A stretch of 64,000 nucleotides of DNA from Gammaproteobacteria bacterium (GTDB lineage: Bacteria > Pseudomonadota > Gammaproteobacteria > Steroidobacterales > Woeseiaceae). Positions 1 through 64,000 of this stretch are shown here, one piece after another. Every line of letters begins with the position of its first letter. Position 1 is the stretch's first letter. The translations under genes were made by a program, and so were the position numbers. The notes beneath the pieces were generated by a model that saw nothing but the letters and a program-made list of their open reading frames with translations, was not told the DNA's origin and made no database searches. The stretch covers positions 1 to 64,000 of the forward strand of contig JAOUHU010000004.1 of NCBI GenBank assembly GCA_029884455.1. Direction: 5' to 3'.

Positions 1-2
1 TG

Positions 3-125
3 CTGGCGGCGGCCTACCAGCACTTCGGCGCCGTGCCGACGCTGCTCGAACGCGACTTCAATTTTCCGCCCGTGCAGGAATTGCTGGACGAAGTTGCCCG
101 TATACGTGAGCTGCAAAATGCCTGA
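3..125 (+). CDS. C-terminal end of MNIO (DUF692) oxidase, HvfB/BufB-like, partial
   Basis: Only the last 40 codons lie in the window; the gene begins upstream. The tail contains AAAYQHFGAVPTLLERDFN followed by a stretch rich in leucine and glutamate, which resembles the end of DUF692 multinuclear non-haem iron oxidases. In known systems these enzymes act with an HvfC/BufC partner to modify cysteines of a small precursor peptide, giving copper- or metal-binding products. The assignment is strongly supported by the next two genes, which are the usual HvfC and HvfD partners. The stop codon overlaps the ATG of the next gene by 8 bases, so the two are probably translationally coupled. The precursor gene (DUF2282/HvfA) would be expected upstream, outside the window. 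Confidence 0.8.
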   Translation: MAAAYQHFGAVPTLLERDFNFPPVQELLDEVARIRELQNA

Positions 126-894
126 GCGTCCGGACTTTCAGCAGCGCCAGTTCGCCTTTGCGGCGCATATCCGCGATCCACAGAACGTAGCTGTGCCGGA
201 CGGAATTGAGGACCGGCGCATGGCTGTCTACAGAGAGTTATTCTTTAACAATCTGCGCTCGCTATTATCAAACATGTTTCCGGTCCTGAAGAAGCTGCTC
301 GGTGCGGAGGCCTGGTCAGCGTTGATTCGCCAGTTTTTGAAAAAACATCGGTCAACAACGCCCTACTTTCTGCAATTGCCTGCAGAGTTTCTTGAATTTC
401 TGCAACACGAGTACGAGGCGCGGGATACGGACCCGCCGTTTCTGCTGGAACTGGCGCATTACGAGTACATCGAGCTGGCGCTGTCTATTTCCGAATTAAG
501 CAACGACATGTGCGGCGTCGATCCGGGCGGCAACCTGCTCGCTGACGCGCCCGTAAAGTCGGAACTCGCATGGGCGTTTGCATACCAGTTCCCGGTACAT
601 CGAATCTCGCCGCAGTTTAAACCGGTAGAACCCGGGGCCACGCCGACCTACCTCGCGGTTTATCGCAACAGTACCGATAAAGTCGGCTTTCTCGAACTCA
701 ATCCGATGAGCGCAGGCTTGCTCGATGCGATAGACAACAACTCTCGGGGCCTTAGCGGCCGGTCATTGTTGCTGATGCTGGCAAAACAAACACATTACCC
801 GGACGCCGAGGCGCTGGTTCTGCACGGTGCGACGGCACTTCGGGAAATGCGAAAGCTGGAAATTCTGACCGGTACCCGGGCAGCAAGACAATAA
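118..894 (+). CDS. HvfC/BufC-like RiPP maturation partner (DUF2063)
   Basis: This 258-residue protein has an N-terminal DUF2063-type domain (about residues 8-95, with the motif AVYRELFFNNLRSLL) followed by a C-terminal winged domain, the layout of HvfC/BufC partner proteins. Family members bind the MNIO enzyme and present the precursor peptide to it. The ATG at 118 lies inside the end of the MNIO gene and overlaps its stop. A TTG further upstream would add eight residues but would read deeper into the MNIO gene, so I prefer the ATG. A DoxX gene follows after 10 bases. The order MNIO, DUF2063, DoxX matches the hvf/buf operon. Confidence 0.88.
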   Translation: MPERPDFQQRQFAFAAHIRDPQNVAVPDGIEDRRMAVYRELFFNNLRSLLSNMFPVLKKLLGAEAWSALIRQFLKKHRSTTPYFLQLPAEFLEFLQHEYEARDTDPPFLLELAHYEYIELALSISELSNDMCGVDPGGNLLADAPVKSELAWAFAYQFPVHRISPQFKPVEPGATPTYLAVYRNSTDKVGFLELNPMSAGLLDAIDNNSRGLSGRSLLLMLAKQTHYPDAEALVLHGATALREMRKLEILTGTRAARQ

Positions 895-904
895 GGAGAA
901 AACC

Positions 905-1411
905 GTGCAAGCACCACTCAAGCTCTACAAGCATGCCGTCGACTGGCTGAACTGCGCCGGCGAGTATGGCCTCGGCCTGATCGTAATTCGAGTGTTAATG
1001 GCCTACGAATACGGCAAGGCCGGCCTGGGCAAACTCGCTGGCAACAACTGGTTCGGCAATGTGCAGGACAATTTCATTTTTCCATTCAATGTCGTGCCGG
1101 TCGAAATCAGCTGGTTGCTCGCCACCTGGTTCGAAATCCTCGGCGCGGCCGGCGTATTGCTGGGGCTGTTTACACGGTTCTGGGCGTTGTCGCTGATCAT
1201 CATGACGATCGTCGCCATCTCCGGCGTGCACTGGCCGGCCGAATGGCACAGTCTGGGCGAACTCTGGGAGGGCTATCGTGTCACGGCGAAAGACGGCTCC
1301 GGCAACTATCGAATCCCGCTATTGTTTATCGCCATGCTGCTGCCATTACTGATTTCGGGCGCCGGCAAATTGAGCCTCGATAGCGTGCTGGCGAAACGTT
1401 TCCTCAGCTAG
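905..1411 (+). CDS. DoxX-family membrane protein (HvfD/BufD-like)
   Basis: This 168-residue integral membrane protein has about four hydrophobic segments and the DoxX pattern (RVLMAYEYGKAGLGKL near residue 30, then LLGLFTRFWALSL). The GTG start at 905 is preceded by AAGGAG at 892-897. It closes the MNIO/HvfC/DoxX operon. DoxX proteins in these operons are suggested to serve a membrane redox or export step, but their exact role is unknown. Its stop codon shares the palindromic CTAG with the stop codon of the convergent lpdA gene, so there is no room for a terminator between them. Confidence 0.85.
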   Translation: MQAPLKLYKHAVDWLNCAGEYGLGLIVIRVLMAYEYGKAGLGKLAGNNWFGNVQDNFIFPFNVVPVEISWLLATWFEILGAAGVLLGLFTRFWALSLIIMTIVAISGVHWPAEWHSLGELWEGYRVTAKDGSGNYRIPLLFIAMLLPLLISGAGKLSLDSVLAKRFLS

Positions 1412-2808
1412 CGCTTCTTCGGCATATAGAGGTCAGTGAGCGTTCCTTCGTACGCCTCGGCCGCAAACGCCACGGTTTCCGACAGGGTCGGGTGCGGATG
1501 GATGGTCATGCCGATGTCGGCCGCATCAGCGCCCATTTCAATCGCAAGACCAATTTCGGCTATCAGGTCGCCTGCCCCCGGCCCGACGATGGCACCGCCG
1601 ATGACGCGGCCCGACGCGCGGTCCCACAGCAGCTTGGTGAATCCCTCGGCACGACCCAGCGACAAAGCACGACCGCTGGCCGCCCACGGAATCTGGGTCT
1701 TGTCGAAGTCGATGCCCCTGGTCTTTGCTTCTGTCTCGGTCACGCCGACCCAGGCGATTTCCGGGTCCGTGTAGGCGACCGAAGGAATGGTGCGCGCATC
1801 AAAAGCACTCTTGTGGCCGGCCGCGACCTCGGCCGCCACTTTTGCCTCGTGCGTCGCCTTGTGTGCCAGCATCGGGCCCGGCACCACGTCACCAATCGCA
1901 AAAATATGCGGCACGTTGGTGCGCATCTGTTTATCGACCGTTATCACACCTCGTTCGCCGACCTTGACGCCTGCCTTTTCGGCGTCCAGCCTGTCACCGT
2001 TCGAACGACGCCCGACGGCCACCAGCACGCGATCGTAAACGCCGATTTTCGGCGCATCGCCACCCTGGAAACTGACTTCGATGCCGGGGACAGTTGCTCG
2101 CATTCCGGTTACTTTGGTGCCGGTCATGATTGCGGCATAGCGCGGCCTCACGATTTTCAGAAAAGGCCGCAACAGGTCCGGGTCCGTGCCCGGCATCAGC
2201 GCATCGGTCAGTTCGACCACACTGACTTCGACGCCGAGCGCCCGGTAGACACAGGCCATCTCGAGGCCGATGATGCCACCACCGACAACGAGCAATCGCT
2301 CCGGCAATGGATCGAGTTCCAGCGCACCGGTCGAGTCGATGATGCGCGGATCGTCGGGCAGGCCAGGCAGCATCACGGGCTCGGAACCCGCCGCAATGAT
2401 GCATTGCTCGAATGCTATCGTTTCGCCGTTGTCGAGAGCCAGGCTATGCGCTGACTCGAAACGCGCATAGCCGTGCATAATCCGCACCTTGCGTTGTTTC
2501 GCGAGCTGCTGCAGTCCGCCGGTCAGCTTGCCGACGACTTCATTCTTCCAGGCGCGAAGCTTCAGCGCATCAATCCTGGGCGCTGCAAAGACCACACCGT
2601 GATCGGCCATCGCCGCCGCATCGTCAATGACCTTGGCGGCGTGCAACAGCGCCTTCGAGGGGATGCAACCGACGTTCAGGCAGACGCCACCAATCACCGG
2701 GTAGCGCTCGACCATAATGACGTCGAGACCAAGGTCCGCGGCCCGGAATGCGGCCGTGTAACCGCCGGGTCCTGATCCGATGACGACCAGCTGTGCCTTG
2801 TGTGTCAC
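1408..2808 (-). CDS. lpdA: dihydrolipoyl dehydrogenase (E3 of pyruvate dehydrogenase)
   Basis: This 466-residue flavoprotein reoxidises the dihydrolipoyl groups of E2 with NAD+. The FAD-binding GSGPGGYTAAF lies at residues 11-21. The redox-active disulfide is in GGVCLNVGCIPSK, with cysteines at about 43 and 48. A second nucleotide-binding motif (VVGGGIIGLEMA) lies near 175, and the C-terminal HPTLSE supplies the catalytic His-Glu pair. The start is a GTG overlapping the aceF stop (GTGA), which implies translational coupling. It is the last gene of aceE-aceF-lpdA and ends tail-to-tail with the DoxX gene. Confidence 0.96.
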   Translation of the reverse strand: MTHKAQLVVIGSGPGGYTAAFRAADLGLDVIMVERYPVIGGVCLNVGCIPSKALLHAAKVIDDAAAMADHGVVFAAPRIDALKLRAWKNEVVGKLTGGLQQLAKQRKVRIMHGYARFESAHSLALDNGETIAFEQCIIAAGSEPVMLPGLPDDPRIIDSTGALELDPLPERLLVVGGGIIGLEMACVYRALGVEVSVVELTDALMPGTDPDLLRPFLKIVRPRYAAIMTGTKVTGMRATVPGIEVSFQGGDAPKIGVYDRVLVAVGRRSNGDRLDAEKAGVKVGERGVITVDKQMRTNVPHIFAIGDVVPGPMLAHKATHEAKVAAEVAAGHKSAFDARTIPSVAYTDPEIAWVGVTETEAKTRGIDFDKTQIPWAASGRALSLGRAEGFTKLLWDRASGRVIGGAIVGPGAGDLIAEIGLAIEMGADAADIGMTIHPHPTLSETVAFAAEAYEGTLTDLYMPKKR

Positions 2809-4457
2809 TTCTCACTGCCCTTCAGCAAGCCGTCGACATCCGCAAGCACCTGGCCCAGGAAGGTAGTGAAGCGAACGGCCGCAGCGCCATCAACGACGCG
2901 ATGATCATAGGACAGCGATAACGGCAACATCAGGCGCGGCACAAACTCAGTACCATTCCAGGCCGGCTGCATCGAGGACCGGGAAACTCCCAGAATTGCA
3001 ACCTCGGGCGCATTCACGATCGGCGTAAATGCGGTACCGCCGATGCCACCAAGGCTCGACACCGTAAAGGTCGCGCCTTGTAACTGGTCACTTTTGAGCT
3101 TGCCGTCCCGCGCTGCCTGCGACAGTTGCGCCAGCTCTTGCGCAAGCTGGTAAACGCTTTTCTTGTCGGCATCGCGAATCACCGGCACCATCAGGCCTTG
3201 CTCGGTATCCGCGGCGAAGCCGAGATGACAATATTTCTTGAACACCAGGTTCTTGCCATCATCAGCGAGCGACGCATTCACCTTTGGAAATTCCTGCAAC
3301 GCAGCAACGCAGGCTTTCAGTACAAATGCGAGCGGCGTCAGTGAGATCCCGCGCTCGCGAGCCGCACCCTTGAGTTGCTGGCGCTTTGTCTCCAGCTCGG
3401 TGATATCGGCAAGATCATGTTGTGTGACGTGTGGAATGTTGAGCCAGCTTGCCTGCAGCCGCGGCCCGGAAATTTTCTGAATTCTGGTTAATGGCACAAG
3501 TTCGATTTCGCCGAACTTTGCGAAGTCGACCAGCGGCGTCTTGGGCAATGCAGCCGCCACTCCACCAGCCTGACCCGTCAATATTGCCTTGACGAAGGCC
3601 TTGACGTCGTCGTGCAGGATCCGGTTCTTGTGCCCGGTTCCGTTGACCCGCACCAGGTCGACGCCAAGCTCGCGAGCCAGTTTGCGCACTGACGGACTGG
3701 CATGCGCTCGGGAAAAACCAGCCTCATTGATTGGCGGTAAAGTGGCCGCGGTGCGCACCGGAGACGCGGGCCCGGCCGTGGCTGAGGCCGCCGAAACGGC
3801 CGGTGCCGGCGTCGGCACCGGCGGCGCCGTGACTTTCTCGGCAACCTTGCTGGCAGGCGTGACTGCGGGGCCACTGCGTGCCTTTATGATGGCCAGCGAC
3901 GATCCTTGCGATACCTTGTCGCCAACCTTCACCAGCACCGATTCGATTCGACCGCCAACGATCGCCGGTACGTCCATCGCCGCCTTGTCCGTTTCCAGCG
4001 TTACCAGGGGATCTTCGACATTCAGCTCGTCGCCCTTGGCGATGTGTACTTCGATGACTTCGACGTTCTCAAAGTCGCCGAGGTCGGGCACCACCAGGGT
4101 CTGCACGCCACCTGATTTCTGCACCTCACCTTCGGCTCGCGCCGGACTTGCCAGTACGGTGGTGTCGCCGGTCGCCTCATGCAGCAGCATCGGTGTAATG
4201 ACGACCGTGTCGCTGACTTCGATCGACAATTTTCCAATGACATCACCACTCGATACCCTGTCGCCAACCGCAACACTGATTTCGACGATGACGCCATGCT
4301 CCGGTGATGGCACATCCATCGCCGCCTTGTCTGTCTCGAGCGTGATCAGCCCGGTTTCGCGTTCGACCGTATCGCCCGGCGCCACCAGGATTTCAATCAC
4401 TTCGACATCTGCGAAGTCGCCCAGATCAGGAACAACGATATCTATGCTTTGTGACAT
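2805..4457 (-). CDS. aceF: dihydrolipoyllysine acetyltransferase (E2 of pyruvate dehydrogenase)
   Basis: This 550-residue E2 transfers the acetyl group from lipoyl to CoA and forms the core of the complex. Two lipoyl domains are visible, each with ETDKAAMDVP, giving lipoylated lysines at about 44 and 158. They are followed by an Ala/Pro-rich hinge (about 200-240), a peripheral-subunit-binding domain (about 250-290, SPSVRKLARELG) and the catalytic domain, with the active-site SYDHRVVDG near residue 516. Two rather than three lipoyl domains is common outside enterics. It lies 21 bases after aceE and overlaps the lpdA start. Confidence 0.96.
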   Translation of the reverse strand: MSQSIDIVVPDLGDFADVEVIEILVAPGDTVERETGLITLETDKAAMDVPSPEHGVIVEISVAVGDRVSSGDVIGKLSIEVSDTVVITPMLLHEATGDTTVLASPARAEGEVQKSGGVQTLVVPDLGDFENVEVIEVHIAKGDELNVEDPLVTLETDKAAMDVPAIVGGRIESVLVKVGDKVSQGSSLAIIKARSGPAVTPASKVAEKVTAPPVPTPAPAVSAASATAGPASPVRTAATLPPINEAGFSRAHASPSVRKLARELGVDLVRVNGTGHKNRILHDDVKAFVKAILTGQAGGVAAALPKTPLVDFAKFGEIELVPLTRIQKISGPRLQASWLNIPHVTQHDLADITELETKRQQLKGAARERGISLTPLAFVLKACVAALQEFPKVNASLADDGKNLVFKKYCHLGFAADTEQGLMVPVIRDADKKSVYQLAQELAQLSQAARDGKLKSDQLQGATFTVSSLGGIGGTAFTPIVNAPEVAILGVSRSSMQPAWNGTEFVPRLMLPLSLSYDHRVVDGAAAVRFTTFLGQVLADVDGLLKGSEK

Positions 4458-4478
4458 GTCTGTTTACCGACCGAGAGC

Positions 4479-7142
4479 TTACAGCGTCACCGGATCAGGT
4501 CGATCCGGATCAATGCCATATTTCCTGATCGCCTGGCTGACCGTCTTCTGGTCCAGCGCACCATCATCCGCCAGCGCTTTCAGCGCGGACACGGCGATGT
4601 AACGCTCGTCCACCTCGAAGTGCTGCCGCAGCGCGTCGCGCCCGTCGCTACGCCCATAACCGTCTGTGCCGAGTGAGATAAAGCGGCCGGGTACCCAGCG
4701 TTGAATCTGGTCGGGAACGATTTTCATATAATCTGTCGCGGCGACATAAGGCCCTTTGCGAGTGCCAAGGCATTGCTCCACGTAACTCTTGCGCGGTTTT
4801 GCCTCCGGGTGCAACTGGTTCCAGCGTTCCACTTCCAGTGCATTGCGGCGCAGCTCGTTAAAGCTCGTAACCGACCAGATGTCCGCTGGAACGCCAAAGT
4901 CTTTTGCCAGCAAAGCGGCGGCGGCAATGACTTCGCGAAGAATTGTGCCGGAGCCCATCAACTGCACACGAATCTTGCCCTGCCCACCGACGTGCAGCAG
5001 GTACATACCCTTGATAATGCCGTCTTCAACCCCGGGCGGCATCGGCGGGTGCACGTAATTTTCATTCATGCAGGTGATGTAATAGAAAACATTCTCCTGC
5101 TCGGCAACCATGCGCCGCAGCCCGTCCTGGATGATGACCGCCAGCTCATACGCATAGGTTGGGTCGTAGGAAACACAATTGGGTACTGTCGAAGCGTGCA
5201 GCAGACTGTGCCCGTCCTGATGCTGCAGCCCCTCGCCCGCAAGCGTGGTACGCCCGGCTGTGCCGCCGATGAGAAAACCGCGCGACTGCAAATCACCACC
5301 AGCCCAGATAAAGTCACCGATGCGCTGGAAGCCGAACATCGAATAATAAATGTAGAACGGCACCATCTGCGTATTGTGATTGGAATACGAGGTAGCGGCG
5401 GCCAGCCAGGAACAGAACGCCCCACCCTCGTTGATGCCTTCTTCGAGAATCTGACCTTTCTTGTCCTCGCGGTAATACATGAGCTCGCCGGCGTCCTGCG
5501 GCGTGTACAGCTGCCCCTTCGACGCATAAATTCCAACCTGGCGAAACATGCCTTCCATACCGAAAGTGCGCGCCTCGTCGGGCACGATTGGCACAATGTG
5601 TTTGCTGATTTGCTTGTCGCGTAACAAGCTCGTCAGGATGCGCACGAATGCCATCGTCGTCGATGCCTCACGTTCGCCTGTGCCGTCGAGTTGCGTTTTG
5701 AAAGTCTCGAGCGCCGGGACCGGCAGTGGCGCAGCGAGTCTGCGGCGTTGCGGAAGGGAGCCGCCGAGTGCGCGTCGTCGTTCCATCAGGTACTCGAGCT
5801 CGATGCTATCGGCGGCCGGCTTGTAATACGGGACATTTTCAATGTCTTTGTCTGACACCGGTATGTTGAACCGGTCGCGCATATCCTTTAGCGCGCTGAC
5901 ATCCAGTTTCTTCTGCTGGTGCGCCGTGTTCTGGCCCTCGCCCGCTGATCCCATGCCATAACCTTTGACGGTTTTCGCGAGGATCACGGTCGGTCGGCCG
6001 GTATGTTTCATCGCGGCATGGTACGCGGCGTGCACCTTGATCGGGTCATGGCCACCACGATTCAGGTACCAGATTTCCTGGTCGGACATATTTGCGACCA
6101 ACTCCAGCGCTTCCGGATGCTTGCCGAAGAATTCCTTGCGCACATAAGCACCGTCCTTCGACTTGATGGTCTGGTACTCGCCATCGACCGTCTCTTCCAT
6201 GATGCGCCGCAGGTGCCCGTTAATGTCCTTGGCCAGCAGCGGATCCCAGCGGCTGCCCCAGACGACCTTGATCACGTTCCAGCCGGCACCGCTGAAGGCG
6301 GCCTCAAGTTCCTGGATAATCTTGCCGTTGCCGCGTACCGGCCCATCGAGGCGTTGCAGGTTGCAATTCACAACGAACACCAGGTTGTCCAGGCCCTCGC
6401 GCACCGGCATCGTGATGGCACCCATCGATTCCGGCTCATCCATTTCGCCATCACCAAGGAAGCACCAGACTTTTCGGTCGGACGCGGGAATCATGTCGCG
6501 GTTTTCCATGTAACGCATGAAACGCGCCTGGTAAATTGCCATCATCGGGCCGAGGCCCATGGATACTGTTGGAAACTGCCAGAAATCGGGCATCAGCCAG
6601 GGGTGCGGATAGGACGACAGCCCGCCACCACCAACTTCGCGACGGAACCGGTTCAGATCGTCTTCCGTGAGCCGGCCTTCGAGATAAGCGCGCGCGTAAA
6701 TACCGGGGGATGAGTGCCCCTGGAAGAACACCATGTCGCCAAGCGTGTCCTTGCTCGGCGCACGCCAGAAATGATTAAAACCAATTTCGTAAAGCGTCGC
6801 CGACGATGCGTAGCTGGAAATATGTCCGCCATACTCCGTGCTGACGCGATTCGCCTGCACGACCATCGCCATAGCATTCCAGCGCACGTAGGCCTCGAGC
6901 CGGCGCTCAATCGAACGATCACCCGGATACTCGGGTTCGCGGTTGGTCGGAATGGTATTCAGGTAGGCGGTGTTCGGGCTGTACGGCAGATACGCACCGG
7001 AGCGACGCGCATAGTCGATCATCTGGTTCAAAAGAAAATGTGCACGTTCGGGGCCATGCTGGCGAAGCACCGAATCGATCGATTCGACCCACTCACTGGT
7101 CTCAAGCGGATCAATATCATCGAAAGGATTGAACTTGTTCAT
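4479..7142 (-). CDS. aceE: pyruvate dehydrogenase E1 component, homodimeric type
   Basis: This 887-residue TPP enzyme decarboxylates pyruvate and acetylates the lipoyl groups of E2. Its length matches the single-chain E1 of gammaproteobacteria. The TPP/Mg site GDGEMDEPES is at about 230-239, with the downstream asparagines in VVNCNLQRLDG at about 257-267. The ATG at 7142 begins MNKFNPFDDIDPLETSEW, a typical E1 start. It is the first gene of the aceE-aceF-lpdA operon. The 108-base gap to the divergent aminopeptidase must hold its promoter, but I see no clear PdhR-type operator there. Confidence 0.97.
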   Translation of the reverse strand: MNKFNPFDDIDPLETSEWVESIDSVLRQHGPERAHFLLNQMIDYARRSGAYLPYSPNTAYLNTIPTNREPEYPGDRSIERRLEAYVRWNAMAMVVQANRVSTEYGGHISSYASSATLYEIGFNHFWRAPSKDTLGDMVFFQGHSSPGIYARAYLEGRLTEDDLNRFRREVGGGGLSSYPHPWLMPDFWQFPTVSMGLGPMMAIYQARFMRYMENRDMIPASDRKVWCFLGDGEMDEPESMGAITMPVREGLDNLVFVVNCNLQRLDGPVRGNGKIIQELEAAFSGAGWNVIKVVWGSRWDPLLAKDINGHLRRIMEETVDGEYQTIKSKDGAYVRKEFFGKHPEALELVANMSDQEIWYLNRGGHDPIKVHAAYHAAMKHTGRPTVILAKTVKGYGMGSAGEGQNTAHQQKKLDVSALKDMRDRFNIPVSDKDIENVPYYKPAADSIELEYLMERRRALGGSLPQRRRLAAPLPVPALETFKTQLDGTGEREASTTMAFVRILTSLLRDKQISKHIVPIVPDEARTFGMEGMFRQVGIYASKGQLYTPQDAGELMYYREDKKGQILEEGINEGGAFCSWLAAATSYSNHNTQMVPFYIYYSMFGFQRIGDFIWAGGDLQSRGFLIGGTAGRTTLAGEGLQHQDGHSLLHASTVPNCVSYDPTYAYELAVIIQDGLRRMVAEQENVFYYITCMNENYVHPPMPPGVEDGIIKGMYLLHVGGQGKIRVQLMGSGTILREVIAAAALLAKDFGVPADIWSVTSFNELRRNALEVERWNQLHPEAKPRKSYVEQCLGTRKGPYVAATDYMKIVPDQIQRWVPGRFISLGTDGYGRSDGRDALRQHFEVDERYIAVSALKALADDGALDQKTVSQAIRKYGIDPDRPDPVTL

Positions 7143-7250
7143 AAATCATCCACAATACGCCCACCGCAATACGGCGGACCGGTGTCTCAGCTCGGGGGCC
7201 GTAATATTCGGTGTTTGTGCGGTGTCGGTCAAGCAATCACCAAGGAATTC

Positions 7251-8762
7251 ATGGATATGCACGAACTACTGCCCAAGGCGGCCAAAATTCGCATTACGCA
7301 AAAACCAGGCCGACTCACTGCCAAGGCCTTGCATCCGCTTGACCAGTTGCTGCTGTTTCTGCCGAAACGTCCCAAAGACGAGATGTGGCGCGCGATTCCG
7401 GAGGGCAAGCGGATCCGCAGTGCGATGGCCAAGCGAGCGGGTAACGATGTACCAGTACTGCACACTCGCCTTAGTAACCAGCGCCAAACGCAAGTCCTGG
7501 GCGCAACAGTTGCAGCAGATACCAGTACCTTTGAACTGCTCACCATTGCGCGCAAATTGATTGCTGCCGCGGGCGACGAAAAAGCAGCCACGCTGGGTAT
7601 TTGCGTGGCCGGACTTCCAGGCGCGCAACAACAGGCTATCGGTAAAGCAGCCATTGCCGCGGCACTCGCCGCTGGTTTCAGCCTGCCCAGCTACAAGAGC
7701 ACGCCCAGTCCGGCGCGGCTGCGGCGCATCCAGCTACTGGGTCTCGACGAACAGCTTGATGTCGATCGGATCGTGGCGGAGGCGCACGGCAACAATCTCG
7801 CGCGCTGGCTGACGGTGTTGCCGCCGAACAAACTCAATGCCGACAATTACGCCGCGATCCTCAAAGATCTTGCCACCAGTAATGGCTGGCAATACAAGAG
7901 ATATAGCACGCGCGATCTGGCGAAGGCCGGCGCCGGCGCATTCCTGGCGGTGGCCCAGGGCAATGACAACGACAGTGCCTCCATCGTGCGGTTGCGTTTT
8001 CGGCCGAACTCGAAATCAGCGACACCCGATTTAAGCCTGGTTGGCAAGGGCATCATTTTTGATACCGGCGGAACCAACCTGAAGCCGTTTGCATCTATGC
8101 TGGATATGCATGGCGATATGCAAGGCAGCGCCATCGCACTGGGAACCCTGCTCGCGATTTCCGAGCTCAATTTGCCACTCGCTGTCGATTGCTGGCTGGC
8201 AATCACGGAAAACCGCACCGGGCCGAATGCTTACAAGTCGCAGGATGTTGTAACCGCCGCCAACGGTAAAACCATTCAGACGATTCACACCGATGCCGAG
8301 GGGCGTATGGTGCTCGCTGATACCTTGACCTTTGCAAGCCGCGAAAGGCCGCAACTGATGATAGATTACGCGACACTCACCGGATCGGCTGTAAATGCCA
8401 TCAGTACGCGCTACAGCGCAGTGTTCACCAACCGTGCCGGCTGGCATCCGCGCCTGAAGCGCACCGGCGAACGCTCGGGCGAACGCGTCTGGCCGTTTCC
8501 AATAGGCAAGGAATTTCTCGAAGACCTGAAGAGCGATGTTGCGGATATCATGCAATGCTCTCCAACTCCGCACGGTGACCACATACTTGCGGGCAGTTTT
8601 CTGGGCGAGTTTGTCGAGCACGATACACCCTGGGTGCATGTCGATCTTTCATCCAGCAGCCACAAGGGTGGACTCGGCCATATTCCATCCGAAATCACCG
8701 GCTTCGGCATTCGTTATACGATGAGCCTGCTGCTCGACGAGCGCATATTGCAGGATCATTGA
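7251..8762 (+). CDS. M17 leucyl aminopeptidase family protein
   Basis: This 503-residue cytosolic metallopeptidase removes N-terminal residues from peptides. The C-terminal catalytic domain is clear: [11 protein letters not shown] supplies metal-binding Lys and Asp, HGDMQGSA follows, and [14 protein letters not shown] supplies the Asp, Glu and catalytic Arg of the M17 site. The N-terminal half is the more variable macro-like domain. The ATG at 7251 has AAGGAA (7242-7247) just upstream. The reading frame is open further upstream, but that part runs antisense to aceE and is not coding. It is divergent from aceE and is followed at once by RNase T. Confidence 0.92.
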
Positions 8763-8763
8763 G

Positions 8764-9384
8764 TTGGCCGATCATTCCTTAATGGCCGATCGGTTTCGCG
8801 GCTTCCTGCCCGTGGTAGTCGACGTAGAGACCGGTGGCTTCAACTGCAAAACCGACGCCCTGCTCGAGATTGCCGCAGTGCTGCTGGATTTTACTGATGG
8901 CGGGATGCTGACGCGCAGCCACACCATTCGCTACCACGTAAAGCCATTTGCGGGCGCGAACATGGAGCCGGCTTCACTCGCAGTCAATGGCATAAAGCCG
9001 GACCACCCGCTGCGGCCGGCGATCGATGAACACGATGCACTGCAACGCCTGTTCCGCGAAGTTCGCCAGGCGATCCGTGTCAGTGGTTGCACTCGTGCCA
9101 TACTGGTTGGCCACAACGCGGCATTCGACCTGGGTTTTCTCAATGAGGCCATCGAACGAACCGCAATCAAGCGCAATCCATTTCATCCGTTCAGCTGTTT
9201 CGACACCGCGACGCTTTGTGGGGTTGCTTTCGGTCAGACGGTGCTGGCACGCGCTGTCGAAGCAGCCGGATTTGCCTGGGATGAAAGCTCGGCGCACTCG
9301 GCTGCCTATGACGCCGAAATCACCGCCGACCTGTTTTGCGAAATCGTCAACCGGTTTCAACCGATCTACGCGGCCCGGTCGTAG
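8764..9384 (+). CDS. rnt: ribonuclease T (3'-5' exoribonuclease, DEDDh)
   Basis: RNase T trims the 3' ends of tRNA (CCA turnover) and other stable RNAs. The DEDDh residues are visible: VVDVETGG (Asp, Glu), [11 protein letters not shown] (Asp) and HSAAYDAE (His, Asp). [20 protein letters not shown] closely resembles the family start. The TTG at 8764 has AGGA at 8752-8755 eight bases upstream, so I chose it. An in-frame ATG at 8782 without a clear ribosome site would shorten the protein from 206 to 200 residues. The start follows the aminopeptidase stop by one base, so the two are probably co-transcribed. Confidence 0.93.
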
Positions 9385-9409
9385 CAGGCCGTCCTGCCAG
9401 CGACAATAA

Positions 9410-9721
9410 CTACCCCAAATCCTTCAGTAGCGCCTGCAGCTCGCCCGAGTTATACATTTCAACGACGATATCCGAACCACCGATTAACTCGCCCTTGATA
9501 TAGAGCTGCGGAAATGTCGGCCAATTTGAGTATGTTTTCAGCCCTTCTCGAATTTCCGGGTCCTCAAAAATATTTACGAACGAGAACGGTGTGCCAATGG
9601 CGTTCAAAACCGCCACAGCCTGCCCGGAAAAGCCGCACTGCGGAAAATCCGGTGTACCCTTCATGTACAGCAGGACGTCGTGTGCTTGCAGTTGATCTTC
9701 AATTCGCTTTGTAACGTCCAC
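9410..9721 (-). CDS. grxD: monothiol glutaredoxin Grx4
   Basis: This 103-residue monothiol glutaredoxin carries the CGFS active site (Cys at about 29, in PDFPQCGFSG) and the conserved NWPTFPQLYIKGELIGG. Family members carry a bridging [2Fe-2S] cluster with glutathione and work in Fe-S delivery. The start is a GTG with an excellent AGAGGAG ribosome site seven bases upstream. It lies 12 bases after the BON-lipoprotein gene on the same strand, and converges with rnt. Confidence 0.95.
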   Translation of the reverse strand: MDVTKRIEDQLQAHDVLLYMKGTPDFPQCGFSGQAVAVLNAIGTPFSFVNIFEDPEIREGLKTYSNWPTFPQLYIKGELIGGSDIVVEMYNSGELQALLKDLG

Positions 9722-9733
9722 GCAGGGACTCCT

Positions 9734-10075
9734 CTACTTTTCGTAATTAACCGTAATGTTGTTGTCGACGCCCTTGACGCCATCTGTCGCCATGGCAAGC
9801 TTTTCGGCGGACTCGCGTGCCGCATAGGTCGACACTGTACCGCTCAGGGTCACCATGCCGGCCGCCGCGCTCACCGTGATCGCCGCCTGCGCCAACATCG
9901 GATCCTTCGCATACTGTGCCCGCACCCGGCTGCTCAGCGTGCTATCCGACGCCTGTGCCGCTGGGGTCGCGCGGTCCCTTTCCATCGGCGTGCTGGCGGT
10001 AGATCCGCCACCCAGCATCATTGCTGAACAGCCTGACAGTGTTATGGCGGCAATAAGAATTGCAAGACTGCGCAT
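9734..10075 (-). CDS. BON-domain lipoprotein
   Basis: This 113-residue predicted lipoprotein has a short signal sequence and lipobox (ITLSGC, Cys at about 16). A single BON domain covers about residues 45-111: SSRVRAQYAKDPML, then GMVTLSGTV, then VKGVDNNITV. BON proteins such as OsmY act in the periplasm or at the outer membrane and are often stress-related. The downstream grxD gene is close enough for co-transcription. The gene is divergent from the PuuD-like gene. Confidence 0.88.
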   Translation of the reverse strand: MRSLAILIAAITLSGCSAMMLGGGSTASTPMERDRATPAAQASDSTLSSRVRAQYAKDPMLAQAAITVSAAAGMVTLSGTVSTYAARESAEKLAMATDGVKGVDNNITVNYEK

Positions 10076-10164
10076 GAACTTCCTCCCTCGGCGGCCGCTA
10101 TTTTACCCTATAATGGCCGCTGCGCTCTGGCGCGACAATAAATACAATCTCGGAGAGCAATAGC
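10076..10164. promoter_or_regulatory. divergent promoter region with TATAAT
   Basis: This 89-base gap separates the BON lipoprotein gene from the PuuD-like gene. A perfect TATAAT at 10109-10114 on the plus strand could serve as a -10 element for the PuuD-like gene, but no good -35 lies at the right distance. A GCGGCCGC palindrome precedes it. The opposite strand has TAAAAT facing the BON gene. Promoter assignment is tentative. Confidence 0.35.
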
Positions 10165-10770
10165 ATGAATCCCTTAGAAAGTGTACGCGGCACAATTATC
10201 AGCGGCATCGTCCTTGCAGTTGTGATCGGCCTGGCAACGACGGGCATTGTGTTCAATACCGGCAGTTTCATCCTCTGGATACACGTTCTTGCCGGCGTCA
10301 CATGGATTGGCCTGTTGTATTACTTCAATTTCGTCCAGGTGCCGGCGCTCGGCGAGGCTGCCAAGGATGAAGGCGGTCCCGGCGGCGCAGGAATTACCAA
10401 GTACGTGGCACCACGGGCGTTATGGTGGTTTCGCTGGGGCGCATTGGTGACCTGGCTATCGGGCGCAAGCTACCTCGCGCACATCAAGATGTTTCACAGT
10501 GCATTCACGCTCGGCATGATGGGTGACGGCATGAACACGCAGGCACTGATTATCGGAGTCGGTGCCTGGCTCGGCACCATCATGCTGTTCAATGTCTGGG
10601 TCCTGATCTGGCCGAACCAGAAAAAAATCCTCGGCATCGTCAAGGCAAGCCCCGAAGAGATTGCCAAGGCGCGCCGGGTGGCATTGCTGGCCTCGCGCAC
10701 CAATACCGTGTTGTCATTCCCGATGCTGATGAGCATGGTCGGCTTCGGCCACGGCGGATTTTTTATCTGA
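10165..10770 (+). CDS. urate hydroxylase PuuD-like membrane domain protein
   Basis: This 201-residue membrane protein has about five hydrophobic segments. Its sequence (SFILWIHVLAGVTWIGLLYY, then RALWWFRWGALVTW) matches the N-terminal membrane domain of PuuD-type urate hydroxylases. In full PuuD that domain is fused to a C-terminal cytochrome c. Here the protein ends at FGHGGFFI with no CxxCH, so it is a stand-alone membrane domain and its substrate cannot be inferred. No purine-catabolism genes lie nearby. Haem-ligand histidines are likely, for example in WIHVLAG and AHIKMFH. A strong terminator follows. Confidence 0.72.
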   Translation: MNPLESVRGTIISGIVLAVVIGLATTGIVFNTGSFILWIHVLAGVTWIGLLYYFNFVQVPALGEAAKDEGGPGGAGITKYVAPRALWWFRWGALVTWLSGASYLAHIKMFHSAFTLGMMGDGMNTQALIIGVGAWLGTIMLFNVWVLIWPNQKKILGIVKASPEEIAKARRVALLASRTNTVLSFPMLMSMVGFGHGGFFI

Positions 10771-10790
10771 CAGCGCGCATACCGACCTGA

Positions 10791-10816
10791 AAAGCCCGGC
10801 CTTGCGCCGGGTTTTC
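10791..10816. terminator. bidirectional rho-independent terminator
   Basis: CCCGGC-CTTG-CGCCGGG forms a compact GC hairpin with A residues on the left and TTTT on the right. It sits between the convergent PuuD-like gene and the GGDEF/EAL gene and could stop transcription from both sides. Confidence 0.8.
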
Positions 10817-10821
10817 CAGTA

Positions 10822-13551
10822 TTACGCTACTGCTCGCGTTACGCGCTTCGGTTCGGATACACCATAGCCCTGCGCATAGTCGATTCCCATGCCGCGCAAC
10901 ATGGTGATGATTTCTTCATTTTCGGCAAACTCGGCAATGGTCTGCTTGCCGGTCAGGTGACCAATTTCATTGATTGAGCGCACCATTTCGCGATCGATTG
11001 GGTCGTGCAGAATTTCCTTCACAAAACTGCCGTCGATCTTGAGGAAATCAACCGGGAAATGCTTGAGGTAACCGAATGAGGACAATCCGGTACCGAAGTC
11101 ATCCAGTGCGAACTTGCAGCCGAGCTCCTTCAACGCATTGATAAATCGATTCGCCTGCGAATAGCTTGCAATCGCCGCAGTCTCGGTAATTTCGAAGCAG
11201 ATCTTGGTCGCGTCCAGGCCGCTCATCTGGAACTGGTCGATCACAAATGGCAAGAATTTCTCATCACCGAGACTCTGGCCAGACAGGTTGATCGAACACA
11301 AGGCCAGCCGCTCGCGCTCATCTGCCTCGGATACCAGCCAGCGGAATGCGCTGCGGATTACCCAGCGATCGATCCCTGGCGTGATGCCGTAGCGCTCGGC
11401 TGCTTCGATAAACAACCCCGGCGAAATGATGCCACCATTCTCGTCCCGCATGCGCAACAGGATTTCATAGTGTGCGCCCTGTTCCTCGACCTGCAGCGGC
11501 CGAATCGTCTGTCGAAACAATTCAAATCGATTTTCTTCGAGCGCATTATTAATTCGCGCCGCCCACTGCATTTCGCGGCGCCGGCGCATCAGGTCGATAT
11601 CGTTTTCCTGGAAACTATGGATACGGTTCCTGCCTGCCTCTTTTGCCGCCGCACAGGCGCTGTCGGCGGCACTCAACAAGGCGGCCACATCCTCGTTGTC
11701 CGCAGTAATCGGTACCACACCGATGCTGACACCGAGCCGGAAACTGCGCTCATCCCACATGAACTTGTAATCGCCAATAGCAACGCGTAGCGATTCCGCC
11801 GTCTGCATTGCCTCTTCGAGCGAACAGCTTTCCAGCAATACGCCGAATTCATCGCCCCCGAGGCGAGCGAGCGTATCGCGCCAGCGGATCTTCGATTTCA
11901 GCAACGCTCCAAGCTGGCCCAGCAAGGCATCGCCGGCACTGTGACCGCAGGAGTCGTTCACTATCTTGAACTGGTCGAGGTCCAAATAACAAAGCGCATA
12001 GGAAGCTTCTCGCGCCCTGGCGCTGCGTAAGGCACGCTCAAGACGATTCTCAAACTCGCGCCGATTAACAAGGCCAGTCAGGATGTCGTGGCTTGCATGG
12101 TAGCTAAGGCGACGATTCAGCTCGCGTGACTCGCTGACGTCATGAAACACCAGCACTCCGCCAGTGACATTGCCCTTGCCATCCCGAATTGGCGACGCGG
12201 TACTTTCAATATAGAGCTCATTGCCGTCACGCCGGATCAACAATGTCGGGCGCACGGACTTAATCGCACGGTTGCGGCGAATCGCGACCGACAGTGGATT
12301 TTCCAGGGGCTCGCAAGTCTCCTCGTGAAAGCCACGAAAAATCTCGTCAATCGGGCGGCCACTACCGTCGTCAACTTTCCAGCCGGTCAGGCCTTCCGCT
12401 ACCGGGTTGACATACTCGACATTGCAATTGGCGTCAGTCGTGATAACGCCATCGCCAATCGACTGCAAGGTGATTTGCGCGCTCTCCTTCTCGCGAAACA
12501 ACGCCTCCTCATAAAGCTTGCGCTCGGTAATATCGACTTCTACCCCAAGCAGGCGGATCAGGCGCCCATTGGCATCGAGAACCGCCTTGGCGCGACTGCT
12601 CATCCAGCGCCAGTCGCCGTTCTGGTGTTTCATTCGATGTACGGACTCAAACACCGGTGTCTTGTTCTCGAGGTGCTCCCGCATCCTCGACTGCACGCGC
12701 GCCATGTCACTTGGATGCACCAGGTTGTACCAATCCAGCAGTACCTCGTCCTGCTCGACATCGTAGCCAAGCATCGATTTCCAGCGCCGTGACAACTTGA
12801 TGCGTTTCGAAGCGCCGTCGAAGTCCCAAATGCCATCGTTTGCGGTTGCGGCAATCAGTTCATTTCGTTGCTGTAATTCACGCAGTACGTTGTTGTCGCT
12901 GATACGCTCCAGCCCGGTCGCGAGCGACACACCAATAAGTTTCAACAGCAAGTGCAGGCTGGCGTCCCAGCTTTCAACCGGGTGTTCGTTTGCTAACGCC
13001 AGAAAGCCGGCAATCTCATTGTGTACCGAGAAACCAATGAGCAAGATCGAACCATTATGTAACTCGGCCAGCCGCTGCAATTCTGCGGTCGCCTGCCTGG
13101 AGCCATTTAAGGTATCGGCGACTTCGACAATCTTCAGGTGCCCCAGCCGCTCGCACAGCCACGGCCAGTTGTCGAGCGACTCACCGGCCAGGTTATCTGC
13201 CTTGCAGCGTGCAAAACTGGTGCTGGCTGCAAGTACGGTCTCAAAACTCCTCCCGTCACTGGAGATCAAGGCGACAAACGCGGCGTCACAACCGGCCGCA
13301 TCCGGCAACTCGGCAATCATGTTTTGCAGCTGCGCTTTGTAGTTAGCCGGATCCAGCGTCTGGGCGCCAATCGCTATCTTGGTCTGCAATGCGTCCGCAG
13401 AGCCGCGCGTACGCTCACCGGCTCGCGGTCTGCGATGCCGGATTCCGGAAATATCATTGCTGTCTGGGGGTAAACTCAAAAGACATAATCCCGCACGCAA
13501 GCCCTTGTGTTGCACGGGGAAGTATTTTGACACGTTAGCATGCGAATACAA
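10822..13551 (-). CDS. GAF-PAS-PAS-GGDEF-EAL cyclic-di-GMP enzyme
   Basis: Domains in order are a GAF-like sensor (about 80-225), two PAS domains with PAC ends (about 230-360 and 365-480, with DITERKLYEEAL and HDVSESREL), GGDEF (about 485-645) and EAL (about 655-905). LARLGGDEFG is intact, so diguanylate cyclase activity is possible. The EAL motif reads EIL (YEILLRM), but the other phosphodiesterase residues are present: INLSGQSL, FEITET, LDDFGTG, LKIDGSFV and YAQGYG. The protein could make or degrade c-di-GMP. It lacks transmembrane segments. The start is uncertain: the frame opens with a TTG at 13551, but the first ~50 residues look non-coding, and TTG codons nearer 13479 or 13390 are alternatives. 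Confidence 0.88.
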   Translation of the reverse strand: MYSHANVSKYFPVQHKGLRAGLCLLSLPPDSNDISGIRHRRPRAGERTRGSADALQTKIAIGAQTLDPANYKAQLQNMIAELPDAAGCDAAFVALISSDGRSFETVLAASTSFARCKADNLAGESLDNWPWLCERLGHLKIVEVADTLNGSRQATAELQRLAELHNGSILLIGFSVHNEIAGFLALANEHPVESWDASLHLLLKLIGVSLATGLERISDNNVLRELQQRNELIAATANDGIWDFDGASKRIKLSRRWKSMLGYDVEQDEVLLDWYNLVHPSDMARVQSRMREHLENKTPVFESVHRMKHQNGDWRWMSSRAKAVLDANGRLIRLLGVEVDITERKLYEEALFREKESAQITLQSIGDGVITTDANCNVEYVNPVAEGLTGWKVDDGSGRPIDEIFRGFHEETCEPLENPLSVAIRRNRAIKSVRPTLLIRRDGNELYIESTASPIRDGKGNVTGGVLVFHDVSESRELNRRLSYHASHDILTGLVNRREFENRLERALRSARAREASYALCYLDLDQFKIVNDSCGHSAGDALLGQLGALLKSKIRWRDTLARLGGDEFGVLLESCSLEEAMQTAESLRVAIGDYKFMWDERSFRLGVSIGVVPITADNEDVAALLSAADSACAAAKEAGRNRIHSFQENDIDLMRRRREMQWAARINNALEENRFELFRQTIRPLQVEEQGAHYEILLRMRDENGGIISPGLFIEAAERYGITPGIDRWVIRSAFRWLVSEADERERLALCSINLSGQSLGDEKFLPFVIDQFQMSGLDATKICFEITETAAIASYSQANRFINALKELGCKFALDDFGTGLSSFGYLKHFPVDFLKIDGSFVKEILHDPIDREMVRSINEIGHLTGKQTIAEFAENEEIITMLRGMGIDYAQGYGVSEPKRVTRAVA

Positions 13552-13656
13552 GCTAACTTACTGTATTTTTTGCAGGTTCTTCAATTTTCGGCTGTCCTGG
13601 TCAACCGATGTCGCGGCGTGACGTTAAAACCAGCACACGCGCATAAGGAGAGACGT

Positions 13657-15561
13657 ATGAACCTCGCACCAGTTCGCCATGCAGCATGCCTGCTAACGGC
13701 ATTTTTTCTAGCCGCCTGCGGTGGTGGCGCCAGTACCAGTGCAAACCAGGATGTTACGCCAACAGCCAGCTGTGATCCCGCCGATACCTCCACATTCAAC
13801 AATTGCGGCACGGTATTAATCGGCTTCACTGATGCCGATGGCGATTTTCTGAATTACACCGTGACAGTCGCACGCCTGACGCTGGAAACTGCCAATGGTC
13901 GCATTGTTGAGGTGCTGCCGCGCGAAACGCGCATCAACTTCACCGATTACGTCGACCTGACGGAACTGGTGACAGCCGCTGTTGTGCCTCCGGCGACTTA
14001 CGTGGCCGGAACCATCAGCCTCGATTACGTCAATGCAGAAATTCATGTCGCAGCTGGTGACGCGAGCAAGGCAGCGATCGTTACCGACCTCGATGGCGTA
14101 CCCTTGCAACAGGCAGACCTCAAGATCGTACTCTCGAACCGCGACCAGCTTACCGTGGTGCCGCGGCGCACCGCGCTGCTGCAGCTCGACTTTGATCTTG
14201 AAGCATCGCACACGGTCGATGTCACGCCCACGCCGGCTACTGCCGCCAGCGATTTGTTCATCGTTGCGGAAGTGCAGCCGGTCGATGAAAAAGACATTCG
14301 GGTACGCGGCCCTCTGCTCGAGGTGGATCAGGACGGCATGAATTACACCATTGCCATTCGCCCGTTTCATGACCGCATCGGTGACTTCGGCCGTTTCACG
14401 GTGCATGTGACCCCTGCGACCGAGTTCGAAGTCAACGGCGAAATGTGGGCCGGTGCAGAGGGTCTGCGCGCATTGAGCGCGGCAGGTCGCGGCACCGCAA
14501 CCGTTGCCGGGGGGACTCTGTCCGTCGCGGACCGCAGCTTCACTGCGCATATCGTGCTCGCCGGTTCCAGCGTCCCTGGAAGTGACCAGGATGCGGTGGT
14601 TGGCAACATCATCAAGCGTAGCGGCAACTTCCTGACCGTCCGCGGCGCGACCATCATCCCGCGTGATGCGGCGACGGATCGCCGCGCGCACTACCACGAC
14701 GATGTTGTCGTGGAAGTGGGTCCGAATACCAAGGTATTCAAGGACGGGCATCGCTTTTCGGATCTGAGCATCGACGCGCTCTCGATCGGCCAGCGGGTAA
14801 CGATACGTGGCAACCAGCCAACCCCAACGACCGAGGCCACCGCAGCACAAATCCTGTTTGATGCGACCGAGGGCGCTGTGCGCATGCATGTCACGCACCT
14901 CTCCGGGATCGTGAATACGGTCATGACCGGGCAGACCGACATTACGCTGCACGCCATCGATCGACGCCGAGTCGAGGTATTTGACTTCGCTGGCACCGGC
15001 CCGTCGCCGGATCTGGATGCGGACCCGGCAAACTATGAGATTGCCACCGGCAGCCTGGCGCTAGCGAATTTTGCGACCGGCAAGCCGATCGTTGCCTACG
15101 GCTTCCCGAGCATGTTTGGCATGGCTCCGCCAGACTTTATGGGCCGTACGGTTATCGACTACACCAATGTCCGCAGCGTGCTTGGCATGGCGTGGGGCGC
15201 GAACGGCACGATCGCACCGTTCGCCAGTATCGGTTCCGACAGCATTGTGCTTGCGCTGGATAATGGCGATCTCGGCGAACGTCACCATGTCAGGCAAGGG
15301 CCAGTGCTGATCGACCTGCTGTCACTCGGCACGAATACCACAATTCGGCCGCGCGAGACTGGCCGCATGCTGTTCTCGATCAAGTCCGGCGACAGCCTGC
15401 GGCTGTACTCGGACTACGACGACTTCGTTGCGGACCTGAGCTCCAGCCTGAATGGTTCGACGAGCGCCCGTTCGATGTATGCACGTGGCATATTCGATGT
15501 CGACAGGAATTTGTTCGTAGCCTACAAAATTGGCGTCTTGCTGCTCGAACCTGGCCTGTAA
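13657..15561 (+). CDS. large secreted beta-rich lipoprotein (DUF4382/DUF5666-like)
   Basis: This 634-residue predicted lipoprotein starts at the ATG at 13657, six bases after AAGGAG (13645-13650), with a lipobox ending FFLAAC and a GGGAST linker. The first part (about 40-190) resembles DUF4382-type domains of surface lipoproteins. Later segments contain short repeats of the kind seen in DUF5666 (for example FTVHVTPATEFEVNGEMW and NTKVFKDGHRF). No catalytic motif is visible. A structural or adhesive role at the cell surface is possible but not shown. The gene is divergent from the GGDEF/EAL gene and ends just before a long hairpin. Confidence 0.75.
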   Translation: MNLAPVRHAACLLTAFFLAACGGGASTSANQDVTPTASCDPADTSTFNNCGTVLIGFTDADGDFLNYTVTVARLTLETANGRIVEVLPRETRINFTDYVDLTELVTAAVVPPATYVAGTISLDYVNAEIHVAAGDASKAAIVTDLDGVPLQQADLKIVLSNRDQLTVVPRRTALLQLDFDLEASHTVDVTPTPATAASDLFIVAEVQPVDEKDIRVRGPLLEVDQDGMNYTIAIRPFHDRIGDFGRFTVHVTPATEFEVNGEMWAGAEGLRALSAAGRGTATVAGGTLSVADRSFTAHIVLAGSSVPGSDQDAVVGNIIKRSGNFLTVRGATIIPRDAATDRRAHYHDDVVVEVGPNTKVFKDGHRFSDLSIDALSIGQRVTIRGNQPTPTTEATAAQILFDATEGAVRMHVTHLSGIVNTVMTGQTDITLHAIDRRRVEVFDFAGTGPSPDLDADPANYEIATGSLALANFATGKPIVAYGFPSMFGMAPPDFMGRTVIDYTNVRSVLGMAWGANGTIAPFASIGSDSIVLALDNGDLGERHHVRQGPVLIDLLSLGTNTTIRPRETGRMLFSIKSGDSLRLYSDYDDFVADLSSSLNGSTSARSMYARGIFDVDRNLFVAYKIGVLLLEPGL

Positions 15562-15566
15562 TGGTG

Positions 15567-15609
15567 GCAGGCCGCCATGCCGGCGACTATCGCCGGCATG
15601 GCGGCCTGC
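15567..15609. terminator. perfect 19-bp inverted repeat, likely bidirectional terminator
   Basis: The arms 15567-15585 and 15591-15609 are exact reverse complements of 19 bases, separated by ACTAT. The hairpin starts six bases after the lipoprotein stop and lies 18 bases before the end of the convergent TPR gene. There is no T-run, so it is not a classical rho-independent terminator. It may block both polymerases or stabilise both mRNA 3' ends. Confidence 0.65.
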
Positions 15610-15626
15610 TACTTCCTTCATGCCAG

Positions 15627-17834
15627 TCAGCCGGCCGCGTGCAGGTCGGCCAGCCAGGTGCGAACTTTCTCACGCAGCTCATTTTCGTCCTGCTGCCATT
15701 TCTGCATCGCCGCCTGGACGCGCGGATCTTCAACAACATCGGCATATTGCGCCTGCTTGAAAGTTTCTTCCCATCCAAGGTTTTTGGTCACCGGCTGGGT
15801 GAAAATGCGCTCCAGGGCTACATCGGTCGCTCGGCCCGTTTCGCCGCGCAGCGCCAGCGCCCCAAACTCGGTATACGGATTTTCATCCGGATCTATGCCG
15901 AATTTTGCCGCAACCTCGTAAACGTAGTCGATACGCCGATTGAGCTCTTCCTGCGGCAGGATCTTGTACCAGGCATCAAACGCAGCCAGTTGCACGCCGC
16001 GATACTTGAGTGGCACGGACTCTGCCTCGAGATCGAGAATACCCGGCGCCTTTTGTTCGAGATACGCCAGCTCCTCCGCAACCGTTCCGCGGGCGGCCGC
16101 CACCCGCAGCAGGTGTTGCGCGGCGCCGCCATATGAAAAACGGCGGTCTTCAATATCATCCTCGATTGCGCGGCGCGCGCTGGCAACGCTCGCTTTCTCG
16201 TCGCCAAGTGCCATCGCTCGCAACATTTCCATGCGATAGGCAATTTCGCTGGTTGGCGCTATTGCAAGCACGCGTTTGCGAAAGTCATCTGCCTCGTCCA
16301 CAAGTTCAAGCTGGTACAGAAAATTGGCGGCGATGCCGGGCAGTTCGTGATCCACGGGATCCACTTCTATCGCCTTCAAGAATTGCTGCAGGTACATCAG
16401 CCCCTCGCCGGTCTGAATATGAATCTGGGCCAGATTGGCGATTGCGTTGGGTTGTGATGGCTCAATCTGCAGCGATTTTTCAAATGCGACACGAGCCTCG
16501 TCCCACCGCTCGAGACCAGAGTAAATCGCGCCAAGCTCATAGTGGATGCGCGCATTGAACGGGTCCTGGGCTAACGCCGCAAGCATCACCGGCAAGGCGT
16601 GATCTATCTGTTGGGTACCCTGGTAAAGGCGCATCAGGAAAATGCGCAGCTGTAACTGCTCCGGGTTTGCTTCAAGCAGCGGGCTGAGTTCATCGATTGC
16701 CAGAAAGAGCTCTTGTGGATCGCCGGCCACCTGGGTGTTTCGCGTGGCCTCCGCAAACACCTTGATTCCCCGGGCCATGACATTGTCCTGATCCACCGCG
16801 AGCACCTGCTCGACTGTGGCCATGATCAATTGATAGCCAACCTCACTTTCCATCAACCCGGTTTCGATCTGATGCAGGTAATTGTTTGCCAGTTCGGTTT
16901 TTGCGTCCAGAAACTCAGAATCGACCGTCAGGGCTCCCTTTAACAGGCCTTCCGCTGCTTTCAGCCCACCGTATGAATAGGTGCCACGCTCACTGATGGC
17001 CTGCAGATACAAATCATAGGCATCGGGATCGCTGGTCGAAATGCCAGCAACGTCGGTAGCTGCTGGCGCGCCGAGCAGAGACACCGACAATGCGCCACCG
17101 ACCTTCTCCGCTATCTCGTCCTGTATGCCGAAAATATCGTCAAGAGTTCGATCATAATTTTCCGACCACACATGAAAGCCGTCGTCGGCACGGATCAATT
17201 GCGCGGTTATGCGCACCCGATCACCGACCCGTTGCACGCTGCCTTCGAGTACGTGTGCCACGCCTAACGCGCCGGCTATTTCTCGGATGGTCTTATTTTG
17301 ATTCTTGAAAGCGAAACTGGAGGTTCGCGCAGCGACTTTCAGGTCCGGCATCTGAGCCAACATATGCAGAAGTGTTTCGGTCAGCCCGTCTGAAAAATAC
17401 TCATTATCGCTATCGTTAGACAGATTGACGAACGGCAACACGGCGACCGACGCTTCGCTGATCACGGCACCAGATCCATCCGTTTGGTTCGATTGCTGCG
17501 CGCTGAAGGTGGCGAAGAACACAACACCGCCAATAACTGCGGCGATAGTAAGGTAGTCCAGTTTCTTGACGGTCCGCGCACTGGCTGACTCATCACGCAC
17601 CACTTCGTGCTCGCGCTTTATGCCCTCGGGTGTAATTTCGTAAATCCAGGAGAGCGCGATGGCTGGAACAAAACCGAACGCAAAGACCAGCTTGACGGCT
17701 CGCGAAATCCAGTCTGGCGCACCGAGCTCCGGCAAAATCGCGGTCAGGACTTCGGTGATCAGCCAGCCGACGACAACATACGCGGCAGCAACGCGGAAAA
17801 CGTTCCGTCGTCTGAGTTCAGCAATCAGGGACAT
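15627..17834 (-). CDS. membrane TolB/FlgO-like domain plus TPR protein
   Basis: This 735-residue protein begins MSLIAELRRRNVFRVAAAY and has three hydrophobic segments (about 13-35, 46-67, 93-112). A TolB/FlgO-like domain follows (about 125-250), with AVLPFVNLSNDSDNEYFSDG and HVLEGSVQRVGDRVRIT, then tetratricopeptide repeats to about 600. This domain is often found fused to adenylate cyclases or CadC-like regulators, but here neither a cyclase nor a DNA-binding domain is present. The function is unknown; a membrane-tethered scaffold or signalling role is plausible. A paralogue with the same start lies at 36557-38395. Confidence 0.85.
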   Translation of the reverse strand: MSLIAELRRRNVFRVAAAYVVVGWLITEVLTAILPELGAPDWISRAVKLVFAFGFVPAIALSWIYEITPEGIKREHEVVRDESASARTVKKLDYLTIAAVIGGVVFFATFSAQQSNQTDGSGAVISEASVAVLPFVNLSNDSDNEYFSDGLTETLLHMLAQMPDLKVAARTSSFAFKNQNKTIREIAGALGVAHVLEGSVQRVGDRVRITAQLIRADDGFHVWSENYDRTLDDIFGIQDEIAEKVGGALSVSLLGAPAATDVAGISTSDPDAYDLYLQAISERGTYSYGGLKAAEGLLKGALTVDSEFLDAKTELANNYLHQIETGLMESEVGYQLIMATVEQVLAVDQDNVMARGIKVFAEATRNTQVAGDPQELFLAIDELSPLLEANPEQLQLRIFLMRLYQGTQQIDHALPVMLAALAQDPFNARIHYELGAIYSGLERWDEARVAFEKSLQIEPSQPNAIANLAQIHIQTGEGLMYLQQFLKAIEVDPVDHELPGIAANFLYQLELVDEADDFRKRVLAIAPTSEIAYRMEMLRAMALGDEKASVASARRAIEDDIEDRRFSYGGAAQHLLRVAAARGTVAEELAYLEQKAPGILDLEAESVPLKYRGVQLAAFDAWYKILPQEELNRRIDYVYEVAAKFGIDPDENPYTEFGALALRGETGRATDVALERIFTQPVTKNLGWEETFKQAQYADVVEDPRVQAAMQKWQQDENELREKVRTWLADLHAAG

Positions 17835-17945
17835 GGATAAAAATCAAAAGTTTCCGAGGCGGCTAAGATTACACCAGAATAGATTACAACTTTCACCTGA
17901 AGTTCAGAGCCTTAGATGCGTGCGACGCATTCTTGGTTGCCCGCA

Positions 17946-18195
17946 TCAGGTCCGATTTGTAGCGCGCATCAGTTGGTAAGCACCACCTCGCTGGATGGCC
18001 GCCTGGTAGGCGGGACGCGCCCGGATCCGGTCCAGGAATGCCGACAGCCGGCATTAATCGTCGCGCAGGCTGGTACGCACTTTCCGCGCCGGGCTGCCCG
18101 CCGCAGGCCACAACAGGCCACGGTCGTACTATTCAAGCAGGTACTCGATTAATGCGTTGCGAACGGGAATTTTCAAGATGGCGCACAGTTATCAT
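17946..18195 (-). pseudogene. decayed glutathione S-transferase
   Basis: Three collinear pieces of a GST survive on the minus strand. The ATG at 18195 starts MITVRHLENSRSQRI, a typical GST N-terminus. In another frame comes LIEYLLE, a stop, then YDRGLLWPAAGSPAR, which matches the GST linker before the C-terminal domain. After another stop comes LSAFLDRIRARPAYQAAIQR, followed by GGAYQL, the GST C-terminal tail. Most of both domains is deleted, and stops and a frame change interrupt the rest, so it cannot make an enzyme. It lies in the 690-base gap between the TPR gene and the cold-shock gene; 18196-18344 holds only GC-rich sequence with no gene I can see. Confidence 0.82.
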
Positions 18196-18344
18196 GTTTG
18201 CTCCAGATATGATGTTTACTGCAGGCATGGTTTGGCGCGCCAGTGTTGCGAAAACCCCGCGCCGCCGGGGCCGGCGCCACCCCCGGGGTCCCCTGCGATC
18301 CCGAGCCGGCGCCCAATACCGGACGATTATTACAGGCTAAGTCG

Positions 18345-18372
18345 TTGACTACCGAAGCTTTCTGGTTATACT
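18345..18372 (+). promoter_or_regulatory. sigma-70-type promoter of the cold-shock gene
   Basis: TTGACT (18345-18350) and TATACT (18367-18372) are separated by 16 bases. This is the best promoter match in the window. It would start transcription near 18379 and leave a leader of about 150 bases before the cold-shock ATG, similar to the long leaders of cspA-type genes. CCGAAG (18352-18357) and CTTCGG (18371-18376) form an inverted repeat across the spacer and -10, a possible operator. Confidence 0.7.
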
Positions 18373-18530
18373 TCGGCCAGCTTGAACGATCGGCTGATAT
18401 TTATGTACTCGTCTCGATGTTCCTTTTTTGGTCGCTCGACCTGTTTCTCATAAGTAATAGCATCACTTCTAGCTAATTCGGTTTCATTTCGGGACCGCAA
18501 CTACTAATGTTTAAATAGGTAAAAAATATT

Positions 18531-18737
18531 ATGGCTACAACAACCGGAACGGTTAAATGGTTTAACGACTCGAAAGGCTTCGGTTTCATCGAGCAAGAGA
18601 ATGGCCCGGACGTATTCGCGCACTTCAGCGCAATCCAGGGCGAAGGCTTCAAAAGCCTGTCGGAAGGCCAGAAAGTACAATTCACCATCGTCAACGGCCA
18701 GAAAGGTCCGCAGGCGGAGAATATCGTACCGATCTAA
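18531..18737 (+). CDS. CspA-family cold-shock protein
   Basis: This 68-residue single CSD protein binds single-stranded RNA/DNA. It carries RNP1 (KGFGFIEQ) and RNP2 (DVFAHFSAI) and begins [18 protein letters not shown]. Cold-shock proteins act as RNA chaperones, although many family members are not cold-induced. A long leader upstream suggests post-transcriptional control. The ribosome site is weak (AGGT at 18517-18520). A strong terminator follows. Confidence 0.95.
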
Positions 18738-18762
18738 GCTCTCTTAACAGATTGCTGGGAAG

Positions 18763-18792
18763 GGCGAGCCAATTCGGTCTCGCCTTTTTTTT
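18763..18792 (+). terminator. rho-independent terminator after the cold-shock gene
   Basis: GGCGAG (18763-18768) pairs with CTCGCC (18779-18784) and is followed by eight T residues (18785-18792). It lies 26 bases after the cold-shock stop codon. Confidence 0.9.
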
Positions 18793-18851
18793 GCGCGATC
18801 AAGTATTCCCTGGGCGCATCGAGGGCCGGCGCGGTTTGACAATCCGCTGCC

Positions 18852-19226
18852 CTAATTCTCCGCCGGCGCCAGCGCCTCGGTGTCGTCGCTCATCGGTTCC
18901 GTAGCCGTTTCCGGTTCGGGCGCCGATTCCGACGCGCTGGCCTTGCACTCCCAACCCCATTCGCGCAGTTTCGCGACAAATTCATCCGCGCGCGCGGCAC
19001 AGTAGCCGGCCTCGGTGCTGGCTGTCCACAGCACCTGTTTTGTGCCGGGTGTTTCGGTGTCTTTGTAGTAGTGGACCTCGCAGGGTACCGGCACTCCGGG
19101 CTCGCTAAGGATCTCGATCCGGCGCTGCAATTGGTCAAAAGTACACTGGTAGGAAGTCACCGCCTGACCAAAAGTAAGACCGGGGACCAGTACCGCGACA
19201 GACGTGAAGATCAGCTTGCTGTTCAT
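18852..19226 (-). CDS. small secreted protein of unknown function
   Basis: This 124-residue protein has an N-terminal signal peptide (cleavage likely near TFGQA, about residue 21) and an acidic, Ala/Glu/Pro-rich tail from about 98. The core holds four cysteines (YQCTFDQLQRRIEIL, PCEVHYYKD, GYCAARA, WECKAS), likely paired in the periplasm. Similar small proteins are widespread in gammaproteobacteria without an assigned function. AGGAG lies six bases upstream of the ATG. It lies 42 bases downstream of the GGDEF/EAL gene on the same strand. Confidence 0.72.
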   Translation of the reverse strand: MNSKLIFTSVAVLVPGLTFGQAVTSYQCTFDQLQRRIEILSEPGVPVPCEVHYYKDTETPGTKQVLWTASTEAGYCAARADEFVAKLREWGWECKASASESAPEPETATEPMSDDTEALAPAEN

Positions 19227-19268
19227 GTGCTTCTCCTGGACGGGTAAGGTACAGCTGCCGAGTTTACC

Positions 19269-21467
19269 TCAATGCCCGCTGTAGTACTTTCGGCGTCGCC
19301 GCGCACTGAGAGAAATTGGCGTGGTTCGGTATTTCGGTACCTTGGTCGGGCGCCCGACGAAGTAGCCTTGCGCCATATCGACACCGAGTTCGCCGAGTCG
19401 CTCGAGCGAGCGAGCGTTCTGCACATACTCCGCAATGGTTCGCATGCCAGCCTCTTTGCCGATCTCGGCAATTAGCCGGATCATCTTCTGGTCGACGGGA
19501 TTGTTCAGCAGGTCTTGCACGAAAGAGCCGTCAATCTTGATGTAATCAAACTTCAGTTTTTGCAGATAACTGAATGAACTGTAGCCAGTGCCAAAATCAT
19601 CGAGGGCAAACTGGCAGCCGAGTTGACGCAGTACCGCGATCTGTTGCTCGACGTGCACCGGCCTGCGCACAGCCAGGCTCTCGGTAATTTCGAGGATTAT
19701 GTCGGTCGGCAGAACATTATTGGCTTTGAATGTCTTCTCGACGAAATCGGTCAGGTCGTCGTTCTCAAAAGCGTTGGCGGACAGATTAATTGACAACTTC
19801 AGAACCCGGTCGGGCGCCGAGTGCTCGGCATAGGCCATCGCTGCGCTTCGAATCATCCAGAAATCGATTTCCGTCATCAATCCAAACCTGGCAGCCGAGG
19901 GCAGGAATGCGTCCGGCGCGATCAACCTGCCATCGTCTCCACGCAGACGAATCAGCACCTCGTGATGAGTCGTTTCACCCGTCTCGATATTATTAATAGG
20001 CTGGAAACGGAGTTCAAAGCCGTCCGAGTCGATCGCCTTCCGCAAGCGATTCATCCAGCCAACATCGGCTGACTTGTTTTGTTCGGCGTCTTTTGACTGC
20101 TCATAGAAATGCATGCGGTTACGGCCCGCGGACTTTGCTTCGCGGCAAGCGATATCCGCCTGGTTGATCAGGTCGTCGTAGTGCAGGTTTCCGGTCGACA
20201 ACATTGTGATGCCAATGCTGCAGTGCACATGGAAAACCTGGCCCTCCTCGATATGCCCCATGCGGCGCATATTGGAGAGAATGCTCTGTGCGGTTGAACG
20301 TGCGCTAGCCATATCCGCCCGGCGCACAAGAATTACAAACTCGTCACCACCGAAGCGCGCAACAACATCATCTCGCCGCACACTACGGCGTAACTCATCG
20401 GCGACCTTGCGAATCAATCGGTCGCCCGCCGGATGGCCGCACGCATCGTTGACATATTTGAACTGGTCGAGATCGATAAACAACAGCGCGCTGCCATGAC
20501 CATGCCGCATGACGCTGAGAATTTCCTTTTTTAGTTCCTCGACAAAACGGCGTCGATTGTAAAGACCGGTCAGGCTGTCGTGGTTCGCCAGTTCGAGCAA
20601 CTTGGCATCGCGTTCACTTAATGCACTCGCAGTGTTTGCCAGTGCTTCGACAATTTCCGATATTTCATGATGCTCCGCAGGCTCGAATTTTACGTCCAGG
20701 TTACCCTCAGCAAGCTGCTTGATCGGCTCCTGCAGGTTTGAGATTGATGCCAATGCCTTGTGCAGCGCATAGCGCCCGTAGACGCCAAACGCGACCAGTA
20801 ACAAAACAAGGACTCCGATCGCACCGCGAATGTTGTCCAACAGGCGTTCGTGAAACAGCACAAAATCGAGGTTGATCAGGACAAACCCGACCAGGGCGGT
20901 CTTGGCCTGACTTTGCGCGCTGTTTGGGTCGAATGCGAACAATCCATCGCCAGGAATTGATTCCACCCACACCGGCGCCAGGATCTCGAATCGTTGCGGA
21001 TCCAGGACACCGCTTTCCATCAGGTATGGCTTATCCTTGCCGACCACGGCAATCGCGTTCTGCAGCTTGCCGGCCGGCAGGTCTTTCACCACGCCGCTTG
21101 CATCGTCGCTGTCGACCGAAAACAGCGCGGCGCCATCTTTGTCAAAGAAAGACACGCGCCGGATTTCCGGGTAGCGATTGACGAAACTCTCAAGCCGGTA
21201 AAGGGCCTCGCTGTCGTCTGCCAGGTACAGCGGCGAGCCCAGTTCATTGAGCTCGTCAGTCCATTGCAGTGCCCAGCGACTGTAGTTGTCCTGCAGTACC
21301 CACTGCCCACCCCAGTACAATCCGGCCACGGCAAGTGCGCCGATGAATGCGGCACTGATGACCTGTATCAGCAGGATTTCGTTAACCAGCATGCGCTTGG
21401 TTGTTACCAGGCGCTTACGCTTGAAGAATCTTGCGACCCGCCACTTCATCAATGCCAGGCTGGTCAT
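19269..21467 (-). CDS. membrane GGDEF-EAL protein with periplasmic sensor and HAMP
   Basis: This 732-residue protein has an N-terminal membrane segment (about 28-50), a periplasmic region (about 51-210), a second membrane segment (about 212-232), a HAMP-like linker, GGDEF (about 285-455) and EAL (about 475-715). RFGGDEFVIL is intact. The EAL motif reads EVL (HHEVLIRLR), but the other active-site residues (INLSANAF, LEITES, LDDFGTGYSSF, IKIDGSFV, MAQGYF) are present. Its start overlaps the upstream lipoprotein gene by 4 bases, which suggests the lipoprotein binds a signal and reports through this protein's periplasmic domain. Confidence 0.9.
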   Translation of the reverse strand: MTSLALMKWRVARFFKRKRLVTTKRMLVNEILLIQVISAAFIGALAVAGLYWGGQWVLQDNYSRWALQWTDELNELGSPLYLADDSEALYRLESFVNRYPEIRRVSFFDKDGAALFSVDSDDASGVVKDLPAGKLQNAIAVVGKDKPYLMESGVLDPQRFEILAPVWVESIPGDGLFAFDPNSAQSQAKTALVGFVLINLDFVLFHERLLDNIRGAIGVLVLLLVAFGVYGRYALHKALASISNLQEPIKQLAEGNLDVKFEPAEHHEISEIVEALANTASALSERDAKLLELANHDSLTGLYNRRRFVEELKKEILSVMRHGHGSALLFIDLDQFKYVNDACGHPAGDRLIRKVADELRRSVRRDDVVARFGGDEFVILVRRADMASARSTAQSILSNMRRMGHIEEGQVFHVHCSIGITMLSTGNLHYDDLINQADIACREAKSAGRNRMHFYEQSKDAEQNKSADVGWMNRLRKAIDSDGFELRFQPINNIETGETTHHEVLIRLRGDDGRLIAPDAFLPSAARFGLMTEIDFWMIRSAAMAYAEHSAPDRVLKLSINLSANAFENDDLTDFVEKTFKANNVLPTDIILEITESLAVRRPVHVEQQIAVLRQLGCQFALDDFGTGYSSFSYLQKLKFDYIKIDGSFVQDLLNNPVDQKMIRLIAEIGKEAGMRTIAEYVQNARSLERLGELGVDMAQGYFVGRPTKVPKYRTTPISLSARRRRKYYSGH

Positions 21468-22483
21468 GGCGATTCGCTCACATTCGCGACCGCCTCGCGC
21501 GCCCCGGCCTGTCCTTTGACTGCAACACGCAGCTCGGACAAGGGAGTCATTCCGGGCACCTGGTCGATTTCGCCGGCTTGTATTCGGCGCACAATTGCGG
21601 CGATCTTGGCAGCGATGTCAGCCGCCACTGTCGACATACTGATTGCCACGCCAAGCTCGAGCATGGCTTCGCTCGGGCCAACCACCGTAACCCGCTGCCG
21701 GCCGGCTTCGGCGAGCATCTGGTTCAGCACGCGCGTACTCAGAATGCGATTGTCCGGAAACAACCAGAAACCATCAATATCGCGAATCATGCGGCGAAAC
21801 AGGTACAGGGTTTCCTGATCTGAATTTGCAATGCGAACCACCAGCTCGACATCGTGCCGGAGCGCCGCCAGTTCCGCCTCCGCAAGCAAGTCCTCATGCC
21901 CGGCGCCAATAATCAACCCAATGCGCCGCAGCTCGGGATCAAGTTTTTTCCAGGCGTCAAGCTGCGCGTCTAGCGGCGCGAAAGAAACCACGCCACGGCT
22001 ATGCTTCGCCAATAACTCATGGTCGTGATAGTTGAATACCTGGCTGAAGACCACCGGTACCCTGGACATCGAAACTGACGATTGCGCTGCGCGCAGGCCG
22101 ATTGCGATAACGGCCGTGACGTCGCTGTCGTTGATTGAACCAAGCACCGTGACCGGAGGAAGGCTTTCGTCGCTGAGATCGTAGAGCTTGTGATTTTCAA
22201 AATAGCTGGCCAATTCAACCGCTACATCGAGGAAGGCGGGCTGACTGTTAGTCAGCACGATTGCCACGGGCGGCGGGCGCGCCGGCACAGGCATTGCTAC
22301 TGTTGGCGCAGGATCCGGGACCGGTGTCTCGTCTGGTCCGGGGGCCGGCACAACGATCGCGACGGGGTCCTCACTGACGGGCTCGTCAGGCGGTGCAAAG
22401 CTGGTACAGCCGGCGACCCCCAGGGCCAGCATGGCCAGGATGCCGGAGGTTGACCGTCTCGCCAGAAAATCGATGCCACGCAC
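21464..22483 (-). CDS. ABC-type substrate-binding-like sensory lipoprotein
   Basis: This 339-residue predicted lipoprotein has the lipobox LALGVAGC, a Pro-rich linker, and a periplasmic-binding-protein fold of the ABC_sub_bind type (VAIVLTNSQPAFLDVAVELA, VTAVIAIGLRAA, PVVFSQVFNY, RIGLIIGAG). I chose the GTG at 22483 because AAGGAG (22492-22497) lies eight bases upstream; an ATG at 22510 is possible but poorly placed. No ABC permease or ATPase is near. Its 4-base overlap with the GGDEF/EAL gene suggests it is a ligand receptor for that enzyme rather than an importer part. Confidence 0.8.
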   Translation of the reverse strand: MRGIDFLARRSTSGILAMLALGVAGCTSFAPPDEPVSEDPVAIVVPAPGPDETPVPDPAPTVAMPVPARPPPVAIVLTNSQPAFLDVAVELASYFENHKLYDLSDESLPPVTVLGSINDSDVTAVIAIGLRAAQSSVSMSRVPVVFSQVFNYHDHELLAKHSRGVVSFAPLDAQLDAWKKLDPELRRIGLIIGAGHEDLLAEAELAALRHDVELVVRIANSDQETLYLFRRMIRDIDGFWLFPDNRILSTRVLNQMLAEAGRQRVTVVGPSEAMLELGVAISMSTVAADIAAKIAAIVRRIQAGEIDQVPGMTPLSELRVAVKGQAGAREAVANVSESP

Positions 22484-22612
22484 GCCTGTAACTCCTTGAT
22501 AGACCGGCATAAAAATTTCTGATGCAGGTCCGCGAGTCCGTAATTTTTGCGGATTTTGCGGCTATTTTCTGTGTCACAGGTCAAGCTTATTGGGGGGCGG
22601 GCCAGCGGGTTG

Positions 22613-23050
22613 TCAGACGCCGATGTCCTCGTTCCAGAGCGTCGGATTGGCGCTGATGAAATCCTGCATCATCTGCGCGCAGCCGGGGTCATCCAGTATT
22701 TCCAGCTCAACACCCCTCGTTCGCAAATATCCCTCGGGTCCCTGGAAGCTGCGATTTTCACCAATGACTACCTTGGGTATGCCGTACAACAGGATTGCAC
22801 CGCTGCACATGTCGCAGGGCGACAAAGTGGAATACAGGACCGCGCGCCGATATTCCTGCGCCGTGTGCCGGCCCGCGTTTTGCAGGCAGTCCATTTCCGC
22901 GTGCAGAATGGCACTGCCTTTTTGTACGCGCTGATTGTGACCGCGCGCAACAATATGCCCGTCAATCACCAGCACGGAACCGATCGGAATTCCTCCGGAA
23001 CTGAGTCCCTGCCGTGCCGCAGCGATCGCCGCAGCAAGATATTCGTCCAT
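22613..23050 (-). CDS. cytosine/nucleoside deaminase (zinc, CDA fold)
   Basis: This 145-residue deaminase has the zinc site ILHAEMDCL (His, catalytic Glu) and LSPCDMCSGA (two Cys). GGIPIGSVLV and the overall length resemble the fungal-type cytosine deaminases found in bacteria. It would hydrolyse cytosine, or a related base, to its oxo form. The ATG at 23050 lies 10 bases after GAGGAG. An ATG at 23059 is only one or two bases from that site and is less likely. It is divergent from the BaiN-type gene. Confidence 0.88.
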   Translation of the reverse strand: MDEYLAAAIAAARQGLSSGGIPIGSVLVIDGHIVARGHNQRVQKGSAILHAEMDCLQNAGRHTAQEYRRAVLYSTLSPCDMCSGAILLYGIPKVVIGENRSFQGPEGYLRTRGVELEILDDPGCAQMMQDFISANPTLWNEDIGV

Positions 23051-23078
23051 AGCGCGCATTCTCCTCTATATTGGTTTG

Positions 23079-24263
23079 ATGCGTAATTTCGACGTTATCG
23101 TCCTGGGTGGCGGCGCCGCCGGCCTCATGTGCGCGTTTGCAGCCGGACAGCGCGGTCGCCGTGTCATCGTACTGGAAAGCTCGAACAAGATCGGCAAGAA
23201 AATTCTCATGTCCGGCGGCGGACGCTGCAATTTTACCAACCTGCACTGCGACCCAAGTCGATTCATCTCAGCCAACCCGCATTTCTGTATCTCGGCGCTG
23301 CAGCGCTATACGCAATGGGATTTCGTCGCGCTGGTTGAAAAGCACAACATCGCTTATTACGAAAAAACAGCAGGCCAGCTGTTCTGCGAGCGTTCCTCCC
23401 GCGACATTCTTGGCATGCTCGAGGCCGAATGCGACTCGGCCGGGGTGCAGATCCTGACTCACTGCGAAGTGCAGGCAGTGCGGCAGCCCGATGATTTTGA
23501 AGTCGCCAGCAACATGGGCGAGTTTTCCGCCGCCGCACTTGTAATCGCAACCGGCGGGCTGTCGATTCCGAAGATGGGTGCATCCGACTTTGGCTATCGG
23601 CTGGCACGGCAGTTCGGGCTGAACGTGCTGGATACGCGTCCCGGACTGGTCCCGTTCACATTTACGGGAGCCATACATGAGATTACTGAAAGGCTCTCCG
23701 GCGTCAGCCTGCCGGCCACCGTTCAGGCCGGCCAGCAAACATTCGCCGAAGATATACTGTTTACGCATCGCGGCCTCAGTGGCCCGGCGGCACTGCAGGC
23801 CTCCAGTTACTGGACGCCAGGCGAGGACATTGTGATTGACCTGTTGCCGACGACTGATGCCGCGGCATTGTTGTTGCATGCCAAGACGAACAGTCGCAAA
23901 ACCCTGCTGCGATCTGTCCTGTCCGAACACCTGCCCAAGGCGCTGGTCACGGAGTTGCAGAATCTGTGCTGGCCGACGACCGCGGACAAACCCATCGGCG
24001 ACTGGCCGGATGCAGGCTTGCGCCAGCTGGCGGCGACCCTGAACGGCTGGACCGTCCGGCCTGCCGGCACCGAGGGTTACCGCACCGCCGAGGTAACTCT
24101 TGGCGGCATTGACACCAACGAGTTGTCGTCCAAAACCATGCAATGCATTCGGCGACCCGGGCTGTACTGTATCGGCGAGGTGGTAGACGTTACGGGTCAC
24201 CTCGGTGGTTTCAATTTTCAATGGGCCTGGTCATCGGCACAGGCCGCCGCAAACGCTATTTGA
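23079..24263 (+). CDS. BaiN/HI0933-family FAD-dependent oxidoreductase
   Basis: This 394-residue flavoprotein begins [17 protein letters not shown], a Rossmann FAD site, followed by [20 protein letters not shown], the hallmark of the HI0933/YhiN/BaiN family. The end ([20 protein letters not shown], then NFQWAWSSA) is also typical. Substrates are unknown for most members. The ATG at 23079 is preferred over an adjacent TTG. Its last 8 bases overlap the end of the convergent aldo/keto reductase gene. Confidence 0.92.
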
Positions 24264-25215
24264 GAGCCCGGTCGATGTCCGCCATAAGCTCAGGCGTAAA
24301 GCGATCGACAAATTCCATGGCACGCATGTTTTCTCGCACTTGCTCAATGTGGCTTGCGCCGGTTAACACCGTACTTACCCAGGAATTCTGCAGACACCAG
24401 GCCAAAGCGAACTGCGCAAGACTGGCACCCATTTTTTCTGCGAGCGGCTTTAAAGCAGCAACCTTGCCCAGGTCCCGCGGATTGGTCAGTTGTGACTTTA
24501 ACCAGTCAAAGTCGTGTTGCGCGCCGCGACTGCCGGTGGGAATTCCGCGCTGATATTTACCGGTCAACAAGCCGGACGCGAGCGGACTGAATACAGTCGA
24601 ACCATAACCGCGATCTTCATACACCGGCCGGTAGTCCGGACCGAAACGATGTTGCCTGAGCAGGTTGTAGATGGGTTGTTCGACCACAGGTTTGTGCAGG
24701 TGATGCCGCTCAGCAATGTCGATCGCAGCAAGAATATCTGCCGCCGACCACTCCGAGGTGCCCCAATAGATCGCCTGGCCGCGCTCGATGATGTTGTGCA
24801 TCGCCCAGACAGTCTCTTCGATCGGGGTCGAAGGGTCCGGACGATGACAAAAAAGCAGATCCACATAGTCAAGATCAAGACGCCGCAATGAACCTTTTAT
24901 GCTCTCGAGCAGGTATTTGCGATTCAGCGTGTCCTGTTCATTCGGTCCGGCATGCAGGCCCCAGAACAGTTTGGTCGACACAAGGTAGCTGCCGCGTCGC
25001 CAGCGCAGCCGTTTCAGTGCCATGCCCATAATTTCCTCTGCCTTGCCGCCGGCATACTGTTCCGCATTGTCGAAGAAATTCACACCGGCGTCGTATGCTG
25101 TCGCCATCATCTCCGTGGTCGCATCTATGGCGGACTTGTCACGAAACGTCAGCCACGAGCCCATCGACAGTGCGCTGACCTGAAGGCCGCTCTTTCCCAG
25201 GTGACGATATCGCAT
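24256..25215 (-). CDS. aldo/keto reductase (YghZ / Kv-beta type)
   Basis: This 319-residue NADPH-dependent reductase has the AKR tetrad: [12 protein letters not shown] (Asp, Tyr), [10 protein letters not shown] (Lys) and LLFCHRPDP (His). The sequence matches the potassium-channel beta-subunit-like / L-glyceraldehyde-3-phosphate reductase branch. It probably reduces small aldehydes such as methylglyoxal or glyceraldehyde phosphate. It is monocistronic, divergent from the M13 peptidase gene, and overlaps the BaiN-type gene tail-to-tail. Confidence 0.9.
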
Positions 25216-25338
25216 GCGTCCGCTTACTCCTTGATTCTCATACTTATTCTACGTCGCAATAAACGAAATAATCACAAAAGTAACAAATTCGCCCAATGCG
25301 ATGGCAGAATGCTGCGCTGCATTATAGGGGAGAAGCAG

Positions 25339-27373
25339 ATGAAGCAGATTTTTTCGGCATGCGTGGCATTCATGCTCGTTGCGGGCTGCGGCCAGCAGCA
25401 AAGCGCTGAACCCGAGGCAACGTTGAAATCCGGTGTTGATCTTACTGGCATGGATTTGAGTGTGCGGCCTCAGGACGACTACTACGCCTATGCCAACGGC
25501 GGCTGGATTAAAGAGACCGAAATCCCGGCAGATCAGTTCGGCTGGGGCAGCTATATCACACTGCGTGACGACAGCCTGGCCGATGTAAAAGCGATCGTTG
25601 ATGAAGTGGCCGCTGATGTTACTGACAGCGAGGCCGCCGCCAAGATCGGCAATTTTTACAACGCTTAATATGGATGAAGCGCGCGCCGAGACGCTCGGCA
25701 TGTCACCACTGGACGACCTGTTTGCCGAAATCGATGCACTGCAGGATCACGAGGCGCTTGCTGCCTGGTTTGGCAAGAACAATTAAATCAACATCGATGG
25801 GCCGTTCAACCTGTTCATCAACCAGGATGACAAGGACTCGACAAAATACGTCATTTTTATTATCCAGTCGGGTCTTGGTCTGCCCGACAAGGAATATTAC
25901 AGCGATGATTCGGAGCGCGGCCTGCAACTGCGTGACGGCTATGTCGCGGTAATCGAAAAGTTGCTGACTACCTCCGGCTACCCGGATTCCACGGGTGCGG
26001 CCCGGCGCGTCATGGCACTGGAAACCAGTTTGGCAGCGAACCAATGGGACAAGGAAGACAGCCGCGACGCCGACAAGATCTACAACAAGATCATGGACAA
26101 GGAACTCGGCGAATTGCTCTCGAACTTCGATGTTGACGCCTATTTCGAAGGCATTGACTCCGGCCGGCAGGACTATGTCATCGTCAGCCAACCCTCCTAC
26201 CTGCGGGCGTTGAACGACATATTCGTAAATACGAATCTGCAAACCTGGAAGGAGTACGCGCGTATCCAGACGATTTTTGCCTTTGCCAATTACCTGCAAG
26301 CCGAGGTGGTTGACGCAGAGTTCGAATTCTTCAGTAAAACCTTGCTCGGCGCCGAAGAACAGCGGCCCCGCTGGCAGCGGGCAATCACTTCGATGAATGG
26401 CGCGATGGGCGAATTGCTTGGTCAACTCTATGTCGAAAAGCATTTCCCGCCAGAAGCCAAGGAACGCATGCGTGAAATGCTGCACTACCTGGGCGAGGCC
26501 TACGCCGACTCGATCCGAAACCTTGAATGGATGAGCGACGAGACCAAAGAAAAGGCGCTGGTAAAGTTGTCGAAATTTACGCCGAAGGTGGGATATCCCG
26601 ATGTGTGGCGGGACTACTCGAGTCTGCAGGTTACCGCCGACAACCTGGTTACCAACATCCGTAATGCGCGTGAATTCAACCATTACCGGAATATCGACAA
26701 GCTGGGTAAGCCCATCGACCGTAATGAGTGGTTTATGGCGCCACAGACCGTCAACGCTTATTACAATCCAGGCTTGAACGAAATCGTGTTCCCGGCCGCC
26801 TACCTGCAGCCACCGAACTTTCAGCTCGATGCCGAGGACGCGTATAACTATGGTGCGATCGGTATCACCATTGGCCATGAAATCGGCCACGGCTTTGATG
26901 ACCAGGGCAGCAAGTACGACGGTGACGGCAATCTCAAGAGCTGGTGGACCGATGAGGACCGAGCCAGTTTCGAAGCACGCACCAGGGGACTGGTCGAGCA
27001 GTTCAACCAGTTCGAAGCGCTGCCAGGACTGTTCGTCAACGGTGAGTTTACGCTCGGCGAGAACATCGGCGACCTGGGTGGTACCGCAATCGCATTAAAG
27101 GCGTACCGCATGTCGCTGCAGGGCAAGGAATCGCCGATAATTGACGGCTTCACAGGAGAAGAGCGTTTCTTTCTCGGCATGGCGCAGTCAAGCCGCATCA
27201 AGTGGCGCGAGCAATTGATTGAGTTGTTGATCAAGTCGGATCCGCATTCGCCGGACGAATTTCGGGTGAACGGCGTGGTACCCAATGTCGACGACTTCTA
27301 CACGACGTATGGCGTGAAAGAAGGCGACAAGCTGTACCTGGCTCCGGAAAAGCGGGTGCGAATCTGGCAATAG
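25339..27373 (+). pseudogene. M13 (neprilysin/PepO-like) metallopeptidase, frameshifted and stopped
   Basis: The gene begins at 25339 with GGGGAG upstream and a lipobox (LVAGCG), then VRPQDDYYAYANGGW, a typical M13 start. At about 25665 one extra A (in GCTTAATATG) ends the frame after NFYNA. The next frame resumes in register with MDEARAETLGM. A TAA at 25784-25786 then interrupts FGKNN/INIDGPFN, as expected from one AAA-to-TAA change. From there the frame is open to 27373 and keeps all catalytic features: GHEIGHGFDDQG (zinc), ENIGDLGG, and the C-terminal RVRIW. Both defects lie within 125 bases of an otherwise intact gene. They could be recent decay or sequence error; if error, this is a functional periplasmic peptidase of about 675 residues. 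Confidence 0.88.
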
Positions 27374-27384
27374 GGTCGTCATGA

Positions 27385-27410
27385 AGTGGGCCTGCAATCG
27401 CAGGCCCACT
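27385..27410. terminator. 11-bp perfect hairpin between convergent genes
   Basis: AGTGGGCCTGC (27385-27395) and GCAGGCCCACT (27400-27410) are exact reverse complements with an AATC loop. It lies 11 bases after the M13 gene and 15 bases before the end of the convergent secreted-protein gene. There is no T-run. Confidence 0.65.
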
Positions 27411-27425
27411 CACTGCATATCGACG

Positions 27426-28034
27426 CTACAATTCTTCTTCCCACTCCGGGAATTCTCCGTCCTCGTCAGGATCGACAATGTCAACGATACCGACCGGGTC
27501 GTCGAATTCGATTTCTTCGAATTCTTCGGGCTCCTCGTAATCATCGTCCTCATTGCCTGCAGCGCCGGAGCCGCAATAGCAAGCCGTGGTGCCGCTTGAA
27601 ACGCGATCAGGCTCCTCGCCGACAATCATATCCGGGCCCTCCTGCAGTACGGTCAACTTGATGATCACTCCGTTCGGGAGCCGAACCAGTATGTCCATCA
27701 AATTCGGCAGTAAAGAAGGTGCGTCAAACAGCACACCCTCGAACCAGACCAGAACGTAATTCAGATTTTCGTCGTAGACCCGAATCGGCAACCCCAGCCG
27801 CCAACCGGTCAGCCACGGTTCGTCGCCGAAAAAGCCATTGTAGATAAGGGCCGCGTAGTCCTCCGGGTACTCCCAAGGATCGCGACAAGCATTGCAGACA
27901 ATGCCCGGGAAAAACCCATCGTCATATACAGTATCCGCGCGATCGGCAAGATCACGTTCGCCGGATTCGATGGCGAGTGCCGGCACGCCCTGCAGTACAA
28001 GTGCCAGCCACACGATTTGAAGACAGCTACGCAT
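27426..28034 (-). CDS. secreted protein with acidic C-terminal tail, unknown
   Basis: This 202-residue protein has an N-terminal signal peptide (cleavage near VPALA). The middle has a CNAC pair (about 47-50), and the protein ends in about 45 residues dominated by Glu and Asp. A YCG motif at about 153 supplies further cysteines. I recognise no family. The acidic tail could bind calcium or other cations. The gene overlaps the end of the upstream gene at 28027, so the two form an operon. A GTG at 28037 is an alternative start. Confidence 0.68.
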   Translation of the reverse strand: MRSCLQIVWLALVLQGVPALAIESGERDLADRADTVYDDGFFPGIVCNACRDPWEYPEDYAALIYNGFFGDEPWLTGWRLGLPIRVYDENLNYVLVWFEGVLFDAPSLLPNLMDILVRLPNGVIIKLTVLQEGPDMIVGEEPDRVSSGTTACYCGSGAAGNEDDDYEEPEEFEEIEFDDPVGIVDIVDPDEDGEFPEWEEEL

Positions 28035-28767
28035 CACCCTGTCCCCCTGTCGTGGAGGAGCCGGTCACATCGAGCTCAATCTGGCGCATCTCGGCCACGA
28101 TCTGACGGGCCCGCGCCTGTAACATCGCGAGTTCCTTGTCCGGATCCGAGGAGTAGCGGCGGATCTCGTTTTCCCAGGGCACGGCGTACTGCGTATCGCT
28201 ACCTAGCAGGTCCGCAACAGCCGACAGCACGTATTTGGTGTGTATGGTCTTACGCACCGGCACGCCATCGATTGCGCTCGGTTCGGGGTAGGCCTGGGAA
28301 AAGCGCAGGATCGGTGTGATGTCGCCACCGGACAGCGCGGAGGACCGCAGTATCAGGCTGACCGCTCGCGCCTGATCCGATTTCCGCAATCGCATACCAA
28401 GAATCTCGGCAGCCTTTGCATCTGCGTACGCGAGTGACTCCAACGCCGCGCTGGCATACGACTCGTACGGGTGCTGTTCCGCCGGATCGGTCGGTTCGCA
28501 GGACAGGAGCTCAACAGCCGTACCGTCACCGGCAGCAAGGTACTGCGTGACCGGTGTACAGCCTGGTACGCCGGGGTTTGCAAGCTGTGTCGTGGGCGCT
28601 GCAAGTTTGCTTGCGGCGACTGCTCTGGGTTGGGTCGCGGCCGGCGGCAGCATTTCCTTGCCGCCGGAAAGCGCCGCCGCGCTATCCGGGGTACCCGGTC
28701 GCCAGGCCAGGTAGGTCAACGCCAGTACCGCGACGGGTACCAGCAGCAACAAGCTTTTTGTTTTCAT
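28027..28767 (-). CDS. membrane-anchored or secreted protein, unknown
   Basis: This 246-residue protein begins MKTKSLLLLVPVAVLALTYL, a signal sequence or anchor, followed by an Ala/Pro-rich linker to about 65. A helical domain follows with two cysteines (PGCTPVTQYL, LLSCEPTD). The helical part, with a long final helix (KELAMLQARARQIVAEMRQ), resembles periplasmic helical domains but I cannot name a family. GGAGAT lies six bases upstream of the ATG. It is the first gene of a two-gene operon with the acidic-tail protein. Confidence 0.7.
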   Translation of the reverse strand: MKTKSLLLLVPVAVLALTYLAWRPGTPDSAAALSGGKEMLPPAATQPRAVAASKLAAPTTQLANPGVPGCTPVTQYLAAGDGTAVELLSCEPTDPAEQHPYESYASAALESLAYADAKAAEILGMRLRKSDQARAVSLILRSSALSGGDITPILRFSQAYPEPSAIDGVPVRKTIHTKYVLSAVADLLGSDTQYAVPWENEIRRYSSDPDKELAMLQARARQIVAEMRQIELDVTGSSTTGGQGDA

Positions 28768-28877
28768 CAGACATCTCCATGGTCATTGATCTTCCGTGAG
28801 CAATGATTCTTATATGGGATATCTGGACTATAAATGGCTGAATCTGGGCGGTCGTCCCGGTTTTGACCAATAGCGTT

Positions 28878-29366
28878 TCATTTCGATGCATCGGCCGCCG
28901 CAATGGCGGTCGCCTGCCAGGCGATCGCCTGCCACTCGCCGTCGCGCTTGAGAAACATGCCGGTATTGAAATACTGCGAGATTGCGGAGCCGTCGTCCGG
29001 CGTGCCGACCAGCCTGAACGTCACCACAGCGGTGTTGCCAAATACCTGCACCCTGACGTCTTCGCCGCTGTAGACGACGCCTGGCACAACGGAGTCATTT
29101 TCGTCGGCTGCGTCGAATCCCTGCATGATGTCGGCCTTGCCAAAGCGTGTACCGTTTGACGATGTATAGATCAGATCATCGGCCCAGAATCTCGCGTGCA
29201 TCTCTGCCTTGCCTGAGTGCGCCAGGAAATCGTGCAGCAGGGTCGTGAGTTCGGCAACCGCAGCCTGCGATGCAGTGTCGTCCGAACTTGCGTTCACGAA
29301 AGCACCGTTACCGAGGAACAGGCAGAGTACGAATAGCGCGCCGCGCGGCCTAGCGATCAATTTCAT
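28878..29366 (-). CDS. secreted NTF2-like (DUF4440/SnoaL) protein
   Basis: This 162-residue protein has an N-terminal signal peptide (cleavage near FVNAS) and one NTF2-like domain (about 33-155): LLHDFLAHSGKAEMHARFW, then LIYTSSNGTRFGKADIM, then GNTAVVTFRLVG and GEWQAIAWQAT. DUF4440 members are often of unknown function. Genes on both sides do not suggest a pathway. Confidence 0.82.
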   Translation of the reverse strand: MKLIARPRGALFVLCLFLGNGAFVNASSDDTASQAAVAELTTLLHDFLAHSGKAEMHARFWADDLIYTSSNGTRFGKADIMQGFDAADENDSVVPGVVYSGEDVRVQVFGNTAVVTFRLVGTPDDGSAISQYFNTGMFLKRDGEWQAIAWQATAIAAADASK

Positions 29367-29525
29367 GGATTGCCCCTTGGTCGATGTCTTTGAGTCCGCA
29401 AAACGTACGACGATGATACCAGTCGAGAATGCATGCTAGTATTTTCGCCGGCTACAACATGGGTCAGATGCGTGTGGATAAAGTATCGGTTGCAATCGCG
29501 CTCAACAACATCGCAGTGAGCTCGA

Positions 29526-30857
29526 TTGAATAGTCATGCATTGCGCTTCGCGCTGCCATCCTTACTCGGCGTATTGCTGTTTTTGACACCCGTTCCCTGG
29601 GATGGTCACCTCACGATTGGCATCGGCATAGTTACCAGCTGGGTTCGCGCCCTGATGGGCGACTATGGATTGCAACTCGTGGTTGGCCTGACCATGCTCA
29701 CCAGCGTTATGACCATTTTCGGGACGGTTTTCCGGGCCGGCTGGATCCGGCGTCATGCCCGGCTCAAGGACCTGTTCGCAGTGCCGCTCGTCTGGCTGCT
29801 GTTGCGCCTTGCCGGTATGAGTTTCGGTTTGATCTACCTGTTCCAGTTCGGACCGGAACTGCTGCGCTCCGAATCCGTTGGTGGTGCGGTGTTCGTCGGT
29901 ATCGCGGTCAATGTCACGGCGGTCTATGTCAGCGCCTGCCTGTTACTGCCGCTGCTCACCGACTTCGGCCTCATGGAATTCGTCGGCACGCTGGCACGAC
30001 CGTTGTTTCAACGCGTGTTCCGGCTGCCGGGGCGTGCCGCCATCGATGCGGTCGCCTCGGTTGTCGGCGCCTCGGCCATTGGTCTCCTGATTACCATCGG
30101 CCAATACGATCGTGGCCATTACACCGCACGGCAGGCCTGTTCGATTGCACTGAATTTCTCCATCGTGTCGATTCCCTTCAGTCTCGTGGTCGCGACCGTT
30201 GCCGGTATCGAGCACTATTTCATACCCTGGTACGGCGTGGTCATTCTTACCTGCCTGCTGGCCGCCTGGATTACGCCGCGACTACCGCCGCTGTCACGCA
30301 AAGCAGATTGCTGCAAGTCCTCCGCGCCGGCGCCGCTTGAACCGGAAATCCGAGCCGGTTCACTACTCCGGGAAGCCTGGCGCGCAGCCCTGCAAAGAGC
30401 CGAGCAAAGTCCCAGCCTGAGAGAATTTTTCGCCACCGGCATATCAAACCTCGCGTTCTTCCTGTTTTCAGTCATCACGGCAGCGACGGCACTCGCGACC
30501 ATCGCCGCACTGGTGGTATTTCACACACCCGTCTTCAGCTGGCTGGGCTATCCATTTATTTTCCTGTTCGAACTGGCACGACTGCCTGACGCTACCGCGG
30601 CTGCCGGCGCACTGTTTTCCGGCTTCCTCGACCAGTACATGCCCGCGATAGCGGCGCAGGGAATCGATAGCGCGAAAACCAGTTTCGTACTTGCGGGCCT
30701 GTCCGTCTGCCAGCTCATTTATATGTCCGAAGTCGGCGTCATCATCCTGCGCTCCAGCCTGCCGATTACGCTGCTCGACCTGGTCGCCATATTCCTCTTG
30801 CGTACCGGCATCGCCCTGCCCGTTCTGATCGTGGGTGCGCACCTCGTCGTGCGCTGA
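29526..30857 (+). CDS. YjiH-family membrane protein (nucleoside-recognition/Gate domain)
   Basis: This 443-residue protein has about ten membrane segments and matches YjiH-type proteins: PSLLGVLLFLTPVPWDG near the start, then the Gate-like pair of domains. Its transport substrate is unknown. The start is a TTG at 29526; the only in-frame alternatives would cut off the first membrane segment. A TGCTAGTAT extended -10-like element lies at 29432-29440, but no -35 is visible. An ABC exporter gene follows after 127 bases on the same strand. Confidence 0.82.
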   Translation: MNSHALRFALPSLLGVLLFLTPVPWDGHLTIGIGIVTSWVRALMGDYGLQLVVGLTMLTSVMTIFGTVFRAGWIRRHARLKDLFAVPLVWLLLRLAGMSFGLIYLFQFGPELLRSESVGGAVFVGIAVNVTAVYVSACLLLPLLTDFGLMEFVGTLARPLFQRVFRLPGRAAIDAVASVVGASAIGLLITIGQYDRGHYTARQACSIALNFSIVSIPFSLVVATVAGIEHYFIPWYGVVILTCLLAAWITPRLPPLSRKADCCKSSAPAPLEPEIRAGSLLREAWRAALQRAEQSPSLREFFATGISNLAFFLFSVITAATALATIAALVVFHTPVFSWLGYPFIFLFELARLPDATAAAGALFSGFLDQYMPAIAAQGIDSAKTSFVLAGLSVCQLIYMSEVGVIILRSSLPITLLDLVAIFLLRTGIALPVLIVGAHLVVR

Positions 30858-30984
30858 GGTCTCGAGCATCAAGTAGCCAATAAAGGCCAACTTCTCTATC
30901 CTTCCCGCATGGTGAAACAAGCAGCGACGCAGCGTAGCCCGGGTAGCGATTACCTGTTCGATAGCGCGAAACCAATCTTCCGTC

Positions 30985-32808
30985 TTGGCTGAGGAAATCG
31001 AACCCGTAGTCAGTTTTCCACGGCGCGTGCTCGGCGTGTTTGCCTACAGCCGGCGCGCCATGGAACTCGTCTGGACCACGAGCCGCGGCCTGACGGTAGC
31101 GCTTGCGGTTTTGACCGTGGTTGCAGGTGTCTTGCCCGCGGTCATCGCCTATGTCGGCCAGCTGATCGTCGACGGCGTGGTCGCCGCTATGGCATCGGAC
31201 TCGGCACAGACCGCCCGCGTCATCTGGCTTATCGTCCTGGAGGCCGGCGTGGTGACACTGGTCGCTGCCAGCCAGCGCGGGCTGTCAGTAAGCCAGTCCT
31301 TGTTGCGCGCCCTGCTCGGTCAGCGCGTCAACGTGATGATCCTCGAGAAGGCGCTGACCTTGCAGTTATCGCATTTTGAGGACTCGGAGTTCTACGACAA
31401 GCTCACCCAGGCGCGTCGTGAAGCCTCGAGCCGCCCATTGAGTCTCGTCAACCGAACCTTCGGCCTCGTGCAGAACGCGATCTCGCTGAGCAGTTATGCC
31501 GTGCTGCTGTTCGCATTCTCGCCGTGGGCAGTGGTTATCCTGCTCGGCGCGGGGCTGCCGTCGTTTTTCGCCGAGGCGAAGTTTTCCGGTGATGCGTTTC
31601 GCCTGTTTCGATGGCGTTCGCCCGACACGCGCATGCAGCTGTATCTCGAAACTGTCATTGCGCGCGAAGACGGCGTCAAGGAAGTGAAGCTATTCCAGCT
31701 CGGACCGCGCCTGCTGCAACGTTACCGCGATATTTTCGACAAGCTCTACGTGGAGGATCGCCGCCTGACGCTGCGGCGCGACGGCTGGGGATTTGTGCTT
31801 GGCCTGTTATCGACGCTCGCCTTTTATGGTGCTTACGTGTGGATCGTCATCGCGACGATCAACGGCCAGATCACGCTTGGCGCCATGACCATGTACCTCG
31901 TGTTGTTTCGCCAGGGACAAACCGCCGTTGGTGCCAGCCTCGCGGCGATCAGCGGCATGTACGAAGACAATCTCTATCTCTCAAATCTTTACGAGTACCT
32001 CGGCCAACCGGTTACGCCGCACAGCGGCACCGCAAAACTTGGCCCCGACCCTTCGCAGGGCCTGGAATTCCGCGGCGTTTCATTCAGCTATCCGGGCGCC
32101 ACGACCAAAGCGCTCGACAATATCAGCCTGCAGGTACGTCCTGGGCATAGCCTGGCGCTGGTCGGCGAAAACGGATCCGGCAAGACCACACTGATCAAAT
32201 TGCTGACCAAACTCTACGATCCTACCGAAGGCCAGATCCTGCTCGACGGACTCGACCTGCAACAATGGGATGTCGAGGCCCTGCGCAAGCGTATCGGCGT
32301 GATCTTCCAGGACTTCGGCCGCTACCAGTTTTCCGTCGGCGAGAATATCGGCGCCGGTGACGTGCGTCACATCGATGACACCGTGCGCTGGGAGGCAGCG
32401 GCGATCTCCGGCATGGCGGCACCATTTATCAAGGACATGCCCGAGGGCTACGAGACACAGCTCGGCCGCTGGTTCAAGGGCGGCCGCGAACTCTCGGGCG
32501 GACAGTGGCAGAAGATCGCCTTGTCGCGCGCCTTCATGCGCAGCGACGCGGACATCCTCGTGCTGGACGAGCCGACCGCCGCAATGGACGCGGCCTCGGA
32601 GGCCGCAATCTATGATCATTTTCGATCGCAAAGCCACAACAAGATGACCATCCTGATTTCGCACCGCTTCTCGACGGTTCGTGCGGCTGACCAGATTGTC
32701 GTCATGCACAAGGGCGCGATCCTCGAACAGGGCAATCACGAAAGCCTGCTGCAGCTAAATGGACAATATGCACACCTGTTTGAGTTGCAGGCGCGCGCGT
32801 ACCAATAG
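30985..32808 (+). CDS. ABC exporter, fused permease and ATPase
   Basis: This 607-residue half-transporter of the MsbA/MdlB type has an N-terminal six-helix membrane domain (about 35-310) and a C-terminal ATPase: Walker A GENGSGKTT (about 395), Q-loop VIFQDFGRY, signature LSGGQ, Walker B ILVLDEPTA and switch HRF. It probably works as a homodimer. The substrate is not indicated by the sequence or neighbours. The start is a TTG at 30985 with no good ribosome site; an ATG at 31060 would remove 25 residues. It converges with the NYN gene, only 4 bases away. Confidence 0.9.
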   Translation: MAEEIEPVVSFPRRVLGVFAYSRRAMELVWTTSRGLTVALAVLTVVAGVLPAVIAYVGQLIVDGVVAAMASDSAQTARVIWLIVLEAGVVTLVAASQRGLSVSQSLLRALLGQRVNVMILEKALTLQLSHFEDSEFYDKLTQARREASSRPLSLVNRTFGLVQNAISLSSYAVLLFAFSPWAVVILLGAGLPSFFAEAKFSGDAFRLFRWRSPDTRMQLYLETVIAREDGVKEVKLFQLGPRLLQRYRDIFDKLYVEDRRLTLRRDGWGFVLGLLSTLAFYGAYVWIVIATINGQITLGAMTMYLVLFRQGQTAVGASLAAISGMYEDNLYLSNLYEYLGQPVTPHSGTAKLGPDPSQGLEFRGVSFSYPGATTKALDNISLQVRPGHSLALVGENGSGKTTLIKLLTKLYDPTEGQILLDGLDLQQWDVEALRKRIGVIFQDFGRYQFSVGENIGAGDVRHIDDTVRWEAAAISGMAAPFIKDMPEGYETQLGRWFKGGRELSGGQWQKIALSRAFMRSDADILVLDEPTAAMDAASEAAIYDHFRSQSHNKMTILISHRFSTVRAADQIVVMHKGAILEQGNHESLLQLNGQYAHLFELQARAYQ

Positions 32809-32812
32809 GCGG

Positions 32813-33409
32813 CTACTGCGGCAGCTTGTAACTCACGTTGCCCTGGTTAATGACGATCAAGCGACGCTGTTGCAGTTCCTTGACGAGTGCACTGAGTTCC
32901 GCCGCGTCGAGCTTCTTGGTGAACAGTGCGTTGATCGTGTTTTGCAGGGTCTTCACTTTTCTCGGCCGGGACTGGCCGCGCCCGCCGAGGTTCTTGACGA
33001 TGGCCGCAATCTGCTCGTCGACGCTGGTCGATTTCGACAACTGCAGCACGGGAATTTCGCCGAGATCCTTGTTGCGCTGGATGCGGATGCGCTGGCTTTT
33101 AAGGTGCCGTACCAGGGGATCGAAGCCCTTGTCCTTGCTGATGATGTAGAACGATGCGTCCGGTTCCTCAGTGGCCAGCCGGCCAACGTAATAGGCAATA
33201 TGAAAATCCAGCGCGTTCTGGCCGTTGCCCGTGATCTTGATATAGCGCGCTTCCTTGCCCAGCAATTGCATCGAGTCGGCCAGGTCGAAGGGGATCTTCG
33301 CCTGGTTTTCGCCAACGAAAACATAGACCTTGAACGGATGCTTCGCGAGCAATTCGAGATTCTTTGGGTGTACGTTTTCGAAATCGATCATTACGTAGTT
33401 GCTAGGCAT
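32813..33409 (-). CDS. NYN/PIN-like ribonuclease-fold protein
   Basis: This 198-residue protein begins NYVMIDFENVHPKNLELL, with the first acidic residue of the NYN (LabA-like PIN) fold. Further acidic residues follow in FDLADSMQLL and SKDKGFDPLVRHL, giving a likely metal site. The C-terminal part (about 145-198) looks like a small winged-helix domain (LDAAELSALVKELQQRRLI). Such proteins are predicted ribonucleases. The ATG lies inside the end of the DUF2779 gene (8-base overlap), with GGAGAG upstream, so the two are co-translated. Confidence 0.85.
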   Translation of the reverse strand: MPSNYVMIDFENVHPKNLELLAKHPFKVYVFVGENQAKIPFDLADSMQLLGKEARYIKITGNGQNALDFHIAYYVGRLATEEPDASFYIISKDKGFDPLVRHLKSQRIRIQRNKDLGEIPVLQLSKSTSVDEQIAAIVKNLGGRGQSRPRKVKTLQNTINALFTKKLDAAELSALVKELQQRRLIVINQGNVSYKLPQ

Positions 33410-34898
33410 TCCGCTCTCCAGACATGGAACTGAAAAACCGCACGATCTCCACCATCGCCTCGGTGTCAAACCTGCAATAGCGCAACAGCTGCTCCCTGAG
33501 CTCGGCCTTGCGGGCCGCGGTGGGAGGCGCCGCCGCGTTGTCCGCCAGGCCAATGGCCTCGAGGAATCCCTCCGAGGCAGCAGTGCCCTCCTGAATTCCA
33601 TCCAGCGCCGCATAACTCATGTGCGGTGCGATACAGGGCAGGACCGCCTTGATCGACCAGGACCCGAGCATCTCCGGATGATAATAATTGTCCCTGACTA
33701 CCGGGTGCAGGTCGAACAGGCGTGCCACGATGGCGCGCAAAGGCGCAGCCAGGTCATCACATATTTCTATAAGATTATTAAGAACTTGTTGTTCATAGTT
33801 CGTGTACATCAGCACGGGGCCGCTGTCCCCCAGGACTGCGATCAGCCGTTCCGCCAGCGCGCGCATCGGCGCCGCGCCGGACAGGTCGAGGAACTCGTCG
33901 TGACGTATCGCGCTTTCGTCCTCGATGTGCACCGACCACTGCACGGGAATCGCCTGGAACGGCCGCGTGCCCCTCCAGAATGGCACCGCCGGAGCGATGG
34001 TCTCGAAGTCGAGGTAGTAGCGCGGATACGGCAGCGCCGTCAATACGCCCCGGGCGCCATCGAGAATCTCGGCCTCACCCTTGCTTGTGACGCGATGAAT
34101 GCGCCGCTGCGTTGCCGACGTCAGGCTGTTTTCGTCCACATCGAGAATATCGCGGCAACCCAGCGCCACGAATTCACCGAGCTTTGCCTGGTTGCCGCCG
34201 AGGCCCCGGATCGGGTAACGCGTATCATGGGGCCAGCAGTGTGCGGAAAACTGGCATGCAAAGGGACTGCTGCAGTGCGCGCCAACATTGACCTCCGGCA
34301 TCGGGCCGCCCACCGCCACACGTGCCTTCGCCAGCAATTCGACCACCCGTGGCTCCAGCAAGCGGACTTCGTCGGTCAGATCATGTTCGAGAAACAGGCC
34401 GTCGAAATTGCCATCGCCCTGGTAAATAAACTGGTTATTGATGTGGGCGAGCGAAACGGACAGAACCTTGATGCCCGAATTCCGCAACACCCAGTCCTGG
34501 ATCGCGCAGTCGAGCACATGGTAGTCCTTGACCGACGTTGAGGACTTTACTTCAATCACACGCCAGCCGCCCGCGTCGGGCAGCATGACATCGACCCGCA
34601 CCAGCACGCCCTCGAACCTGAATGACGCTTCGAACAACGGAAAGTCCGCGCCACCATCAATCAATGCCTGGGTCTCTGCCAGCATGGTCCTGAAGTCGAA
34701 CCTGACCGCGACCGCGTCAGCGCCGCCGTAGAGCGTCTGTGCCACCGCTCCGACCCGGTGCCCGGCTTCGATCAAGGCTTCAGTTTGCCTCGATACCTTA
34801 CCCAGTTCCGGGAAATGCTTCTCCAGGTGCAGCTTCTTCGGGCACTGCCAGGCCGAGATAAGGCGGGACTTGGAAAGATAGAGCGCAGACCTGGCCAT
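33402..34898 (-). CDS. DUF2779 protein: PD-(D/E)XK-like nuclease plus exonuclease-like domain
   Basis: The N-terminal half of this 498-residue protein looks like a PD-(D/E)XK nuclease of the RecB/Cas4 kind: CPKKLHLEKHFPELG near residue 19, LVRVDVMLP and WRVIEVKSSTSVKDYH for Asp, Glu and Lys, then three cysteines (CSSPFACQFSAHC, about 210-222) that with Cys19 could bind an Fe-S cluster. The C-terminal DUF2779 domain starts with YYLDFETIAPAVPFW, which resembles a DnaQ-type exonuclease site, and includes YCRFDTEAM near the end. This would be a two-nuclease protein. Its biological role is unknown. It forms an operon with the NYN gene. Confidence 0.85.
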   Translation of the reverse strand: MARSALYLSKSRLISAWQCPKKLHLEKHFPELGKVSRQTEALIEAGHRVGAVAQTLYGGADAVAVRFDFRTMLAETQALIDGGADFPLFEASFRFEGVLVRVDVMLPDAGGWRVIEVKSSTSVKDYHVLDCAIQDWVLRNSGIKVLSVSLAHINNQFIYQGDGNFDGLFLEHDLTDEVRLLEPRVVELLAKARVAVGGPMPEVNVGAHCSSPFACQFSAHCWPHDTRYPIRGLGGNQAKLGEFVALGCRDILDVDENSLTSATQRRIHRVTSKGEAEILDGARGVLTALPYPRYYLDFETIAPAVPFWRGTRPFQAIPVQWSVHIEDESAIRHDEFLDLSGAAPMRALAERLIAVLGDSGPVLMYTNYEQQVLNNLIEICDDLAAPLRAIVARLFDLHPVVRDNYYHPEMLGSWSIKAVLPCIAPHMSYAALDGIQEGTAASEGFLEAIGLADNAAAPPTAARKAELREQLLRYCRFDTEAMVEIVRFFSSMSGERNA

Positions 34899-34994
34899 GC
34901 AATAAATTCTACCCGGTGTGGCTCCTGCGAACCCGCGATTCCTCTGCTAGGCTTGGCGCAAGTTCAGGCCTTGAATCCATAGGGAGACATAATT

Positions 34995-35714
34995 ATGGAC
35001 AAGTTAGTGGTCGTTCTGCCTTTGGCTCTGCTGCTGGCTGGCTGCGGCCAGGCCACGACAGACGGCGACCCCGCACAAATCACGGCGCGATCCGCCGAGT
35101 TCAATGCGGCGATGAGTTCCCGCGATATCGACGCAATTGCTGCGTTATACACTGATGATGCGCGCGTGCTGGCGCCGAATACCGAGATGACCGTCGGCAC
35201 GGACAGCTTACGTGCCGGGTTCGATGACATGATTGATGCCGGCCTGAGCATCACTTTAAGCAGTATCGAGGCGCGTGTAGCTGGTGATCTCGGTATTCAT
35301 GTCGGCCGTTACGTACTTTTGGCGGACGGCGCGGAAATCGACGTGGGTAAATTTGTCGAGACCTGGGAACGCGGTGCCGATGGCGTGTGGCGCATTGCCA
35401 ATGACATCTACAACAGTGACCGTGTGCCCGCTGAAAACGAGCATCTCGTCATCGTGCATGAAGTCGATGACGCAAATCGCTGGTTCGCGGCCTGGCGTGG
35501 CGAAAACAGCCGTCACCAGGTATTCCAGAATAATGGCGCCGCACATGTGCATACCTTTCGCAGTGTCGACAATCCGCACCTGACCGGGCTCGTCATCAGC
35601 GTGACCGACATGGGCGCGCTGCAGGAAATGCTGGAATCCGACGAGGGCGTGGCGGCAGCCGAATCGGATGGCGTCCGTCGGGACACCCTGCAGGTGCTGC
35701 GCGAGACCGAGTAA
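34995..35714 (+). CDS. lipoprotein with DUF4440/SnoaL-like domain
   Basis: This 239-residue predicted lipoprotein has the lipobox ALLLAGCG, then an NTF2-like domain (about 25-140: FNAAMSSRDIDAIAALYTDD, then KFVETWERGADGVWRIANDI). The C-terminal part (about 145-235) looks like a second small alpha/beta domain (HLVIVHEVDDANRWF, LTGLVISVTDM), perhaps dimeric alpha-beta barrel-like. The function is unknown. GGGAG lies upstream of the ATG. It is followed after 25 bases by the YheO-PAS gene. Confidence 0.8.
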   Translation: MDKLVVVLPLALLLAGCGQATTDGDPAQITARSAEFNAAMSSRDIDAIAALYTDDARVLAPNTEMTVGTDSLRAGFDDMIDAGLSITLSSIEARVAGDLGIHVGRYVLLADGAEIDVGKFVETWERGADGVWRIANDIYNSDRVPAENEHLVIVHEVDDANRWFAAWRGENSRHQVFQNNGAAHVHTFRSVDNPHLTGLVISVTDMGALQEMLESDEGVAAAESDGVRRDTLQVLRETE

Positions 35715-35739
35715 CAATAAGCGGCAACAGGAATTTCAT

Positions 35740-36582
35740 ATGCTAACCGAACTGCTCGTTAACGTGCTCGCATCCGCGGTGCTCCTCGCATTCGGCTATC
35801 TGGGCGGTCAATTTCGTGAACGCCACTCGCGCGATGGCAAGAAACTCGAGGAGTACCCGTTTTACCCGTTCACGCTTGACGAGAACAAGAACCTGCATTT
35901 CGATCTCGGCAAGTTTTCGGACGGTGTACGCCATTTCCTTGCGCACCGTGACTACTACGCGGCGCAACAGCTGATCCTGGTGGGCGAACAGAATGATGTC
36001 GGCAACCATCTCGGCGGGGATGACAAACTTCGGTATCGGAAGCTGTATCAAAAATTTGATGGTGACAAGATTCTTGACGATACGGCGGAATTCCTAAAGA
36101 ACTACGTGCGCATTGTACGTTTGGTCGGCGACAGTTTTCCTGACACCGGGATCGAGATTCTGCTGCATAACCTGACCAATCCGGCGAAGGCGCTGTATCA
36201 CCTGAAAAACAATGTGACCGGTCGAAATATCGAGGCACCGGCGACCAACCTGGTGCTGGATCTGAAAACGCGGCGCCTGCAAAACCAGGACAAGCTCAAC
36301 TACGAGCTGAATATCGGCGCACGCAAGTTCAAGTGCACAACAATCCCGATTTATCGTGAGAACTATGGCCTTGTCGGTGCGATCTGTATCAACGTGGACG
36401 CCAACTACCTGCAGCAGGAAGTTCGACGGACGCCGGAGAATGTCGCGGCGTTTATCAACGCGTTATGCAAGACCGACATGCGGCTTGAGGAGAATATTCT
36501 CTCCAGGGACGAGTACGAAAAGGCACTCGCCGGGAAACGGCACTTCCGCGATTTTGCTACCAATCTTTCAACGGCCACTTGA
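35740..36582 (+). CDS. membrane-anchored YheO-type PAS protein
   Basis: This 280-residue protein has an N-terminal membrane segment (about 3-24) and, from about 145 to 240, a YheO-like PAS domain: IEILLHNLTNPAKALYHLKN, then VTGRNIEAPATNLVL, then LVGAICINVDANYL. YheO proteins are normally cytosolic and carry a C-terminal DNA-binding helix-turn-helix. Here that part is absent and a membrane anchor has been added, so it is not a simple transcription factor. The ATG has AGGA about seven bases upstream. Its last 26 bases overlap the end of the convergent TPR gene. Confidence 0.8.
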   Translation: MLTELLVNVLASAVLLAFGYLGGQFRERHSRDGKKLEEYPFYPFTLDENKNLHFDLGKFSDGVRHFLAHRDYYAAQQLILVGEQNDVGNHLGGDDKLRYRKLYQKFDGDKILDDTAEFLKNYVRIVRLVGDSFPDTGIEILLHNLTNPAKALYHLKNNVTGRNIEAPATNLVLDLKTRRLQNQDKLNYELNIGARKFKCTTIPIYRENYGLVGAICINVDANYLQQEVRRTPENVAAFINALCKTDMRLEENILSRDEYEKALAGKRHFRDFATNLSTAT

Positions 36583-38395
36583 TTGGCGATGGCGGCGGCC
36601 AGGGTAATTCTGCCTCTTCGAGGAAGCGCGCGAAATTGGGCGCCACTTCGAGATCGAATGGTGCGCCGCAGTTGCAACTGCCTACTGCGGTGGCAAGATT
36701 CAGGAAACCAAGCGGACGCGCGTCCGCCGCGGCGGCCTTTGCGTTGGCGCCGGTACGATCGCCCTGAACAGCAAGAAACTCAAGTCCGGCACGGGCGCTG
36801 CCGTAATTCGCGGTAAACGAATCCAGTAGCCGCCGGCTTTCGTTGGCATCGCCATGTGCTGCGGCCAGAAGAAACTGCACCCGGTCGCGCTGGGTTTCGT
36901 CCTCCAGATGACGCTGGCTCGCGGCCAGGGCCTGGTCAAACTCGCCCAGGGCCATATGTGCCGTAATCAGTCCGTCGGCAATCTGCCGGTGCGGTACAAC
37001 GCCGAGACCGCGCGTCGCCGTATCGACGGCGGCCTGGTATTCGCCTCGTCCGATCTGCGCCGTGGCGACATTGGACCAGTTATAAAAATTCAGCGGATCA
37101 CACTGCAGCGAGCGCTGCCATAACTGCAGCAAGCCTTCAGAAGGATCAATTTCAACCAGCGTACCGCCCCACCACCCGGGCGAAATACAATCTGGCGAGC
37201 GAATTGCCCCGTCCAGCAGTTCCGGAATGCGCCGCCATTGACCGCCAATGACTGCGGCCTCCAGCGTTACGTCGAGTCGTTCGCCGTCGGTGCGCGCCGT
37301 ACGCGCCGCCATCTGCAGGTCCCGGGTTGCGCGCTCGAGCGTTGCGGCAATCGTTGCCTCCGAACTGTCGCCGTCAACCACACCGGCAGCAGCGGCGTGG
37401 ATGAAATAATCGGCGTGATGATAATACGCCGATGAAAAATCCGGCTCCAGTTCCAGCGTTCGTTCAAAATAATCGTTCGCAGCTCGGAGCTCAGCGACTT
37501 CCTCATTGTCATCATCCGTGCCGTGCGCCCGGCGATAAATCTCCTGGCCCTTTTGATAGGCGATGAAGGCCTCCGGATTGCGCATGCCGCTTGAGTGCAT
37601 TTTCGCGAGCTGCTGTTCGTCGAGCACGATGTCGAGTGCGGCGGCCACCTTCTCGGCGATTTCGCCCTGCACGCCGAAGCTGTCGGCACTGGACCGGTCG
37701 TAGGTATCGCTCCAGAGATGAAAGCCGTCATGGGCACGAATCAGCTGCGCCGTGATGCGCAACTGATCGCCGGCGCGCCGCACCGAGCCTTCAACCACAT
37801 GCGCGACGCCCAGTTTGGCCGCGATTTCCGGAACAGGCACATCCAGTCCCTTGAACGAAAATGCCGAGGTGCGTGCCGTGACCAGCAGTTCGGGCAATTG
37901 CGCGAGTGAGTTCAGAATCTCTTCGGTGAGCCCGTCGGCAAAGTACTCGTCGTCCGGGCCGTTGCTCATGGCGACAAATGGCAGCACGGCGAGGGACTTG
38001 TCCGTGTTTTCGGCAGCAACCATTTCCGCCGAACCTGGCGATGCCACCTCGCGCAGCACGAATTTATCGACCAGCAACAGGCCGACAGCGATGAGCAACA
38101 CGCCGATAATCAGGAAGTCCAGCTTGCGCCCGGTCTGGCTGGTAATCGACTGCGAGCGTTCGACGTCCTTTTCCTTTTTGACACCTTCGGGCGTCATCTC
38201 GAAGGCCCAGGCGAAGAAAATCGCGAGCGGGAATCCGAGCGCCAGGATAAACAGCACGGATTTTGGCACCCAGTCCGGCGCACCAAAATTGTCGAACGCG
38301 AGATCAGCCACCTGTGCCAATACCCAGGCGATGACGGCATAGGCAACCGCAACGCGAAAAACGTTACGTCGCTTCAATTCAGCAATCAGGCTCAT
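36557..38395 (-). CDS. second membrane TolB/FlgO-like plus TPR protein
   Basis: This 612-residue paralogue of the protein at 15627-17834 begins MSLIAELKRRNVFRVAVAY and has three membrane segments, then a TolB/FlgO-like domain (AVLPFVAMSNGPDDEYFADG, HVVEGSVRRAGDQLRIT), then TPR-like repeats. It ends in SCNCGAPFDLEVAPNFARFL. The frame is open further upstream, but that part runs antisense to the DUF1028 gene, so the ATG at 38395 is preferred. No cyclase or DNA-binding domain is present. Confidence 0.85.
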   Translation of the reverse strand: MSLIAELKRRNVFRVAVAYAVIAWVLAQVADLAFDNFGAPDWVPKSVLFILALGFPLAIFFAWAFEMTPEGVKKEKDVERSQSITSQTGRKLDFLIIGVLLIAVGLLLVDKFVLREVASPGSAEMVAAENTDKSLAVLPFVAMSNGPDDEYFADGLTEEILNSLAQLPELLVTARTSAFSFKGLDVPVPEIAAKLGVAHVVEGSVRRAGDQLRITAQLIRAHDGFHLWSDTYDRSSADSFGVQGEIAEKVAAALDIVLDEQQLAKMHSSGMRNPEAFIAYQKGQEIYRRAHGTDDDNEEVAELRAANDYFERTLELEPDFSSAYYHHADYFIHAAAAGVVDGDSSEATIAATLERATRDLQMAARTARTDGERLDVTLEAAVIGGQWRRIPELLDGAIRSPDCISPGWWGGTLVEIDPSEGLLQLWQRSLQCDPLNFYNWSNVATAQIGRGEYQAAVDTATRGLGVVPHRQIADGLITAHMALGEFDQALAASQRHLEDETQRDRVQFLLAAAHGDANESRRLLDSFTANYGSARAGLEFLAVQGDRTGANAKAAAADARPLGFLNLATAVGSCNCGAPFDLEVAPNFARFLEEAELPWPPPSPIKWPLKDW

Positions 38396-38515
38396 CCTGG
38401 CTTTTACCGCCTGTTCAAATACTTGGCGGCGATTATAAACAGGTTGCGGCGGCAGAAGTGAGCCATTTCGCTCAGCACAGACCCGTGCCCGGTAAATAGC
38501 GTTAGACTGGTACAC

Positions 38516-39484
38516 ATGATTCGACGCGCACAGCTGTTCGCCATCCTCCTGCTGGTCTCCGCCTCGCCCAGCTTTGCCGACCCCTACGTTGCGACCTTTT
38601 CCATCGTAGCCTCGGACCCTGACAGCGGCGAAGTCGGGGTCGCGGTCGCCTCGCGCTTTTTCGCCGTGGGCAGCGTGGTGCCCTTCGGCGAGGGCGCAGT
38701 CGGCGCCATCGCAACCCAGGCCAACGCCGACGTCAGTTTCGGTCCGCGCGGACTCGAGTTGCTGGCGCGTGGCGTGCGTCCTGAGGAAATCGTTGACATT
38801 CTTCTGCGTGGCGAGCCATTGGACAACGGCCGGCAATTCGGCATCGTTGCCGCCGACGGCAGCTCATCGACCTACACGGGTCCCGGCTGCCTGCCCTGGG
38901 CCGGCGGACGGGCAGGCGCCAACTACGCCGTGCAGGGCAATATTCTGACCGGCGAAGAGGTGGTCATCGCGATGGAGGCTGCATTCCTGGCCACAAACGG
39001 CACGCTGGCAGATCGCATGTACGCTGCACTGCTTGCCGGCGATGCACGCGGCGGTGACTCACGCGGCAAGCAGTCTGCCGCCCTGATGGTGCGTAAACCC
39101 GGCAGCGGTTACGGCGGCAAGAATGATCGTGCAATAGATATACGGGTCGATGACCATGCCGAGCCATTCCAGGAATTGGGCCGGCTACTCGACTACGCAC
39201 AGATGAACTATGCCTGGAACGAAGCCTGGACCGGTTACGTGGAAAAAAATTACGCGCGCGCATTGCCGCCGATGGAGCGCGCTGCGCGTCTCGCCCCCGA
39301 CGTTGCCGAAGTGCATTACGACCTGGCCGTGATCCGGCTCGCCAACGAAGACCAGAACGGCGCACTGGCTGCACTAGAAACAGCCCTGGCGCTGAATCCA
39401 AAACTGCAAGACCAGGCCAGCAAGGATGATGATCTCGATGCGCTGCGCGACGACGATCGGTTCAAGGATTTGATCAGGCCCTGA
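38516..39484 (+). CDS. secreted DUF1028 protein with TPR tail
   Basis: This 322-residue protein has a signal peptide (cleavage near SFADP), then a DUF1028 domain of the Ntn-hydrolase-like fold (about 24-220: YVATFSIVASDPDSGEVGVA, then GAIATQANADVSFG), then a short TPR-like helical tail (about 240-300). DUF1028 proteins are mostly uncharacterised; an amidohydrolase role is suspected. The divergent TPR gene starts 120 bases away. Confidence 0.85.
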   Translation: MIRRAQLFAILLLVSASPSFADPYVATFSIVASDPDSGEVGVAVASRFFAVGSVVPFGEGAVGAIATQANADVSFGPRGLELLARGVRPEEIVDILLRGEPLDNGRQFGIVAADGSSSTYTGPGCLPWAGGRAGANYAVQGNILTGEEVVIAMEAAFLATNGTLADRMYAALLAGDARGGDSRGKQSAALMVRKPGSGYGGKNDRAIDIRVDDHAEPFQELGRLLDYAQMNYAWNEAWTGYVEKNYARALPPMERAARLAPDVAEVHYDLAVIRLANEDQNGALAALETALALNPKLQDQASKDDDLDALRDDDRFKDLIRP

Positions 39485-39511
39485 ACCGCGCAGCGATGGT
39501 TCGCCGCATGG

Positions 39512-40171
39512 CTAGCGGCCGAGCAGTTTTCTCGTCGTTCGCTTAAGGACACTTGCGATTCTGTCCACCATTAGCGGCCGATAGTATTTGGCGTCCGCTG
39601 GCGTCATGTCCCCGAAATTGCGCTGATACTTGTGTTTAAGCCAGGCGTTGTAATCGTGTTGCCAGAGGAAACCGTGCGCAAAATGATTGCAGGGATGAAA
39701 CCCCGGTCGGTAAATCGTCGCAACGCCGAAATCGATCAGGTAGGGAATCTCGCCCTCACCCACGAGAATATTGCTTTTCCGCATCAGGTCGCCATGCGCG
39801 ACACCACGCTCATGCACGGCCTCGATAATGGCGAACAGGCGATCAAAGAACGGACCGCCCGGAGTCGGCGGGTTCTCCCGGAAGGTTCGCGCGTCGATGA
39901 ATTCAAACGCAAGGTAACGGCCGGCGAACAGGCCATAGCACTGCGGGATACCGGTGACGCCGTGCAACTTTTCGTAGGCGCGCAGCTCGCGCCGCAACAT
40001 GGCGCGCCGGACGAAGCCCAGCAACAGGTTGCCATAAGCAGCCTTCACCAGTACGCGCCGGTCACCGACCGTGCCGACATGAATACTTCCCTGGTTACCG
40101 GGGCCCTCGATACATTCGCCGTGCGCGACAATATCGACTATCGCGGCCTCGTCGATATGCGCCAGCGTCAC
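39512..40171 (-). CDS. small protein-kinase-fold protein
   Basis: This 219-residue kinase-fold protein has RRVLVKAAYG (Lys), a catalytic loop VAHGDLMRKSNIL and LIDFGVATIY (DFG motif). It lacks most of the extra lobes of eukaryotic-type kinases and resembles short lipopolysaccharide- or RIO-type kinases. Substrates are unknown. The GTG start overlaps the ICMT-like gene stop (GTGA), which suggests co-translation with a membrane methyltransferase and a role in modifying a lipid or envelope component. Confidence 0.78.
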   Translation of the reverse strand: MTLAHIDEAAIVDIVAHGECIEGPGNQGSIHVGTVGDRRVLVKAAYGNLLLGFVRRAMLRRELRAYEKLHGVTGIPQCYGLFAGRYLAFEFIDARTFRENPPTPGGPFFDRLFAIIEAVHERGVAHGDLMRKSNILVGEGEIPYLIDFGVATIYRPGFHPCNHFAHGFLWQHDYNAWLKHKYQRNFGDMTPADAKYYRPLMVDRIASVLKRTTRKLLGR

Positions 40172-40755
40172 AGCCGAAAATAGATGTAGACGAACCAGCC
40201 GAGCAGGAACACGGCGATCAGCGGTTCCCAGTTCACGAGCAGGCTCTTTTTGAACGACCAGGTGTCGCCACCGTCGCCGGGCCGATTGCCGAAGTTCGGC
40301 AACAGCGCCCTGGTGCCGCGCACGTAATCGTCCCAGGCAGCGCCGAAAATCTTGCGCAATTTGCGCTCCTCGTACTCAATCGCCGGCGGGTAATAGAACC
40401 ACAGGAATGCGAGCGTTGCGAACGGCGTCCACCACACGTAGGAAGCGGCGGAAAAACCAAATAAAATCAATATGTTACCGACATACAACGGATGCCGGAC
40501 ATAAACGTATGGGCCGCTCGTCGCCAATTGCTTGTTTTTCGCGATTACGCCCGAGGCCCAGAGCCGGATTACGGTACCAACGACAAACAGCACGGCGCCG
40601 ACCCAGTAAAGCCAGGCGACCGGTTGCGCAATCCAGGCGAACCAGACGGTAAGCACCATGCCCAGGATCTGCCGCGACGCTTCGTGGTAACGGAGTTCTC
40701 GAATGACGTGCGAAACACCGGTTTTCGGCGCCAGCGGCTTGGTTCTATGTGACAT
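40168..40755 (-). CDS. isoprenylcysteine/phospholipid methyltransferase-like membrane protein
   Basis: This 195-residue protein has four to five membrane segments and the ICMT/PEMT pattern SGPYVYVRHPLYVGN (S-adenosylmethionine site) followed by EYEERKLRKIFGAAWDDY. Bacterial members methylate lipids or unknown small molecules. I chose the ATG at 40755; a TTG at 40785 would add ten residues. It is the first gene of a pair with the small kinase. Confidence 0.85.
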   Translation of the reverse strand: MSHRTKPLAPKTGVSHVIRELRYHEASRQILGMVLTVWFAWIAQPVAWLYWVGAVLFVVGTVIRLWASGVIAKNKQLATSGPYVYVRHPLYVGNILILFGFSAASYVWWTPFATLAFLWFYYPPAIEYEERKLRKIFGAAWDDYVRGTRALLPNFGNRPGDGGDTWSFKKSLLVNWEPLIAVFLLGWFVYIYFRL

Positions 40756-40861
40756 GCGGAGCTCTGCCGGTTGCTTTGTAAGCAACGAATGATACCGGAT
40801 TTGGCGCCTTTGTCATTCCTACTCGCTAGCGCCAAACACAGTCACGACTAATACATGTCGA

Positions 40862-41536
40862 TCAGGGTGCGCGGACGTATCGGGTGATGGTGTCGACAAT
40901 TTGTGCTCGCCGCAACTCGTGAGTCCTTGGATCGGTGAAGTCCTGATCAAATAAGAAGCCAAAGGTATGCTGGTTGGACACATTGAAAAACGCCAGCGCG
41001 CTGATGTTTTCGTGCAGTTTTACCGGCTCGAGGTCGGCCCGGAAAATACCTTCTTCCGTTCCGCGGCGACAAATATCCTCGATAATCTCGATCGCTTTGC
41101 GGTTCACCACTTTTAGTTCAGGCAGTTGCCTGATATGGAAACCCTTGAGGATATTCTCATTCATGATGACGCGAATGAAGTCCGCGTGCGAGGCATGATA
41201 GTCAACAGTGCCCTCTACCAACTTGCGCAGTGCCAGCATAGGCGGCAGGTCTTCCAGGTGAAAATTCGACTCCAGTTCGCGTAATTGCCGATAACTCTCT
41301 TTCAGCACCTCGCGATAAAGCCCCTCTTTGCTCTCAAAATAGTAGTACATCATGCGCTTGCTGGTGCGCGTCTTATCCGCGATACGATCTACGCGAGCAC
41401 CGCTCAGGCCATGCTGCGAAAACTCCTGCAGCGCCTCGGCCACAATATTTTCGCGAGTCGCGTCTGCATCCTTGGTTCTGCGCACATTTTTCTTGGCAGC
41501 AGCACCTGGCTTCTTTAATGCCTGGTTTGGGGTCAT
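40862..41536 (-). CDS. TetR-family transcriptional regulator
   Basis: This 224-residue repressor-type regulator has an N-terminal helix-turn-helix (about 22-68: DATRENIVAEALQEFSQHG, ARVDRIADKTRTSKRMMYYY) and a C-terminal ligand domain. It lies 105 bases after the quinate/shikimate dehydrogenase gene on the same strand, so it probably controls the island, perhaps in response to a pathway intermediate. The frame is open upstream of the ATG at 41536, but that extension lacks TetR character. Confidence 0.88.
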   Translation of the reverse strand: MTPNQALKKPGAAAKKNVRRTKDADATRENIVAEALQEFSQHGLSGARVDRIADKTRTSKRMMYYYFESKEGLYREVLKESYRQLRELESNFHLEDLPPMLALRKLVEGTVDYHASHADFIRVIMNENILKGFHIRQLPELKVVNRKAIEIIEDICRRGTEEGIFRADLEPVKLHENISALAFFNVSNQHTFGFLFDQDFTDPRTHELRRAQIVDTITRYVRAP

Positions 41537-41641
41537 TGCACCTGGTTCCTGGTCTCGGTTAGCGCAAAAAAAATAATCATCGTGTCCGAACAAACTTTCG
41601 CCTTGCCGGATATCCCACGCTAAGCATCGCTACTGTAACGA

Positions 41642-42562
41642 TTACACGAGCGTATTGAAATGGGCTTTCATTCGCTTTATGTCCGGCCGCACACCCGTAA
41701 AAATCTCGAATGCTCTTGCCGCCTGGAAGACCGCCATGCCACCGCCGTTCATGACCGTACATCCGGCATCGTTTGCGGCGCGAACCAGCTTGGTTTCAAT
41801 CGGGAAATAAACAATATCTGCGACCCAGAGGTCCGAGCGCAACAGACCCGGTTCAATCGGGTAGCCCGGACTCCTGGTCATGCCAACCGGAGTTGCATTG
41901 ATAACCCCATTCACTCTGCTGACTGAGTCAGCCGTATCGCGAGATGCAACGGCACGACCATTGCCGTAGACATCGGCCAGACTTTCGACGAGACCGCTTG
42001 CGCGTGACGGGTCGGTGTCGAAGATTTCAAGGCTGCAATTCGTCTTCCCCAGCAGCGCGTGCGATATGGCAGCGCCGGCGCCGCCCGCGCCCAGCAGCAA
42101 TATTTCATCGTGCTCGCAATGACTCGCTATCGCCTCATTGAAGCTTTCAAAAAAGCCCCAGGCATCCGTGTTGTGTCCGACTCGTCGACCATTGGAAAAA
42201 ACAACGGTATTCACGGCTCCAATTCGTGCCGCAGCATCGGATAATTCGTGCAAATGCTGCACAACCGCCTGTTTGCACGGGTACGTGATATTCAGGCCAT
42301 TGAACCCCATGCGCTCGGCCGCCAGCAACAGCTCGGGCAGGTCCCCAAGGTCGAGATTCAATTTATCGAGATCGATAAACTTGTACTGGTATCGCATGCC
42401 ATGCATGTCGCCTTCATGCTCATGCATGGCCGGCGACAATGAGCCGCCGATCCCTGCCCCGATAAGGCCCACGAGAATGGATGGATGCTTTCGAGTTCCC
42501 ATTGTCTCTATCTGTGCGTCCACGGTCTGCGCATTGTTTGCCACTCTAGTCTGTCGCGACAT
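41642..42562 (-). CDS. quinate/shikimate dehydrogenase, NAD-type
   Basis: This 306-residue AroE-fold enzyme would oxidise quinate or shikimate. GLIGAGIGGSLSPAMHEHEG binds substrate, NITYPCKQAV carries the catalytic Lys and GHNTDAWGF the catalytic Asp. After the glycine loop LLGAGGAGAA, the cofactor strand ends IFDTDPSRA. Biosynthetic AroE has basic NRTxxRA (NADP) here, whereas the acidic Asp matches catabolic NAD+-using quinate/shikimate dehydrogenases. With the dehydroquinase and QuiC1 nearby, it supports a catabolic role. The first 30 residues are unusual. The gene overlaps the TPP-enzyme gene by 17 bases. Confidence 0.88.
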   Translation of the reverse strand: MSRQTRVANNAQTVDAQIETMGTRKHPSILVGLIGAGIGGSLSPAMHEHEGDMHGMRYQYKFIDLDKLNLDLGDLPELLLAAERMGFNGLNITYPCKQAVVQHLHELSDAAARIGAVNTVVFSNGRRVGHNTDAWGFFESFNEAIASHCEHDEILLLGAGGAGAAISHALLGKTNCSLEIFDTDPSRASGLVESLADVYGNGRAVASRDTADSVSRVNGVINATPVGMTRSPGYPIEPGLLRSDLWVADIVYFPIETKLVRAANDAGCTVMNGGGMAVFQAARAFEIFTGVRPDIKRMKAHFNTLV

Positions 42563-44309
42563 GTGATACGTGACTGTCCGGGCTGTAAATATCCAGGATG
42601 TTCCAGTGGCCAGTCGTTGGAGTCGGGTTGTTCTTCATGGGCACGTCAAGCACGTACGGCGCGTTGGCAGCAATTGCTTTTGCCAGCGCCGGTGCAAGCT
42701 CGTCAGCAGAAGCAATTCGGACGCCCTCGCAGCCATAGGCGCGCGCGATTTCAGCATAATTCGGTCTTGGATTCGCCGGGTCGATGTCGAATACGGTTCC
42801 GTAGGTCATGCCGTAGTGAGCCTTTTGCAAGCCGGCAATTGTACCGTAGGCGTTATTGTTCATGACCAACCAGACGATCGGCAGTTTTCTTTCAACCGCG
42901 GTCGCGAGCAAGGATGGATTTTGGCCAAAGCCACCATCACCCACCAACGATATGACGACGCGGTCTGGCTCAGCCAGTCTCGCGCCGATCGCGGCGGGCG
43001 GACCGAATCCCATGGTGGCATAGCCACCAGGAGTCAACACACTGCCCGGCGTGTAGATTGGAAACTGCTGTCCCACGCCATTCTTGTTCCAACCGACATC
43101 CGTGGTAATAATCGCGTCGCGTGGCAATTGCTGTCGTACGTCGGCGAGTATTCTCTCCGGCATCATCGGGAATGCGGAGCTCGTGGCCATCGCCTTGTTT
43201 GCATCGATGAAAGTCTTGCGGAAATCGCTGATGCGCTTGCGCGTCTCGGGCCGTTTCGCGCCGTTCGGAAACCGTTCTCGCGCCACTTCCACAAGCGCCA
43301 CAAGTGCGGCTTTGACATCCGCAACCGCGCCAATTTCAGTGGGGAAGTTTCGGCCGATCTCGCTTGGCTCTATGTCGATGTGAACCAGCCTGGTCGGCGG
43401 AATATTAAACGTGTAGTCGCGATACCAGGAGCTGCAATCAGCTTCTTTGAAACGCGTACCGAGGCCGAGTATACAGTCGGCTTGCAGGCAGGCCTGGTTG
43501 ACCAGTTCCGTGCCCCAAAAACCCGTCATGCCAAGCACCAGCGGGTGGTCGTCCGGCAGTGCGCCCTTGCCCATCAGGCTATGGGCGACAGGAATATCGA
43601 AATGCTCCGCCAATGCGGCCAGTTCCGCCGACGCTCTTGCCAGCAGGACGCCGCCTCCAGCATAGATAACAGGCCGCTCTGCCTTGCCCAACAAGTCGAC
43701 GATTTCGATGGCCGTTTCACGATCCAGCGATGGCTTGCGCAATGACTTGGTGTTGGCCAACTGACGATCAAACAATTCTGCATCAACGCGGGCAGAAAAG
43801 ATGTCCATCGGAACGTTGACGAGCACAGGGCCCGGTTGCCCGCTCTCCGCCAGCGTAAACGCCTTCTCGATAATCTCCGGAAACAGATCAGCGCGGTCGA
43901 CGCGCCAGGCCCTTTTCACAAACGGCCGATAGATCTCGTATTGCGATGCATCCGCGTGCAGGTTGACCTCCTGATGCGGATGCTTGCCGTAATAATGGGT
44001 CGGAATGTCGCCCGCGATGACCACCATCGGTATGCAGTCGAGCGCAGCGTTTGCCACTCCGGTGGCACCGTTCGTCAACCCGGGGCTCAGGTGCGTCAAC
44101 AACACCGAGGCACGACCGGTGACGCGCGCGTATGCATCGGCCGAGTGCGCGGCACTCTGCTCGTGGCGGTAGTTGACGAACTCCACAGATGTGCCCGGCA
44201 TGGCGGACAGAACAGCGATGTTGGTGTGCCCGCAGAGTCCGAATACATATCGAGTGCCGCGCTGCTCCAGGTAGTTCACGAGCAATTCGGCGATCGTATT
44301 GTTGCTCAC
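42546..44309 (-). CDS. TPP-dependent 2-oxoacid decarboxylase/acetolactate-synthase-like enzyme
   Basis: This 587-residue three-domain TPP enzyme has the conserved Glu in YRHEQSAAHSADAYARVTG (about 47-65) and the Mg/TPP motif GDGGFGQNPS followed by VMNNNAYGTI (about 455-485). Its family includes acetolactate synthase, benzoylformate and sulfopyruvate decarboxylases; I cannot assign a substrate. The GTG start shares one base with the stop of the upstream acylating aldehyde dehydrogenase gene. That pairing suggests the TPP enzyme releases an aldehyde from a 2-oxoacid and the dehydrogenase converts it to an acyl-CoA. No small regulatory subunit (IlvN) is near. Confidence 0.85.
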   Translation of the reverse strand: MSNNTIAELLVNYLEQRGTRYVFGLCGHTNIAVLSAMPGTSVEFVNYRHEQSAAHSADAYARVTGRASVLLTHLSPGLTNGATGVANAALDCIPMVVIAGDIPTHYYGKHPHQEVNLHADASQYEIYRPFVKRAWRVDRADLFPEIIEKAFTLAESGQPGPVLVNVPMDIFSARVDAELFDRQLANTKSLRKPSLDRETAIEIVDLLGKAERPVIYAGGGVLLARASAELAALAEHFDIPVAHSLMGKGALPDDHPLVLGMTGFWGTELVNQACLQADCILGLGTRFKEADCSSWYRDYTFNIPPTRLVHIDIEPSEIGRNFPTEIGAVADVKAALVALVEVARERFPNGAKRPETRKRISDFRKTFIDANKAMATSSAFPMMPERILADVRQQLPRDAIITTDVGWNKNGVGQQFPIYTPGSVLTPGGYATMGFGPPAAIGARLAEPDRVVISLVGDGGFGQNPSLLATAVERKLPIVWLVMNNNAYGTIAGLQKAHYGMTYGTVFDIDPANPRPNYAEIARAYGCEGVRIASADELAPALAKAIAANAPYVLDVPMKNNPTPTTGHWNILDIYSPDSHVSHVATD

Positions 44310-45721
44310 TAATCTGTCTCCGTACCGTAAAAATCGCCGAAGAGTTCCTGCTCCGATGGCCGGTCCTCGGCGATCGGGCGACTCACCCAGGTGACGTTCA
44401 TGAAGTGCTTGAGGTGCACATTTTCGTTGGTAATGTTGCCACCCCAGATGCCACAGCCGAGGCTCGAGGTCATCGGCATGCCATTGTTGAACGCGCCTGC
44501 GTTGGCCTTGGATTGTGGTTGCCGGACCATCATGCGACTTACGGGCGCGACGCGCGCGAGCTGGTCGATATGATCATCATTGTGTGAATAGATGCCGCAG
44601 GAGTGGCCCTTGCCGCCAACCTCGTAAATCTGCCGCACCATCTGCAGCGCCTGTTCGAACCCGTGATAGCGATACACCGCAAGTAGCGTCGTCAATTTCT
44701 CCTTCGAGTAATTGTGTTCGGGGCCGATACGGTCATTCTCGACGATGACAAATGTGCGGTCATCCGGGATCTTCAGGCCTGCCAGTTCGCCAATGCGTTG
44801 TGGCGTGCAGGCTACGGAATCCGGCAGGCGATGACCGTGCACGTCCCAGATCACGCGCTCGATAGCATGCGCCTCAGACTTGTTGACGAGGTAGCCGCCT
44901 TCCTCCTGCAGTGCCGCCAGCATCCGATCGTATATGCGGTCGTCGATAAGCAAATTGCCATCCGCGGAGCATCCGGATCCGAAGTCCGAGGTCTTGGACA
45001 GACGCGTATTGCGCGCGGCGATTTCCGGTTCGGCCGTCTCATCGATCACCATGGTCGAGTTTCCGGCACCGACACCGTAAGCTGGCTTTCCGGAACTATA
45101 GGCCGCCCTCACCATCGGCTGCCCGCCCGTGGCAAACGTCAGATCGCACTGCGACATCAGGTACTGCGTCATCGGCACGTTCGGCGTGCGCACGCACTGG
45201 AAAACGTCCGCAGGTACACCTTCGCGCACCATGGTCTTGCGCATGACCTCGACCGTCGCCAGTGTCGTGTTCTTCGAGCGCGGATGTGGTGAAAAGATTA
45301 CTGCATCCAGGCACTTCAATGCATAAATCCCGGTAAATGGCGGCGTCAGTGCCGGGTTTGTCGTTGGCACCAGCGAGGCGATAACACCCGCAGGCTTGGC
45401 ATACTTGACGATGCCTTTCTCTGGAATTTCCTCAATAACGCCGATACTCGGCAGGCGCAGCGCATCGCGCAGGACACCCATGATCTTGAATCGCTTGCCC
45501 GGCCGCCCGGCACGATCCCCGAGACCACTTTCGTCGACGCCCATTTGTGCCAGCCGGGTGAACGTCGTCTCATTGGCCGTGGCCCAGCCGAGCGCCTGGC
45601 AAAGCCGATCGACGCGCCGCTGGTCAAACTCCCGGATAGCATCCATAGCAAGCCGCGCCCGACCTACCATGTCGTCCACGACTGCACGATCTTCAGCCTT
45701 CAGATCTTTATGTTCCGCCAT
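44309..45721 (-). CDS. CoA-acylating aldehyde dehydrogenase (AdhE/EutE/SauS-like)
   Basis: This 470-residue aldehyde dehydrogenase belongs to the acylating class: IASLVPTTNPALTPPF near residue 112, GVGAGNSTMVIDE, and the nucleophile in FGSGCSADGNLLID. It would oxidise an aldehyde to acyl-CoA with NAD(P)+. Related enzymes act on acetaldehyde, succinate semialdehyde or sulfoacetaldehyde. A start at 45721 (MAEHKDLKAEDRAV) fits the family; the upstream open frame looks non-coding. Downstream it is coupled to the TPP enzyme gene. Confidence 0.87.
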   Translation of the reverse strand: MAEHKDLKAEDRAVVDDMVGRARLAMDAIREFDQRRVDRLCQALGWATANETTFTRLAQMGVDESGLGDRAGRPGKRFKIMGVLRDALRLPSIGVIEEIPEKGIVKYAKPAGVIASLVPTTNPALTPPFTGIYALKCLDAVIFSPHPRSKNTTLATVEVMRKTMVREGVPADVFQCVRTPNVPMTQYLMSQCDLTFATGGQPMVRAAYSSGKPAYGVGAGNSTMVIDETAEPEIAARNTRLSKTSDFGSGCSADGNLLIDDRIYDRMLAALQEEGGYLVNKSEAHAIERVIWDVHGHRLPDSVACTPQRIGELAGLKIPDDRTFVIVENDRIGPEHNYSKEKLTTLLAVYRYHGFEQALQMVRQIYEVGGKGHSCGIYSHNDDHIDQLARVAPVSRMMVRQPQSKANAGAFNNGMPMTSSLGCGIWGGNITNENVHLKHFMNVTWVSRPIAEDRPSEQELFGDFYGTETD

Positions 45722-45825
45722 TTGCCTATCCGTCTGACAATCTTCGTGTACACCGGCCGGCCTCAGCTGCATGCCGCATTGCCTGTCATGCACCGAGATC
45801 GAATTTTGTTATTAACTACCCTGAT

Positions 45826-45831
45826 AGTATA
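45826..45831 (-). promoter_or_regulatory. possible -10 element (TATACT) upstream of the aldehyde dehydrogenase
   Basis: The 133-base gap between the aldehyde dehydrogenase and the sugar-isomerase-like gene is AT-rich around 45805-45840. On the minus strand it has TATACT at 45826-45831 but no good -35. ACTA and TAGT flank CCCTGA as a short inverted repeat. An internal promoter or operator for the TetR protein could sit here. Confidence 0.3.
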
Positions 45832-45854
45832 ATTTAATTTGGCGTCTGGTGCAG

Positions 45855-46805
45855 CTAGGGATCGTCAAGTTTCCACTGCAGCAATGGATCTGCTGTGACG
45901 GTCCCGCGCGGGGCATTACTTTTGTCCCCGCCATCCGCCGCCGGATAGCCATTACGCTGAAACAGCCGCAATGCTGATTCGCGGGCCATCGCCGCGCGCT
46001 CGCCCGGAGACGCGGTAAATGACAAGGTTTCGGCAGGCATCTCGATGCCAATGACGATTGGATATGGCAGATGCCGCATGATTCCCATCAGGTCAAGTTC
46101 ACCGTCTCCCGGCAGCAGGCGCTCCTCACGCGCTGCATAGATTAGTCCGCCAACGGTGGCGGGGCCTTTTGCCGGGGCGTCACAAAGCTGGATGTAGTGG
46201 AACCATGCCGCCGGCCATTCGTCCAGTTCCTCGAGCCGACAGCCGGCCCGCGCGAAATGCAAGGAGTCGATCAGGATGCCGACATTGTCGCGTCCGGACG
46301 CTTTTACCAGTGCGCCAGCACTCTTGAGATTGGCGGTTTGTATCCATGGAATGAATTCAACATCGCAGCTCAGGCCATAAGGTGCGGCCAGGTCGCACAG
46401 TCGTGAATAATTGTCAACAAGCCGACTGAACTCGGGGTCATCTGCCTGCGTCAGCAAATGCCTGGCACCAATTTCCGCCGCTGCCTGAATGCAATGTTCG
46501 AAGCTTCGAACATCGGTATCGGGGAGCAGTTTCAATAGCTCTACGTCGAGCACGCCCACGCCGGTTTCTGCCATGCGCGCCTTGGTACCGGCCATCGTCG
46601 CCTTGTCTTTCCAGAGTGGCCAGGCTGCGCCGCCGGCGGTAACGCCGATAAATCGCAGGCCGACGTAATCGTAATTTGCCTCGGCCGCCGCTATCACAAG
46701 TTCTGGTGGCGTCAGATCCAGCGCACTCAGGTGCGCCAGCGAGAATTGAATATTCCTGCTGGTCTGTGCAATCGCTGGCCGATCCTCGTCAAACCCTGGC
46801 TTCAT
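45855..46805 (-). CDS. sugar phosphate isomerase/epimerase-like TIM-barrel protein
   Basis: This 316-residue barrel protein is of the AP-endonuclease-2 / xylose-isomerase-like fold. Likely metal ligands are in CDVEFIPW (Glu), GILIDSLHFARAG (Asp, His) and IGIEMPAE (Glu). This fold includes sugar epimerases, hydroxypyruvate isomerase, inosose dehydratase and 3-dehydroshikimate dehydratase. Its 17-base overlap with the QuiC1 gene suggests a linked step, perhaps isomerising or dehydrating a quinate-derived compound. The substrate is not identified. Confidence 0.85.
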   Translation of the reverse strand: MKPGFDEDRPAIAQTSRNIQFSLAHLSALDLTPPELVIAAAEANYDYVGLRFIGVTAGGAAWPLWKDKATMAGTKARMAETGVGVLDVELLKLLPDTDVRSFEHCIQAAAEIGARHLLTQADDPEFSRLVDNYSRLCDLAAPYGLSCDVEFIPWIQTANLKSAGALVKASGRDNVGILIDSLHFARAGCRLEELDEWPAAWFHYIQLCDAPAKGPATVGGLIYAAREERLLPGDGELDLMGIMRHLPYPIVIGIEMPAETLSFTASPGERAAMARESALRLFQRNGYPAADGGDKSNAPRGTVTADPLLQWKLDDP

Positions 46806-48693
46806 CTGCCTGCCTCATGCCTCGCCGTTGCTGGTGCTTGGCCTGCGCCGCCATTCTCACCGGCGCGTTGCATTCGCCGTAGCCATCGTAGCCATTCTCG
46901 CGCTGCACCACTTCAAAAAAGAACCGATTATTGAAGAACTCGGTGTACACATGGAAGAAACGTCGCCCTTTTGGGTCGCAATCGTAAAGCACAGATGCCT
47001 TTTTCATTTTTTCGACCAGATCCATTGGCACGTCGCGATTCTCGGCCAGGTCCCGATAATAGTTCGCCGGTATGCTCAGCAGTGGCATACCGCGCTTACG
47101 CATTTCGGCTACAGCGGCAAATATGTCACTGGTTTCGAAAGCGATTTGGTTGATCCCCGCACCACCAAAGCTTGACAGCGACAACGCGACCACCGTCTTT
47201 GCGTTGTCAGAATAGGTCAGCGGCATCCTGAGTCGATTGTCGGCGTCGTGCAAAGCGCGACTGCGTACCGTCCCGTGCGGATCGGAAAGGTCCAGTGAAT
47301 TGTCTGCCGTTAGACCGAGCAGTGCGCGATAAAACAAGACCCAGGAATCAAATTGATTTTCGGGAACCGCACGCACCAGGTGATCAACCCTGTCCAGAAT
47401 TGATGCTGGCGCATCGCTGTCATTGTCCATGACAAAATCCGTGTGCGGATCGTAACGCGGGTCGAGCAGGTGTAGAAGACTGCCGTCCGGAGCCCGCACT
47501 GCCGGCATCATGTACTCCTGTGGTCCGACGCGCTCTTCATATCGTTTATAGGCATAGAGATCGGCGCGGGCGAGCAATGCCAGCGGGTCTGACAGGCGCA
47601 ACCCGATCGCGCAAATCGTGGTGCCATGCAGGTGATGATAATAGTGCGCGAAGGTATCGCTGCCGGCATTCAGCACGATCAGCACCCCGCCTTGCTGGTA
47701 GAGAACCACGTCCTTGCTGCGGTGAGTGCCTGCTCGCCTGAAACCCAGGTTACCAAGCCAGGTCTCGAGTTCCTGCTGGCTTTCCGAGTCAACCGCGAAT
47801 TCGATAAAACCGATTGACTCTTCCTGCTGCTGGGCGGGCGGATCGCTGCCTGCAAATGCAGACCGGCTGGTTTTGCGGCCGAGGCGGAAAAGCTGTTCTT
47901 CGACAAAGGTTAGCGATCGGTAGCCATCCAGTGCGGCGGAGCGTACCGGTGCGGCACGCACGACATCATTGCGAACGTCCAGCGAAAACGGCCCCGCGTA
48001 GCCGCTGTCGAGAACGCAGGCAGCAAAACCGGACACGTCCAGTGCGCCCTGCCCCGGGAAACACCGGAAGTGTCGCCCAAGCGTTTCCAGGTCAATGGCA
48101 AGCGCCGGCGCATCGGCAAGCTGTACCATGAATATTCGCTCACCCGGAATGGTGGCCAACAGCGCCGGATCGTCCCCCTTCGCAAGTACTTCGACGCTGT
48201 CCAGTATCAGCCCGAGATTTGCATGCCCGGCAGCGGCCAGGATTTTCCAGGCCTGCAGATAACCGGTGACAAACCTGGCGGTTGCGATCGCCTCATAGCC
48301 GATGCGAATCCCCTGTACCTGCGCGCGATCCGCCAGCGCCGCCAGCTGCTCGGCTGCGATGTCCGGATTATCGAGAGCCTGGCCACCCGCGTTTGACGGG
48401 ATACGCAACAAGGTAGCACCCAACTCTCCCATCAACTCGAATTTGCGTTCTGCCCTCGCCAGCGATTCCGAGAAAGTCCGGGCGGAAACACCCTCGACAT
48501 CGGTGATCGAGTGGAATACGGAAATCGTCAAGCCGACTTCGTCAAGTAGCTGCTTTATCTCCCGCGGCTGCATTTCGCTGAACGCGAGTTCCGCCTCCGT
48601 AAGCTCGACCGAATCGAATCGCGCAGCCGCTATCGCATACAGTTTCTCCTGGAGCCCTCCACCCAGTGCGACGGCTGCGATGGACCGGCGCAT
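46789..48693 (-). CDS. 3-dehydroshikimate dehydratase, QuiC1-type fusion (TIM barrel + VOC)
   Basis: This 634-residue protein fuses an N-terminal TIM-barrel dehydratase (about 1-270: SVELTEAELAFSE, RIGYEAIATARF, LGLILDSVEVL) to a C-terminal HPPD-like VOC region (about 290-610). This matches QuiC1 enzymes that convert 3-dehydroshikimate to protocatechuate. In the VOC part the first metal His (RVDHLVRAV) and the Glu (FFFEVVQR) are present, but the second expected His reads Gln (GINQIAFET). The C-terminal domain may therefore not bind iron as in HPPD. It heads the minus-strand operon with the sugar-isomerase-like gene. Confidence 0.9.
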   Translation of the reverse strand: MRRSIAAVALGGGLQEKLYAIAAARFDSVELTEAELAFSEMQPREIKQLLDEVGLTISVFHSITDVEGVSARTFSESLARAERKFELMGELGATLLRIPSNAGGQALDNPDIAAEQLAALADRAQVQGIRIGYEAIATARFVTGYLQAWKILAAAGHANLGLILDSVEVLAKGDDPALLATIPGERIFMVQLADAPALAIDLETLGRHFRCFPGQGALDVSGFAACVLDSGYAGPFSLDVRNDVVRAAPVRSAALDGYRSLTFVEEQLFRLGRKTSRSAFAGSDPPAQQQEESIGFIEFAVDSESQQELETWLGNLGFRRAGTHRSKDVVLYQQGGVLIVLNAGSDTFAHYYHHLHGTTICAIGLRLSDPLALLARADLYAYKRYEERVGPQEYMMPAVRAPDGSLLHLLDPRYDPHTDFVMDNDSDAPASILDRVDHLVRAVPENQFDSWVLFYRALLGLTADNSLDLSDPHGTVRSRALHDADNRLRMPLTYSDNAKTVVALSLSSFGGAGINQIAFETSDIFAAVAEMRKRGMPLLSIPANYYRDLAENRDVPMDLVEKMKKASVLYDCDPKGRRFFHVYTEFFNNRFFFEVVQRENGYDGYGECNAPVRMAAQAKHQQRRGMRQADEARV

Positions 48694-48696
48694 CGG

Positions 48697-50220
48697 CTAG
48701 TCGGCCCGCAGCGTCAGCCGTCCATACCAGACACCCTGGAAGCCGGCCCTGGAATCGCCCCACACCAGGTGCAGATTCTCGTTGTCCATCGCGAGATCCT
48801 GGATGTCATCGCCGAACAGGCCTGCATTCCGATACTTGTCGAAGGCCGGTGATCGCGCGTGGCTGACTCGATGTGAAGCCCCGAAACTCTGCCCGCCATC
48901 CAGCGATACAGCCGCCCATATGTCATAGCTGTCATCGTCGTAGACCGCGCGCCAGATCAGACCCAGCACCCCGTCACGAGAAAACTCAAAGGCCGGTTTC
49001 GTAAAACGAACTGCCTCCGGTGTATGGCCGGCTGGCACAAATTCGCCCCACGTGGTACCAAAATCTTCACTGATCGCGACGCTGTAAGCTGCGGCCTCGT
49101 ATTTAAGCAGTGCAATCCGGCCAGTCCTGCTCGGATCAATTGCGATATTCACAAAGCCGCCGTTGCTCGGGCGCTCACCCGGCGCCGGTGGCGTAACGAT
49201 GAACTGGTCCAGAACCCGGTAATCGAAAGACTCGCCCTGGTTACGGCTGATACCCAGCACTACGCAGGGACAAGCCGCACTCGGAGCGCTGGCCGCAACA
49301 TAGCCTACCGCGACAATTCCATGCCCGGCGGCCGCGCTGATGCCGCGGCTGCTTTGCGGGTATTCGGGCGAATCCCAGGCGTAGACGTTTCCGAAAGACT
49401 TGCCACCGTCCGTCGAGGCCGTGATGTACGCCTGACTGCGGCGCTCGCCAGGTGGCGCCCCGCTCGTTGTCCAGCCGCCTCCGGACGTCCCGTAAATCAC
49501 ACCGGTCGAGTCATCGATTTGTGTAAACGGACGGTCCCAGGGTGAATGCGTGGCGACCCGGTCGGGCGATCCGGGCGGGAAGCCGCCCGACACAGGCGCC
49601 AGTCCGGGCGCGAAGCGATCGAGCGCAAAGTCGCTGATCATCGGCACCACAGGTCCCCAGGTCTTGCCCTTGTCAGCCGACATCATGAACGCCGACATCC
49701 CGAAATGGTCCGGGCTGCTATGCGTTTCCCGTGGTTCACAGCCGGCTATGAATACACCGTCGGCTGTTACGTCAGCAAAAGCGTCCGGGCAACGTGTAAA
49801 TGTCCCGGACAATATCGGTAATTCAGAGACCTCCCAGCTTATGCCGCCATCGTTGGTCACGGCCAGCCAGTTGATGGTCGACCCGGGGACGAGGTGGTAG
49901 TCGCCGGTACTGCCACGCGTCGCCGGGCGCCCGTGTAACTGTTGAATATTGCCCATCGCCACGATAATCATGTTGTCCGGGTTGGTCGGATCGACCGCAA
50001 TCATGGGCTCACCCGCACCACGGTTCGCATTACCGAGCACTAGGTATTCCTCGCTGACGGATTCCTGTGAATCCGGCATGGCGTTGCTTTCGGCTTGCAT
50101 AGCCGCGGCGGGCGCTGCCGCGGGTGCCTGCTCGCGTGCGCAGGCCGCGACTAATGCCAGCAGGACACAACCTGCCGGGAGGGCCGAGCACTTCAGCAAC
50201 CGCGAACCTTCGATGCTCAT
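48697..50220 (-). CDS. sialidase-like/BNR-repeat secreted lipoprotein
   Basis: This 507-residue predicted lipoprotein (lipobox LLALVAAC, about residue 28) has BNR/sialidase-type repeats forming a beta-propeller (NDGGISWEVS, SADKGKTWGP, STDGGKSFGN, SEDFGTTWGE, SLDGGQSFGA). The catalytic sialidase residues are not clear, so glycosidase activity is not established; many such proteins simply bind glycans. GGGGAG is six bases upstream of the ATG at 50220. It lies 3 bases upstream of the QuiC1 start on the same strand, so it may be co-transcribed with the island. Confidence 0.82.
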   Translation of the reverse strand: MSIEGSRLLKCSALPAGCVLLALVAACAREQAPAAAPAAAMQAESNAMPDSQESVSEEYLVLGNANRGAGEPMIAVDPTNPDNMIIVAMGNIQQLHGRPATRGSTGDYHLVPGSTINWLAVTNDGGISWEVSELPILSGTFTRCPDAFADVTADGVFIAGCEPRETHSSPDHFGMSAFMMSADKGKTWGPVVPMISDFALDRFAPGLAPVSGGFPPGSPDRVATHSPWDRPFTQIDDSTGVIYGTSGGGWTTSGAPPGERRSQAYITASTDGGKSFGNVYAWDSPEYPQSSRGISAAAGHGIVAVGYVAASAPSAACPCVVLGISRNQGESFDYRVLDQFIVTPPAPGERPSNGGFVNIAIDPSRTGRIALLKYEAAAYSVAISEDFGTTWGEFVPAGHTPEAVRFTKPAFEFSRDGVLGLIWRAVYDDDSYDIWAAVSLDGGQSFGASHRVSHARSPAFDKYRNAGLFGDDIQDLAMDNENLHLVWGDSRAGFQGVWYGRLTLRAD

Positions 50221-50385
50221 CTGCGACTCCCCGCCGCGTTTGCGGCGCCATTGATTATCCGGCTCGAACGGATCGGAAAAAGATTGTACTATCGAGTTAG
50301 TGAATTTAACAGTCTGCACCGGCAACGACGTGCCACTGCTGGTTGTGGCAGCGGCATCCCGGCAAGAACGACCAAGGGTCTTTGT

Positions 50386-51207
50386 ATGAGCGAATATGTC
50401 CGTAATCCCTGGTGGCACACCGGGATTATCAATATGGAGCCCGGCGTCATCGAGTTCTTTGGCTATCCGATCCAGGACTTGATTGGCAAGCTGAGCTTTT
50501 CACAGATGATCTTCTTGATGCTGCGTGCAGAAATACCGACCAGCAGCCAGGCGGCGCTGCTTGACGCGGCGTTGATGTCGGGCGTCGACCATGGTCCACA
50601 GGCGCCGAGCATTGCCATCGCGCGGATGGCGATTACCTGTGGTGTCGGCCTCAATAATGCAATGGCGTCCGCCCTGAATACTCTCGGCGATGTGCATGGC
50701 GGCGCCGGGGAACAATCCGTGGAGTTGTTTCAGAACATTGCATCTTCAGTCGACACCGGCACAGGCCTCGAGCAAGCGGTTGCAAGCGAAGTTGCGAAAT
50801 TTGTTGCCGAGCGCGGCAAGTACATTCCGGGATTCGGGCATCGATTTCACGACGTTGATCCGCGTGCACCGCGATTACTGGAAATCGTCCGGCAGGCGGC
50901 GCGCGACGGTGCAATCTCGGGGCGATACCGGGAAATTGCCTTGGCCGTAGAGGCATCGCTGGCCGACGTAGCGCGCGGCAAGCGTGTACCGATGAATATC
51001 GACGGCGCAACAGCCGTTGTGTACGCGGAACTTGGCTTTCCGGCACCGTTGGCAAGAGGCCTGTTCTGCTTGTCGCGCGCGGTCGGGATTCTGGCGCACG
51101 CCTGGGAGCAACAATGCCAGGGTGGACGCAACAAAGGCCCAATTCCGCGTAACGAATTGGCAAGCTACACCGGGCCAGCAAAGAGAACTGTGCCAGAAGA
51201 TATCTAG
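50386..51207 (+). CDS. citrate-synthase-fold protein, citryl-CoA lyase-like
   Basis: This 273-residue protein is a short member of the citrate synthase superfamily. The catalytic triad is visible: GDVHGGAGEQ (His), IPGFGHRFHDVDPRA (His) and MNIDGATAVV (Asp). Short stand-alone members are usually annotated citryl-CoA lyase; they cleave or form a carbon-carbon bond involving an acyl-CoA. It is divergent from the sialidase-like gene and sits upstream of the dehydroquinase pair. It could take up the acyl-CoA formed by the island's acylating aldehyde dehydrogenase. The ATG at 50386 has AAGGGT upstream. Confidence 0.82.
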   Translation: MSEYVRNPWWHTGIINMEPGVIEFFGYPIQDLIGKLSFSQMIFLMLRAEIPTSSQAALLDAALMSGVDHGPQAPSIAIARMAITCGVGLNNAMASALNTLGDVHGGAGEQSVELFQNIASSVDTGTGLEQAVASEVAKFVAERGKYIPGFGHRFHDVDPRAPRLLEIVRQAARDGAISGRYREIALAVEASLADVARGKRVPMNIDGATAVVYAELGFPAPLARGLFCLSRAVGILAHAWEQQCQGGRNKGPIPRNELASYTGPAKRTVPEDI

Positions 51208-51231
51208 GAAATGCGCTTGACCGGCGTCGGC

Positions 51232-51260
51232 TTGACAGTGTTGGCAGCTAGCTGAAATAC
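51232..51260 (+). promoter_or_regulatory. possible promoter for the dehydroquinase pair
   Basis: A perfect TTGACA (51232-51237) is followed after 17 bases by AAATAC (51255-51260), a weak -10. It lies in the 161-base gap before the dehydroquinase-like genes. Confidence 0.4.
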
Positions 51261-51368
51261 TCGGGCGCAAGCTGACGGCGCGCAGTCGCCGTGTCCAATC
51301 GACCGTACCAATACACACAATATTAAGTGATCTCCCTTGCATCACAGCATGGCGCGGCGGAACATGAT

Positions 51369-51845
51369 TTGAAGAACACGGTTTTGATTCTGAATGGTCC
51401 CGGCCTAGGCGACCTTGGCAACTATAACAGCAGGCTGTACGGCAGGATGACGCTCGCGAGCCTGGCGTCAGACTGTCAGGCCTTATGCGACGCGTTGGGA
51501 TTAGAACTCGACTTCCGCCAGACGGATAATCAAGACGAGATGTTTCGCTGGATAGCGAAAGACAGCGAAAAATTTGACGGCGTCATTATCAATCCGATTG
51601 GCCACTCGCCTGCGATGATGCAGATGTTCGAGCTGTACCGCTCCGCGATCCAGATGATAGCAAGCCTCAAGAAGCCCGTGATTGAGGTTCACATCACAAA
51701 TATTTATCGGCACGTTGACGAGGTTACACAACCGCTGCATGAGCCTGCCGGTGAGATGGGTTTCATCTGCGGCTTCGGCAAACTAGGTTACCTGCTGGCA
51801 ATTCGTGCGCTGGCACGCAAGTTCGGCGCGGCCAGGGAAACCTGA
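51369..51845 (+). CDS. divergent type II 3-dehydroquinase-like protein
   Basis: This 158-residue protein has the type II dehydroquinase fold (VLILNGPGLGDLG, VEVHITNIY, GLKL-type end), but several catalytic positions have changed. NGPN reads NGPG; the lid-loop Arg-Glu (RRE) reads YN; and the THTS motif reads SPAM, so the active-site His is lost. The loop Tyr, the first catalytic-pocket Asn (IINPIG) and the His of EVHITN are kept. It is unlikely to be a normal dehydroquinase. A TTG at 51369 gives the usual family start; a GTG at 51327 would add 14 residues. The canonical enzyme follows 30 bases later. Confidence 0.85.
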   Translation: MKNTVLILNGPGLGDLGNYNSRLYGRMTLASLASDCQALCDALGLELDFRQTDNQDEMFRWIAKDSEKFDGVIINPIGHSPAMMQMFELYRSAIQMIASLKKPVIEVHITNIYRHVDEVTQPLHEPAGEMGFICGFGKLGYLLAIRALARKFGAARET

Positions 51846-51875
51846 GCAGCATGAGCACACAGAGAGCTTTCAATT

Positions 51876-52340
51876 GTGGCTAAGAAAATCTTCGTGATTA
51901 ATGGTCCGAACCTGAATCTGCTGGGCAGGAGAGAACCTGAGATCTATGGCCATGAGTCGCTCGAAGATATTGCCGTACTCTGCCGCAAAGTCGGCAACGC
52001 ACACAATTTGCTTATCGATTTTCGACAGTCGAATCATGAAGGCCAGATCGTTGACTGGATCCAGGAGGCGATTGGCAATGTTGATGCAATAGTCATCAAT
52101 GCAGCCGCGTACACGCATACCTCGGTTGCGATTCATGACGCGCTGCGCGCCTACAACGGTTACAAGGTAGAGCTGCATATTTCAAACCCGCACCTGCGCG
52201 AATCCTTCCGGCACACTTCTTATGTGTCGACCGCGGTTGATGCGATTGTCGCCGGTCTCGGGACCATGGCTTACGAGTTGGTCATCGAACTGGTCCACGA
52301 CGTCTTGCGCAATTCCACAAAGCCGCGTTCGGCCTTGTAA
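51876..52340 (+). CDS. aroQ: type II 3-dehydroquinate dehydratase
   Basis: This 154-residue enzyme converts 3-dehydroquinate to 3-dehydroshikimate. All expected residues are present: NGPNLNLLGRREPEIYG (Asn, lid Arg, Tyr), INAAAYTHTSVA (Asn, His) and ELHISNPHLRESFRH (His, Ser/Asn, Arg). The enzyme is a dodecamer in known cases. It supplies the middle step between the quinate dehydrogenase and QuiC1. It might also serve aromatic biosynthesis; its place beside catabolic genes favours degradation. The GTG at 51876 begins MAKKIFVINGPN. Confidence 0.93.
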   Translation: MAKKIFVINGPNLNLLGRREPEIYGHESLEDIAVLCRKVGNAHNLLIDFRQSNHEGQIVDWIQEAIGNVDAIVINAAAYTHTSVAIHDALRAYNGYKVELHISNPHLRESFRHTSYVSTAVDAIVAGLGTMAYELVIELVHDVLRNSTKPRSAL

Positions 52341-52449
52341 GCACCAGCCCGGCGAGTAGATTTCGGCCAACTTTTTGTTCACATACGCCGATATCCGGCT
52401 GTAGCGCGTTTGCTACCCTTTGTTTAATGATCTGCGGCCGATTCGATTG

Positions 52450-54744
52450 ATGACAGCTCTGTTGAACACAGTGACGCTTTGCGGTGGGCGGAAGCGCGGT
52501 CGCCCTGTGGCCATGGCCGTGGCTATCCTGATTGGGGCCAGTTCCCTTTCGGAACCGGCCAGGGCGCAGGCTACGAGCAAGAGCGCTGATATTCCGCGTG
52601 TTAGCGAGGCACCGAAGATCGATGGTCAGTTGTCGCCTGGCGAGTGGGATGGCGCTACCGTCATACGCGACCTGCACCAGGTGTCTCCGGTAGAGTTTGC
52701 CAGCCCGTCCGAGGAGACGATCTGGTACGTCATGTACGATGAACAGGCCTTGTATGTCGCCGCAATCGCCACCGACAGCGACCCGGCAAACATCACCGCA
52801 AAGACCTTGCGACAAGGTGGCTCACTGAATGCCGACGATACGCTTACGCTGCTGGTGGACGCGTTCAACAACAAACGCAGTGGCTATTCGTTTTCCGTCA
52901 ATCCCTATGGTGTCCGCGAAGACGGCATTTACACCAGCGGCACACGCCTGTCGGACGACTGGGACGGAATCTGGCGCGCCGATGCAAGCCTGACGGCGAA
53001 CGGCTGGACCATGGAACTCGCCATCCCGTTCAAGACGCTGACGTTCGATCCAACGAATGACACCTGGGGAATCAACCTGAGCCGGGAAATCCGGCGCAGG
53101 AACGAGGAGATTGCCTGGAATTCGCACAACGGCAGTGTCGATCCGACCGTTTCGGGCGAATTTCGCGGGTTTCAGGGCCTTGATCAGGGCCGCGGCCTCG
53201 ACATCATTCCTTCGCTCAGCGCAACCTCGTCGAGTGATCACATCACCAACGACAGTGAGTCCGAGCTGCGTCCATCGCTGGATATCAACTACAAGCTGAC
53301 GCCGGCAATTAACATGCTCGTAACGCTGAATACCGACTTTGCCGCGACCGAGGTGGATGGCCGGCAACTCGACGTCAATCGCTTCAGCCTGTTCTTTCCG
53401 GAGAAGCGAAGTTTTTTCCTCGCGGATTTCGACATTTTCCAGTTTGGTGGCATATCCACGGGCGGTGGTGGCGGCGGTGGTGGCGGCGGCGGTGGCGCCA
53501 GCGTCCCCGGCGCCTTTTCCGGAACCAACGGACTGCCGTTCTACTCGCGCCGCATCGGGCTAAGCTCAACAGGCGAGGCGGTTGATCTGATCGGCGGTCT
53601 GAAACTCAGCGGGCGCATTGGCGGAACGGACTTCGGCACCTTGTACGTTCGTCAGGACGAGTTCGAGGATATCGATGCGTCTGACCTGTTTATCGCCCGG
53701 GTCACTCATGGTGTGCTTGCCGAATCGTCGCTTGGCGCCATCGCCACCGCAGGCGATCCGACCTCTAACGAATCCAGCTCACTGCTGGGCCTGGACTTCA
53801 ACTACCGTAATACGCAGCTGCCGCATAATCGCAGCCTCGAGGGCTGGTTCTGGGTACAACAGTCGCACAACGAGGGGCTGGCAGGCGACGATTTTGCCTG
53901 GAGCGCCGCGCTCGGCATGCCGGCGCAGGAAGGCTGGGAAATTGGTGGCCAGGTCAGCGAAACCCAGCAAAATTATGATCCGCGCCTCGGCTTCGCCAAC
54001 CGCACTGGCGTACGCCAGTATTCGGGTCGGGCTCGCCACCGCTGGGTCAACGACGAGTCGCGCTGGTTCCAGCGTTTTGAATCGAGGGTGTTTTTCAATC
54101 GCTGGGAGTATCTCGACACCGGACTACTGCAGTCGCAACGCATCGGCCTGGTCATGTTCGACACGCAGTCGGCCAGCAACGATAGCCTGCGTATCGGCCT
54201 GTCGAACTTCACCGAACGGCTGCTCGACGGTGAAAATCCACTTGCCCGCCTCGGCATCGATCTGGCGCCGGGTGAATATGAATTTGATCGCTGGGACTTC
54301 AACGTTCGCACCGGCAGCCATCGACCGGTCAGTGTCAATTTGCGTGTCGAGGGCGGCGACTTCTACGACGGCGAACTGTTTACCGTCAGCCCCGGGATCG
54401 AGTGGCAACTGAACGATCACGTCGCGTTCGAGATGGAGTTTGATTACAACAAGTATGATTTCCCAGGTGCGGAAGCCACGACGCGCCAGCTTACCTTCGA
54501 AAATGTCAACGCTTTCAACAAGAGCTGGTCACTCTCGTTGCTGGTCCAATACGACAACCTTTCGGACGAAATGGGCATTAACACGCGCTTGCATTACAAC
54601 CGGGCCGCGGGCCAGGACTTCTGGCTGGTCCTTAATCACAACATGCAACAGTTTGACCCGTCCGATCCGGACTACCGGAACAACGACTTTCGCAGCACGG
54701 AAACACTGGCGACGCTGAAGTTCAGGTATACATTTCGCCTGTGA
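52450..54744 (+). CDS. outer-membrane CBM9-DUF5916 protein
   Basis: This ~764-residue protein has a signal region, a CBM9-like beta-sandwich (about 45-235: PKIDGQLSPGEWDGA, then DDTLTLLVDAFNNKRSGY), and a long C-terminal DUF5916 region likely forming an outer-membrane beta barrel, ending in LKFRYTFRL as such barrels do. A run of 12 glycines (53461-53496) lies in a loop after FGGIST. The family is often next to peptidases or carbohydrate genes, but its function is unknown. The start is uncertain: I chose the ATG at 52450; a TTG at 52420 or an ATG at 52513 are alternatives. Confidence 0.83.
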   Translation: MTALLNTVTLCGGRKRGRPVAMAVAILIGASSLSEPARAQATSKSADIPRVSEAPKIDGQLSPGEWDGATVIRDLHQVSPVEFASPSEETIWYVMYDEQALYVAAIATDSDPANITAKTLRQGGSLNADDTLTLLVDAFNNKRSGYSFSVNPYGVREDGIYTSGTRLSDDWDGIWRADASLTANGWTMELAIPFKTLTFDPTNDTWGINLSREIRRRNEEIAWNSHNGSVDPTVSGEFRGFQGLDQGRGLDIIPSLSATSSSDHITNDSESELRPSLDINYKLTPAINMLVTLNTDFAATEVDGRQLDVNRFSLFFPEKRSFFLADFDIFQFGGISTGGGGGGGGGGGGASVPGAFSGTNGLPFYSRRIGLSSTGEAVDLIGGLKLSGRIGGTDFGTLYVRQDEFEDIDASDLFIARVTHGVLAESSLGAIATAGDPTSNESSSLLGLDFNYRNTQLPHNRSLEGWFWVQQSHNEGLAGDDFAWSAALGMPAQEGWEIGGQVSETQQNYDPRLGFANRTGVRQYSGRARHRWVNDESRWFQRFESRVFFNRWEYLDTGLLQSQRIGLVMFDTQSASNDSLRIGLSNFTERLLDGENPLARLGIDLAPGEYEFDRWDFNVRTGSHRPVSVNLRVEGGDFYDGELFTVSPGIEWQLNDHVAFEMEFDYNKYDFPGAEATTRQLTFENVNAFNKSWSLSLLVQYDNLSDEMGINTRLHYNRAAGQDFWLVLNHNMQQFDPSDPDYRNNDFRSTETLATLKFRYTFRL

Positions 54745-54880
54745 CGCCAGCATAGCCGGCGGCAGTTGCAGACCTGGCGTCAATATGGAGATCGTGCAAC
54801 GCCTGACCAGGTCCCGATCCGGGCGTCGTGCCAATCACCAGGATCTCGTCTTCAATCTCATCGGCTTTTGAACTAAAAGA
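54722..54880 (-). pseudogene. possible TonB-receptor N-terminal fragment
   Basis: In one minus-strand frame the sequence reads FSHSFSSKADEIEDEILVIG, then TTPGSGPGQALHDL, and stops at 54722. DEILVIGTTPGSG is the kind of sequence that starts the plug domain of TonB-dependent receptors. There is no start codon or signal peptide and no barrel, and the stop lies inside the DUF5916 gene. The similarity is short, so this may be chance. Confidence 0.3.
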
Positions 54881-54925
54881 GTGACTGAAGCATGGCCTTG
54901 TGTGGAGCTTGTGGAAGCATCAGCG

Positions 54926-55945
54926 TTAAATCCGGATGTCACGCCAACAGTCACCGCGAGCCGACGCAAACAGTTCCCGGATTATAGTCAGCGTCAGAAG
55001 TGCATCCTCCAATTCCCATGTCCTGACCTTCTCGCCCAGCAGGTGGCGCGAGAAGCGTTCGATTTCCAATCCATACTGGCTAACCGCGGGGAATTCAAAT
55101 TTCTGTGTTTCGAAGCCACCATAACTTTCGAGGTCGCCGACAAAAAGGTGACACGCTGTCGGCCGAGCCTGCGCGTAGGGGAAGTCACAACGTAGCCAGC
55201 CGTGTGAACCCAACACGGAGAACTGCTGGTGAGTGGCCCAGGCCGAGGCGCCGCCCTGGGTGGAGACGGTGAACGTTGCATGCGCATCGCCGTAATCGAG
55301 AATCGCAGTACTGAGTCGATCGATTTTTAAGTCCGGATCATGCTCCATGACGCCGAGCACCCGTCGGGGCGGGCGCTTGAAAATCATTGTGGCTGCGCTG
55401 ATTGCGTATGAACCCAGATCATAGGTGGCGCCGCCGCCCAGCTCCGGGCTGTTGCGTATGTCGTCGGGATTCATGAAACGCATGGCCAGCACGCCATGGG
55501 CAGCGAGTGGTGTGCCGATAGCGTCCGCCGCCAGCAGCTCGTCGATCTTGTCCCACTGCGGATGATTCTTGTAGCCGAAGCCTTCTTCAATGTGCTTGCC
55601 AGTGCGATCACGCACTTCGATGACCGCCCTTACATCCTCCGGCAGCAACGACATGGGCTTTTCGCAGAGCACATGCTTGCCGGCCTCCATGGCCCTGATA
55701 CTCCATTCGCGATGCAGATTGTTTGGCAAAGGAATATAGACTGCGTCAATCTCCGCGTCGTCCAGCAAAGCTTCATAGGAACCATACGCCTTTGGAATAT
55801 TCAGATCCGCGGCGGCCCGTTTCGACTTCTCAAGACTGCGGGATGCAATTGCATGGGCACGGGCGCAAGCCACCTGTGCCATGAATGGTATCGTCCGGGT
55901 CAATGCAATATTTGCAGTGCCAAGAATGCCCCAGTTGACAGTCAT
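54926..55945 (-). CDS. Gfo/Idh/MocA-family oxidoreductase
   Basis: This 339-residue NAD(P)-dependent sugar or polyol dehydrogenase begins MTVNWGILGTANIALTRTI (Rossmann glycine motif). HVLCEKPMSLL supplies the conserved EKP. The C-terminal domain includes GGGATYDLGSYAI. The substrate is unknown. A GTG at 55978 would add 11 residues; I prefer the ATG at 55945. It is the last gene of a minus-strand operon with PQQ dehydrogenase, ThuA-like and hydrolase genes; ThuA and Gfo/Idh partners often act on oxidised sugars or glycosides. Confidence 0.9.
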   Translation of the reverse strand: MTVNWGILGTANIALTRTIPFMAQVACARAHAIASRSLEKSKRAAADLNIPKAYGSYEALLDDAEIDAVYIPLPNNLHREWSIRAMEAGKHVLCEKPMSLLPEDVRAVIEVRDRTGKHIEEGFGYKNHPQWDKIDELLAADAIGTPLAAHGVLAMRFMNPDDIRNSPELGGGATYDLGSYAISAATMIFKRPPRRVLGVMEHDPDLKIDRLSTAILDYGDAHATFTVSTQGGASAWATHQQFSVLGSHGWLRCDFPYAQARPTACHLFVGDLESYGGFETQKFEFPAVSQYGLEIERFSRHLLGEKVRTWELEDALLTLTIIRELFASARGDCWRDIRI

Positions 55946-55978
55946 GAATCCCCCGTTCGCTGCAAGTCCGGCTGACAC

Positions 55979-57058
55979 TCAGTCCATATTTTTTTTCTGC
56001 ACATGCCAGCTCTTGTCCTGGCAGAGCAGACAGTCGGTACCGGCAAACATGCTGGCTGCCTGCTGGTCACCTTGCAACTGCCACTTGTACCAGTCGGACG
56101 CGATCCGCCCCAGCGACCCGCCGTTGGGCGCGCCATATGTGCCGATGTGTGTCAGGCCCTCCTGCCAGGCGTGGAACACTGGAACACTACTCAGATAGTC
56201 GAATGTGTCGTGACCGCCGCTGTAGGCGATGTCTAATTGCTGATCGCCGGTCAGGATGAGAGTCGGCGTGTGCACCGCATCCAGCCGCCGTCGCCCTTCC
56301 GCCGCCTGCTCTGCAGTAACTTCACGGCCGAAGGTCGATTGCAGGCGTGTACCGCTGTTGAAGATGCCGATGGCACGCAATCGCGCATCGCCCGCCAGGC
56401 TGGTCGTGAGTCCGCCACCGCAGGATTGACCGCCCGCGCCCACCGCCTCGGTGTCCAGGCGGCCATAGAATGCACTATGCGCGTCAGTATTTTGCGCGAT
56501 GGCCCAGTCAATAGCCTCCCGCATATGGTCTGCGGTGGAACGCATGCTGCGCCAGGGTGCCGTTGGATCATTTTCTATCGGCGCTGGTGGCGGCGGTGGC
56601 GGTGCAGCGCCGGGTAGCGCAACGAATGGATTTTCCTGCGGGCCAACTTCAAGCGCGATGTGGCCGATGGGCCCGGCCGAAATTACGAGGAATCCATGAC
56701 TTGCCAGTTCGCTGAGAAAAATCCGGAAGCGATTGCCTGCGTGCAGGCATCCGCCATTGCCCCAGACCACAATGCCCAGCTCACCGGCCGCGTCCAGGTC
56801 CACCGGATGATAAAAGACATGCTCGGGTAATCCCGGGTCGGTCGCCATGACAGCCGGGTACGGGCCGCTGCCAAGCGGCGTACCCGGCGAATGATTTGCC
56901 GACGGTCCGAACGGTATGGGCCGGCCCTGTGCATCCTTGTCGGTTGCCAGTACCGGCGGCGGCGACAAAGGTGCTGGCGTTCGGTCAGACTGTGCCCATG
57001 CCGCAATCGCGACTACCGTAATCAAAACGAAGGCCTTGCCCACGGACTTCAAGTTCAT
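55979..57058 (-). CDS. secreted alpha/beta hydrolase
   Basis: This 359-residue protein has a signal peptide (cleavage near AAWAQ) and an alpha/beta hydrolase fold: LGIVVWGNGGCLHAGN near the oxyanion hole, the nucleophile elbow GAGGQSCGGG (GxSxG), TPTLILTGDQQLDIAY and a late His (GGHDTF). The loop PGAAPPPPPPAPIEND is proline-rich. It resembles chlorophyllase/PETase-like secreted esterases. It would cleave an ester outside the cytoplasm. The ATG at 57058 has AGGA just upstream. It sits in the PQQ/ThuA operon. Confidence 0.83.
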   Translation of the reverse strand: MNLKSVGKAFVLITVVAIAAWAQSDRTPAPLSPPPVLATDKDAQGRPIPFGPSANHSPGTPLGSGPYPAVMATDPGLPEHVFYHPVDLDAAGELGIVVWGNGGCLHAGNRFRIFLSELASHGFLVISAGPIGHIALEVGPQENPFVALPGAAPPPPPPAPIENDPTAPWRSMRSTADHMREAIDWAIAQNTDAHSAFYGRLDTEAVGAGGQSCGGGLTTSLAGDARLRAIGIFNSGTRLQSTFGREVTAEQAAEGRRRLDAVHTPTLILTGDQQLDIAYSGGHDTFDYLSSVPVFHAWQEGLTHIGTYGAPNGGSLGRIASDWYKWQLQGDQQAASMFAGTDCLLCQDKSWHVQKKNMD

Positions 57059-57101
57059 TTTTCCTGGCTCCATAAATAGCACCGTCAGGTATCGCCGCAT
57101 C

Positions 57102-57428
57102 TCACAACATGTCGACGGCAGCAATGTACGCACGCGAGCAGGCGCGAACGATGTTCAAATACTTCGTCGTCCGTTCTGCCCCATACAGCATCGGATTTTT
57201 CTCGGGCGGATATTTCTCGTGCACATATTTTGTGCGTGCCAGCAAGTTCATGTTGGTGTTGGGATGCGACTGCATGACCGACTCAACGTTGCGCTGGATG
57301 CCGATATCATGGATGTGCTCGTAACCACCGATGAACGCATTGATATTTGTGAAATGATTGCCGGCTGTGATCTGCATGCCATCTTCGGCGTCAATTTCCC
57401 GTTGTTGTCTATTGGCAAAAGGGCTCAA
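57102..57428 (-). pseudogene. C-terminal fragment of a B3-like metallo-beta-lactamase-fold protein
   Basis: The frame encodes a C-terminal ~100 residues with ESVMQSHPNTN, NPMLYGAERTTKYLNIV and ACSRAYIAA. This aligns with the last ~70 residues of the intact MBL-fold protein at 61330-62409 (DVMLGNH, NPYVLGREKTVNYMNVA, ACSAAGMA). The zinc-binding N-terminal part (HxHxDH) is missing and the frame runs into the end of the ThuA-like gene. It is probably a remnant left after replacement or deletion. A translated truncated protein cannot be excluded because it lies in an operon. Confidence 0.65.
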
Positions 57429-58392
57429 GCCCGATCACCGATTTGATACCGCCGAGCAGCATGGTCTTGAATTCGGCGCCGCCCTCAAAGTCCGGGTTGG
57501 TCCAGATGGCCGGATCGTGGCCAAGCGTTGTTACCCACGACTTGCCGCCGTCGTAATACTGACACCAGGTGACCGGATGGAAGGAGCCATGGCCCGGATG
57601 TCCGCCGAGCACCGCCGGCAGCTGACCCGGTCGCGGCGGACGCGGTTCCCGTGGCGGCGGCACCTGCATGGAGTTCTCATCAACCGTTGCCAGGAAACGG
57701 ACCTGTGTCGGGAAAGGAATCAGGTTGTACCACTCGTCCATGAAACTGAAACGCTGCGGCAGATCACGGGTCGATGCATCGCTGCTATTGACCAGCACGA
57801 CATCGGCGACACGATGCGGCCCATGATCGAAGAAATTTGCGCCACCGAGCAGACCTTCGTAGTACGGCCAGTTGTATTGCGTGCCGAAAGCATTGTGCAC
57901 GCCGACAAATCCGCCACCACGTCGCATGTATTGACGCAGCGCGGTCTTCTCGCCGTCATTGAGATTGTCCCGCGAAGTGCTAAAAAAGATGATGGCGTGA
58001 TAGCTGTTCAGGCCGCCAAGAACAGCACCGTCTTCCGTGTAGTGCATGGTGATGTTTGCCGCGGCCAGCAACTTGCCGAGTTCTCGCTGCACAACGTTGT
58101 CTTCGGCAAGTTCGGGATTCAGTCCCGCCGCCAGCGGCGCTCCCAGATGCCCATGACGAGGACCGGCCGTCTTTGTAAACAGCAGCACGCGATACTCGTC
58201 ACTGTCGGGACGCGCCCAGTCGTGGTAGCACGCCGGGTCGGTACCCCTGCACACGCCGTAGTCCATCGCACCCAGCAGGTCGTTTACCGAACCACCCGGA
58301 TTGCCGGTCTGTGCCTGGGCGACGCACGCCACGATGCTGCTCAACAGAATACCGGTGGCAAGAATTTCTTTCGCAAGATTCGTCATACTCAT
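57409..58392 (-). CDS. secreted ThuA-domain protein
   Basis: This 327-residue protein has a signal peptide (cleavage near CVAQAQ) and a ThuA (glutamine-amidotransferase-like) domain: EYRVLLFTKTAGPRHGH near the start, YHAIIFFSTSRDNLN, then GGGFVGVHNAFG. ThuA proteins act in trehalose/glycoside use in some bacteria, but secreted members are uncharacterised. The ATG at 58392 overlaps the PQQ-dehydrogenase stop (ATGA). The final codons overlap the MBL remnant. Confidence 0.87.
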   Translation of the reverse strand: MSMTNLAKEILATGILLSSIVACVAQAQTGNPGGSVNDLLGAMDYGVCRGTDPACYHDWARPDSDEYRVLLFTKTAGPRHGHLGAPLAAGLNPELAEDNVVQRELGKLLAAANITMHYTEDGAVLGGLNSYHAIIFFSTSRDNLNDGEKTALRQYMRRGGGFVGVHNAFGTQYNWPYYEGLLGGANFFDHGPHRVADVVLVNSSDASTRDLPQRFSFMDEWYNLIPFPTQVRFLATVDENSMQVPPPREPRPPRPGQLPAVLGGHPGHGSFHPVTWCQYYDGGKSWVTTLGHDPAIWTNPDFEGGAEFKTMLLGGIKSVIGLEPFCQ

Positions 58393-60236
58393 TTACCTGA
58401 AAGTCGGTAGGCAATTACCTCGTCGCTCGTTTGATCGCGCATGAAGTATCCGCCGCCGTTGCCGCCAATGACGACGTATTGCTTGCCATCGCGGCCCATG
58501 TAGGTGCTTGGTGTGCCTTGTGACGGCGCCGGCAGACGATCCCGCCAAAGCTCCTTGCCATTGCGTGCGTCAAATGCCCGAAAATAACCGTCAACGGTCG
58601 CACCAATGAAGACAAGATCACCTGCAGTTGTTATCAATCCACCAACACTTGGCGTGCCCGTTGGTGGCACGCCCTGTGCGCTGAGTTCCTCGAATTCGCC
58701 CAGCGGCACGCGCCAGGCGATGTCGCCCGTATTGGCATCAACCGCGACCAATTCACCCCAGGGCGGCTCGCTACAACTCCACATCTTGTCGTTATTCCAG
58801 AAGCGCCGCTGTTCCGGCGTCACCTTGCGCATGCCGGATTCGGTCAACTCGAGATGACCCCACTGGCCCGCGGTATGGACATTGGCAATGATCAGTGCCA
58901 ACGACGGATTGAAGGCCGCACCCCACCAATTGCTGCCGCCCTGGGCACCCGGGAACACGATAATGTCCTGGTCCAGTTTCCAGGGCTGGTAAGGCACCGC
59001 ATCGCTGAGCTTGTAGTCATCCCAGAGCCGCGCGCAAAAAGCCTCGTGCTCAGGCGTTACCTTTGCCAGATTTGCACGGGTCATCGTGTTACGCACCAGT
59101 GGCTCTGGTTTGATCGGGAACGGTTGCGTCGGCGACGTCCATTCGCCCGGTACTGTCGTTTGAGGAACCGGTCGCTCCTCCATGCCGAAAACCGGTTCGC
59201 CGGTATCGCGATCAAAAATGAACATCAGGCCCATCTTGTTCATCTGCACCACTGCCGGAATGGTCTTGCCTTCGCGCACCACGTCGATGAGCGTCGGCGC
59301 CGCCGCAATGTCGTAGTCCCAGATATCGTGGTGCACCAGTTGCTGGAACCATTTCATCTTGCCTGTCAGGGCATCAAGTGCCACCAGCGAGTCGCTGTAG
59401 AGATTGTTGCCGTGATGTTCCCCGCCCCAGTAATCGTTGCCGACCTTCTCGACCGGCACAAACACGGTGCCGCGTACCGCATCGACCGTGAACAGGCCCC
59501 AGATGCTCGGCGTAAAATCCTTGTCCGCGCTGCCGTCGAGCCAGCTTATGCGGTTGATGTCACCTGGCTGGGCTTTGAGGTAGAACGTCCAGATCAACTT
59601 GCCGGACACAATGTCCCAGCCCTTGACCGTTTCCCCGTGTCCCTGTTCCACGCCGCCTTGGGTGATCAGTACATTTTCATAAAAGGCAGCCGGCGACGTG
59701 GGTCGGAGGCCCGGGATCACGCCATCATCACCAAAACCTGGCACCAGCCGCCCGCTCGCCGCATCGATGGCCGCCAGACCTTTTGATGTCGTGGAGTAGA
59801 TTCGCGGCCTGATCTGGTCGCTACCCGGCCAGTACATCGGCCCGCGCAGCGCCGTGCCGGCCGCACCGCCGCCACTCAGGAACCTGGACCGGGCGTCGGC
59901 TGCGGGCAGCGCGGGCGGTTCGTACTTCCAGATTTGCTCGCCGGTGACAGCATCCAGGGCGAATACGCCGTTCGGCGCGCTGAAATACATTACGCTGTCG
60001 ATCACCATCGGTGCGCCGGCGAACCGGCCTGACTGGGTATGAAACGTCCAGGCTCGTTCCAGCCCGGTGACGTTCGAAACATTGATTTGTGCCAGCGTTG
60101 AATAGCGCGTGGCACCGGCGTCGCCCTGGTGGTGCAGCCAGTCCCTGCCCGCCGTTTCCTGCTCCTGCGCAACAACACTGGCAGTGAACAACGCCACTAT
60201 CAATACCAGCCAGGACAACGGATACCGCTTGTTCAT
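58389..60236 (-). CDS. periplasmic PQQ-dependent dehydrogenase
   Basis: This 615-residue quinoprotein has a signal peptide (cleavage near SVVAQE) and a beta-propeller with PQQ-domain repeats: HHQGDAGATRYSTLAQIN, VFALDAVTGEQIWKYEPP, LVALDALTGKMKWF, and GTPSVGGLITTAGDLVFIGA near the end. It resembles the periplasmic part of glucose/quinate-type dehydrogenases, but lacks the N-terminal five-helix membrane domain and any CxxCH haem motif. It would pass electrons to a separate acceptor. The substrate is unknown; polyols, sugars or quinate are possible. It heads the minus-strand operon. Confidence 0.88.
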   Translation of the reverse strand: MNKRYPLSWLVLIVALFTASVVAQEQETAGRDWLHHQGDAGATRYSTLAQINVSNVTGLERAWTFHTQSGRFAGAPMVIDSVMYFSAPNGVFALDAVTGEQIWKYEPPALPAADARSRFLSGGGAAGTALRGPMYWPGSDQIRPRIYSTTSKGLAAIDAASGRLVPGFGDDGVIPGLRPTSPAAFYENVLITQGGVEQGHGETVKGWDIVSGKLIWTFYLKAQPGDINRISWLDGSADKDFTPSIWGLFTVDAVRGTVFVPVEKVGNDYWGGEHHGNNLYSDSLVALDALTGKMKWFQQLVHHDIWDYDIAAAPTLIDVVREGKTIPAVVQMNKMGLMFIFDRDTGEPVFGMEERPVPQTTVPGEWTSPTQPFPIKPEPLVRNTMTRANLAKVTPEHEAFCARLWDDYKLSDAVPYQPWKLDQDIIVFPGAQGGSNWWGAAFNPSLALIIANVHTAGQWGHLELTESGMRKVTPEQRRFWNNDKMWSCSEPPWGELVAVDANTGDIAWRVPLGEFEELSAQGVPPTGTPSVGGLITTAGDLVFIGATVDGYFRAFDARNGKELWRDRLPAPSQGTPSTYMGRDGKQYVVIGGNGGGYFMRDQTSDEVIAYRLSGK

Positions 60237-60539
60237 CTGATAGCCCCCTCAATCTTTTAACTTTCGACCCTGTTGACCCTGGCCGACGCCCTGCGGGTGG
60301 CCACGGCGCCCGGCTGCGAGCGCGTCCAACTGACCTTTCGGTGCGCCGGCCTGCCCTTGGCAAACTACCACGAACCAGTTCGTTCATAAAGCTTGTTACA
60401 CTGTTTCCGGGCTGCTCCGAGAGTCGCCGCGGCCGCTATCAATCTTAAGAAGTTCCAAGATTTTGCATCGCAACGATTCCTGAGCGCTGGCATGCTAAAG
60501 TTTCGGCGCTTAAAAAAAATCAGCCGCCGGAGAGAAAAT
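60237..60539. promoter_or_regulatory. divergent intergenic region with operator-like palindrome and extended -10
   Basis: This 303-base gap separates the PQQ operon from the methyltransferase gene. ACGAAC-CA-GTTCGT (60370-60383) is a 14-base palindrome that could bind a regulator. TGC-TAAAGT (60493-60501) is a fair extended -10 for the methyltransferase gene. No gene is evident here. Confidence 0.4.
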
Positions 60540-61307
60540 ATGAAGCTTACGACACGAATTCTGGGCTACACCGTGATCCTGGCGTGCGTTATCAGCGCAG
60601 GCATCGCCGCGGCCGGATCGATCGACGAATCGATCGCAAACAGCCACCGCTCGGACGCCAATCGAGCGCGCGACGGCGAGCGCAAGCCTGACCAGGTGCT
60701 TGCCTTCGTCGGACTCGGGGCCGGTGAGCTGGTACTCGACTGGGGTTCTGGGGGCGGCTACTGGTCGGAACTCTTCAGTGGCATCGTCGGTGACGATGGC
60801 GCCGTCTTTGCGCAGCAAAATTCCGGTGAACGGTTCGACGCCCAGAAAGCCGCACTGACAGAGCAATATGCGCCATTCGGCAACATCGACCTCCTGCCCG
60901 TCGAGCGCGGCGCAAAAATTCCGCTGGCCGACGATTCCGTCGATACGGTCTTTCTGTCCTATATCTTTCATCACATGCACTTTGCAGCAGACTCAGGCGA
61001 GGAATTTCCAGCGTCGTCAGCCGCCATCCTTGCCGAATTTTTCCGCGTACTGAAGCCGGGCGGTACATTTATTGTCATCGAACATGCTGCCGCAGACGGT
61101 TCCTCGCGGGCGCAAAGTGCAGATTGGCATCGCACGCCGCCTGCGATGGCCAGGGCCGATATCACGGGCATGGGGTTTGAATTCGCCGGTGAAGCACCGG
61201 AAATATTTCATAACCCTGACGACGACCTGAAAAACAAATGGAGCGAGACGGGCCTGCGGGGCAATACCACGACATTTGTGCACAAATATCGCGTGCCGGG
61301 CCAGTAA
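60540..61307 (+). CDS. secreted SAM-dependent methyltransferase-like protein
   Basis: This 255-residue protein has a signal peptide (cleavage near AAAGS) and a class I methyltransferase fold: VLDWGSGGGYWSELF near residue 70, IPLADDSVDTVFLSYIFHHM, and RVLKPGGTFIVIEHA. It resembles the predicted methyltransferases of COG4798, which often carry signal peptides. SAM is not expected in the periplasm, so the role is open. GGAGAG lies upstream of the ATG. The MBL gene follows after 22 bases. Confidence 0.82.
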   Translation: MKLTTRILGYTVILACVISAGIAAAGSIDESIANSHRSDANRARDGERKPDQVLAFVGLGAGELVLDWGSGGGYWSELFSGIVGDDGAVFAQQNSGERFDAQKAALTEQYAPFGNIDLLPVERGAKIPLADDSVDTVFLSYIFHHMHFAADSGEEFPASSAAILAEFFRVLKPGGTFIVIEHAAADGSSRAQSADWHRTPPAMARADITGMGFEFAGEAPEIFHNPDDDLKNKWSETGLRGNTTTFVHKYRVPGQ

Positions 61308-61329
61308 ATCGCTGGCGTGCGCCGAAGCT

Positions 61330-62409
61330 GTGACAGCCCGGGATAGCATCCAGACAGCAAACAGGAAGCAGGGAGCACTGGCGTGCAGTGCCCTGTTTCT
61401 GATGTTGGCAGCGTGCGTCAACGAAGGTAATACAGGACCAGGGGCCGAACCTGCGGCGACACCTGACAATGCGACCGTCAATTACTTCATGACGGTAGCG
61501 GGTCAGGCGGCCGGTTTTGACCACATAGGTCTGTACAACACCACCTGCGCGAGAATGGGCGATCCCACCGCGGGACGTGAGCGGCCACCGGAAAATCGCG
61601 AATCTCCGGACACCTGGGGCATGCAGCCGGCCAGAGTATTCGATAACGTCTACTGGCTCGGCGAGTTCCCTGCGTTCGAGTCCAATCCCGGTGCCTGGGC
61701 GGTGACAACATCCGAGGGCATCATCGTACTGGACGCACTATTCGACTACTCCGTCGAGGGACAGATTGTTGGCGGGCTCCGAAAAATGGGCCTGGATCCC
61801 GGCGACATCCGCTATGTTCTGATATCGCACGGTCACCGCGATCACTATGGCGGCGCACGATTCCTGCAGGAAAATTTTGCTGCCACTGTGCTTATCAGTG
61901 AGGCGGACTGGAACTTCATCAACGAGCGCGCCGCCGCGAGCGGCGACGATAGCGGTTTGCCGGACGCCGGCCTGGTGCAGTTCATTCGCGACGGTGACCG
62001 GTTCACACTGGGCGACACCACGTTCAATCTGTATGTGACGCCCGGACACACACCCGGCACTGTATCGTACACGCTGCCTGTGTTTGACAATGGCACAGCG
62101 CATATCGCCGCAGTCTGGGGCGGCTCAGGCCTGGCCTTCAGGGCGGATTCTGCGAAACAGCAAAAGCTCGAAGCGTTTCGCCAATACAATGTATCCGCGC
62201 TGCGCTTCCGTGAAATTGTCACTGCAGCAGGTGCCGATGTAATGCTCGGCAACCATTCCTACCTGGTACTCGCTGACGAAAAAAATGCCCTGCTTGCCAG
62301 GCGCCAGCCCGGCGACCCGAACCCGTACGTACTAGGCCGGGAAAAAACGGTCAATTACATGAATGTCGCGGTAGCATGCTCGGCCGCAGGCATGGCCAGC
62401 TTCAACTAG
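61330..62409 (+). CDS. B3-like metallo-beta-lactamase-fold lipoprotein
   Basis: This 359-residue predicted lipoprotein (lipobox LMLAAC) has an MBL fold with the zinc ligands ISHGHRDHYGGA (HxHxDH), TPGHTPGTVSY (His) and MLGNHSY (His), typical of subclass B3-like enzymes. Family members include beta-lactamases, lactonases and other hydrolases; resistance activity cannot be inferred. The GTG at 61330 is preferred; a TTG upstream lies in the methyltransferase gene. It probably shares a transcript with the methyltransferase gene. Confidence 0.85.
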   Translation: MTARDSIQTANRKQGALACSALFLMLAACVNEGNTGPGAEPAATPDNATVNYFMTVAGQAAGFDHIGLYNTTCARMGDPTAGRERPPENRESPDTWGMQPARVFDNVYWLGEFPAFESNPGAWAVTTSEGIIVLDALFDYSVEGQIVGGLRKMGLDPGDIRYVLISHGHRDHYGGARFLQENFAATVLISEADWNFINERAAASGDDSGLPDAGLVQFIRDGDRFTLGDTTFNLYVTPGHTPGTVSYTLPVFDNGTAHIAAVWGGSGLAFRADSAKQQKLEAFRQYNVSALRFREIVTAAGADVMLGNHSYLVLADEKNALLARRQPGDPNPYVLGREKTVNYMNVAVACSAAGMASFN

Positions 62410-62423
62410 GGTTCAATACGAAT

Positions 62424-64000
62424 TTATTCCGCAGCCGCTGCTGCCCGGGACGCCGCCGCAGTCGCGCGCGCTGCATCACCGCGGCGCCGGTAATGGGCCG
62501 CCAGTTGCGCCCATTGGCCGGCATTCGAAAATTCCGCTTCCGGCAAACCCGCGTATTGCAGCAGCAGCGCGAAATTCTCACCACGAGTGTCGACGTGCAG
62601 CTTCCTCGCGCTTGAATACTCAATAAGCATGTTGTCGTCAGTATTAATGGGACTGCCCGCGTCCATGCTTGCGATGTTACCAGCGTCCATCTGGTACAAG
62701 GCAAGCATGTCAACCACCGAGCGAATGTCGATACGGTCCAGTTCCAGCGCAATCGCGGGCTGACTCAGCAGCCGCATTGCCGCAGTTTCAGACGCCTGAA
62801 GCGGTGTGTCGGAACCGATCAGGACGAGGTCGTTGTACTCAATGGAGGCGTATACAAGCACATACCGGAATACTGCGCTGAAGGTCCCGAGTATCGATCG
62901 CAGGTCAGCACTGTCGAGACCGTAGATGGGTACCCATTGCGACCAGGCGCCACCTTGCCTGAGGCGCGATTTGCCAAGTTCCAGGAACTCGCGCGTGAAC
63001 AGATTCGCAATACCGGAGATCCATGGATTGGACGGCTCGCTGACAATGGCATCGAAACTTCCTGGTGCCGCCAGCAGTAATTGGTTGCGAGCATCATTGA
63101 AAACAAGCTCGACGCGCGGGTCGGACAACACGGTGTGATTCCATGCATCGAAATAGCGTGCCGCGCGGCCGATCGCCGGCTCGAGTTCGACGATTTCCAG
63201 GCGTCTGAGTTCCGGTACCAGGGCAACGGCTCCCGCTGTCACGCCCGAAGCAAGTCCGATCACCATGACGTCTTCAGCTCGCTCGACGAATTGCATCGGC
63301 AGTAGGGCCAGTAACACCTGGGTGGGCATGTCATCGGTAGTCGAAGCATCGACCTTGCCATTGATTGCGAGCCAGCGGTGCGATGTGCCGATGTTCTGTG
63401 CCACCGTGACCACGCTCGACAGTCCCTCTTCGTAAAAAAGCAGCTCGTAAAGGTCAACGCTGTAGCGCAGGATTTCCTCCCGGCTATGATCTTCGAGGTT
63501 CGAAACATAGTGATACATGCCAGAGGTCATGAGCAGCGGATTCCACGGTGGCCGCTGGGTAACGAACAGGACTGTCATGCCTGCCAATGCGAGCGGCGAC
63601 ACCAGCGCCCAATATCGTTTCGATCTGCCCGCGGCGTACAGGGCAAGCACGCCGGCTGCGACCAGTCCGGCAGCGGCGCCGACCAGAACTGTGCCCTGCA
63701 TGCCCAGCGTCGGCAGCAAAACAAATCCGGCAAGAAACGCACCTACTGCGGCGCCAATCGCGTTGACTCCGTACACGATACCGACGGGTCGCCCGAGATT
63801 CTTGCGCATGCCCACCACCGCGCGCACGGCGATGGGGAAATGCATGCCCATGAGGATTGCGGGCGGCGTCATCACCAGCCCGGCCAGCAGCAGCGAAACC
63901 CACCAGACCGCCGCAAAGCGCTGCGCGGCGCCGAACTGATCGAACAGATGCACATACCAGAATGGCAATTGCGGGTACAGGTACATCGTGACGTAGGCGA
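62424..64000 (-). CDS. membrane protein with spermidine-synthase-like domain, partial
   Basis: The gene continues past the right edge, so its N-terminus is missing. The visible part has several membrane segments (LLLAGLVMTPPAILMGM, GAFLAGFVLLPTLG, then a third near YWALVSPLALAGMTVLF) followed by a polyamine-synthase-type Rossmann domain: VMVIGLASGVTAGAVALV, IVELEPAIGRAARYF, NDARNQLL, FDAIVSEPSNPWISGIANL. Such fusions occur widely and their products are mostly unknown. The C-terminus is Ala-rich. Confidence 0.85.
   Translation of the reverse strand, partial: AYVTMYLYPQLPFWYVHLFDQFGAAQRFAAVWWVSLLLAGLVMTPPAILMGMHFPIAVRAVVGMRKNLGRPVGIVYGVNAIGAAVGAFLAGFVLLPTLGMQGTVLVGAAAGLVAAGVLALYAAGRSKRYWALVSPLALAGMTVLFVTQRPPWNPLLMTSGMYHYVSNLEDHSREEILRYSVDLYELLFYEEGLSSVVTVAQNIGTSHRWLAINGKVDASTTDDMPTQVLLALLPMQFVERAEDVMVIGLASGVTAGAVALVPELRRLEIVELEPAIGRAARYFDAWNHTVLSDPRVELVFNDARNQLLLAAPGSFDAIVSEPSNPWISGIANLFTREFLELGKSRLRQGGAWSQWVPIYGLDSADLRSILGTFSAVFRYVLVYASIEYNDLVLIGSDTPLQASETAAMRLLSQPAIALELDRIDIRSVVDMLALYQMDAGNIASMDAGSPINTDDNMLIEYSSARKLHVDTRGENFALLLQYAGLPEAEFSNAGQWAQLAAHYRRRGDAARATAAASRAAAAAE

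Follow-up and report, generated by a model that had tools for sequence, protein, structure and literature searches.

A conserved operon with a ThDP enzyme and its proposed route for degrading quinate and shikimate without aromatisation or oxygen

According to the textbooks, bacteria degrade quinate and shikimate via protocatechuate and depend on oxygen for ring opening. What, then, might a ThDP enzyme, an aldehyde dehydrogenase, a sugar-isomerase-like barrel and a citryl-CoA-lyase-like protein do when they are encoded among quinate/shikimate genes? This question is raised by an island at 41642..52340 of a 64,000-nt window (the whole stretch of DNA analysed) from a Gammaproteobacteria bacterium of the Woeseiaceae (GCA_029884455.1, contig JAOUHU010000004.1, positions 1-64,000). 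An earlier note on this DNA had assigned its genes to families and described them as coupled by overlaps, and profile matches and coordinates bear this out: the SDH and ThDP genes overlap by 17 bases, as do those of the barrel and the QuiC homologue, and the ThDP and ALDH genes overlap by one base. The island and its flanks contain the following features.

40862..41593, minus strand: TetR-family regulator, 49.5% identical to a TetR in the Castellaniella cluster locus L078
41642..42562, minus strand: quinate/shikimate dehydrogenase of the AroE family (SDH), PF08501
42546..44309, minus strand: ThDP enzyme with His28 (CGHTN) and all three ThDP-enzyme domains, PF02776, PF00205 and PF02775
44309..45793, minus strand: SauS/AdhE/SucD-type CoA-acylating aldehyde dehydrogenase (ALDH), 73% identical to that of L011
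45855..46805, minus strand: AP_endonuc_2 TIM barrel that carries E-D-H-Q-D-R-R-E, the active-site signature of QuiC1
46789..48693, minus strand: QuiC1 homologue made up of a barrel half and an HPPD/VOC-like half, each with changes in its active site
48697..50418, minus strand: BNR-repeat protein, adjoining the QuiC homologue
50251..51207 (ORF; homology from about 50389), plus strand: citryl-CoA-lyase-like protein, NF004864
51327..51845, plus strand: divergent AroQ-like protein (AroQ2), PF01220 at 82.9 bits, between the lyase and AroQ
51876..52340, plus strand: type II 3-dehydroquinate dehydratase (AroQ), NF003806
57409..58392, minus strand: ThuA-domain protein; in L060, L079 and L080, too, a ThuA-family gene is found close to the ThDP gene
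58389..60236, minus strand: PQQ-dependent dehydrogenase of the glucose/quinate/shikimate kind, TIGR03074 at 395.7 bits against a cut-off of 832.65

We compared the surroundings of 80 relatives of the window ThDP enzyme from other genomes, counting neighbours within about 10 kb of the ThDP gene. ALDH was found in 71 of these loci, the barrel in 70 and an acyl-CoA lyase in 68 (citryl-CoA-lyase-like in 49, HMG-CoA-lyase-like in 19, both in none). A small number of relatives have a CoA-transferase and/or a non-acylating dehydrogenase instead of the acylating ALDH; the ThDP tree puts this exchange down to one event, so its Fisher value is inflated by kinship. The full set of barrel, ThDP enzyme, ALDH or CoA-transferase, and lyase was present in 62/80 loci. 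Conservation was far lower in a control of 19 other ThDP loci from seven of the cluster genomes, which had no citryl-CoA-lyase-like, barrel, QuiC, SDH, AroQ, AroD or Gfo/Idh gene and a single weak match each to ALDH (52 bits) and HMG-CoA lyase (57 bits). One CoA-transferase, two non-acylating ALDH and TRAP permeases (7/19) also occurred in the controls, so these parts are not specific to the clusters. A widespread operon can thus be recognised by its ThDP enzyme, and ALDH, barrel and lyase are not incidental neighbours in it.

The proposal that these four genes form one module linked to quinate and shikimate is upheld by this conserved set and by the detection of SDH, AroQ or AroD in 42/80 loci (34, 14 and 8, respectively), a count that rises to 69/80 when QuiC homologues are added. 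In the remaining 11 loci, SDH, AroQ, AroD and QuiC homologues were all missing from the stretch examined, several of them being short contigs. The earlier note had named the occurrence of the extra genes apart from quinate genes as a refutation; such separation was seen in part for the module, and for the lyase family, relatives of which (57-63% identical) accompany CoA-transferases on annotated plasmids, in loci that lack shikimate genes. A standard quinate-to-protocatechuate operon with four unrelated passengers would account for SDH, AroQ and the QuiC1 homologue in the island and for LigAB-like genes elsewhere in the genome. We give this almost no credence: it is contradicted by the four genes being the conserved core in 80 relatives, and it sits poorly with the loss of the dehydratase site in most cluster QuiC homologues described below.

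The dehydrogenase passes the shikimate dehydrogenase subfamily model NF009201 (401 vs 235 bits) and, narrowly, the ordinary shikimate dehydrogenase equivalog NF001319 (254.5 vs 252 bits), and falls below the NAD quinate/shikimate dehydrogenase model NF010631 (232.3 vs 515 bits). In its description as an NAD-type quinate/shikimate dehydrogenase, 'quinate' is therefore not settled by sequence. AroQ is a canonical type II dehydroquinase, as had been stated (NF003806, 210.6 vs 171 bits), to which we add the second gene, AroQ2. AroQ2 reaches none of the five NCBIfam AroQ cut-offs listed (96.7 vs 130 bits); judged by eye, its RREPEIYG loop no longer has the Arg, while Tyr, Asn and His are kept.

ALDH belongs to the same CoA-acylating family as SauS and acylating succinate-semialdehyde dehydrogenase and scores below the SauS model (NF047625, 449.4 bits, cut-off 600). 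Its nearest solved chains are acylating, with 5j78, 8cei and AdhE ranking first, and a Cys aligns with that of 5j78, which we take to be catalytic. The lyase scores above the cut-off of NF004864, the citryl-CoA lyase equivalog (440.8 vs 261 bits), and among solved chains it is closest to citryl-CoA lyase 6hxp. The folds of citryl-CoA lyase and HMG-CoA lyase are unrelated, and both enzymes split tertiary 3-hydroxyacyl-CoAs into acetyl-CoA and a keto acid. In the clusters the two families occupy one and the same position, and the ThDP tree shows at least 4 exchanges between them, of which 3 are forced by starred branches. This exchange of unrelated lyases points to a substrate that keeps the tertiary C1 alcohol of quinate, with the thioester end fixed.

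The ThDP enzymes were aligned as 81 cluster enzymes and 24 other ThDP rows, namely 2 with the IolD motif, the second ThDP enzyme of the window genome and 21 further paralogues; the row L016 matches weakly, at 89 bits. His28 is present in 81/81 cluster enzymes (CGHTN in 80, TGHTV in 1). The same residue is found in CDH, in 9/9 IolD, in the 2 IolD-motif rows and in the genome's own second ThDP enzyme, and in 0/21 further paralogues in this alignment, two of which (L128 and L134) have a His one column away. This active-site His, shared with ring-dione hydrolases, argues against the earlier reading of a plain 2-oxoacid decarboxylase. The shared His28 could nevertheless be coincidental. Indeed, the cluster enzymes make up a clade of their own, to which TPP2 is sister, and group with neither IolD nor CDH, the latter being a long branch of unsure placement; sequence searches rank them nearer acetolactate synthase and glyoxylate carboligase; and those of seven genomes score 227 to 287 bits with the IolD model TIGR04377, below its cut-off of 715. 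The cluster enzyme is about 31% identical to CDH; where CDH has N484, the aligned cluster enzymes have Ile, like the nine IolD. PMC12247030 describes CDH mutated at H28 and N484 as joining pyruvate to ketones. In the strain 22Lin, CDH occurs together with a cluster enzyme at 68% identity.

The acetolactate synthase-like character of the nearest named families would suit carboligation rather than cleavage, with the ThDP enzyme joining 2-oxoacids in a biosynthetic module. We consider this very improbable: many cluster operons include uptake transporters (TRAP or tricarboxylate-type) and IclR/GntR/TetR/LysR regulators typical of catabolism, and an acylating ALDH and a lyase naturally run towards acetyl-CoA.

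The barrel was scored at eight QuiC1 positions, all of which match in the window. Across 66 cluster rows, 65 keep E134, D165, D194, R207, R210 and E239, H168 is mostly changed (Tyr in 53, kept in 12) and Q191 likewise (His in 56, kept in 9). Six of the eight positions are on the QuiC1 active-site list in PMC7442255, and the window barrel has all six (E134, D165, H168, Q191, R210 and E239; the published Arg64, Leu97, Leu136 and Ser206 lie outside the scoring). The presence of most QuiC1 dehydratase residues speaks against an unspecified isomerase. As for the fused protein that had been called a QuiC1-type dehydratase, a homologue is present and a clean QuiC1 is not: it scores 655.3 bits against the NF042435 cut-off of 1200 and, relative to P. 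putida QuiC1, carries H168E and E239D while keeping E134, D165, Q191 and R210. Its VOC triad is HQE. In most cluster QuiC homologues the dehydratase metal site is lost and the barrel half is degenerate.

We propose that the enzymes of the island break down quinate and shikimate without aromatisation and without oxygen, a reading to which we assign a probability of roughly 0.55. SDH would oxidise quinate to 3-dehydroquinate; shikimate would enter as 3-dehydroshikimate and be converted to 3-dehydroquinate by AroQ acting in reverse. The barrel, as a putative 3-dehydroquinate dehydratase, would then strip C4 of its proton and C3 of its hydroxyl to give a cyclic 1,2-dione, 1-hydroxy-3,4-dioxocyclohexane-1-carboxylate, the same type of alpha-H/beta-OH elimination that QuiC1 and IolE perform. 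The ThDP enzyme would attack the former ketone carbon and, in the manner of IolD and CDH, hydrolyse the bond that joins the carbonyl carbons, yielding homocitrate semialdehyde, OHC-CH2-C(OH)(COOH)-CH2CH2-COOH. ALDH (or, in a few relatives, the CoA-transferase and/or non-acylating dehydrogenase) would convert this to homocitryl-CoA. Finally, the citryl-CoA-lyase-like protein, or the HMG-CoA-lyase-like protein of other lineages, would release acetyl-CoA and 2-oxoglutarate, the family name alone not proving the substrate. We infer every substrate and product of this route; the gene content, conservation, lyase exchange, active-site residues and atom balance (computed) are observed. The earlier outline of aldehyde, acyl-CoA and C-C cleavage also fits. 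The route gives no role to AroQ2 or to the VOC half of QuiC.

The same step order is known from myo-inositol catabolism (IolG, IolE, IolD), in which a ring alcohol is oxidised, a TIM barrel dehydrates the product to a cyclohexane-1,2-dione and a ThDP hydrolase with the same His opens the ring. The proposed route differs in that its substrate is a carboxylate, its aldehyde proceeds to an acyl-CoA and a lyase rather than a kinase/aldolase branch, and its ThDP enzyme belongs to a clade separate from IolD. With CDH, it would share ThDP cleavage of a cyclic 1,2-dione. It has in common with the QuiC1/QsuB protocatechuate pathway the dehydrogenase, AroQ and a QuiC1-like active site, here in the barrel; unlike that pathway, it would need neither an aromatic intermediate nor a dioxygenase.

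No ring-cleavage gene was seen in the island; the earlier note had reported none in the window. The genome, however, carries on another contig a LigB-family gene (PF02900, 268 bits), adjoined, by eye, by LigA-, LigC-, GalD- and LigI-like genes, and its assembly (88.9% complete) yielded no match to PF00775 dioxygenases or to LigK (TIGR02798). This would suit a lower branch of protocatechuate 4,5-cleavage in which the ThDP enzyme decarboxylates 4-carboxy-4-hydroxy-2-oxoadipate to citrate semialdehyde, ALDH forms citryl-CoA and the lyase yields acetyl-CoA and oxaloacetate, replacing the LigK aldolase. The atoms of this branch also balance, the lyase exceeds the citryl-CoA lyase cut-off, and decarboxylases are common in the ThDP superfamily. 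Such a branch cannot, however, explain the 18 of 35 cluster genomes, many of them MAGs, that have neither PF00775 nor LigA, the two families covered by the search to the exclusion of other extradiol families; these include Priestia abyssalis, Aeribacillus composti and Rhodobacter aestuarii. Among deltaproteobacterial genomes, 2/5 had a dioxygenase-family match (LigA in G078, PF00775 in G082), which counts against the oxygen-independent route. LigA, LigB, GalD and LigI queries matched in 0/80 ThDP loci, and LigC gave weak Gfo/Idh-family matches in 23. His28 is a ring-dione-hydrolase feature that the 21 other paralogues lack, the branch would leave the conserved QuiC-like barrel without a special role, and a CoA-transferase in place of ALDH would form citryl-CoA out of free citrate, a step of no use in catabolism. 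We regard this main rival as unlikely, although in the window genome the LigAB-like genes and the absence of a LigK match speak for it. Together with the QuiC metal site lost in most clusters, the 18 genomes likewise argue against a complete protocatechuate route with an add-on module.

Another alternative, which we consider doubtful, keeps the same logic of dione, ThDP enzyme, acyl-CoA and lyase and assigns it to another cyclitol carboxylate or an algal hydroaromatic acid, SDH and AroQ having been recruited in some lineages. It would agree with the Gfo/Idh-family matches in 49/80 loci, which resemble inositol dehydrogenases at low score, with the TRAP or tricarboxylate-type transporters, and with the 38/80 loci in which SDH, AroQ and AroD are all missing from the flank examined. 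Against it stand the 42/80 loci with at least one of these genes versus 0/19 controls, the retention of QuiC1 R207 and R210 in the barrel, and the lyase pattern, which requires a tertiary alcohol such as that of quinate.

Whether the quinate/shikimate route is general is, in our estimate, an even bet: an oxygen-free second route for these abundant plant acids, via a ThDP dione hydrolase and homocitryl-CoA, would extend across Pseudomonadota, deltaproteobacteria (for example Desulfofustis), Bacillota, Actinomycetota and SAR324, and selection on QuiC would in most clusters act on the HPPD/VOC-like half rather than on the dehydratase half. Fermenting bacteria reportedly use quinate without aromatic intermediates (Brune and Schink, early 1990s), and we know of no gene set for such organisms. 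The operon would offer a complete, testable one, and a handle on the C-terminal half of QuiC1. The route predicts a new metabolite, homocitryl-CoA, a word not found in the literature searched, and would give a function to many genes named "acetolactate synthase", "citryl-CoA lyase" or "sugar isomerase". If true, it would make marine and anaerobic genomes readable for the use of plant- and algae-derived hydroaromatic acids.

Two further genes of the window have counterparts in relatives. The PQQ-dependent dehydrogenase at 58389..60236, a possible periplasmic quinate oxidase, is 39% identical to its counterpart in L079. The BNR-repeat protein is probably exported, judging by eye from a lipobox-like N terminus; a 52% identical protein adjoins the ThDP gene in L080 and has a cluster mate in L079, these two loci belonging to the same cluster.

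The island comprises two divergent gene runs in a genome assembly of 3.33 Mb in 151 contigs that is 88.9% complete. Read from right to left, the leftward run encodes a BNR protein, a QuiC1 homologue, a TIM barrel, an acylating aldehyde dehydrogenase (ALDH), a ThDP enzyme, a quinate/shikimate dehydrogenase and TetR. The rightward run encodes a citryl-CoA-lyase-like protein, a divergent AroQ-like protein (AroQ2) and AroQ.

41642-42562, reverse strand: quinate/shikimate dehydrogenase (SDH)
42546-44309, reverse strand: ThDP enzyme
44309-45793, reverse strand: acylating ALDH
45855-46805, reverse strand: TIM barrel
46789-48693, reverse strand: QuiC1 homologue
50389-51207, forward strand: citryl-CoA-lyase-like gene
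51327-51845, forward strand: AroQ2
51876-52340, forward strand: AroQ

All the genes named in the earlier note are present, but it left out AroQ2 and assigned QuiC too strongly: the homologue reaches 655 bits where the cut-off is 1200, and it departs from QuiC1 at two active-site positions. The dehydrogenase exceeds the cut-offs for shikimate dehydrogenase in two models, in one case narrowly, and falls under that of the NAD quinate/shikimate model. AroQ2, which adjoins a normal AroQ, has lost the loop Arg and kept Tyr, Asn and His. Its best match among the cluster loci stands at 31% (L062), and its relatives in the plasmid collection are all below 60% identity (42% for the best among the matches listed).

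A plasmid search with the lyase revealed an Azoarcus operon encoding a split QuiC, a CoA-transferase, the lyase, a ThDP enzyme, a shikimate dehydrogenase and AroD. The window and Azoarcus ThDP enzymes are 67% identical, and a pattern built from the two aligned proteins was scanned across 84,980 species, with one genome per species. We analyzed the best 80 of at least 566 confirmed ThDP relatives, and this set is therefore skewed to close relatives and Rhodobacterales. Hosts include Rhodobacterales and other Alphaproteobacteria, Aromatoleum, Castellaniella, Thiobacillus and a Steroidobacteraceae MAG, as well as Bacillota, Acidimicrobiia, SAR324 and deltaproteobacterial MAGs, among them Desulfofustis and Desulfobulbaceae. 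We report HMM counts; layout counts from BLAST clustering run slightly below them. The 80 loci contained an acylating dehydrogenase in 71 cases, the barrel in 70, a citrate-synthase-type lyase in 49 and an HMG-CoA-lyase type in 19, together with a QuiC homologue (57), a TRAP permease (53), Gfo/Idh (49), SDH (34), AroQ (14) and AroD (8). A 219-aa family beside the Gfo/Idh genes had no Pfam or NCBIfam match.

A complete set of barrel, ThDP enzyme, lyase and an enzyme that forms a CoA ester was found in 62 of the 80 loci. As controls we used 20 stretches around other ThDP enzymes from seven of the cluster genomes; one of these stretches, L132, was excluded because it carries another copy of the cluster. 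None of the remaining 19 presented the citrate-synthase-type lyase, barrel, QuiC, SDH, AroQ, AroD or Gfo/Idh. Weak matches were limited to one ALDH (52 bits), one HMG-CoA lyase (57 bits) and one HpcH; one CoA-transferase, two non-acylating ALDHs and seven TRAP permeases were also found, so transporters and transferases are not cluster-specific. We reject the reading of the island as a protocatechuate operon with four passengers, since the supposed passengers form the conserved core of the 80 loci.

We propose that this core opens the quinate/shikimate ring without O2, and we infer the substrates of all steps. 3-Dehydroquinate would be dehydrated at C3/C4 to 1-hydroxy-3,4-dioxocyclohexane-1-carboxylate, and hydrolysis of the bond between the two carbonyls would give homocitrate semialdehyde. 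Acylating oxidation would then yield homocitryl-CoA, and retro-Claisen cleavage would release acetyl-CoA and 2-oxoglutarate. The computed formulae of all proposed steps balance. A single polarity of ring opening would place the thioester within reach of the lyases; a candidate gene exists for every step, and none would use O2 or ATP. Quinate can be fermented without aromatic intermediates. Among the matches listed from a collection of 5.39 million open papers, this pathway is described nowhere, and the word homocitryl-CoA is absent from the whole collection.

The strongest clue to the substrate is the exchange of lyases. The citrate-synthase and HMG-CoA-lyase types co-occurred in none of the 80 loci, and 12 loci had neither (seven of them on stretches shorter than 17 kb). 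A representative HMG-type protein scored over the HMG-CoA lyase subfamily cut-off (295.9 vs 246). On the ThDP tree, where 70 of 82 rows carried a lyase label (that of L132 assigned by hand), the swap required four changes, three of them forced by well-supported branches. Both families cleave 3-hydroxy-acyl-CoAs with a tertiary alcohol at C3. The substrate must then keep the tertiary C1 hydroxyl of quinate, and the branch would therefore leave at 3-dehydroquinate, before that hydroxyl is lost. An HpaI-like aldolase, considered as a third lyase, occurred in eight of the 80 loci, seven times alongside the citrate-synthase type; it was not counted as a substitute because its representative scores, under the cut-off, as a relative of 4-hydroxy-2-oxoheptanedioate aldolase.

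The acylating step may be exchanged as well. A CoA-transferase or non-acylating dehydrogenase was present in 8 of the 9 loci lacking the acylating enzyme vs 11 of the 71 possessing it, which is suggestive of substitution; on the tree this exchange amounts to one change only, and an independent-pairs comparison gave nothing. Priestia abyssalis offers a separate full example, with a CoA-transferase, an HMG-CoA-lyase-like gene and an aldehyde dehydrogenase downstream (named by eye). The second copy in this species (L132/L136) runs from an ADH-sized ORF through ThDP, barrel and AroQ genes to these three, and is broken by spore-germination-like genes (by eye).

For ring opening, the candidate is the ThDP enzyme. 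It matched 53 family models, and the best 25 listed (acetolactate synthase-like and others) were all below cut-off. His28 is found in all aligned cluster enzymes, in the true cyclohexane-1,2-dione hydrolase (CDH) of Aromatoleum 22Lin (L095) and in 9/9 IolD, the ring-dione hydrolase of the inositol pathway, vs 0/6 other ThDP enzymes. In a wider alignment it occurs in 81/81 cluster enzymes and, among 24 other rows, in two IolD-motif rows and in the second ThDP enzyme of the window's genome; the remaining 21 lack it, two of which (L128 and L134) have a His one alignment column away. According to a review (PMC12247030), CDH with changes at H28 and N484 joins pyruvate to ketones. N484 of CDH is Ile in both IolD and the cluster enzymes. 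Cluster enzymes form their own clade, neither inside IolD nor with CDH, so the common His must be either an old feature or a convergent one. Besides the CDH for which it is known, Aromatoleum diolicum 22Lin has a quinate-type cluster enzyme (L086), 68% identical to the window's. In L035 and L064, IolD-motif (FGHGN) enzymes lie about 10 kb or less from the cluster ThDP gene, so that cyclitol and hydroaromatic genes adjoin there.

Alternatively, the ThDP enzyme could be a decarboxylase in the lower branch of protocatechuate 4,5-cleavage, converting 4-carboxy-4-hydroxy-2-oxoadipate to citrate semialdehyde and thence to citryl-CoA. Atoms balance for this route too. On another contig (G000:C135; L009, L137), the window's genome has a LigB-family gene, whose neighbours, by eye, we take to be LigA-, LigC-, GalD-, LigI- and CoA-transferase-like genes. 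A small contig (L010) gave one more match to the LigB family, a weaker one. LigK had no match in this genome, about 11% of which may be missing. We retain the decarboxylase as a rival on the strength of these LigAB-like genes and the undetected LigK, but consider it unlikely: His28 and the cluster genomes devoid of both PF00775 and LigA argue against a plain 2-oxoacid decarboxylase. Searches for two dioxygenase families, PF00775 and LigA, covered 35 genomes, from 36 of the 80 loci. PF00775, which also covers catechol dioxygenases, was found in 15 and LigA in 5 (17 with either), leaving 18 with neither; the deltaproteobacterial assemblies G078 and G082 did have a dioxygenase-family match. LigA, LigB, GalD and LigI queries matched none of the 80 clusters. 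Near the LigB-family gene, at L137:4427-6220, is a gene that by eye resembles the large subunit of a [NiFe] hydrogenase.

In the proposed route, the candidate dehydratase is the barrel, which among solved structures comes closest to Lmo2234, IolI and QuiC1. Residues E134, D165, D194, R207, R210 and E239 of QuiC1 are kept in 65 of 66 barrels, window included (we chose R207 and D194 from the alignment), while H168 is Tyr in 53/66 and Q191 is His in 56/66; the window barrel equals QuiC1 at all eight positions compared. Of 58 rows of fused QuiC homologues, only 8 retain E/D/E(D), and 50 have the HHE triad in their HPPD-like half (the 5hmq reference and the window are counted, as are four rows with the VOC half alone or nearly so). 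In most clusters the intact dehydratase-like protein is thus the stand-alone barrel, and what is conserved of QuiC is its VOC half. Triad variants are HQE (window and L011), HDE (L002/L086) and HCE (L087/L088). As judged from these residues, the VOC half may itself be an enzyme; PMC7442255 gives its function in QuiC1 as unknown. No QuiC homologue was seen in five deltaproteobacterial loci (L031, L054, L063, L067, L075), four of them stretches shorter than 17 kb.

The island's ThDP enzyme was absent at 1e-150 from the 59 other genomes taken as relatives, of which 36 belong to the same genus. At 1e-180, the window's genome was the only one to have it among 369 from the class. The island is thus sporadic here and was probably acquired. 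Further features lie on the contig.

L104:7742-16207 (some 7.7-16.2 kb beyond the window): second, divergent module of lyase, transferase, ALDH, AraC, symporter and ThDP genes
57409-60236 (window): pair of a ThuA gene and a glucose/quinate/shikimate-type PQQ dehydrogenase gene (under cut-off)

The second module encodes a citryl-CoA-lyase-like protein, a CoA-transferase III, an acylating ALDH (61% to Desulfobulbaceae L054), AraC, an SSF sodium symporter and a ThDP enzyme 45% identical to the island's, with a CGHTN motif and the same His. No barrel, SDH or AroQ was found around it (L104/L105), and it possibly acts on a different cyclic dione. The ThuA/PQQ dehydrogenase pair also occurs near the cluster in L079/L080. 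Three further contig ORFs resemble the L079/L080 dehydrogenase (L104:2663-4636, L104:16228-18309, L105:10599-12851); of the four, the window copy was the one covered by the profile scan. An MFS transporter some 24 kb beyond the window (L105:4094-5446) is 64.5% identical to the in-cluster one of L079 and is a candidate uptake gene.
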